The notes below the pieces were generated by a model that saw only the letters and a program-made list of their open reading frames with translations, made no database searches and was not told the origin of the DNA. From Myxococcales bacterium (GTDB taxonomy: Bacteria; Myxococcota_A; Polyangia; Palsa-1104), in contig PLXG01000363.1 of the NCBI GenBank assembly GCA_003153195.1, positions 1 to 32,637 of the forward strand: a stretch of 32,637 bases of DNA, given 5' to 3'. The translations under genes and the position numbers were made by a program. Position 1 is the stretch's first letter, and each line of letters begins with the position of its first letter. Positions 1 through 32,637 of the stretch are shown piece by piece.

Positions 1-3
1 TGG

Positions 4-1755
4 TCACACTGGTTTAAGGACTAGTGCAGTCTTACCATAATTGTCCTTCGCATTTACGTCCGCACCAGACTTGAGCAGCCCCGCGATCACATCGGGATTC
101 GTGTTTTGCTGCGCGGCGCGCATCAGCAATGTTTTGCCATCGGCACCCTTTGCATTCAGGTCCGCGCCACCTTTCAGCAGCGCCGCGATCACTTCGGGGT
201 GTGGGTTGAACTCAACCGCGCACATCAGTGCTGTCCGGCCGTCCTTGTCCTTCGCATTCACATCCGCGCCAGCCTTGGTCAGCACCGCGATCACGTCGGG
301 ATTGGGGCGGGATAATAACGCCACGAGCGGGTCTGAGCCCGCCGCATGCATCAGCGGCGTGTTGCCGTCGTTGTCTTTCGCATTCACATCCGCGCCAGCC
401 CCGAGTAATGCTGTGATTACGTCAGGATTCGGGTTTATTGCCGCCACCAACATGAGCGGCGTGCTGCCATAAGTGTCCTTCGCATTCACGTCCGCGCCAG
501 CGTTGAGCATCGCTTCGACCAAGTCCGGATTCAGTTTGCTCGCCATTTGCATGAGCGGTGTCCACGCACGAAGATCCTTCGCATTTACGTCCGCGCCGGC
601 CTGGAGCAATGCTTTGATTACGCCGGGGCTCTCGTTAAACGCCGCCTCCATCAGCGCCGAATTGCCATATGAGTCCTTTGCATTCACGTCAGCCCCAGCG
701 TTGAGTATTGCCGCGACCACGTCGCGATTCTGCCCCCTCGCCGCGCACATCAACGGTGTCCTCGCGCGATTGTCCTCCGCATTCACATCCGCGCCAGCTT
801 TGAGTAATGCCGCGATCACACCAGGATTTGAGTTGTAGCTCGCCGCGTGCATCAGCGGCGTGTTGCCATCGTTGTCCCGCGCATTTACCTCCGCACCGGC
901 CCTCAGCAACACTGCGATCACATCGGCATTCTGCTTCCACGACGTCTCACCCATCAGTGGCGTTTCGCTATACCTATACTTGACCTTTGCTTCCTTATCC
1001 AAGACGCACAATGACGAGAGTATTTGGGAATACGGGCTGAACCCCGCTGCCTCCATGAGTGGAGTGCTGCCATTTTCGTCCTTGGCATTTACGTCAGCCC
1101 CAGCCTTGACTAATGCCTCTATCGCATCGGGACTTGGGTTTAACAAGGCCGCACTCATCAACGCCGTATTGCCGAACCCGTCCTCCGCGTTCACATCCGC
1201 CCCAGCCTTGAGCAGGACTGCGATTACATCGGAGTTCTTGTTCAACCCCGCCGCGTACATCAGCGGCGTCTGACCATATCTGTCTTTCGCGCGCAAGTCC
1301 GCGCCGGCGTTCAGCAACGCCACGATAACTTTGGGATCCTTGTTGTACCCCGCCGCGTACATCAGCGGCGTCGCGCCATCATCGTTTGTCGCATTGAGGT
1401 CCGCGCCACTTTTGAGCAGCGCGTTCACCTCTTCCGGCGAAGCCGTCTCAAAAATATCCGCGGGTAACGAATTCCGAACATTGGCATGCGCGGGAAGGTG
1501 TACCGCTTGCTTTTCGGCGAGTTGCCCGCCCACTGCCTCGGTTGCTTTCGGTTTTGACCTCGCAAGCCAAATTCCACCACCAACGGCAATGGCGATGATG
1601 GCCACAAACCCGACGGCCAAGATCACCACCTTGCTCGTCCCTGCACGTTGCAGCTTCACATGGCAGGAATGGCACACGATGCGCTCATTCCAAATATACG
1701 GCGTCTCCAAATCGCCAATTTGGCACCCGCAGTTCGAGCAGTTTTCTTTCGCCAT
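4..1755 (-). CDS. Zinc-ribbon, single-TM, ankyrin-repeat protein
   Basis: A 583-residue protein with three visible parts. The N-terminus has paired cysteines C6/C9 and C28/C31, spaced like a small zinc ribbon. Residues about 43-65 form one hydrophobic transmembrane segment. From about residue 85 to the end there are roughly 13-14 ankyrin repeats with the core pattern AGADVNAKD..G.TPLM.AA. One repeat (reading VLDKEAKVKYRY) is degenerate and another is longer than its neighbours; the last stops after TALVLKPV. The start is the ATG at 1755, directly before the cysteine pair; the reading frame stays open further upstream, but that stretch is Arg-rich, overlaps the URO-D gene and is not protein-like. 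Ankyrin arrays usually bind other proteins; no partner is visible. It is separated from the upstream gene by about 150 bases and probably has its own promoter. Architecture is certain, function unknown. Confidence 0.85.
   Translation of the reverse strand: MAKENCSNCGCQIGDLETPYIWNERIVCHSCHVKLQRAGTSKVVILAVGFVAIIAIAVGGGIWLARSKPKATEAVGGQLAEKQAVHLPAHANVRNSLPADIFETASPEEVNALLKSGADLNATNDDGATPLMYAAGYNKDPKVIVALLNAGADLRAKDRYGQTPLMYAAGLNKNSDVIAVLLKAGADVNAEDGFGNTALMSAALLNPSPDAIEALVKAGADVNAKDENGSTPLMEAAGFSPYSQILSSLCVLDKEAKVKYRYSETPLMGETSWKQNADVIAVLLRAGAEVNARDNDGNTPLMHAASYNSNPGVIAALLKAGADVNAEDNRARTPLMCAARGQNRDVVAAILNAGADVNAKDSYGNSALMEAAFNESPGVIKALLQAGADVNAKDLRAWTPLMQMASKLNPDLVEAMLNAGADVNAKDTYGSTPLMLVAAINPNPDVITALLGAGADVNAKDNDGNTPLMHAAGSDPLVALLSRPNPDVIAVLTKAGADVNAKDKDGRTALMCAVEFNPHPEVIAALLKGGADLNAKGADGKTLLMRAAQQNTNPDVIAGLLKSGADVNAKDNYGKTALVLKPV
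25..1420 (-). repeat. Tandem ~102-bp ankyrin-coding repeats
   Basis: The DNA repeats with a period near 102 bases, each unit containing a variant of cgcattcacgtccgcgcc on the plus strand (AGADVNA on the coding strand). Copies are diverged but some neighbours remain very close, so recent duplication or recombination between units is likely. The repeat is coding and is not a CRISPR: unit length is too great and the sequence between cores is also repeated. Confidence 0.85.
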
Positions 1756-1801
1756 GGTCGATCTCCGTTCCCGCACTCCCCTTCGCCATGATGCCGCGTC
1801 G

Positions 1802-1831
1802 ATTTTACCAGATTCGCGCCGGCAGTGTACG
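1802..1831 (-). promoter_or_regulatory. Possible extended -10 promoter for the ankyrin gene
   Basis: Read on the minus strand there is TGGTAAAAT, an extended -10 box (TGnTAAAAT), at 1802-1810. A poor -35 (CGTACA, 1826-1831) lies 18 bases upstream. It sits in the 149-base gap before the ankyrin gene, about 47 bases from its ATG. Weak evidence. Confidence 0.3.
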
Positions 1832-1904
1832 TTCCAGGCGGCAGATTTCTGCCTTGACACGCAACGTGCCGGCAACGCCTGCACTGGCGGAATCCCGAGT
1901 CTTG

Positions 1905-3167
1905 TCAACGAGCCGCGCCGTTGAACTGGCGCACCGCCTCGATCATGGCCACGACATTCTCGATGGGCGTTCGCGCCTGCACGTTGTGGATGGCATTGAA
2001 AACGAAGCCGCCATGGGGGCTGAAGATTTCCAGGCGCTGGCGCACTTGCCGGCGCACTTGCTCGGGGGTGCCGAAGGGGAGAACGCGCTGGGTGTCGACG
2101 CCGCCGCCCCAGAAGGTGATGCGCTGGCCGAAGCGTTCTTTGAGGGCGCGCTCCTCCATGCCGGCGGCCGAACATTGCACCGGGTTGAGGATGTCGAAGC
2201 CGGCTTCGATGAAACTGTCGATGAACGGGGCGACCGCGCCGCAGGAATGTTTGCCCGTCTTCCACTTGGTGTGGGCGTGAATCCAATCGTTGATGGCGCG
2301 ATAGTGTTCCAGCCATAACGCGCCGAAGGTGGCGACCGAGCAGAACTGGCTATTCTGCGTGCCGAAGTCCGTGCCGCAGGTGAAGGCGACGTCGATCAGA
2401 TTTCCGCAGGCGTCGTTAATGGCGGCCAGGTTCGCCAGCGCGATTTCGACCTGCTTGCGGAAGATCGACTCGATGTACTTGGGCCGCATGGCGATCGAGA
2501 GATACCACTCCTCGACGGAGCGGATTCCCTTGGGATGTTTGAGGAACGTCGCCGGCACCAGAGCGATGTCGCCCAGGGCGGTTCCCGGCGTCCAGAGGAC
2601 CACGGCGCGGCCGGTCTTGGCCGCCGCCTTGACGCCATCCACGATGCGCTCGAGCAGCCCCGCATCCAGCGGGCCGAACTCCTCGAGATTGTCGCGCACG
2701 TCCAGGCGGTCCTCGTCGATTGGCTCCTGCCGCACGATGGCGTCGAAGAAGTACCCGCCCGCGGGCATCTGTCCGCTGGGCGGGATACTGGTATCGCCCT
2801 GCGGATACAGGTAGATGCTGCCGTCGCCGCCGGTCGTCGTGTTGAAAAGCTCCGGCACCAGCAGATCTTGTCCCCACGGCGCGAACCAGGGTTTGAACTC
2901 CTCGGCGGGGAAACCGAAGATCGTGTTGCCGCGGAATATCCCCTCGGCATCGACGCCGATGGCGCGCTGGAGGTCGTCCTCGACAAGCCCGAGCATCTGG
3001 TAAGGTTCGCAGAGTTTGACCGGCCGGCGCTCGAGCTGGTAGTGATCGCGCAGCGCGGCGACGATCGAGCAATGCATTCCGGTGACTGCCGTCGCCCCCA
3101 GATCGACGGGGACGCGATCGGGTTGACGATGATCCAGCGCCGTTAGCACGCGTTGCCGCGAGTTCAT
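1905..3167 (-). CDS. Uroporphyrinogen decarboxylase-family (URO-D / MtaA-CmuA-like) protein
   Basis: A 420-residue protein starting MNSRQRVLTALDHRQPDRVP, the characteristic opening of the URO-D superfamily, which holds haem-pathway decarboxylases and corrinoid-dependent methyltransferases of the MtaA/CmuA type. The motif H307-x-C309 (GKHSCGAV) with C332 downstream resembles the zinc-binding His-x-Cys...Cys of methyltransferase members and argues against true HemE. WGGGVDTQ (353-360) is the late glycine-rich strand seen in these uncharacterised paralogues. Its ATG overlaps the rhomboid stop by 4 bases (ATGA), with GGAG 9 bases upstream, so it is probably translationally coupled. Substrate unknown; no corrinoid protein gene is adjacent. 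Confidence 0.85.
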   Translation of the reverse strand: MNSRQRVLTALDHRQPDRVPVDLGATAVTGMHCSIVAALRDHYQLERRPVKLCEPYQMLGLVEDDLQRAIGVDAEGIFRGNTIFGFPAEEFKPWFAPWGQDLLVPELFNTTTGGDGSIYLYPQGDTSIPPSGQMPAGGYFFDAIVRQEPIDEDRLDVRDNLEEFGPLDAGLLERIVDGVKAAAKTGRAVVLWTPGTALGDIALVPATFLKHPKGIRSVEEWYLSIAMRPKYIESIFRKQVEIALANLAAINDACGNLIDVAFTCGTDFGTQNSQFCSVATFGALWLEHYRAINDWIHAHTKWKTGKHSCGAVAPFIDSFIEAGFDILNPVQCSAAGMEERALKERFGQRITFWGGGVDTQRVLPFGTPEQVRRQVRQRLEIFSPHGGFVFNAIHNVQARTPIENVVAMIEAVRQFNGAAR

Positions 3168-4357
3168 GAGGTTTTTCTCCTCTCCGCTTTCTGTTCCCCG
3201 AGGCGGCGCAGTTCCTCCTGGGCCATGGAGATTTCGTTATCGCTGTGCAGGCGAAGCAGGGCTTTGTTCAGCAATTCGCGGGCGCGATCGTATTGTTGCA
3301 GATAGCGGGCGCAGATGATGCCCAGCATCAATTCGACGTGCTCGATCCGCTGAAAATTCGGGAAGTGCCGCAGAAATTGTTCGTAGGCATCGGCAGCCTG
3401 GGCATAAAACTGCTGGCTGGCCAATTGATTGGCCACATCGAGTTGGGCTTGGCGGGAGAGCACCTGCTGGGGGTCGACGGCTTTGAGGTCGAGGAACAAG
3501 ATGGCGGCATGGGGAAGATTGTGGTGGGCGACGGCTTCGTGGATTTCAGCGCGGAGTTCCTCGATGCGATGGATGTTGATCTTGTCCTGGGAAGGCCAGC
3601 GTCCGCCCAGTTCCGGCGGCGGAGCGTAGTCGAAGGGGTTGTATCCCTGGCGCACCAGCGTCTGGTATTGCCGCCGCCGGTTCCAACGCTGGGCCAAGGC
3701 CAGGAAATCGAACGGATCGCGCGGCAAAAGATTGCACCGCAACAGCAGGATGCAGACGGCAAACCCGAAGAGCATCCCCCCCACGTGCGTGATGTAGGCC
3801 ACTTCGGGAACGCCGGCGACGCTGGCCAGCAAATTCAGCAGCAAAATGATAATCATGAACGGCAGCGACGGAACCTCGAAGGTGCCGACGAAGAGAATCA
3901 GGGAAAGAATCTTGATCCGCGAACGCGGGTAAAGGGCCAGGTAAGCCCCCATGACGGCCATGACCGCGCCGCTGGCGCCGACGACGCGCGTTCCGCTGGA
4001 TTCGGCCAAAACATAACAAATCCCCCCCGCCACCGCGCCGGAGAGATAGAAGGCCAGGTATCCCAGATGGCCCAGGCGGTCGTTAACATTGTTGCCGAAA
4101 ATATACAAAGCCAGCATGTTGACGGCCAGGTGGGCCCACGAATCCCATCCCCCCAAAGCGCCTTCGGGGTTCCCATGCACAAAGGCATACGAAAAAAACC
4201 GCAGCAGGCTGGGATCGCGGGCGCTGAGTCCATAGTTGGCCACCAGTTTTCGGTTGGCCAGTTCGCAAAAAAAGACGGCGACGTTGGCCAAGAGGATGGC
4301 CCAATTGGTCCACGGCGTCGTGCGCAACGGGCTATCGGTGCGAATGGGGAAAATCAT
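3164..4357 (-). CDS. Rhomboid-family intramembrane serine protease with C-terminal helical/TPR-like region
   Basis: A 397-residue protein beginning MIFPIRTDSPLRTTPW. The first ~210 residues hold about six membrane segments with rhomboid landmarks: HLAVNM (H76, N80, oxyanion region), GASG with nucleophile S129, and the general base H191 in THVGGMLFG. Residues about 215-397 are soluble and helical, with a TPR-like stretch (QFYAQAADAYEQFLRHFPN). Rhomboids cleave transmembrane substrates inside the membrane; the substrate here is unknown. The start was set at 4357 because the open frame upstream runs back into the RsbW-like gene and is Arg-rich rather than membrane-like. The 3' end overlaps the URO-D gene by 4 bases. 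Confidence 0.88.
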   Translation of the reverse strand: MIFPIRTDSPLRTTPWTNWAILLANVAVFFCELANRKLVANYGLSARDPSLLRFFSYAFVHGNPEGALGGWDSWAHLAVNMLALYIFGNNVNDRLGHLGYLAFYLSGAVAGGICYVLAESSGTRVVGASGAVMAVMGAYLALYPRSRIKILSLILFVGTFEVPSLPFMIIILLLNLLASVAGVPEVAYITHVGGMLFGFAVCILLLRCNLLPRDPFDFLALAQRWNRRRQYQTLVRQGYNPFDYAPPPELGGRWPSQDKINIHRIEELRAEIHEAVAHHNLPHAAILFLDLKAVDPQQVLSRQAQLDVANQLASQQFYAQAADAYEQFLRHFPNFQRIEHVELMLGIICARYLQQYDRARELLNKALLRLHSDNEISMAQEELRRLGEQKAERRKTS

Positions 4358-4452
4358 GGGTTCCGGCTGGCGGTTTGGCGCTCCAACGAAAAGCGAGAAA
4401 GCGCAAAACCGCAAGCGCCGTCGAAGGTGCGTCGGCAACCAGGACTGTCGGT

Positions 4453-4956
4453 TCAGGTCGTCGGGCGCAATTCCGGTTTTTTGACCATTTTGACGCGGCG
4501 GCCGCCGCGGCTCCATTCGACGCGGTCCATGTAGGCTTCCATGAGCAGGATTCCGCGGCCGCAGGGTTTTTCCAGATTCTCGGCGCAGGTCGGATCGGGA
4601 ACGCAGTTGCGGTCGAATCCCCGCCCCTCATCCTCGATGACAATCTCCAGCCGCCTGGGCGTGATCGACGCCTGCACATGGACGCGCTTGGATGGATTGA
4701 GCTTGTTGCCGTGCTTGATGGCGTTGATGAGGGCCTCGTCGACGGCGAGTTTAATGCCGAAGACGCTGTCGTCATCGTAGCCGCTTCGCTCGACGGCGTC
4801 GATGATGCGTTTCTGTACCAGTCCGCCGCTGGCAAAATCGGAAGGAATGGAAAAATGAACTGGCTTGGCCACCATGATTTTCGGGATGGTTACCCGGACC
4901 GCGCGGCGTACCGCAGCCGCGCTGTTGCGACCGATGCGACGTTTGGGTGCCGACAT
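4453..4956 (-). CDS. RsbW/SpoIIAB-type anti-sigma serine kinase (HATPase domain)
   Basis: A 167-residue ATP-binding protein of the anti-sigma-factor kinase type. The N box (KLAVDEALINAIKHGN), G1 box (IEDEGRGFD) and G2 box (CGRGILLMEAYMD) are all visible, in order and well preserved. Family members bind a sigma factor and phosphorylate a STAS-domain antagonist; exactly such a protein lies 75 bases upstream in the same orientation. The start at 4956 (MSAPKRR) is supported by GAGGGCG 5-11 bases before the ATG. An alternative start, MVAKPVHFS, would drop a basic 27-residue leader. No sigma factor or PP2C phosphatase is nearby, so the target is unknown. Confidence 0.85.
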   Translation of the reverse strand: MSAPKRRIGRNSAAAVRRAVRVTIPKIMVAKPVHFSIPSDFASGGLVQKRIIDAVERSGYDDDSVFGIKLAVDEALINAIKHGNKLNPSKRVHVQASITPRRLEIVIEDEGRGFDRNCVPDPTCAENLEKPCGRGILLMEAYMDRVEWSRGGRRVKMVKKPELRPTT

Positions 4957-5031
4957 CGCGTCGCCCTCGAAAAACCGCCGCCGCGCTTCTCGACGCCGCC
5001 GGGGCAGCCGCACCGCCCAAGCGCTGCGTTA

Positions 5032-5391
5032 CTAAGCCGCGAAGCTCGCCAATGCCTCCGCCTGGTTGGACATTATCCGAAACAGCTTGTGGAGCTGGGT
5101 GATCGTGAAAACTTCCATGATCTGCGCCTTGATGTTCACCAGCCGAAGCTGTCCGCTCTGCTGTTTGACCTTGGCGTTGAGGTTGATGAGCATGCCCAGT
5201 GCGGCACTGCTCAGGTGGTCCACCTGCACGAAATCCAGGATCAACTTGGGCCGGTCCTTGGACCCGACCAGCGCCGTGAGCGTGTCGCCGATCTCCTTGA
5301 TATTGGCCTCGTCGAGGATCTTGTGATCGACGAACTCGGCAACATGAACGTCTTTGATCTGCGAAATGTGCAGGCGTTGAGCTTCAGCCAT
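5032..5391 (-). CDS. STAS-domain anti-sigma factor antagonist
   Basis: A 119-residue single STAS domain of SpoIIAA/RsbV type. The signature strand-turn LILDFVQVDHLSSAALGML contains S61/S62, the position phosphorylated by the cognate kinase in this family. The length is normal. It is first in the minus-strand group with the RsbW-like kinase, so the two probably form a partner-switching pair. The ATG has no clear Shine-Dalgarno sequence and the candidate promoter lies very close to it, so the transcript may be nearly leaderless. Confidence 0.88.
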   Translation of the reverse strand: MAEAQRLHISQIKDVHVAEFVDHKILDEANIKEIGDTLTALVGSKDRPKLILDFVQVDHLSSAALGMLINLNAKVKQQSGQLRLVNIKAQIMEVFTITQLHKLFRIMSNQAEALASFAA

Positions 5392-5399
5392 GATGGTTT

Positions 5400-5428
5400 A
5401 CAGTAAAAGCAGGTTCGCAGGCTGTCAA
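5400..5428 (-). promoter_or_regulatory. Candidate sigma70-type promoter for the STAS-kinase group
   Basis: On the minus strand TTGACA (5423-5428) is followed after 17 bases by TACTGT (5400-5405). The -35 box is perfect and the -10 is weak (3 of 6). Predicted transcription would start only a few bases before the ATG at 5391. Confidence 0.4.
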
Positions 5429-5554
5429 GGTTGGCTGGCGCGAAACCGCAAACGGGAACGGGGGATGGTGGTCATCGCTGGCGGTTTGGCGCCGACCTGG
5501 AAGCGGCTGGCAATTTGACTCCGCCACGGCAGTGGCTAGGTTATTCCCCTACCA

Positions 5555-6733
5555 ATGAGTCATCCACACACAAACTGGCGGGAACTGCACGGAGAATCGT
5601 TCGCCGGCAGGCGCGTTCTCGTCACCGGCGGCGCCGGATTCATCGGGTCTCACGTGGTCGACCGTTTGGTTGGCGCCGGCCACGCCGTGACGATTCTCGA
5701 TAACCTCGATCCTCAGGTTCACGGCGCGCACGGCGATCACGTTTCCCCACCTTACCTTTCCAAACAGGCGGAGCTGATCATCGGCGACATTCGCGACGCT
5801 CCGCTGGTCGGACGACTGGTGGCGGACACGGACGCAGTGATCCATTTGGCGGCGGCGGTCGGCTTGGCGCAATCGATGTACGAGCCGGAACGCTTCGTCG
5901 ACGTGAACTGCCGCGGCACCGCCATTCTTCTTCAGGCAGTCGTCAAAAATCCCAATTGTCGCAAAGTGGTGGTCGCCTCCTCGATGTCGCTCTATGGCGA
6001 AGGTCGCTGCCGCTGTCCGCAGTGCGGCGAATTCGATCCGGCGTTGCGCAGCGCCGAGCAGCTGGCCAAGCGCGAGTTCGAAGTGGTCTGTCCGCGTTGC
6101 CGGTCGATCGCGCCACCCATGGGCACCCCGGAGAGCGCGCGCCTTCAGCCCACCACGGTTTACGCGGTCACCAAGCGCGATCAGGAAGAGCTTTGTCTGA
6201 CCTTTGGGGTGGCCTATCGACTGCCGGTGGTGGCGCTCCGTCTGTTCAATGTTTACGGACCGCGACAGTCGCTGTCCAATCCCTACACTGGCGTGGGCGC
6301 GATCTTCTCCTCGCGACTGCTGAATAAGCAGCCGCCGATCGTATTCGAGGACGGGCTGCAGACGCGTGACTTCACGCACGTGAGCGACGTGGCCGATGCG
6401 TTCGTGCGCGCCACCTTCGAATCGGGTGCCGACGGACAGGTGCTCAACGTCGGCGCCGGTCGCGCGATCCCATTGGTCGAGCTGGGAGAATTGCTGGCCC
6501 GCGAGATCGGTGTCGATTGGAATCCCGAGATCACGCATAACTTCCGCGAAGGCGATATTCGCCACTGCTCCGCCGACGTCACGCTTTTGCAGCGATACCT
6601 CGGCCTCAAACCCAAAGTCGCGTTCGCGGACGGCGTAAAAGATTTGGTGCTCTGGGTAAAAAACAGTGATCGCGCCAGCGATTTCGTCCCGCGCGCAATG
6701 ACGGAGCTCAAAGAGCGCGGCCTTCTTCGATGA
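5555..6733 (+). CDS. NAD-dependent SDR epimerase with zinc-knuckle insertion (dTDP-L-rhamnose 4-epimerase-like)
   Basis: A 392-residue extended SDR enzyme. The NAD-binding motif GGAGFIGS is at 25-32, the serine motif [10 protein letters not shown] at 141-150, and YAVTK carries the catalytic Tyr and Lys (Y203, K207). Between the serine and tyrosine motifs is an insertion with C154xxC157 and C179xxC182 (also C152), which looks like a small metal site. A similar insertion is, from memory, seen in dTDP-L-rhamnose 4-epimerases making dTDP-6-deoxy-L-talose; that would fit the rml genes at 12.3-15.4 kb. The exact substrate cannot be read from sequence. It is the first plus-strand gene; its stop overlaps the next start (ATGA). 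Confidence 0.85.
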
Positions 6734-7683
6734 GAGACAAGATGACGCAGAAACGGATTTTGGTTACCGGCGGCGCTGGCTTTTTGGGATCGCATCTTTG
6801 CGAACGACTTCTTCAGCTGGGGCACGACGTCATTTGCCTCGATAACTTCTTCACTGGTCGAAGGCAGAACATCGCGCACCTGCTCGACAACCGAGCGTTC
6901 GAGCTGGTCCGCCACGACATTTGCGAACCGCTCACGCTCGAAGTGGACGAAGTGTTTCACCTCGCCTGCCCGGCGTCGCCTATTCATTATCAAAAGAATC
7001 CGGTGCGCACGATTCGCACCTGCGTACAGGGGACGCTCAATGTTCTCGACCTGGCACGCGAAGTTCGTGCTCGCGTGCTCATCGCTTCGACCAGCGAAGT
7101 GTACGGCGATCCACTCGAGCATCCGCAGCTGGAGAGCTATTGGGGTCACGTAAATCCCATCGGTCCGCGCGCCTGTTACGACGAAGGCAAACGCTGCGCC
7201 GAAGCGCTCGCGGTTTCGTACGCGCGTCAATATGGCGTCGGCGTGCGCATCGCGCGCATCTTCAACACCTATGGTCCGCGCATGCTGGAAAACGACGGTC
7301 GCGTAGTCTCGAACTTCATCGTTCAATGTCTGCGCGGCGAATCGATCACCATCTTCGGCAACGGCAAACAGACTCGCAGCTTCTGCTATGTCGACGATCT
7401 GGTCGAAGGCTTTCTTCGTCTGATGGCCTCGCCCGAGGAGCAGCCGGTGAACCTGGGCAATCCCGGCGAGTTCACCATGCTCGAGCTGGCCGAGAAAATT
7501 CGCAAGCTCACCAACTCCAAGTCGATGCTGGTAGAAAGGCCGCTGCCCGTCGACGATCCAGTTCGGCGGCGGCCGGACATCAGCCGCGCCATCGAGCGCC
7601 TCGACTGGCAGCCCAAGATCGCGCTCGACGAGGGACTCAAGCGAACTGTTGCCGACTTTCAGCGCCGAGTGAGCGCGACGTAA
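6730..7683 (+). CDS. UDP-glucuronic acid decarboxylase (UDP-xylose synthase)
   Basis: A 317-residue SDR that makes UDP-xylose from UDP-glucuronate. Family-specific features are [10 protein letters not shown] near the start, the phrase [39 protein letters not shown] with catalytic Tyr and Lys, and FNTYGPRM followed by GRVVSNFI. The length matches bacterial UXS enzymes. The ATG at 6730 overlaps the preceding stop by 4 bases; an in-frame ATG at 6742 is an equally good start. It supplies xylose units to the surface glycan built by this cluster. Confidence 0.92.
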
Positions 7684-7686
7684 GAA

Positions 7687-8979
7687 GTGGACGCGCTCCT
7701 TCCACTGATGATCTGCCTGCTGGTCGGGGTGGTCGTCATCAACCTGATGAGCCGAAAGTCGGACGATCGCGACTGGCTGATTCGAGTGCTCACGCTGGCG
7801 CTTTTTCTGCGCCTGGCGGTGGCTACCATGTTCGCGCTGCTCCCTGAGACGCGCTTCTGTCACGAAGACGCCGACGGTTACGAGGAGGTCGGTCTGCAGA
7901 TCGCCAGTTATTGGCGTGGCGAAGGCCCACCGGTGCTCTCCGTCGAGGCCATGAAGCAGAACTTCGGCTATCCGTATATTTCCGGCATCTGCTACTACGT
8001 GCTTGGGCGCTTTCGTTCGGCCCCTTCGTACTTCAACGCCATTTTAGGAACCATCACCATCTATATGGTCTACGCGTTGGCGCGACACTTTTTCCATCGC
8101 TTGGTGGCGCGGCGCGCGGCGCTCCTCACCGCGCTGGTGCCCTCGATGGTGCTCTGGAATTCGCTGGCGCTCAAAGACACCGCAGTGACTTTGTTGATCG
8201 TGCTGTGTCTGCTCTCGTGCGTGAATTTGAAGGAGCGCTTTTCGATCGGGGCGGCGCTCGGCACCATTTTACCGGTGGTCGCGGTCCAGCCACTGCGATT
8301 TTACGTCGTCTACTTTCTGGTGTTCGCCATCGCCGGATCACTCCTCCTCGAGCGCGGCCTCAAGAGCTTCTCGGGCGTACCCAAACAGATCATGGTCGTT
8401 GGCGGCATCGTCATTCTGCTCGGCCTGGTCGGATTCGCCGGCGGAACTCGGCAAGGTCTCGACTTCTTCACCTTGGAAAGTGTGTCGAGCTTTCGTCACG
8501 GCATGGCGGTGTCGGCAAACTCGGGATTCTCACAGGACGTCGATCTGCGCACGCCGCTTGGCGCACTTTCGTTCCTTCCGCTCGGCATGTCGGTTCTTCT
8601 GCTCGGTCCGTTCCCGTGGCAGTTCACTTCGATTCGCGCGCTCCTCGCCGCACCCGAGGTCATCTTCTGGTGGTCGCTGTTTCCGTCGTTCTTGCGCGGA
8701 TTCCGCTTCGCGATTCGAGCGCGCTTCGCCGAATGCTCGCCGATGCTGCTGTTCGCCGTCACGCTCACCTGCTCGTACTCGCTGGTGCACGGAAACGTCG
8801 GTTCTGGTTTTCGTCAGCGCGCGCAGATCTTCGTCTTCCTCTTCATCTTCTCGGCGCTGGGCCTCTATCAGAAGCGTTGCCGGGATAAAGGCATCGACGA
8901 GCGGGAGCTTTTGATCGGTGGGAAGCCAGCACAGCCAGTGGCACAGGTCCCAGTGGTCTCCGCACGAGCATCCAGATAA
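7687..8979 (+). CDS. Polytopic membrane protein, putative GT-C-type glycosyltransferase (GT39/ArnT-like)
   Basis: A 430-residue protein with about ten hydrophobic segments. After the first segments a loop carries HEDADGYEEVG (D61, D63), in the place where GT-C glycosyltransferases keep acidic catalytic residues. Further on come YISGICYYVLGRF, a conserved-looking Asn after the next loop (SYFNAILG) and VPSMVLWNSLALKD, which recall GT39-like proteins of exopolysaccharide loci. It starts at a GTG only 3 bases after the UXS stop, so it is cotranscribed. It probably uses a polyprenyl-linked sugar donor outside the inner membrane, but a polymerase role is also possible. Function is inferred from topology and neighbours. 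Confidence 0.7.
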   Translation: MDALLPLMICLLVGVVVINLMSRKSDDRDWLIRVLTLALFLRLAVATMFALLPETRFCHEDADGYEEVGLQIASYWRGEGPPVLSVEAMKQNFGYPYISGICYYVLGRFRSAPSYFNAILGTITIYMVYALARHFFHRLVARRAALLTALVPSMVLWNSLALKDTAVTLLIVLCLLSCVNLKERFSIGAALGTILPVVAVQPLRFYVVYFLVFAIAGSLLLERGLKSFSGVPKQIMVVGGIVILLGLVGFAGGTRQGLDFFTLESVSSFRHGMAVSANSGFSQDVDLRTPLGALSFLPLGMSVLLLGPFPWQFTSIRALLAAPEVIFWWSLFPSFLRGFRFAIRARFAECSPMLLFAVTLTCSYSLVHGNVGSGFRQRAQIFVFLFIFSALGLYQKRCRDKGIDERELLIGGKPAQPVAQVPVVSARASR

Positions 8980-9055
8980 CACGGTAATTACAAATACTTA
9001 CTCAGCATAGTGGGTTGACCTTGGTCGGGGTCGCCGCGCTGGAGTGTGGCCAAAA

Positions 9056-9084
9056 GTGACCGAAGTCTTTCTGTTTTCTATCTG
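9056..9084 (+). promoter_or_regulatory. Weak promoter candidate before the second epimerase
   Basis: GTGACC (9056-9061) and TATCTG (9079-9084) are 17 bases apart in the 156-base gap between the membrane protein and the epimerase gene. The gap is unusual in this otherwise tight cluster, so an internal promoter is plausible, but both boxes are poor matches. Confidence 0.25.
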
Positions 9085-9135
9085 AATGTTGCTGTGGTAA
9101 AGGATCACAAACCTTACCAAGGACGTCGAAAAACG

Positions 9136-10104
9136 ATGCGTTATCTCATTACCGGCGGGGCCGGATTTATCGGTTCCCATCTCTCGGAAGAGCTTCTTCG
9201 CCGCGGCCACGAAGTATTCGTGGTGGACGATCTATCCACGGGAAGCATAAACAATATCAATCACCTGAAGGACAACAAGAAGTTCCATTACGTGATTGAT
9301 ACTTGTTCCAACGTTCAGCTCATGGCCGAGCTGGTGGACGGTTGCGATCAGATCTTTCATCTCGCTGCCGCAGTGGGCGTGAAGCTGATCGTCGAGTCGC
9401 CGGTTCGCACCATCGAGACGAACATCAAGCTCACCGAGATCATGCTCAACGCCGCGCACAAGAAGAAGAAGCCGATGTTCATCGCTTCGACTTCTGAAGT
9501 GTACGGCAAGTCGACCGATCTCCCGTTCAAAGAGGACGGCGATCTGGTGATGGGCGCGACCACCAAAGGCCGCTGGTCCTACGCCTGCTCGAAAGCGATC
9601 GACGAGTTCCTCGCCATCGCTTATTGGAAAGAGAAGAAGCTGCCGACGGTGCTCGCACGGCTCTTCAACACCGTTGGTCCGCGCCAAACTGGACAGTACG
9701 GAATGGTGGTACCGAACTTCGTAAAGCAGGCGCTCACCGGCCAACCGATTACGGTTTACGGCGACGGCAAGCAGTCGCGCTGCTTCACTCACGTGTCGGA
9801 TGTCGTGCGCGCGCTCATCGGTCTCATGGACCTTGGCGAGTCGGCGTACGGCAATGTCTACAACATCGGCAACAACAACGAGATCTCGATCACCGATCTA
9901 GCCAAGCAAGTTCGCGAGATCTGTCAGTCCAAGTCGGAGATCGTCTACATCCCGTATGAGAAGGCCTACGAGCACGGCTTCGAAGACATGCCGCGCCGCG
10001 TGCCCGATCTGTCGAAGGTGCAAAAGGCGATCGACTGGAAGCCGACCATTCCGCTGCAGCAGATCTTGAACGACGTGATCGCGTTTCATCGAAAGACGGA
10101 ATAG
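9136..10104 (+). CDS. NAD-dependent nucleotide-sugar epimerase (UDP-glucose 4-epimerase-like SDR)
   Basis: A 322-residue extended [13 protein letters not shown] is at residues 7-16, DDLSTGS follows the second strand, FHLAAAVGVKLI and [11 protein letters not shown] carry the serine motif, and WSYACSK supplies catalytic Y149 and K153. RLFNTVGPRQTGQYGMV and YGDGKQSRCFTHV place it in a subfamily usually labelled UDP-glucose 4-epimerase or NAD-dependent epimerase. Substrate is uncertain. The start at 9136 is preferred over an earlier in-frame ATG at 9046 because it begins directly with the Rossmann motif and has AAGGACG about 10 bases upstream. Confidence 0.88.
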   Translation: MRYLITGGAGFIGSHLSEELLRRGHEVFVVDDLSTGSINNINHLKDNKKFHYVIDTCSNVQLMAELVDGCDQIFHLAAAVGVKLIVESPVRTIETNIKLTEIMLNAAHKKKKPMFIASTSEVYGKSTDLPFKEDGDLVMGATTKGRWSYACSKAIDEFLAIAYWKEKKLPTVLARLFNTVGPRQTGQYGMVVPNFVKQALTGQPITVYGDGKQSRCFTHVSDVVRALIGLMDLGESAYGNVYNIGNNNEISITDLAKQVREICQSKSEIVYIPYEKAYEHGFEDMPRRVPDLSKVQKAIDWKPTIPLQQILNDVIAFHRKTE

Positions 10105-10122
10105 GCAAATTAGCGGGGGAAC

Positions 10123-11919
10123 ATGCATCAACTCGTCCAGTGCCTGATCAACTTTGCGGTGGCGCTTGCCGCATCGGCGCTGCTGACGTTGATCACCCGC
10201 ACGTTTGCGCGCAAACGCGGCCTGGTCGCCAAACCCCGCGCTGATCGCTGGCACAAGAAGCCCACCGCGCTGTTCGGGGGCGTCGGCATCTACGTCGCCT
10301 TCGTCGCCGCCTATCTGATTCTGCGTCCGGCCCCACTCGCTGGTGGAAACTTACTTTTTCTGTGCGCGACCGGAATGTTTCTGGTCGGATTCGTCGACGA
10401 TCTGGTTCAGCTCAAGCCCTACGCCAAGCTGATCGGGCAAATCGTCTTTGCCACTTTGTTCACCATGTTCGGCCTGCGCCTTCATTGGCTGCCGGTGGCG
10501 GCGCTCGATCAAGCGGTCACGATTTTTTGGCTGGTTGGCATCACCAACGCCATCAACCTGCTCGACAATCTCGACGGACTGGCCGGCGGCATCGCGGCCA
10601 TCGCATCCGGATATCTGGTGTGGTTCTGCCACGTCGGCGGCCAAGACGTAATGGCGCAATTGTCTGCCATCTTCTGCGGCGCGGTCAGCGGCTTTCTCAT
10701 CTTCAACTTCAACCCGGCCTCGATCTTCATGGGCGACTGCGGCTCACTGTTCCTCGGTTTCTTCTTGGGCGGCGTCTCGCTGGTGAACAACAATCAGTAT
10801 GGGCTCAGGCGCGACATCCTGGCGGTTCTGACCATTCCGGTCTTGCTGCTTCTGATTCCGATCGTCGACACCAGCCTAGTCACCTTCAGCCGCAAGCTCA
10901 ACGGACGCCGCGTTTCACAAGGCGGCCGCGATCACGCTTCACACCGATTGGTCGCGCTCGGATTTTCCGAACGCGCCGCCGCGCTCACGCTTTGGGCGAT
11001 GGCCGCTGCCTCAGGCGCGGTTGCGATTTTGGTCAAAGAGCTGTCCATCGCCGTCGCTGCGCTGATGGTACCGGTGTTCATTCTGACCATCTTCTTCTTT
11101 CTGATCTTCCTCGGTCACGTGCGCGTCTACGAGCCGGTCGCCTCGCCTGAAGAGGGTCGCGGCCGCATGCTACTTCCGACGCTGGCCGACTTCGCCTACA
11201 AGCGCCGACTGTTCGAGGTTCTGAACGATCTGACCTTGATCGTGCTTTCCTATTGGGCTGCTTACCTGCTCCGTTTCGACGGCGCCATCGTGTCGCCCTA
11301 CTACGATCAGTTCGTCAACTCACTGCCGTTCGTGATCGTGATTCAGCTGGCCGCGTTCCTCGGCTTCGGCTTGTACCGCGGTCTTTGGCGCTACACCTCG
11401 ATGAACGATCTCACCACGCTGTTCAAGAGCGCGTTCGGCGGATGGATCCTATCGTCGGCAGTGTTCATTTTCGTCTACCGCAATCAGTTCTATTCGCGCG
11501 GCGTGCTGATGATGGATGCGGTGCTGCTGTTCGGCGGCCTGGCGGGGAGTCGCATCTCGTTCCGCCTGCTGCGCTCGTGGATCAGCCGCTTTCAGGGCAT
11601 CAAGACCGGCCGTCGCGTCCTCATCTACGGCGCGGGAGACGGCGGCGAGCTGCTGCTCCGCGAGCTGCAGAACAACGCCGAGCTCGGACTCTACCCAATC
11701 GGATTTGTCGATGACGATCCGCAGAAGATCGGTCGCGTGATCCATGGTGTGCGCGTGCTCGGCCCCTCGAGCGCGTTGCAGCAGCTGATGGGCGCACAGA
11801 AGATTGACGAAGTGGTGGTCTCTACCACCAAGCTCGGCGCGGAGAAGTCTGCCGCTCTCAATACGCTCTGTCAGGCGGTGGGCGTAAATTGCCGCAAGAT
11901 GCGCATCGCCTTCGACTAG
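10123..11919 (+). CDS. WecA/TagO-type sugar-phosphate transferase fused to FlaA1/CapD-like membrane-Rossmann region
   Basis: A 598-residue two-part protein. Residues 1-335 are a polyprenyl-phosphate N-acetylhexosamine-1-phosphate transferase: FVDD (90-93), NLLDNLDG (145-152), FMGDCGS (202-208) and the GGRDHASH loop (267-274) are the Mg- and substrate-binding motifs. This step loads the first sugar on undecaprenyl phosphate. Residues about 365-480 add further membrane segments with GLYRGLWRYTS, and 498-590 form a Rossmann fold (VLIYGAGDGGELLLREL, GFVDDDP), matching the N-terminal half of FlaA1/PglF/CapD proteins. The SDR dehydratase half of FlaA1 is absent, so the tail may be regulatory or a nucleotide-binding remnant. 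GGGGGA before the ATG is a strong ribosome site. Confidence 0.88.
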   Translation: MHQLVQCLINFAVALAASALLTLITRTFARKRGLVAKPRADRWHKKPTALFGGVGIYVAFVAAYLILRPAPLAGGNLLFLCATGMFLVGFVDDLVQLKPYAKLIGQIVFATLFTMFGLRLHWLPVAALDQAVTIFWLVGITNAINLLDNLDGLAGGIAAIASGYLVWFCHVGGQDVMAQLSAIFCGAVSGFLIFNFNPASIFMGDCGSLFLGFFLGGVSLVNNNQYGLRRDILAVLTIPVLLLLIPIVDTSLVTFSRKLNGRRVSQGGRDHASHRLVALGFSERAAALTLWAMAAASGAVAILVKELSIAVAALMVPVFILTIFFFLIFLGHVRVYEPVASPEEGRGRMLLPTLADFAYKRRLFEVLNDLTLIVLSYWAAYLLRFDGAIVSPYYDQFVNSLPFVIVIQLAAFLGFGLYRGLWRYTSMNDLTTLFKSAFGGWILSSAVFIFVYRNQFYSRGVLMMDAVLLFGGLAGSRISFRLLRSWISRFQGIKTGRRVLIYGAGDGGELLLRELQNNAELGLYPIGFVDDDPQKIGRVIHGVRVLGPSSALQQLMGAQKIDEVVVSTTKLGAEKSAALNTLCQAVGVNCRKMRIAFD

Positions 11920-11956
11920 GCGATCGCACGAGCCCATTCGGCCGTTTTCGAAAGGC

Positions 11957-12274
11957 TTACACGAGTTTGAGCGCGAGCTCGGGCGGGCGGGCGAGGACTG
12001 CGCGATCGCTGGTCTCGAGAATCGGGCGCTCGAGCAATTTGGTGTCGGCGGCGATCGCGGAAATGACCTGATCTCGTGTTGGAGATTTCAGCCCAGCTTC
12101 GGGACGAATCATCTTCGGCCAATCGTCGCCCAGTTTCGTCACGAGCGCTTCCAGCTCCATCTGCGTGGGCGGCTCGTCGAGATAGGCGCGAAGGTTAAAG
12201 GTCACTTTGCGTGACTCGAGCAGCGCGCGCGTTTGCTGGCACTTGGAACATTTGGCATTGAACCAGAGTGTCAT
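11957..12274 (-). CDS. ArsC/YfgD-family glutaredoxin-type reductase
   Basis: A 105-residue thioredoxin-fold protein. WFNAKCSKCQQTRALLE holds the active-site cysteines (C9, C12), and the C-terminal phrase LLERPILETSDRAVLARPPE is the ArsC-family signature. Members reduce arsenate with glutaredoxin or act as thiol-redox proteins of unknown substrate; no other arsenic gene is near. It is the last gene of the rml operon, 18 bases after rmlC. The ATG at 12274 was chosen; a TTG two codons earlier (12280) is an alternative. It converges with the WecA-fusion gene, with 37 bases between the stops. Confidence 0.85.
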   Translation of the reverse strand: MTLWFNAKCSKCQQTRALLESRKVTFNLRAYLDEPPTQMELEALVTKLGDDWPKMIRPEAGLKSPTRDQVISAIAADTKLLERPILETSDRAVLARPPELALKLV

Positions 12275-12292
12275 TTTCAATAGCTTTCGTAG

Positions 12293-12832
12293 TCAGGCGT
12301 ATTGCGGAAGAACTTCGGCGTCGGCCAGTAGCGGTGCGGTCTGATCTTTGGCAGACAAGATCGGATCTAGAACTGGCCAGTCGACGCCAATGGCGGGATC
12401 GTTGTAGCGGATGGCGCGGTCGTACTCGGCGATGTAAAGCTCTGAGCATTTGTAGACGAAATCGGCTTCGGTGATCGCGTAGAAGCCGTGTGCGAACCCG
12501 GCCGGAATCCACATCTTCAAGTGGTTCTCCTCGGACAAAATCGTACCGAACCATTTTCCAAAATGGGGTGAGCCACGTCGAATGTCGACCGCCACGTCGT
12601 AGACCGAGCCGCGCACGACCTGCACCAGCTTGCCCTGTCCGTTTGGCTCTTGAAAATGGAGACCGCGCAGCACGCCCTTCTTCGAGCGCGAGTAGTTGTC
12701 CTGCACGAAGCGAATGCCGGCCACATTGTGGGATACGCTATAGAGCTCGAGGAAGGTGCCTCGCTCGTCGGAAAATGACTTTCCCTCTACCAGCAGCACG
12801 CCCGGAAGTGGCGTATCGAGTACATTTATCAC
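12293..12832 (-). CDS. rmlC: dTDP-4-dehydrorhamnose 3,5-epimerase
   Basis: A 179-residue cupin enzyme, third in dTDP-L-rhamnose synthesis. FSDERGTFLE, the catalytic region RGLHFQ (H59), VDIRRGSPHFGKW, IPAGFAHGF (H115) and VYKCSELY are all RmlC hallmarks, and length is normal. It starts at a GTG 10 bases after the rmlA stop. It sits with rmlA, rmlD and rmlB, giving a complete pathway from glucose-1-phosphate. Confidence 0.95.
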   Translation of the reverse strand: MINVLDTPLPGVLLVEGKSFSDERGTFLELYSVSHNVAGIRFVQDNYSRSKKGVLRGLHFQEPNGQGKLVQVVRGSVYDVAVDIRRGSPHFGKWFGTILSEENHLKMWIPAGFAHGFYAITEADFVYKCSELYIAEYDRAIRYNDPAIGVDWPVLDPILSAKDQTAPLLADAEVLPQYA

Positions 12833-12842
12833 GGTCGACCGC

Positions 12843-13559
12843 TCATTCTATCTCTCCCGCCACCAGCGCGCTGGCGCGTTTGAGCGATTCATGGGTGCCG
12901 GCGTCGGTCCACCAGCCGTCGAGTACGTCGAAAGAGAGCTCGCCGCGCGCAATGTAGGCGTTGTTGACATCGGTGATCTCTAGCTCGTTGCGCCGCGACG
13001 GTTTCAGGCTGTCGACAATATCGAACACGCTCTCCTCGTACATGTAAACGCCGGTGACCGCCATCATCGATTTCGGTTTGGCCGGCTTCTCTTCGATCCC
13101 CACCACCCGATCACCTGCGATCTCGGCAACGCCGTAGCGTTTTGGATCGGGCACCTCTTTGAGCAGAATTCTGGCGCCCCGATCTTGTTTGGCGAAGCGA
13201 TCGACATGCGGCGCGATGGAGTCTTGGAAGATGTTGTCGCCGAGCACCACCACCATGCGACCGCCATGGACGAAGTCGCGAGAGAGTCCCAGCGCTTCGG
13301 CAATTCCGCCGGCGCGATCTTGGACCCGATAGGTGAACTCGCAATCGAAATCTTTTCCCGATCCGAGCAGTCCGACCACGTCGCCCATATGCTCGGTGCC
13401 GGTCACAATCAAGATATCGCGAACCTTTGCCTCGAGAAGCTTTTTGATCGGGTGAAAGATCATCGGCTCTTTTCCAACGGGAAGCAGATGCTTGTTGGTG
13501 ACCTTGGTGAGCGGCAGGAGACGCGAGCCCGTTCCGCCGGCCAGGACGATCCCCTTCAT
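12843..13559 (-). CDS. rmlA: Glucose-1-phosphate thymidylyltransferase (short form)
   Basis: A 238-residue nucleotidyltransferase, first enzyme of dTDP-L-rhamnose synthesis. GIVLAGGTGSRLLPLT is the nucleotide-binding loop, VGKEPMIFHPI and VVVLGDNIF (metal and phosphate binding), IEEKPAKPKS and ELEITDVNNAYI are typical. It is shorter than the ~290-residue enterobacterial enzyme because it lacks the C-terminal allosteric helices, as in other short RmlA proteins. The ATG at 13559 overlaps the rmlD stop by 4 bases and has GGAGG 4 bases upstream; the frame upstream of it is not protein-like. Confidence 0.93.
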   Translation of the reverse strand: MKGIVLAGGTGSRLLPLTKVTNKHLLPVGKEPMIFHPIKKLLEAKVRDILIVTGTEHMGDVVGLLGSGKDFDCEFTYRVQDRAGGIAEALGLSRDFVHGGRMVVVLGDNIFQDSIAPHVDRFAKQDRGARILLKEVPDPKRYGVAEIAGDRVVGIEEKPAKPKSMMAVTGVYMYEESVFDIVDSLKPSRRNELEITDVNNAYIARGELSFDVLDGWWTDAGTHESLKRASALVAGEIE

Positions 13560-14398
13560 CGGGCCTCCTCCTGCGCATACTCGGCTAGCGCCGTCTGCCA
13601 TTCGGGCATTACGTCGAGGCCGTGCATGGCGAGCATACTATGCTCGAACAGGCAATTGACCGGACGCGGCGCCGGCGCCGCCAACTCACGGGTCGAAACC
13701 TCTTCCCAGTTTGGCTTGGCACCCAAGATTTCGGCTAGGGCGCGCGCAAAGCCGGCCCAAGTTGTCTGACCTTTACAGCTCACGTGATAGAGCCCGCCAC
13801 CGCGCTGCCCCTCGAGCATGAGCTTTATGATTTGCCGCGCCGCCGAGCGTGCCCAGGTGGGCTGAACACGTCGTTCGACGTCGAGCTTGAGCGACTTTCC
13901 CTCAAGGATCAGCTGACGCAACCGCGACGAAAAGTTTTTTCCACCGCGCCCATAGAGTCCTTGCACGCGCACGATGTACCCACGATCCAGCCCTACGCGC
14001 GCGACCAACTCGTCGCCGGCCCACTTGCTCCGTGCATATTTACTCAGGGGATTCGGGCGAGCGAACTCGTCATATGGCTCATCCTGCGCGCCGTCGAAAA
14101 CGAAATCGGTGGAGAGGTGCACGAACGACTTGCCGAGCTTCTGGGCGGCCGCAGCGATATTTTCGGCCCCGAGTGCGTTCACGCGATAGGCATCTGCCTC
14201 GTCACGCTCGGCCTGATCGACGTTGGTGTAGGCGGCGCAGTTGACCAGCCAATCGCCCGCACCAGCCTGACTGAGCACCTGATCGAAGTTCCCCACGTCG
14301 CAGCCGCGGCGATCGAGCGCGATCACTTGATGGCCCACCAGTTCCTCGGCCAAATGGCGTCCGAGAAGTCCGCCCGCTCCGAAGATCACCACCTTCAT
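13556..14398 (-). CDS. rmlD: dTDP-4-dehydrorhamnose reductase
   Basis: A 280-residue SDR that performs the last reduction to dTDP-L-rhamnose. [11 protein letters not shown] is the NAD(P)-binding motif, [12 protein letters not shown] and LSTDFVFDG are family signatures, and YARSK contains the catalytic Tyr and Lys. The C-terminal half has the expected GLYHVSCKG segment. It overlaps rmlB upstream and rmlA downstream by 4 bases each, so translation is probably coupled. Confidence 0.94.
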
Positions 14399-15411
14399 TT
14401 TGGCGCGTCCTTACGTCCTCGATAATTTCGCTCGTACCAATCGCGGTATTCGCCGGAGCGAGCGCGTTTGCACCAGACGTCATTTTGGCGAAACCATTCG
14501 ATCGTTTCTGCAAGTCCGTTTTCGAAGCGATGTTGCGGCACGAAGCCGAGCTCGCGCTCGATCTTGGTGCAGTCGATGGCATAGCGTCGATCGTGGCCCA
14601 GACGGTCTTGTACGAACTGAATGAGCGACTCGGGCTTTTGGAGCAGCCGTAAGATCTCTTTCACGATCGAAATATTCGTTCGCTCGGCGCGGCCGCCGAT
14701 GTTGTAGACCTCGCCGCTTCGACCTTCCTGAAGAACTCTCTCGACAGCGGCGCAGTGATCTTTGACGTGAATCCAATCACGCACGTTCAAGCCGTCGCCA
14801 TACACCGGAAGTCGCTGTCCATCGAGCGCGTTCAGGATCATGAGCGGAATGAGTTTTTCGGGAAACTGAAACGGCCCATAGTTGTTCGAGCAGCGCGTGA
14901 TTACCATCGGGAAGCCATAGGTCTCGAAGTAGGCGCGCACCAGATGATCGGAGCCGGCCTTGGAGGCGGAATAGGGCGAGCGCGGGCGAATCGGGGTCTC
15001 TTCGGTGAACGCCGGCTCGTCAGGTCCCAAATCACCGTAGACCTCATCGGTGGAGACGTGAACGAACTTGAGTACGCCGTGCGCACGCGCGGCCTCGAGC
15101 AGCGTGGCGGTGCCGACCACGTTGGTCTGAATGAACTGCGCCGGACCGTGAATCGATCGATCGACGTGGCTCTCGGCGGCAAAGTGAACGATCCGATCGA
15201 TGGCATGCTCCGCCAGTACCCGGCCCAGCAGATCGCGATCGCAGATATCGCCTTTGACGAAGGTGAATCCGTCCACTCCGTCGAGGGAGCTGAGATTTCC
15301 CGCATAGGTGAGCGCGTCGAGCACCACCACTGGCTCGCTCGATTTTGGAGCCACGCGGCGGATGAAGTTCGAGCCGATGAACCCGGCGCCGCCGGTGACG
15401 AGCAGGCTCAT
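14395..15411 (-). CDS. rmlB: dTDP-glucose 4,6-dehydratase
   Basis: A 338-residue SDR, second enzyme of the dTDP-rhamnose pathway. It shows [42 protein letters not shown] and YSASKAGSD with catalytic Tyr and Lys, then [16 protein letters not shown]. These are all diagnostic of RmlB. Length is normal. Four-base ATGA overlaps link it to the polymerase/ligase gene before it and rmlD after it. Confidence 0.96.
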
Positions 15412-17690
15412 GGCCCCACTCCTGGTGGGCCACTCTGCTCTCGCTCGTGCGCCAAGAGTCTCGCACGCGCGCGCGCCAGCACCGCCTCTTCGGACTGTCC
15501 CTGACGTTCGGCGATCTGCGCCAGTAGCTCTTGCGTGGTCTGACGTTCGGCGAGCGAAAAACTCTTGGTGGCCGGTGAGGAGAGCGCTTGATGCGCACCG
15601 TCGAGGTTTCCCAAATCAATGCGAAACCGAGCCAGCTGAAGAATCAACGACGCATCCTCGGTGTGCTCGCGCAGCCCCTTGGTCAGCGCCTCTTCCGCCG
15701 GTTGCTTGAGACCGACACCTTGAAGCGCGGTCGCCGCCAGCCCATACGAATGCGCCGACGGATAGGACTCGAGCAATGCATCGGCGGATCGTTGTAGAAA
15801 TTCCGGCGAATGCGAATTTCCCGCCACGCGGAGTCGCTCGATCTGTGACGCCTCGCTGTCGTGCGCCAACTCCACCGCGCGACTGGTCATCTGCTCGGCC
15901 GGCTTGAGCTGCTTTTTGGCGATCAGATACTGCGCCGCGTCGAAGAGCTTGTCCGTCCTCTGTGGAATCGCGTCGATCATGCGGGCTCCGATCACGCCAA
16001 AGATCTCATCATAGCTGACCGGATCATTTCCCAGCTGCGCGGAATGAAATTCGAGCGCGGCCTGCGACGCATGTCCGGACTCTGCCAGCACCCTGGCCGC
16101 GAGATGGTGCGCCTGTCCGTTGGACGGATGGAGCCCAAGCGCACGGTTCAGGTGCTTCATCGCCTCGGGTGGATTTTTCGCCCGAAGATCTTGCTGCGCC
16201 GCCAACAGTTGGAAGTAGTCGTTGGCGGGATGTCGCGCGATCGCCTGACGCAACTCGTCTGAGACCGGTTCCATACGCTGAATCGCGGTGTGCAAGCGCT
16301 CGAATTCTGAATCTTGAAGGTGCGGCAGCTGCACTGCGGCGAGCACGACCGCCACCGCGAAACCCAGCAGGCTGAACATCGACGCCGCACGCGGAACGGG
16401 TGTACGCCGCAAGCGCTCTTCGTCCTCGGCGCGTGCCAGCACCACCGAAAACGCGACTACCGTCGGAATTGCCACACCCAGCATCTCCAGGCCGAAGTCG
16501 CCGAGCTCGTGTACCAGCACCGCAAAGACACCAGCGGCCGCGCCCAATGTTCCTGGCTCGAGCCGCGCGATGGAAAAAAGTCGTGGCCAAATTCCCGCCA
16601 GCACCATCGCGATCAGGAGAATGGAAATGGGTACGCCCCATTCGGACACCATCTGCACCAATATATTTTCCGGAAAAACCAAACGCACGCCCTCGTCGTC
16701 TCGGCGATGCGACGCGGCCGGCGATTCGAAGGCGCCACGACCAACGCCAGTGAGCAGATGATCCTTGGCGGTCTTGAGTCCGGCGATCCAGCCGCGCGTC
16801 TTTTGATTGTCGAGGATGGACTGGGACTGCACGCGATCGCGCAAACGATCGCCGACGGTCCACAAGACCGCCGACGTGCCGAGCACCAACAAGAGTGCCG
16901 CCGCCACGCCCGCAGCTGCACCGAACCGTCGCACCAGCAAGGTAGCGAGCAGCACGAAGCCGCCGGCGAGAAGCCCGACCACGCCCGAGCGCGAAGCGGT
17001 GAAGATGAGCGCGGTGATGCACACGATCGAGGCGATGGCATAGATCGCGCGCGTGCCTTCGCGAAACTCGATCGCCAGTCCGAGCGCGATCAGCGCTGAA
17101 AGCCCGAGCATCGACGCGGCGTGATTGCCGTTCACGAAGGTGCCAAAGAACCCGAGGCTCGGCGTGGAATGAAGATGATAGAGGCCGAAGATCTGCTGAA
17201 CCCCGAAGGTGCGCTCGACGAACGCGAGCGCCGCGACCACCACTCCAGCGCTGACAATGGCGCCGAGCAGAATATGAACGCGACGACTGGAGGCGGCGAT
17301 TCCGCGCGCGCTCAGAAGCAGTCCGAAGCAAGCAAATGCGCGCGCCAGCGCCAAGGCGGTCGCAGGAAAATCGAGGGTGAGCGGCATGAGCGTTGAGCCA
17401 CCCACCTCCCTTCTCAACTCATATGCTGCTGGCGAAAGCGCACGAACCAAAAATGCCGGAAGCGGAATGAGCTGAAACGCGGTGAACACCACCGCCGCCA
17501 GCGCTGCGAGCCCGATCCAGTCGAGCCTGACGCGGTGCCGCCGACGGACTTTGATGATGTAGAGCGCGGTGATGAGGAAGCTCACCGCAGCAAGAAAGAT
17601 TTGGACTGGAGGATTGGCGCCGCCGATCGCCAGCGGCGCGACGAAGGAAATGGCTGCGATCGCCCAGGTCAGCGCGCGCTCGAGACCCAC
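15408..17690 (-). CDS. O-antigen ligase/polymerase (Wzy_C-type) with C-terminal TPR region
   Basis: A 760-residue inner-membrane protein. The first ~450 residues have about a dozen hydrophobic segments with Wzy_C/WaaL-type landmarks: [10 protein letters not shown] (183-192), TASRSG (231-236), GVGRGAF (315-321) and [13 protein letters not shown] (340-352). Such proteins polymerise or ligate polyprenyl-linked glycans on the periplasmic face. Residues about 465-750 are soluble TPR-like helices ([20 protein letters not shown] and later pairs), probably periplasmic and protein-binding. It starts at a GTG just 3 bases after the OPX stop and overlaps rmlB by 4 bases. Polymerase and ligase cannot be told apart by sequence; the context favours an exopolysaccharide polymerase. 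Confidence 0.85.
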
Positions 17691-17693
17691 CGC

Positions 17694-18281
17694 TTAAAAC
17701 AGGCGCTCGGGAACCGCCAGAATGTCGCCTGGATGCAGGTAGACATTTTTTGCTTTCCCGGAGCCGATGTCCTCGACCGGAACTTTGGTAGTGGTCTTCT
17801 TGCCGCTCTCAATGCGCGTGAGCGTGGTGTCGTTGCGCGCCGCGATCGGGGTGAAGCCGCCCGCTTGGGTGATCGCTTCGACCGCGGTCATATCTGGGCT
17901 GTAAGTGTAGGTCCCCGGCTTTTGCACCTGTCCGAGGATGAAAATCTTTTTCGAGATCTGATCGCGCACCAGAACGGTCACCTGGGGATTGCGCAGAATT
18001 CCGTCGGCGAGCCGCTCGGCAATCTTCTTCGCGACCGCCTGCGGCTCGAGCCCGACCACGGTGATGGTGCCCGCCAGCGGGAAATTTATCGAACCTTCGC
18101 CGGCGACTTTGTAGGTGCCTGATAGATCGTTTTCGCCGAAGACGCGCACGTCGAAGGTATCGCCGACGCCCAGCGTCGTGTCGGACACCGGCGTGTCCTT
18201 CTGCTCGACGGTAAGCTCCTTCTGATGCGCACAGCTGGCGCAAAGTGAAAGAAGAAGCGCTATGGAGATCGGTCGAAGCAT
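17694..18281 (-). CDS. Polysaccharide export (OPX/Wza-family) lipoprotein, short form
   Basis: A 195-residue lipoprotein: signal MLRPISIALLLSLCASC with C17 as likely lipidated cysteine (the -3 Cys makes the lipobox unusual). A Poly_export domain follows (GVGDTFDVRVFGENDLSGTY, then INFPLAGTITVVG) to about residue 107, then one SLBB-type domain (FILGQVQKPGTYTYSP, ITQAGGFT) ending at HPGDILAVPERLF. Wza has extra domains and a C-terminal helix that forms the outer-membrane pore; this protein stops short and has none. The gene just upstream encodes a beta-barrel that could supply the pore. The ATG at 18281 was chosen because it begins the signal peptide; the barrel stop is 7 bases upstream. Confidence 0.9.
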   Translation of the reverse strand: MLRPISIALLLSLCASCAHQKELTVEQKDTPVSDTTLGVGDTFDVRVFGENDLSGTYKVAGEGSINFPLAGTITVVGLEPQAVAKKIAERLADGILRNPQVTVLVRDQISKKIFILGQVQKPGTYTYSPDMTAVEAITQAGGFTPIAARNDTTLTRIESGKKTTTKVPVEDIGSGKAKNVYLHPGDILAVPERLF

Positions 18282-18288
18282 GTTCACG

Positions 18289-19614
18289 TTAGTACAGGAT
18301 CGCCAACCGAATGAAGACTTCGTTCTTGGTGTAATCGAGCGGCACCAGCCCCTTGGTTCCCAAGTCGATCGAGCTGTCCGAGTTGTTCCACGAGAGGGTG
18401 TATCCAACGCTGGCGATCAGCCAATCTTTGAATGGATAGTCGACGCGTAGATCGAACACGATGGTGTTGTCGGTTCGCGTCGTCGTATTGAGCCCTTGCG
18501 CCTGTTGAATTCCTTGAAACCGGTTGTTCGAGTAGCTCAGGCGAGTGGTCCCGGTGAAACGCCAGAGGAGCTGCGTCCAGCCGATGTAGACCATGTCGAA
18601 ATCGTAGTACGAGCCGACCAGTGAGTTCGCAAAGTCGTGCTTATATCCAATGCTCCCGCTCGACAAAATCGTTGGGCTCCACTTGACCTCGATGCCTCCG
18701 ATGGGCGTGTTGGGGCTCGGGTCGGGAAGATTTTTGGTAGGATTCTGCGGGTCAGGAACGGGTTGGTAGAATCCATTTCCGTAGCCGATCCAAAGATTGA
18801 ACGCGAGCTTGGTGGTGAGCAGTCCGTTGAGTCCAGCGACGGCGCGCAGCGGATAGGAGTCGGGATGCCGCAGCATCACGTCGCCTTTGTTCCAGTAGTT
18901 GGTCGGCTGCTCGCTGAGCGTCAAGTAGAGCGCGGTCTTGGGCAGGAACTTCCAAGACGCAGTGAAATCGATCTTGTGATAAAAAAGATCGAAGTCTTGG
19001 AACTGGGCCTCTTCGAAATAGTTCAGACCAAAGACGTAGGTCAGAAGTAGCTCGAGACGTCCGCCACCCGGCCGAAAACCAAAACGTGTTCCAACCTCGT
19101 TCTTGTCTTGATCGAGGTTGGTTGGGATAGTCGAGCACACCATCGTCGTACCGGTGCCGCCAGTCGGTGCGCACGCGCTGTAAGGCGGTTGCGACATGCG
19201 TACGTAGTTGTCGAACAGATCGACCGAAAAGAGCTGGCCAGGAAACAGGCTAAGCATCAGACCCGACTGGACGCTGAAGGTACGATGCTGAGAGATGTTC
19301 TGGTCGGAATTGAGCCACTCGTTGTATTCGAGGCCGGCGTGCAGACGAAACTCGACGGCGGGTTTCGTCGCGCCTGCGCGCTGCGGAGGACGTGTGGCGA
19401 GATCCAGAGTGGGGAGCAAGCGGAACGCGAACGCGCCGATGGCGTTTCCATCCGCGGCATAGAAGATGTTGGAGTCATACCGAAACTCCGTGCCGATTCC
19501 TGGATGGAGGACCAGGCGATCGCCGAGCCGGATTCCCGGACCTTCAGCAAAGGCCGTCACACCCCAGAGCATCAAGCCAACGTTAAGCAGCCACCCGAAT
19601 CGCCGAAGCACCAT
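18289..19614 (-). CDS. Outer-membrane beta-barrel protein of the polysaccharide export operon
   Basis: A 441-residue protein with signal peptide (cleavage near VTAFA/EGPG) and many alternating amphipathic strands rich in Tyr, Trp and Phe, for example FRYDSNIFYAADG, LHAGLEYNEWL and TRLSYSNNRFQG. It ends IRLAILY, a C-terminal aromatic residue as needed for Bam-dependent assembly. Strand count looks like 16-18 by eye. In Myxococcus, barrels of this kind (called Wzp) partner short OPX proteins to form the outer-membrane exit for secreted polysaccharide; position directly before the short OPX gene fits that. GAAGGG precedes the ATG. Confidence 0.8.
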   Translation of the reverse strand: MVLRRFGWLLNVGLMLWGVTAFAEGPGIRLGDRLVLHPGIGTEFRYDSNIFYAADGNAIGAFAFRLLPTLDLATRPPQRAGATKPAVEFRLHAGLEYNEWLNSDQNISQHRTFSVQSGLMLSLFPGQLFSVDLFDNYVRMSQPPYSACAPTGGTGTTMVCSTIPTNLDQDKNEVGTRFGFRPGGGRLELLLTYVFGLNYFEEAQFQDFDLFYHKIDFTASWKFLPKTALYLTLSEQPTNYWNKGDVMLRHPDSYPLRAVAGLNGLLTTKLAFNLWIGYGNGFYQPVPDPQNPTKNLPDPSPNTPIGGIEVKWSPTILSSGSIGYKHDFANSLVGSYYDFDMVYIGWTQLLWRFTGTTRLSYSNNRFQGIQQAQGLNTTTRTDNTIVFDLRVDYPFKDWLIASVGYTLSWNNSDSSIDLGTKGLVPLDYTKNEVFIRLAILY

Positions 19615-19679
19615 GAACCCTTCTCATTAAGGCTCGGGAATGGTCCCCCCAAAGCCGAATAAAAAAACGAGAGACGCAC

Positions 19680-20237
19680 CTAGATAAACGGAGATGCCTC
19701 CTGCGGTCTAGTCACGTCCGGGACCGGAGTTGGGATTGCGGTCGGGTCTGTTGTTGGAACGCTCGGATCAATCTCGACGTCGACGACGGTTGCACCGACG
19801 TAGCTCACGTCTTCCCCGATGCAATTTTCCGACTCGGTACCGAGCACCAATACCTTCTGGTACAGAATCGTGATGCGCGTGTACTCGTGCTGTCGGGCGG
19901 CGTCGTCCGCGCGTGAGATTGCGGTGTTCAGGTCCTTCATCGAGATGTCCGTCACCGATTGAAGACCTTTGAGCTGCTGAAGCTTGTCGCTCACGCAGTT
20001 CAGCTTGACGATGTCTCTCTTCTTCCGCGCCTGATCCATGAGAACGTTCACGCGCGACTCGGTCTCGGTCATTCGCAGCTGATATTTATTGGCTTGAACG
20101 AGCGTTTCTTGCGGGCTGAGGTTCACTGTCTTGCGAAAATCGACCTCGGCGTCCTTATTGCGGTCTTTTCCTTGCGCTAACGCGACGGTTCCTAAGAGGA
20201 AAGCCCCCGTCCCCAAAATCCAATTGCGCGCAGTCAT
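19680..20237 (-). CDS. Secreted helical protein of unknown function, first gene of the export operon
   Basis: A 185-residue protein with a signal peptide (MTARNWILGTGAFLLGTVALAQG). The mature part is mostly helical (about 38-130) with two cysteines, C81 and C139, which may form a disulfide, and ends in a Thr/Pro-rich tail (PTTDPTAIPTPVPDV). No family recognised. It is the first gene behind the strongest promoter of the export operon, 65 bases before the barrel gene, so a periplasmic role in polysaccharide export or assembly is likely but unproven. The start at 20237 has GGGGTG 4 bases upstream and begins the signal peptide; the frame extends further but without one. Confidence 0.78.
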   Translation of the reverse strand: MTARNWILGTGAFLLGTVALAQGKDRNKDAEVDFRKTVNLSPQETLVQANKYQLRMTETESRVNVLMDQARKKRDIVKLNCVSDKLQQLKGLQSVTDISMKDLNTAISRADDAARQHEYTRITILYQKVLVLGTESENCIGEDVSYVGATVVDVEIDPSVPTTDPTAIPTPVPDVTRPQEASPFI

Positions 20238-20261
20238 ACTACACCCCAAACTTAGGTCGGC

Positions 20262-20290
20262 ATTATCGCCGTCACCCCCATTTGTGTCAA
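20262..20290 (-). promoter_or_regulatory. Strong sigma70-type promoter of the export/rhamnose operon
   Basis: On the minus strand TTGACA (20285-20290) is followed after exactly 17 bases by GATAAT (20262-20267). The start of transcription would be near 20255, giving a leader of about 18 bases before the ATG at 20237, with GGGGTG as ribosome site. One promoter may serve the whole set down to the ArsC-like gene. Confidence 0.72.
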
Positions 20291-20619
20291 CAACTTGCAC
20301 AGCTATTCAAAGATTTTTTTCCACGAGAAACGAACACTTCGGCCACATCGGCTCAACTGGACTAAAGCAAAACCCCAATCCTCCGAAAACCGCCCCTCCA
20401 ACGAGTCACGCCCGATCGAACAGCCTCCAAATCCGAAAGCCTCAAGTCGCAACGAACGCACTTGCCCGGTCAGAAATTTGGGATGTACTGCTGCAGGTAG
20501 CGCAAAGCCAGTCGAGTCCGAGCGCGAGCGCGCCCGGAGCGAGGCGAGGAGCGTACGCATTTGTACGTGACGAGCTGAGTGAGGACGGAAGCCGCGATCG
20601 GGCCGAATGGCTTCGCGCG
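20291..20619. other. Gene-free interval upstream of the export operon
   Basis: Together with the promoter this makes a 382-base gap (20238-20619), the longest gene-free stretch in the window. The left part (20291-20470) is a G-poor, A/C-rich plus strand with a run of seven T at about 20315 and no plausible gene. The right part (20500-20610) holds the GAG/GCG-rich palindromic segment listed separately. No tRNA, riboswitch or terminator with a clear U-run was seen. Confidence 0.6.
20505..20605. repeat. REP-like extragenic palindromic segment
   Basis: A GC-rich segment built of gcgag/gagga words around a small hairpin: cgtac (20552-20556), loop gcattt, gtacg (20563-20567), flanked by gcgaggag on the left and gacgagctgagtgagg on the right. 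It lies immediately after the stop of the FHA gene. The arrangement is typical of dispersed extragenic palindromes, but a second copy is not present in the window apart from a loose resemblance to the element at 30.1 kb. Confidence 0.35.
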
Positions 20620-22023
20620 TTACTTCGAGGCTTGGAAGATGAAGGGGTAGGAGAACTGCACTTCGCCCCCCGACGGCGCCGGGAACCGCCACGACATGAC
20701 GCGCGACTTGATGCACGACGCGACCTCATCGTCGTGCATGGTGTCGTTTTCGATCTCGGCCGCGGTTACCTTACCGACGGTCGACACCGTGAATCGCAGA
20801 ACCAGCTTGCCGCCGATGCTCGGATTGCGCTTCAGGCCGGCCTCATAGCAAGCCGTGACTGCGCGAATACGGCCGCGAATTTCTTTGACGATGACGCTTG
20901 GATCGAGCGATCCATCGACGTCGGTCGGCGCCGAATCTTTGACCGTCGCGCGCACCGCGTGCTCGCTCGCCTTTTCGCCAGTTCCGACCGCGCCAGGGCC
21001 CGACGCAACCAGTGAGCCGCCGCCGCGAAGGGTACCGCTGCCGCCGCCCTTGGTGCGAAGTCCGCCCGCGCCGCCGCCCGCGCCGGCAACACCGACACCA
21101 CCGACTTGCGAGAAGACACTATCTGCGTTCGAGGAGACGCCGCCGCCTTTGAGAAGATCGGCGATTGCCCCACCTTCACCATCGGCGCTCTTGGCACCGA
21201 GAATGTTGAGCACGCCCATCTTTTGAACGTCGGCCGCGAGTCGGGCGCGACGCTCGGCTGCAGCGCGCGCTTCCGCCTCGACATCCTTCGGAGTCTTCGG
21301 TGCCGCCGCCGGAGCCGCTGCCACCTTCTTTTCCGTATCTACTGCCTTCTTCTTATCGTCTTTCTTTTTCTCGTCCTTCTTGGCGTTCGCGTCGTCTTTT
21401 ACTTCTTCTTTTTTCTTCTCTTCTTTTTTCGGCACGATCATGTGCACGAAGCTGTCGGGAATCTCTTCGATGTCCGGCTTACGCGAGAAATCGAGCGTTC
21501 GCAGGTACATGATCATTCCGAAGTGAATCACGAACGAGCACGAGATCACCGCCACAAGCATCCAGTCCATATCCTGGAGCATCGACGAGCGGACCGACGC
21601 GGGAAGTTGCGGACGCGGCTGCACCGGCGGGGGCGAAACGAACTGAAACAGCACGGTGACGTCGCCGATGATCACCTTACCGCGCGACCGATCGTTCAGC
21701 ATCACGCGCCAGGTATCGCCGCGCTTCTCCGCACCCGACTGACGAAGCGCCGGCAGCGCCGCCACTTGATCGCCGAGCGAAAGACGTCCGTCCATCGTCT
21801 CGGTGAACTGGAGTGCGTAGCCTTCGGGGGTCAGCTCGAAAAGCAGAAAGGATCGCGACAGCGTGTTCGACGCCGGCACCACGAACGTATTCTTGGCGGA
21901 CTGTCCGATGGTGACGTTGGCGCGCTTTCGCACCAGCCGCTCCTCGACAATCTTGCCGCCTTGAATGATCCCGATGCGTAGAATCTTCGGCGCATCACCC
22001 GCTATAATCTTCGCCTGGGCCAT
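20620..22023 (-). CDS. FHA domain - TM - TonB-like (AgmX/PglI C-terminal) protein, GltG/PglI-like
   Basis: A 467-residue inner-membrane protein. Residues about 15-130 look like an FHA-type cytoplasmic domain; 155-173 form one TM helix. Residues 199-234 are an extreme Lys/Glu/Asp linker, 307-350 a Gly-rich linker, and 376-467 a TonB-like periplasmic domain with C392 (ACYEAGLKRNP) and C437 (VASCIKS), ending in WRFPAPSGG and FSYPFIF. This C-terminal type is known from myxobacterial AgmX and PglI, the latter being GltG of the Myxococcus gliding machine, where it spans the periplasm and responds to a proton-driven motor. It is last in the operon; AGGAG lies 10 bases before the ATG. Confidence 0.87.
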   Translation of the reverse strand: MAQAKIIAGDAPKILRIGIIQGGKIVEERLVRKRANVTIGQSAKNTFVVPASNTLSRSFLLFELTPEGYALQFTETMDGRLSLGDQVAALPALRQSGAEKRGDTWRVMLNDRSRGKVIIGDVTVLFQFVSPPPVQPRPQLPASVRSSMLQDMDWMLVAVISCSFVIHFGMIMYLRTLDFSRKPDIEEIPDSFVHMIVPKKEEKKKEEVKDDANAKKDEKKKDDKKKAVDTEKKVAAAPAAAPKTPKDVEAEARAAAERRARLAADVQKMGVLNILGAKSADGEGGAIADLLKGGGVSSNADSVFSQVGGVGVAGAGGGAGGLRTKGGGSGTLRGGGSLVASGPGAVGTGEKASEHAVRATVKDSAPTDVDGSLDPSVIVKEIRGRIRAVTACYEAGLKRNPSIGGKLVLRFTVSTVGKVTAAEIENDTMHDDEVASCIKSRVMSWRFPAPSGGEVQFSYPFIFQASK

Positions 22024-22089
22024 CTACAGACTCTCCTAGAGACTAGAGCGCAATTTCCGAGCGTCCCTATTTGAACACGTTTTTAAATC

Positions 22090-22110
22090 GATCGCTACTC
22101 CGAAGCGATC
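22090..22110. other. Hairpin in the gap before the FHA gene
   Basis: A 7-bp perfect stem, gatcgct (22090-22096) and agcgatc (22104-22110), with a 7-base loop. It lies in the 111-base gap between the 93-residue gene and the FHA gene, the only sizeable gap in the downstream part of this operon. On the transcribed strand it is followed by gatttaaaaa, not a T-run, so it is more likely an RNA-processing or partial attenuation structure than a full terminator. Confidence 0.35.
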
Positions 22111-22114
22111 TTTT

Positions 22115-22144
22115 CCGAATCAGAACGGTCCGAATCAGAACGGA
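22115..22144. repeat. Two-copy 15-bp tandem duplication over a stop codon
   Basis: ccgaatcagaacggt (22115-22129) is followed directly by ccgaatcagaacgga (22130-22144). The TGA stop of the 93-residue gene lies in the second copy on the plus-strand numbering; the other copy is just downstream of it. Confidence 0.85.
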
Positions 22145-22416
22145 CTGTGCGACGCCGCTTCGATGATCTTCGGCAAAAAATCTTGTTTTAGAGATTCCCA
22201 ATCGTAGTCCATGCTCGAACGCTGAAGGACGTAGAACGCGTTTGGCTTTTGGATCTTTCCCTCGACAACGATGCCCTCGGTGATGCGGAAGATCTTCTGT
22301 CCTGAGGACGAGCGTTCGACCTTCACTTTGGGCGACTGCGCCTGTTGCGCCGCAGCAGATACGGTCAGCAGGGAGGCGACCGCAAATACCGCGCTCGTTA
22401 GCAGAATTTTTTTCAT
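22135..22416 (-). CDS. Small secreted protein, GltF-position
   Basis: A 93-residue protein with a clear signal peptide (MKKILLTSAVFAVASLLTVSAAAQ). The mature ~70 residues have a beta-rich core (KIFRITEGIVVEGKIQKPNAFYVLQ) and a short helical end (DWESLKQDFLPKIIEAA). No characterised family is recognised from sequence alone. It overlaps the TPR gene before it by 4 bases and precedes the FHA-TonB gene, which is the position of gltF in the Myxococcus cluster as I remember it. Role probably periplasmic within the same complex. Confidence 0.8.
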   Translation of the reverse strand: MKKILLTSAVFAVASLLTVSAAAQQAQSPKVKVERSSSGQKIFRITEGIVVEGKIQKPNAFYVLQRSSMDYDWESLKQDFLPKIIEAASHSPF

Positions 22417-23381
22417 TTCTTTTGCTCCGCCGGTGCAGCTGGAGGCGCGGCGGCGGCTTTGGCTGCGTCGGCGGCGGCTTTGGCTGCGTTGCGTTCCTGC
22501 TGCTTCTTGAGGCGCTCGACCTTCTTTTGCTCGCGATCGATCGCCTTTTTGGCCTCTTCGATATAGAGATCAGCCGGATCGTCTTTGGTCAGCTTCGCCC
22601 CAGCCAATTGCTTATAGCGATTTAGATAATTGATCGCGAAGTTCTCTTTGGCGATGAGATCGATCCCGGGATATTCCTTCGCATCGAGATACAAAATGCC
22701 GAGGTTGAAGTAGGCATCGGACGAGCTCTTGTCGCGATCGAGCGCTTTTTTGAAGGCCGCATCCGCGTCCTTATAGCGAAGCTTGCCGCGATAGGCCGCG
22801 CCGAGGTTCATGTACGCGGTGGCAGAATTGGGCTCGAGCTTGACCGCTTTTTCCGCTGCTTCGATCGCGCCGTCATAGTTCTTCGACTGGAGATACTGCG
22901 CGGAGAGATTCAACCAAGCGGGTCCGAAATCTTCTTTGACCTCGGTCGCCTTTTTGAACGCCGCCGTCGCGGAGATGCGATCATCGCGAGTCAGTGCGAT
23001 GAAGCCGATAAGATTGTAAATCTCGCCGTTGTTCGGATCGATCGCCTTGGCCATCTCCGCGATCGAAGTGGAGAGCTCGTATTTCTTGAGATGAAAATAC
23101 GAGTTGGCCATGACCACCAGCGCCGGCACGTAACGTTCGTCGCGTCCGAGCGCCAGCTTCGATTGCCGAATCGCTTCTTCGTAACGTCCCTTCTTATAGA
23201 GATCCCTGGCGGCCGCCGTATCCGGCGCCGGATCCGAGCCCTTGGTCTCCTTGGGAACTTCGATCTTCTTGGCAAACGCGGGCGATCCGACGCCGATTAC
23301 CGCCGTCACGACGCCGCAGAGCCCGGCGATCAGGGCGCGTTTCCACTGTCGACTGTTGACTGTTGACTGTCGACTCATCAT
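22413..23381 (-). CDS. Secreted TPR protein, AglT/GltE-like
   Basis: A 322-residue periplasmic protein. Signal peptide to about residue 37 (SPAFA/KK), then about five TPR units from 57 to 230 (for example DLYKKGRYEEAIRQSKLALG, YMNLGAAYRGKLRYKDADAAF, YFNLGILYLDAKEY). The end (262-322) is a Lys/Glu/Ala coiled segment finishing in a low-complexity Ala/Pro tail; the DNA there has a 21-bp tandem repeat. The first codons encode the odd n-region SRQSTVNSRQW, created by a 7-bp DNA repeat. Start: ATGATG at 23381/23378; the upstream stop lies between them, so overlap is 4 or 1 bases. Order and type match gltE (aglT). Confidence 0.85.
   Translation of the reverse strand: MMSRQSTVNSRQWKRALIAGLCGVVTAVIGVGSPAFAKKIEVPKETKGSDPAPDTAAARDLYKKGRYEEAIRQSKLALGRDERYVPALVVMANSYFHLKKYELSTSIAEMAKAIDPNNGEIYNLIGFIALTRDDRISATAAFKKATEVKEDFGPAWLNLSAQYLQSKNYDGAIEAAEKAVKLEPNSATAYMNLGAAYRGKLRYKDADAAFKKALDRDKSSSDAYFNLGILYLDAKEYPGIDLIAKENFAINYLNRYKQLAGAKLTKDDPADLYIEEAKKAIDREQKKVERLKKQQERNAAKAAADAAKAAAAPPAAPAEQKK
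23345..23375. repeat. 7-bp tandem repeat at the start of the TPR gene
   Basis: Four and a half copies of act-g-t-(t/c)-g: actgtcg, actgttg, actgttg, actgtcg, act. The repeat lies inside the first codons of the 322-residue TPR gene, right after its ATGs, and encodes QSTVNSRQ. Confidence 0.85.
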
Positions 23382-26300
23382 GGCTGCTCCATGCCGACGC
23401 GCTCGTCCTTCACCAGCGGAAAGACGTCCGGCTTATAGGCGTTAGCTCGATCGCGCGCACGCTTCGTCCACTCGTTCGAGACGCCGAGCTCGCCGGCTTT
23501 CTGCAATGTGACCGTATAACGTTTCACTGCCTCTTCATCTACGCCCGAGACCATCTGTTCGATCTGTTGCCGGTAAACATCGCAGCCTTCGTCGCCGAAC
23601 TTCTTCTTTACGTCGGGCGGACAGGGCGCGGCGAGTAGCGCTTTAGAAAACATTTCATAGACATAGCCGGTTCGAAAGTAGGCGGCCAGCGTCCAGCTAA
23701 CCCGTCTGTAGGCGAGCACCTTATTGTACTCGGCGATCAACTCCTCGACGTTTTTCTTGAATGATAGGACCGATGCCGAAAGCTGCTTTCCCGATCCTTT
23801 GATCTGGGACTTCTCGACGATCGGAAGCCTCTCCTCGGTGAGGATGTAGGCCGCGTGCGCAGCATACTCGGCAGCGTCCGAGGCCGGCGGTGCACTGGCG
23901 CCGAGCGCGACGATCTTGTGATAGGTATCGAGCGCGCCTTTGTGATTCTTCTGCGTCTCTTGCGCCCTGGCGATGTCGAAGTAGGCCTCGAGCACGCGGC
24001 CCTTGCCCTTCTCGTCCGATCCGTAGACGTGAATGTATTCGTTCATCGCCTTGATGGTCTGATCGGGCTGCTTCATCTTTTCGTACAACTTGGCGACCCG
24101 GAAGAAGGATTCCGACTGATCCTCGCGCTTGACCGATTTGTCGGCTGAATAGCGACGGAACAGGTCGACCGCCTTTCCGTAGTTCTGATTGCTCTCCTCG
24201 AGCACCGCGGCGTTGTAGATCGAGTCGGTGCGGTGAGTGGAGTTGGCGAACCGTTTGTCCTCGGCGAGGCGCAGGTAGCTGGCCACCGCGCTGTCGAACT
24301 CGAACGCTTTCTTGTAGCTCTCTGCCGTTTGGAAGAGCGCGTCGTCGACGTATTTCGAGTTCGGGTAGTCAGTGACGATGCGTTCGTACAATTTGGTGGC
24401 AGCGGCGAAACGATTCACCCTGCCGTAGCAAACAGCGGCGTTGTTGAGCGCATTGTCGGAGTCGTCGCCTTTTGGATTTTCATCGACGAGGTTGATGTAC
24501 ATGACCGCAGCCTCTTCGTACTTCTTGTCCTCGAAGAGTTTGTCGGCCTTTTTGAACCGAGTAGAGCGCACCAGCTTGGTGGCTTCATCGGCGTTCTTGG
24601 CGGCCACCTCACCCGAACCGCAGGCGGCCTGCTTGAGCCGAAGACCCCACTCCTCAATCTTGTCGAGGTTCTTCTCGATGATGTAGGTGGCCAAGATCGC
24701 CTGACCGGCGTTGGCGCCAATGTTGTCCGCGTTTTTGCAGTACTTGGTAACCACCTCTTCCATGCGCTTGCGCGCTTCGTCCCAGTGCAAGTAGCGCAAT
24801 GGAATTTCCGCCGCTTTGTAAGTGATGGTCCCTACGCGGCCGGAGGTGGGCACGTGTTCGACGAATGAATCGTACGCCTTTTGCATGGCCAGTACGGTTT
24901 CGGGAATTTCCATCGGCTGGACCGGCACCGTGACTTTGCCGTCGGCCGGGATGGGCGGCATGGCGAACTTGCCCGCCTTTTCTTGAAGCTCGAGAAATTT
25001 TTCATACGCCTTGATGGCGTTAAACGAGGCGTCTTCGGCGTACTTGTTGTCGAGCTGCGAGTCGCGAACTTTTTCGTACTGCTTGGCGGCTTCGATGTAA
25101 TGGGCCGAGTAGTAGAGGGTGTCGGCATAACTGTACTGATACTCATAGGTGTTCTTGGAGTGCGGGTAGGCCTCGAGATATTTCTCGTAGGCGATCGACG
25201 CGAGCGTGTACTCTTTTAGAATCTTCTCGGCCTGCTCAGGCGTCGGCCTCCCGCCTGCGAGTTTCTTCAACTCCTGCGCCGTCTTGTGGTGGTTGACCGC
25301 GGCGGTGACCAGCGCGCTCTCCGCCAGCTCGGAGGCACTGTCGAGCGCCTCTTTATTGTCGCGATTCTTTTTGTACCACTCGGTGCCCTTGGTGTAGGTG
25401 GCCACCATCACGTCGCGCTCTTGGTTGGCCTTCTGGAAGTCGCGCATACGCTCATAGCAGAGCACCACGCGATCCTGCAGCTTGGGATTGTCCGGATGGA
25501 ACGGCCAACGCTGCAGCGCATCTTTATAGACGTCGATCGCCTTTTGGAACTCGGTCTCGTCGAAGTAGATGTCGCCGAGCTTAGCGAAGATCTCGCGCAC
25601 GTGCGGTTCGCTCTCACGGCCTTGGTAAAATTTCTTGGCGCGCTCGAGCCCGGTTTCAGGATCGTCCATCCCGTCGCCGTTCCAATCCTTCTCGGCGAAG
25701 CTGATGCCGAGGTACTGCACCGCTTCCGTTCGCAGATCCGATCCTTCGCCGCCAGTCTCGGCCTTCTTCTTGTCGGAGTAGACCACCAGCTCGTCGAATC
25801 GTTTGACCGACTCGGGGTAGTTGTCGGCGCGGTAGAACGACCAGGCTAGCTTGTAGAGCGCTTTGTCGAAGTAAGCCGAGTCTTTGAACTGGAGCACGCG
25901 CTGGTAAGCGGCGATGGCGAGCTCGAGCTCGGAGTTGTCGAAGTGGAACTCACCGACACGGGTCCACGCTTCGGGCAAAAAGCGCGACTCGGTCTTCACC
26001 GGTACGCAGTCTTTATAAGGATCGACTTCGATGAATCCGCCACGACCTTTGGAGGGCTGAGGCGGCGCCGGCGGATCGAGCGCATTGTACTTGTTCGAGC
26101 AAACCAGCGAGCGGAACGCCTGCAGCGACTCGCCTTCTTGGTTCATTTCGCCGAGGCACCAGCCGAGCAGGTAGTAGGCGCCATCGACCAGTCGATAGTT
26201 GGGAAAGCGCGCGATCAGCTGCTTGTAGACGTCGATGGTCTTTTGATAGTCGGGCGTGGCCGAGCCGCCGGCAGCGGTGGCCGACAGATACTCGTCGTTC

Positions 26301-26734
26301 GACTTTTCGAAATAGAGCTCGGCCAGACGGAACATCACGTCCGGCGTCCAGCGAGCGTCGTTGGCGTAGCGCGCGAGAAAATCTTCGAACAGCGCGATGG
26401 CGGACACGCGACGCGACTTCTCTTCTTTTTCTTCCAGATCGAGCTGGCCCTGATACTTGCCCATGAGCTCGCGGCGTTTCTCCGCGTACTCGCTCTGCAC
26501 GATGTGGGTGATGGTGCCCCGGTAGTCTTTGCTGGCCTCTTCGAAGCGCCCGATTTCGTTTTGCAACGACTCGAGCTCACGCGCCTCATCGGCGGTCGCT
26601 TGAAGCGGCGTGGGCCCGCCGGTCGCTCCCGGTCCAGCCTGCGCGCCACTCGAGAGTGTGAGACAGAGCCCCGCCGCGACGAGTCCTCGCCACCGACGCC
26701 CGCCGATGTCCGACTGCCAACCGCGCCGCATCAC
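23378..26734 (-). CDS. Large secreted TPR protein, AgmU/GltD-like
   Basis: An 1118-residue protein with signal peptide (cleavage near GAQA/GPG, residue 33), a charged helical stretch to ~110, then TPR-type helical pairs almost to the end (FEDFLARYANDARWTPDVMFRLAELYF, YKQLIARFPNYRLVDGAYYLLG, YERIVTDYPNSKYVDDALFQTA and many others). At 350-358 the loop DWNGDGMDD has the form of a calcium-binding DxNxDGxxD turn. Several Cys pairs (C193/C212, C243) may be disulfides in the periplasm. Length, signal and order recall Myxococcus AgmU (GltD), a TPR protein of gliding motility. It overlaps both neighbours by 4 bases. Confidence 0.87.
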   Translation of the reverse strand: MMRRGWQSDIGGRRWRGLVAAGLCLTLSSGAQAGPGATGGPTPLQATADEARELESLQNEIGRFEEASKDYRGTITHIVQSEYAEKRRELMGKYQGQLDLEEKEEKSRRVSAIALFEDFLARYANDARWTPDVMFRLAELYFEKSNDEYLSATAAGGSATPDYQKTIDVYKQLIARFPNYRLVDGAYYLLGWCLGEMNQEGESLQAFRSLVCSNKYNALDPPAPPQPSKGRGGFIEVDPYKDCVPVKTESRFLPEAWTRVGEFHFDNSELELAIAAYQRVLQFKDSAYFDKALYKLAWSFYRADNYPESVKRFDELVVYSDKKKAETGGEGSDLRTEAVQYLGISFAEKDWNGDGMDDPETGLERAKKFYQGRESEPHVREIFAKLGDIYFDETEFQKAIDVYKDALQRWPFHPDNPKLQDRVVLCYERMRDFQKANQERDVMVATYTKGTEWYKKNRDNKEALDSASELAESALVTAAVNHHKTAQELKKLAGGRPTPEQAEKILKEYTLASIAYEKYLEAYPHSKNTYEYQYSYADTLYYSAHYIEAAKQYEKVRDSQLDNKYAEDASFNAIKAYEKFLELQEKAGKFAMPPIPADGKVTVPVQPMEIPETVLAMQKAYDSFVEHVPTSGRVGTITYKAAEIPLRYLHWDEARKRMEEVVTKYCKNADNIGANAGQAILATYIIEKNLDKIEEWGLRLKQAACGSGEVAAKNADEATKLVRSTRFKKADKLFEDKKYEEAAVMYINLVDENPKGDDSDNALNNAAVCYGRVNRFAAATKLYERIVTDYPNSKYVDDALFQTAESYKKAFEFDSAVASYLRLAEDKRFANSTHRTDSIYNAAVLEESNQNYGKAVDLFRRYSADKSVKREDQSESFFRVAKLYEKMKQPDQTIKAMNEYIHVYGSDEKGKGRVLEAYFDIARAQETQKNHKGALDTYHKIVALGASAPPASDAAEYAAHAAYILTEERLPIVEKSQIKGSGKQLSASVLSFKKNVEELIAEYNKVLAYRRVSWTLAAYFRTGYVYEMFSKALLAAPCPPDVKKKFGDEGCDVYRQQIEQMVSGVDEEAVKRYTVTLQKAGELGVSNEWTKRARDRANAYKPDVFPLVKDERVGMEQP

Positions 26735-29022
26735 TGCTGCTCCTTCAAGACGTCTTTGAATTCATCGTCGATGAGCTTGAGCTCGCGCTTGCGCTCGTTT
26801 AGGAGCTTGTTCGATCCTTGGGTCGACGAATCTTTCAGCGCCCAGGCCACGTCGATGATGCCGACGTCCGAGCGAACCACGATGTTGTAGAACCGCTGCG
26901 CCACCTCGCGGAAGCTATCGGCAATTACGTCGCCACCGACGTCGGACGACTCGTCCGAGTAGCCGTTCAGCTGTTGACGATAGGCGAGAACATGCGCCTT
27001 TTCGTCGGCGAGCTCGCTTTGAATGTCCTTGAGACGCAGATCGAGAATGTCATCGATGCGCGCGTTGAACGCCGCGATCTTCTGATCGACGCCGCGCGAC
27101 CGCTCGAGGATCGATTCGATCTGCTCGGCCTTGGTGCGTTCGGTGGGCTGAAGGCGCGAACGCACCTCCAAGCTCACTGCGTGAAGACGCTTGAGCAGAT
27201 CGTCGTATTGCGCTTTTGCCTGTGCGGCTTCCCTGGCGTCGGTGTCATCGATGAGTACGGCGTTGTCCTGCAGATCGCGGCGAAGGTCTTCCAGTTGCTT
27301 CTGCCACTCGTCGATCTGCGCCATCCAATCGTCGAGCTCTTTTTGGGCGAGCAGACGCTGTGCGTCGGGAAGCTTCTTCTCGAGCTCGTCGTGATAGAGC
27401 TTCACCACCGCCTGGGCACCCAGCCTGGTGCTGGCCAGCTCGGCCTGCGACTCGGTGGCCTCTTTGTCAAAGTCGTTCAAGGCCGTTCGCGTCTTCTTTT
27501 GGTGCTCAGCAACTCCCTCGGTGGCCCCGGGCATCGTCGACATCTTGGTCTCGAGCGCCTCACGCTGCGCCTGGAGATCGGTGAGCATCGCTTTTTCATT
27601 TCCCGCTACCGGCGCGATGAGCTGCGATTCGCGCGCCACCAGTTTCTTCTTTACCTCAGTGATCTGATTGGAAAGGTCGAGGGCGTTCGCGCGCATGTGC
27701 GCGAGCTCGGGGAAGACGTTGACGCGGGCCGGGCCGTTGAGCGTCTTTTCCAGGCGCTTCACGATCTCCTCCGATTCGGTGAGCGAATGGTTGAGATCAC
27801 CGACGTCGTGCACCAGTCCGGTAATGCGCTTGACCTCCGCTTCGTCCTTCATGAACCTGTTCACCGATGCGGGCAGAATCGCCGCGGTGTCGAACCGGTT
27901 CATGTTCTTGGCGATCAGATCGCGAAAATGATTTTTAGCGTCGCCGAGCTTGGCCAGCTCCGCTTCCAGCTGCTTGCGAATCGGCTGATACTCTTCACGG
28001 GTTCGGGAGAACATATCGGTGGCCGGACCGTACTCTTGCTGTCGGATGAACAGCTTTCCCACCAAGAGTTTCACTTCGGGCGCGAGCGACGAGTCGGGGG
28101 CATTGAGCATGAGCAGGTCGAGCGCGCGGCGCGCCTTCAGATACTCTTTGCCTCGAATGCTGACCCACGCACTCTCGTAGAGCGCGTCGTTGAACAGATC
28201 GCTCTTCGACGAGAGCTTGGAATATTCATTGAGCGCGTTGGTGAGTTGATCGCGATCGAGATAGATGCGGGCCAGCGCCATGTGCGTCAGCTCGACGATG
28301 CGCTTTTGCGCGTCGTTCTTGGCGTCGGTCTTGAGCACGTTTCCGTAGGTCGCGATCGCTTCAGCGAGGTGCGCGCCGCCTATCGCCACTTGCGCCGCGC
28401 CGACGAAATACTGCGATTGGAAATAGTATTCGTTGGTGGGACCGATCGCTTGTAGCGCCGCCAGCGACTTGTCGTACTGCTTGCGGAAGAAATAATATTT
28501 TCCCTTCACATAAGGGACGCTCGGCAACAGTCGATCGATCGGCAGACCTTCCAGCTTGGTGATGTAGCCATCGACCGGGCCGTAGTCGCCGGTATGAAGC
28601 GACAGCTCGATGAGTCGCTGAAGCGATTCTTGATAGCGACGATTCGACGTTCCCATCTCGACGATCTTCTCGAAGTAGCGTCGCGAGGATAGATAGTCGC
28701 GCTGCAGGTAGAGCGAGTCGGCCAAATAGTAGAGGCCCTCGGGATAGGCCGAAGAGCCGGGATATTTGTCGACCAGATCGAACAGAATGATCGAAGCGGC
28801 TTCGTAGTTCTTGAGCTCGTAGAGCACCTGCGCGTCGATCAGGCGGCGCTCCGCGATCTCTGGGCCGGGCTCTGCGGGCGGTTTGAGCTGATAATCGAGG
28901 TCGTGAACTCGCGCATCGAGCTCCACCACCTTGCCGCCCAACGTATCGACTTCGTCGGCACGCGCCGCAGAATCGATTCCCGCGATGCACGCCAACACCA
29001 GCGCGAGATGGGTTCGTCTCAT
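26731..29022 (-). CDS. Secreted TPR and coiled-coil protein
   Basis: A 763-residue periplasmic protein. Signal peptide ends near DSAARA/DEV (residue 22), followed by a short coiled coil, then TPR-like pairs from about 60 to 355 (LYELKNYEAASIILFDLVDKYP, EGLYYLADSLYLQRDYLSSRRYF). Residues about 380-680 are long heptad-type helices (QMAQIDEWQKQLEDLRRDLQ-like), and the last 60 residues end in charged helix. No enzyme motif is visible. It starts 3 bases after the stop of the Ala/Pro-rich gene and overlaps the 1118-residue gene by 4 bases, so the three are surely cotranscribed. Probably a scaffold of the same envelope complex; specific function unknown. Confidence 0.85.
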   Translation of the reverse strand: MRRTHLALVLACIAGIDSAARADEVDTLGGKVVELDARVHDLDYQLKPPAEPGPEIAERRLIDAQVLYELKNYEAASIILFDLVDKYPGSSAYPEGLYYLADSLYLQRDYLSSRRYFEKIVEMGTSNRRYQESLQRLIELSLHTGDYGPVDGYITKLEGLPIDRLLPSVPYVKGKYYFFRKQYDKSLAALQAIGPTNEYYFQSQYFVGAAQVAIGGAHLAEAIATYGNVLKTDAKNDAQKRIVELTHMALARIYLDRDQLTNALNEYSKLSSKSDLFNDALYESAWVSIRGKEYLKARRALDLLMLNAPDSSLAPEVKLLVGKLFIRQQEYGPATDMFSRTREEYQPIRKQLEAELAKLGDAKNHFRDLIAKNMNRFDTAAILPASVNRFMKDEAEVKRITGLVHDVGDLNHSLTESEEIVKRLEKTLNGPARVNVFPELAHMRANALDLSNQITEVKKKLVARESQLIAPVAGNEKAMLTDLQAQREALETKMSTMPGATEGVAEHQKKTRTALNDFDKEATESQAELASTRLGAQAVVKLYHDELEKKLPDAQRLLAQKELDDWMAQIDEWQKQLEDLRRDLQDNAVLIDDTDAREAAQAKAQYDDLLKRLHAVSLEVRSRLQPTERTKAEQIESILERSRGVDQKIAAFNARIDDILDLRLKDIQSELADEKAHVLAYRQQLNGYSDESSDVGGDVIADSFREVAQRFYNIVVRSDVGIIDVAWALKDSSTQGSNKLLNERKRELKLIDDEFKDVLKEQQ

Positions 29023-29025
29023 AGT

Positions 29026-29952
29026 CTACTTCTTTGCCGGTTGCTGCTGAGGCACCACCGCTTCTTTGTCGGCCAAAACCGTCTCGCGGAAATCGACCGC
29101 TGGGCGATCTTTCGGGTCGGTGGTGACCGGGTTGCCCTTCTCGTAGCCGACCACCTTGACCGTGAGCTGCTTGCCCTCGGTGGCGGTGAAAGTATGGCTC
29201 GACTTGGCGATGAACTTGTAGCCCTTCAGGTACTGAAACACGCCGTAGGCGTTGCCCTGATAATACATTTGCACCGACAAGGTGTGATTGCCGGGAACGA
29301 TCGATCCGTTGAAGATCTCGATCTCCTTTTGGCTGCCGAGCTTGCCCGAATCGTCCGAGCGCGCAAAAATTTCCGCGCCGTCGAGTGCGTACACGTAGCG
29401 GACCGGCAAATAGAGCGAGCCCATCTCGTTACGATGCACGATGATCGCACGTGCGCCGGCGATGACACCGTGAAGAACGGTTTCCTTGAGCAAGTTGAGA
29501 CGCGCCTTCGAACGGAAGATCTGCTCTTTGAGCTCGTTCACGCGACGTTCGAGATCTTTCAATTTGATTCCGTAGGATGCGCCGCCGGTGGTGCTGGCGG
29601 ACGCGACCTGCGTGGCCGTCGGAGCCGGAGCCGCCGCCGCTGGTGCGGCCGCCGCCGGTGCTGGAGCTGCCGCCGGTGGTGCCGCAGCCGGAGCTGGTGC
29701 CGCAGCAGCAGCCGGAGTCGGAGTTCCGGTCAGTACCGGCGCGGTCGACGCCGCTGGAGCTGGCGCCGCGGGCGGAACCTGCGCAGCCGCAGGAGCCGCG
29801 GATGGATTCGCTGCCGCCGCCGCTTGGGCCGGTGTGTTTTTTGAATCGGCTGGCGCACCTCGCGCAACTCCCGCAAATGAGACTGTTCCAAGGAACAAGA
29901 ATGAAATCAGCCTCAACCCCAACCTCGATCGAATGTGCATGCGCAAGGGCAT
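29026..29952 (-). CDS. Secreted Ala/Pro-rich protein with coiled coil and beta domain
   Basis: A 308-residue protein: signal peptide to about residue 32, an Ala/Pro low-complexity stretch from about 38 to 125, a short coiled coil (IKLKDLERRVNELKEQIF) and a C-terminal beta-rich domain (LPVRYVYALDGAEIFAR, GNHTLSVQMYYQGNAYGVF). The linker could let the domain reach across the periplasm or cell wall. Names such as dihydrolipoamide acetyltransferase, sometimes given to such proteins because of the linker, do not fit: no lipoyl or catalytic domain is present. It is the first gene of the operon. Start: ATG 29952 (GGAG only 2 bases away) or ATG 29940 (GGAG 14 bases away); both keep the signal peptide. 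Confidence 0.8.
   Translation of the reverse strand: MPLRMHIRSRLGLRLISFLFLGTVSFAGVARGAPADSKNTPAQAAAAANPSAAPAAAQVPPAAPAPAASTAPVLTGTPTPAAAAAPAPAAAPPAAAPAPAAAAPAAAAPAPTATQVASASTTGGASYGIKLKDLERRVNELKEQIFRSKARLNLLKETVLHGVIAGARAIIVHRNEMGSLYLPVRYVYALDGAEIFARSDDSGKLGSQKEIEIFNGSIVPGNHTLSVQMYYQGNAYGVFQYLKGYKFIAKSSHTFTATEGKQLTVKVVGYEKGNPVTTDPKDRPAVDFRETVLADKEAVVPQQQPAKK
29577..29830 (-). repeat. Low-complexity Ala/Pro-coding tract
   Basis: Imperfect repeats of gccgccgctgg/gccggagctgg-type words encode the AAPAPAAA linker of the Ala/Pro-rich protein. Such tracts change length easily and are prone to assembly error. Confidence 0.8.
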
Positions 29953-29990
29953 CTCTCCACTGGTGGATCGGCAAGCTACGGCAGTTGGGG

Positions 29991-30019
29991 TTTATATCAT
30001 CCAACCTTATATGGGTCAA
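29991..30019 (-). promoter_or_regulatory. Strong sigma70-type promoter of the TPR/FHA operon
   Basis: On the minus strand TTGACC (30014-30019) and TATAAA (29991-29996) are separated by exactly 17 bases. Transcription would start near 29984, leaving a leader of about 32-44 bases. Just upstream is ggggacaagttgcccc (30030-30045), a short dyad with 4-bp arms that could be an operator; its role is unproven. Confidence 0.7.
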
Positions 30020-30073
30020 GGAACCACGCGGGGACAAGTTGCCCCAACAACGACACTTTTTGCCGATTGATTA

Positions 30074-30234
30074 AAAGCGCACTTCACTTGCCTTGACCTT
30101 CGCCACGCCGGCTGCGGGCCTCGTCCGCTTCGTTGCTCCTCCCTTAAATATCTACGGATATTCTCGGTCGTCGCGCCTCGCGGCCGAGACTCCTCGCTCG
30201 GCGTGGCTCGATCAATTCAAGTGAAGTGCGCTTT
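30074..30234. repeat. 161-bp palindromic element with 17-bp perfect inverted arms
   Basis: The left arm aaagcgcacttcacttg (30074-30090) is the exact reverse complement of 30218-30234. Inside, gccacgccg (30102-30110) pairs with 30199-30207, symmetrically placed 11 and 10 bases from the outer arms. At the centre aatatc-tacg-gatatt (30147-30162) makes a perfect hairpin. The right arm runs into the obgE stop codon. No coding capacity and no clear target duplication were found, so it is either a MITE/REP-type element or a large RNA structure ending the obgE transcript. Confidence 0.75.
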
Positions 30235-31255
30235 ACGTGTCGCGACTGACAGGCTTGAGGCAGGTCCAAACTTGTTCGAGAAGTTCCTTCACGCCTTCGT
30301 TGGTCGCGGCTGAAATCGCGTGAAGCTCGACGCCGCGCTTGGCGAATTTCTTTTTGAGCGCGGGATAGGCTTCGCGCGTTTCGGTGACGTCCATTTTGCC
30401 GAGCACGACGACTTGCGGCCGATGGGCCAGCGCCGGATCATATTTCTCGAGCTCGCGATTGAGCGTGTCGAAATCGCCAAGCGGATCGCGTTCGCCTCCA
30501 TTGTCCGATGGCAAGAGCTCGATCAGATGAATGAGCACGTGCGTGCGTTCGACGTGGCGCAAAAAGCGATGACCGAGACCGTGTCCTTCGGCCGCGCCTT
30601 CGATGATGCCCGGAATGTCGGCGAGCACGAAGCTGCGACTTCCCGAAAGTCCGACCACGCCCAAATTGGGAACCAGCGTGGTGAACGGATAGTTGGCGAT
30701 TTTTGGCCGCGCGCGCGACACCACCGAAATGAACGTCGATTTTCCGACGTTGGGAAATCCCAAGAGCCCGACATCGGCGAGCAGCTTGAGCTCGAGCATG
30801 AGCGTGCGCTCTTTGCCGAGCACACCCATCTCCGCCTCTTCGGGCGCTTGATAGGTCGCGGTAGCGAAATGAATGTTGCCGCGACCACCGGCACCCCCTT
30901 GCGCCACGATCACTCTTTGTCCAGCTTCGACCAGATCGGCGACCAACTCTCCGGTTTCGAAATCGCGCACCAGCGTCCCGACCGGCACTTTGAGAACCTG
31001 ATCTTCGCCCGACTTGCCGTAGCGATCGCGGCCCATTCCACCTTCGCCGCTCGGTGCCTTGAAGTGCGGATGAAAACGAAAGTCGAGTAGGGTCGATAGC
31101 TGCGGATCGGCAAGGATGACGATCGATCCGCCGCTTCCGCCGTCGCCGCCGGCCGGTCCACCGCGCGGTTCGAATTTATTGGTGTGCCACGCGACGCAGC
31201 CGTTGCCGCCATCGCCGGCTTTCACGAAAATCTTTACTTCATCAATGAATTGCAT
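30233..31255 (-). CDS. obgE: Obg-family GTPase
   Basis: A 340-residue ribosome-assembly and stress GTPase. The N-terminal Obg fold (1-158) is glycine-rich (AGDGGNG, PRGGPAGGDGGSGGS, GGAGGRGN). The G domain follows: G1 GFPNVGKS (166-173), switch YPFTTLVPN, G3 DIPG (213-216), G5 SAA (315-317). The G4 motif reads GKMD (286-289) instead of NKxD, so the Asn that contacts the guanine base is replaced by Gly. No C-terminal OCT domain is present, as in many short Obg proteins. It follows rpmA by 19 bases in the usual rplU-rpmA-obg order. Confidence 0.96.
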   Translation of the reverse strand: MQFIDEVKIFVKAGDGGNGCVAWHTNKFEPRGGPAGGDGGSGGSIVILADPQLSTLLDFRFHPHFKAPSGEGGMGRDRYGKSGEDQVLKVPVGTLVRDFETGELVADLVEAGQRVIVAQGGAGGRGNIHFATATYQAPEEAEMGVLGKERTLMLELKLLADVGLLGFPNVGKSTFISVVSRARPKIANYPFTTLVPNLGVVGLSGSRSFVLADIPGIIEGAAEGHGLGHRFLRHVERTHVLIHLIELLPSDNGGERDPLGDFDTLNRELEKYDPALAHRPQVVVLGKMDVTETREAYPALKKKFAKRGVELHAISAATNEGVKELLEQVWTCLKPVSRDT

Positions 31256-31274
31256 GGGCGAAACGCCCGAGGAG

Positions 31275-31547
31275 CTAGGCCGCGCTGAGCGGTCGGACGT
31301 TGCAGCGACGACGCGAAGTTCCCCGTTGCTTGAAAGCGGTGAACTCTACGATTCCGTCGATGAGCGCAAAGATGGTGTAGTCGCGTCCAAGGCCGACGTT
31401 CTCGCCTGGATGGATGACCGAACCGACTTGGCGAACCAAAATGTTGCCGGCGCGGACCGTCTCGCCACCGAAGCGCTTGACGCCGCGCATCTTCGGGCCG
31501 GAATCGCGACCGTTTCTCGAGCTGCCTTGACCTTTTTTATGAGCCAT
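31275..31547 (-). CDS. rpmA: 50S ribosomal protein L27
   Basis: A 90-residue protein beginning [16 protein letters not shown], the invariant L27 start whose N-terminus reaches the peptidyl-transferase centre. [19 protein letters not shown] and [17 protein letters not shown] are diagnostic. Starting directly with MAHKKG means no N-terminal cleaved extension of the Firmicutes type. Between rplU and obgE. Confidence 0.97.
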
Positions 31548-31565
31548 TTTCTTACTCGCCTTTAA

Positions 31566-31874
31566 TTATGCGATCGCGGTGATCTTGACCGCGGTGAACG
31601 GTTGGCGATGACCCGTCTTGCGACGGTATCCCTTCCGGCGACGATACTTGTAGATGATGAGCTTCTCGCCACGGCCGTTTTGGACGACCTCGGCAGTGAC
31701 CTTCGCGCCAGCGACAGTCGGCGCGCCAATTTGGACGTTCTCCCCATCGGCGACCAGGAGAACCTGATCGAAAGTCACACTTGCTTTGGCAGCAGCTTCG
31801 AGCTTCTCAACGCGGATGATTTCACCCGGCTGAACTCGGTACTGCTTGCCACCTGTTGCGATCACCGCGTACAT
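31566..31874 (-). CDS. rplU: 50S ribosomal protein L21
   Basis: A 102-residue protein starting [18 protein letters not shown], with the C-terminal RNA-binding phrase [19 protein letters not shown]. Normal length. First gene of the rplU-rpmA-obgE operon, 18 bases before rpmA; GGGAG precedes the ATG. Confidence 0.97.
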
Positions 31875-31908
31875 GAACTACTCCCGATAAGTTCTTGAAG
31901 AGGCGAGG

Positions 31909-31936
31909 AATCTACCTGGTTTCTCTAGGGTGTCAA
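31909..31936 (-). promoter_or_regulatory. Promoter candidate for rplU-rpmA-obgE
   Basis: On the minus strand TTGACA (31931-31936) overlaps the stop of the MtnA-PilZ gene and is followed after 16 bases by TAGATT (31909-31914). Transcription would begin near 31902, about 28 bases before the rplU ATG. Confidence 0.55.
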
Positions 31937-32637
31937 GCCTTTTTGGGGTCGGTTTTGTCGTCGGAATGGGGCTTGGGATTGGCCTCCGCTACCTTGAGCT
32001 GTTCGACCATCTGCAGGAGCAGCGGCCCCAGTGCGCCGGTGAAGCGAATTCCCATACCTTCTTGTTGGTTAGCATCATTGAGCCAAACCACTTGGCCACG
32101 CACGTGAAGCGGCGGATCTTCGTCGCCGATGAGCACTTCCAGATCCACGTCGGTCCCGATGGTGAGCGGCTTCCCGGTGCGAATGAACAGGCCTCCGGGC
32201 GAAAGGTTGACCACCAGGTCGCGCGCCAGGTCCCCCTTACTCAGGTAGCTCACCTTCAGCGCCACTGGGACGCGAAGATGTTGTCGATGCTCTTTCTCAC
32301 TCGAGTCGCTTGCCATGACCGCCCCGCTTTCACCAGTGACGAAAAGCCGCCGTAGCGATTCTACATAATTTGGCCGGCAAATACCCGCCTCAGTGATGAT
32401 AGCGGTGATCAAACGCGACGGCGTCACGTCGAACGCCGGATGTCGGGCGGGCACTCCATCGGGTGCGGTCTTTACGCCGGCGAAGGTAGTGACCTCTTCG
32501 TGCGAACGCTCTTCGATGGGAATGTAGGCGCCGTTCGGGACCTTGAGATCGATGGTGGACAGCGGCGCCGCCACGTAGAACGGAATGCGATGCTCGTGCG
32601 CCAACACCGCCACTGAATAGGTTCCGATCTTGTTGGC
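31933..32637 (-). CDS. Methylthioribose-1-phosphate isomerase C-terminus fused in frame to a PilZ domain (partial)
   Basis: The frame enters from the right edge as [16 protein letters not shown] and continues [65 protein letters not shown]: the last ~100 residues of MtnA, an isomerase of the methionine salvage pathway. Without any stop it goes on through [13 protein letters not shown] into a PilZ domain with RQHLR (RxxxR motif) and NLSPGGLFI (D/NxSxxG), the residues that bind cyclic di-GMP, then a charged tail. An internal ATG at 32316 ([10 protein letters not shown]) could start a separate PilZ protein. The 5' part of mtnA, with its catalytic residues, is outside the window. Fusion versus lost stop codon is open. 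Confidence 0.82.

Follow-up and report, generated by a model that had tools for sequence, protein, structure and literature searches.

Genes and signals at the locus

The window, by which we mean the whole stretch of 32,637 nucleotides that was analysed, corresponds to contig C39 in a Myxococcales draft genome of 5.56 Mb (511 contigs, rated 71.7% complete), and its homologues in named records belong to Myxococcota. An ORF check confirmed six collinear ORFs at 20620-29952, all on the minus strand, whose positions, lengths and order match the six collinear envelope genes described in an earlier note on this DNA. In the order of the operon, the features are:

29991-30019, minus strand: promoter-like TTGACC-17-TATAAA ahead of P1 (10/12)
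29026-29952, minus strand: P1, 308 aa, with a signal peptide, an Ala/Pro-rich linker, a long helix and a beta-sandwich domain
26731-29022, minus strand: GltC-like periplasmic TPR/coiled-coil protein, 763 aa (NF033756)
23378-26734, minus strand: GltD-like large periplasmic TPR protein of the G4 type, 1118 aa (TPRs by Pfam; type by tree)
22413-23381, minus strand: GltE-like TPR protein, 322 aa (NF033758)
22135-22416, minus strand: GltF/CglF-like small secreted protein, 93 aa (NF033764)
20620-22023, minus strand: GltG-like protein, 467 aa, with a degenerate FHA-like domain, one TM helix and a periplasmic TonB-like tail

From first to last, the junctions are a 3-nt gap, three 4-nt overlaps and a 111-nt gap, so the overlaps to which most junctions had been attributed are found at three of the five. 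Of the one strong promoter previously proposed, what stands is the promoter-like site before P1, a consensus match only; it was spotted by reading, as the scan rule demands a T at the end of the second hexamer and consequently does not list it. No RNA family was found in the window with Rfam. The gap between obgE and P1 is occupied by a 23-nt inverted repeat (30074-30234; arms 91% complementary and 115 nt apart), the core of which has two exact copies in the window and appears in other loci only at the same place. Additionally, a 12-nt direct repeat (TCCGAATCAGAA, spacing 15) lies at 22114-22140, at the extreme end of the gltF-like gene and before the 111-nt gap.

That these genes are real is indicated by their conservation: relatives throughout the class have the same order, as do Myxococcus, Nannocystis, Enhygromyxa, Sorangium and Minicystis. 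The upstream neighbours are rplU-rpmA-obgE in the window and its class, and mglBA in Myxococcus.

Profile searches against Glt proteins named GltC, GltE, CglF and GltG for genes 2, 4, 5 and 6, respectively. The best NCBIfam match of gene 2 is NF033756 (GltC, 1.9e-16), and its product is 30% identical to the GltC of the Myxococcus G4 cluster over 732 aa. Gene 4 matches NF033758 (GltE, 2.8e-26) and gene 5, which has the same position in relatives, matches NF033764 (CglF, 0.0012), CglF being GltF (PMC4488436). Gene 3 is GltD by its TPRs, size, order and homology (36% identity to Myxococcus G4 GltD and 27% to true GltD), TPRs being clear in both the 1118-aa and the 322-aa proteins (Pfam). Homologues of GltD, GltE, GltF and GltG had been claimed in that order, and these results agree, by NCBIfam for the last three and by TPRs and homology for GltD. 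By contrast, the view of the two leading genes as extra subunits holds for P1, which is outside the described gliding set, but not for the 763-aa gene, which is GltC.

Gene 6 matches NF033760 (GltG, 1.4e-48) across profile positions 204-648 only, and it carries an AgmX/PglI TonB-like tail (NF033768, 9.4e-30, above cut-off). The FHA-TM-TonB architecture assigned to it before is therefore right for the tail and only in part for FHA. No FHA model of Pfam or NCBIfam matches the protein, and, in alignment, its N-terminal domain lacks the phosphothreonine-binding signature (GQ/GH instead of GR, and no SxxH). Nevertheless, the nearest structural neighbours of the AlphaFold model of residues 1-139 (pLDDT 82.8) include FHA and FHA-like domains, none of them with E <= 1e-3.

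An envelope-spanning machine is a reasonable reading of the operon. In two relatives, GltC-GltD-GltE is a single ORF (L069, 7705-13923, and L071, 8168-14041), and in a third GltD-GltE is (L064, 1719-5852); such fusions argue for physical contact between these proteins.

Relationship to the gliding machine and to the G4 cluster

The identity previously given to the operon was that of the gliding core. According to this explanation, a basal gltD-E-F-G machine would drive focal-adhesion gliding in this lineage, and in its favour the families and their order are those of M. xanthus G1, and the genome has MglA (contig C160) and, as a search for aglRQS genes elsewhere in the assembly revealed, an AglRQS-like motor triplet on contig C131. 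However, the scores of the window proteins are far below the cut-offs of the curated gliding equivalogs in NCBIfam: 60 bits against 450 for GltC, 92 against 225 for GltE, 19 against 90 for CglF (GltF) and 166 against 650 for GltG. These values resemble those of the Myxococcus G4 proteins with the gliding models (84, 117, 32 and 150 bits for GltC, GltE, GltF and GltG), whereas in Myxococcus and Hyalangium the true Glt proteins are above the cut-offs (741, 142 and 1083 bits for GltE, GltF and GltG). In a maximum-likelihood tree of 80 GltD proteins, built by a quick method with SH-aLRT support only and with some long branches, a 100% branch has the window clade and the mglA-linked G4-type GltD on one side and true Glt, Nfs and G5 on the other, along with two more groups of paralogues; Nfs and G5 are labels given, on the basis of scores and by elimination, to the Myxococcus clusters that remained.

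Gene content points the same way. The window cluster shares with M. xanthus gliding Glt (G1/G2) the homologues of GltC, D, E, F and G and the D-E-F-G order, but the operon has no GltA, GltB or GltH-K, its GltC is adjacent, P1 is extra, the GltG is shorter and lacks the canonical FHA region found at the N-terminus of true GltG, and exporter genes are attached. In fact, P7, a Wzp-like barrel and OPX are found downstream, not gltH, gltI and gltJ. A better gliding candidate exists in the same genome: a second GltD, on contig C408, falls on the Glt/Nfs side of the tree and adjoins a GltC with 306 bits on the GltC model, the contig ending right after GltD. Moreover, a polar mutant of M. xanthus G4 glides (PMC3169522). 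The gliding reading, rejected on the GltD tree, the equivalog scores and the gene order, is thus highly improbable: the operon is not the gliding (G1/G2) motor but a sister machine found across Myxococcota, and sequence comparison makes it very probably a gliding-machine paralogue of the G4 type. In this incomplete genome, 23 sites have the C-terminal domain that GltG and GltJ share. In Geomonas Red32 (L140), no GltD match was found at 1e-8.

MglA was used as a query to reach named genomes. Directly after mglA, Myxococcus, Archangium and Hyalangium have P1-GltC-GltD-GltE-GltF-GltG, and in L211, P7, a Wzp-like barrel and OPX come next in the Myxococcus block. All nine window genes match this block in the same order (P1 with 56% identity, OPX with 45% and the others with 29-39%). 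The L211 block comes from a record titled "Comamonas sp. KCTC 72670"; the section of that record in L103 (BNCN01000011.1) is from a Myxococcus genome (MglA 99% identical), and the record is probably mislabelled.

In M. xanthus, mglA is MXAN_1925, with masABK on its other side, and the G4 GltD is MXAN_1922; the correspondence with MXAN_1924-1915 was assigned by position and literature, the genomes compared being other Myxococcus (L102, L103/L211). The polar mutant of this paralogue, named G4 by Luciano et al., has normal motility (PMC3169522). A literature search found no experiment on G4 proteins beyond one motility test, and no mention of P1 in the text on M. xanthus G4 that it covered.

The window cluster and the M. 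xanthus G4 cluster, which ends in wzpB/wzaB, are therefore alike in their nine genes, in the order of these and in the side of the GltD tree, and they differ upstream, where the window has rplU-rpmA-obgE and Myxococcus mglBA. The mglA of this genome is on contig C160, and the clusters of Nannocystis, Enhygromyxa and Sorangium likewise do not lie behind mglA in the loci compared. We consequently treat mglBA as a lineage-specific neighbour that does not define the G4 type.

The neighbouring exporter and the P1 subunit

Downstream of the operon and on the same strand, the window has the following features:

20262-20290, minus strand: promoter-like TTGACA-17-GATAAT ahead of the exporter genes (found by the scan, 11/12; consensus match only)
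19680-20237, minus strand: P7, a small secreted protein with no Pfam match
18289-19614, minus strand: Wzp-like outer-membrane beta-barrel (PF10082 BBP2_2, 0.00097, below cut-off)
17694-18281, minus strand: OPX (Wza-type), short form with Poly_export and SLBB only (PF02563, 7e-21; PF10531, 2.2e-11)
15408-17690, minus strand: O-antigen ligase/polymerase (Wzy_C) with TPRs (PF04932, 5.3e-14)

Having their own promoter-like site, the exporter genes may form a separate transcript. In Myxococcus (L211), the homologue of the Wzp-like barrel also adjoins the OPX gene, and in several relatives the Wzy_C/TPR gene comes after the OPX gene. With the Wzy_C/TPR gene, sugar-nucleotide epimerases, a GT4-type transferase and dTDP-rhamnose-like genes make up a polysaccharide locus beside the operon (5555-17690).

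Among the loci with at least 7.5 kb of sequence downstream of GltD, a Wzp-like barrel or OPX gene follows on the same strand in 15 of the 20 of G4 type and in none of the 16 of other Glt types; the remaining five G4-type loci have no recognisable Wzp or OPX there, and P7 comes after GltG in 13 of the 20. Gene order thus shows a conserved block that links Wzp and a class 3-like OPX to the G4-type Glt cluster. In M. xanthus, MXAN_1915 and MXAN_1916 are WzaB and WzpB of BPS export (PMC9603273, PMC7310880); the former has been called "orphan-like" (PMC7310880), and wzaB is about 1 Mb from the remaining BPS genes. Like these class 3 OPX/Wzp exporters, the window has a short OPX gene that adjoins the gene of a predicted outer-membrane beta-barrel, directly after P7; what differs is that the window pair belongs to a conserved block that also encodes a Glt-like machine.

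The Nfs spore-coat machine is also a paralogous complex and has a functional link to a polysaccharide (Exo) and to the exporter of that polymer. However, neither P1 nor Wzp/OPX genes were detected beside nfs-like loci (L213, L216), the GltD branch is a separate one, and Pfam reveals no OmpA-like pair (NfsA/B-type barrels) among the six window genes.

P1 has no Pfam match, and NCBIfam families match it only via a low-complexity stretch. The AlphaFold model of its domain (pLDDT 81.9) consists of a helix and an eight-strand beta-sandwich, with no PDB match at E <= 1e-3. When the domain alone was the query, it was present in 54 of 58 relatives, and P1 occurs in 141 of 190 sampled Myxococcota genomes. 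It precedes GltC/GltD in 50/50 G4-type loci, a count that is partly circular, as some of these were fetched by P1 (the first 20, L061-L080, were fetched by GltD), and in 6 of 29 other Glt-type loci. P1 is a subunit that has not been described before and that the known gliding set lacks. A possible equivalence of P1 with the "additional gene" that Luciano et al. mentioned for the non-deltaproteobacterial core was also considered; that gene is said to be without a homologue in Myxococcales.

The idea that every Glt/Nfs machine includes P1 as a subunit was rejected, since P1 is missing from true Glt, Nfs, G5 and para3, and only a distant P1 is found in para2. The latter group (L082, L083, L084, L086, L094, L095, L100 and L223) forms its own 100% GltD clade, and the very distant P1 is present in several of its loci. 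In some genomes, P1 occurs as two tandem copies (L067, 4065-5680; also G127:C38 and G198:C4).

A candidate motor and its proposed load

The window contains no MotA or ExbD, and MotA-ExbD-ExbD triplets are found elsewhere in the genome, on C131, C141 and C6. In Nannocystis, Enhygromyxa and ten other loci, including those where a contig end leaves only its start, such a triplet lies inside the operon, downstream of GltE/GltF. Comparison was made with two Myxococcus candidate triplets, one of which (245, 162 and 194 aa, with a later start for the last) fits AglR, AglQ and AglS, the other being taken as M2 by elimination. In all three subunits, the motors inside the operon have more identity to M2-type than to AglRQS proteins (47% v 38% identity for MotA, 36 v 27 for ExbD1 and 31 v 24 for ExbD2), and by identity the C141 triplet groups with M2 and the C131 triplet with AglRQS. 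In trees, the in-operon motors join M2 with moderate support (60/90 and 84/93), the alternative not being rejected by the AU test (p 0.13). Taken alone, the pairing of the G4-type machine with an M2-type motor seems rather likely. The M2 mutant glides normally (PMC3169522). On C141 (L045), the triplet is flanked by the genes of a class A penicillin-binding protein and of an 819-aa protein with no Pfam match (2745-5201 and 7376-9835).

As a whole, the best explanation, to which we give a probability of about 60%, is that P1-GltC-GltD-GltE-GltF-GltG form a G4-type, Glt/Nfs-like trans-envelope complex that would work on the polymer exported next door. By analogy, what the operon moves or deploys is probably a sugar polymer at the surface, not the cell. 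GltG would cross the inner membrane and draw force from a pmf-driven motor of the MotA-ExbD-ExbD kind; here, the M2-type triplet on C141 is the likeliest such motor. GltC, GltD and GltE, the TPR proteins of the periplasm, would together with GltF and P1 pass this force across that compartment, and the load would be the polysaccharide exiting via the neighbouring Wzp/OPX exporter, whose equivalent in Myxococcus would be the biosurfactant polysaccharide BPS. The analogy is with Agl-Nfs, which transports the Exo polymer across the surface of the spore and is dispensable for its export (PMC3858216). Since an exporter lies beside the G4 cluster, this precedent makes a like action on an exported polymer the best reading, and polymer handling appears to be the most likely mechanism. 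In its full form, the proposal would be that M. xanthus G4 (MXAN_1922) and M2 (MXAN_3004) are one machine, of an M2-powered, P1-containing third class of Glt/Nfs motors present in most Myxococcota and dedicated to moving or deploying the WzpB/WzaB polymer; this claim, and the pairing with M2 as a part of it, we regard as tentative and somewhat doubtful.

Two other roles have to be weighed against polymer handling. The complex could be a general, Tol-Pal-like force transducer for envelope integrity or the positioning of outer-membrane proteins, next to the exporter for historical rather than functional reasons; the TPR similarity of GltC and GltD to YbgF/BamD-like families (NCBIfam), the presence of P1 in most Myxococcota and the fact that neighbours do change, as they do upstream between the window's class and Myxococcus, are all consistent with this. 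It is unlikely, however, as the downstream link to the exporter is kept across distant families while the upstream neighbour varies, is absent from 16/16 control clusters, and the paralogue Nfs works on a polysaccharide (PMC3858216). The same linkage (15/20 vs 0/16), as well as the motors inside the operon in some lineages, would also suit a spatial adaptor whose pmf-driven motor serves to position or gate the Wzp/OPX translocon and does not move the polymer itself. Agl-Nfs, the closest characterised paralogue, nevertheless acts on its polymer once this has been exported, and the export step does not require it (PMC3858216), and we consider such an adaptor quite improbable.

G4 and M2 have been listed as function-unknown paralogues since 2011, and gene order in Myxococcota ties them together with wzaB and adds a conserved subunit without a described family. 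P1, the Wzp/OPX linkage and the M2-like motor inside the operon in several lineages are new here. If the link to the polymer is true, motor-driven handling of surface polysaccharides would be a widespread and possibly older role of this machine family, and gliding one specialisation of it.

The seven-gene core complex of Luciano et al. 2011 (GltC, D, E, G and AglRQS) has the same core proteins as the window operon and, as in some relatives of the latter, includes its motor; in this genome, by contrast, the motor is elsewhere, and GltF and P1 are added. A third Glt-like cluster, on C6 (L044, 6339-18000, minus strand), includes a MotA-ExbD-ExbD motor of its own as well as an outer-membrane barrel (TIGR04565), and resembles a stand-alone core complex.
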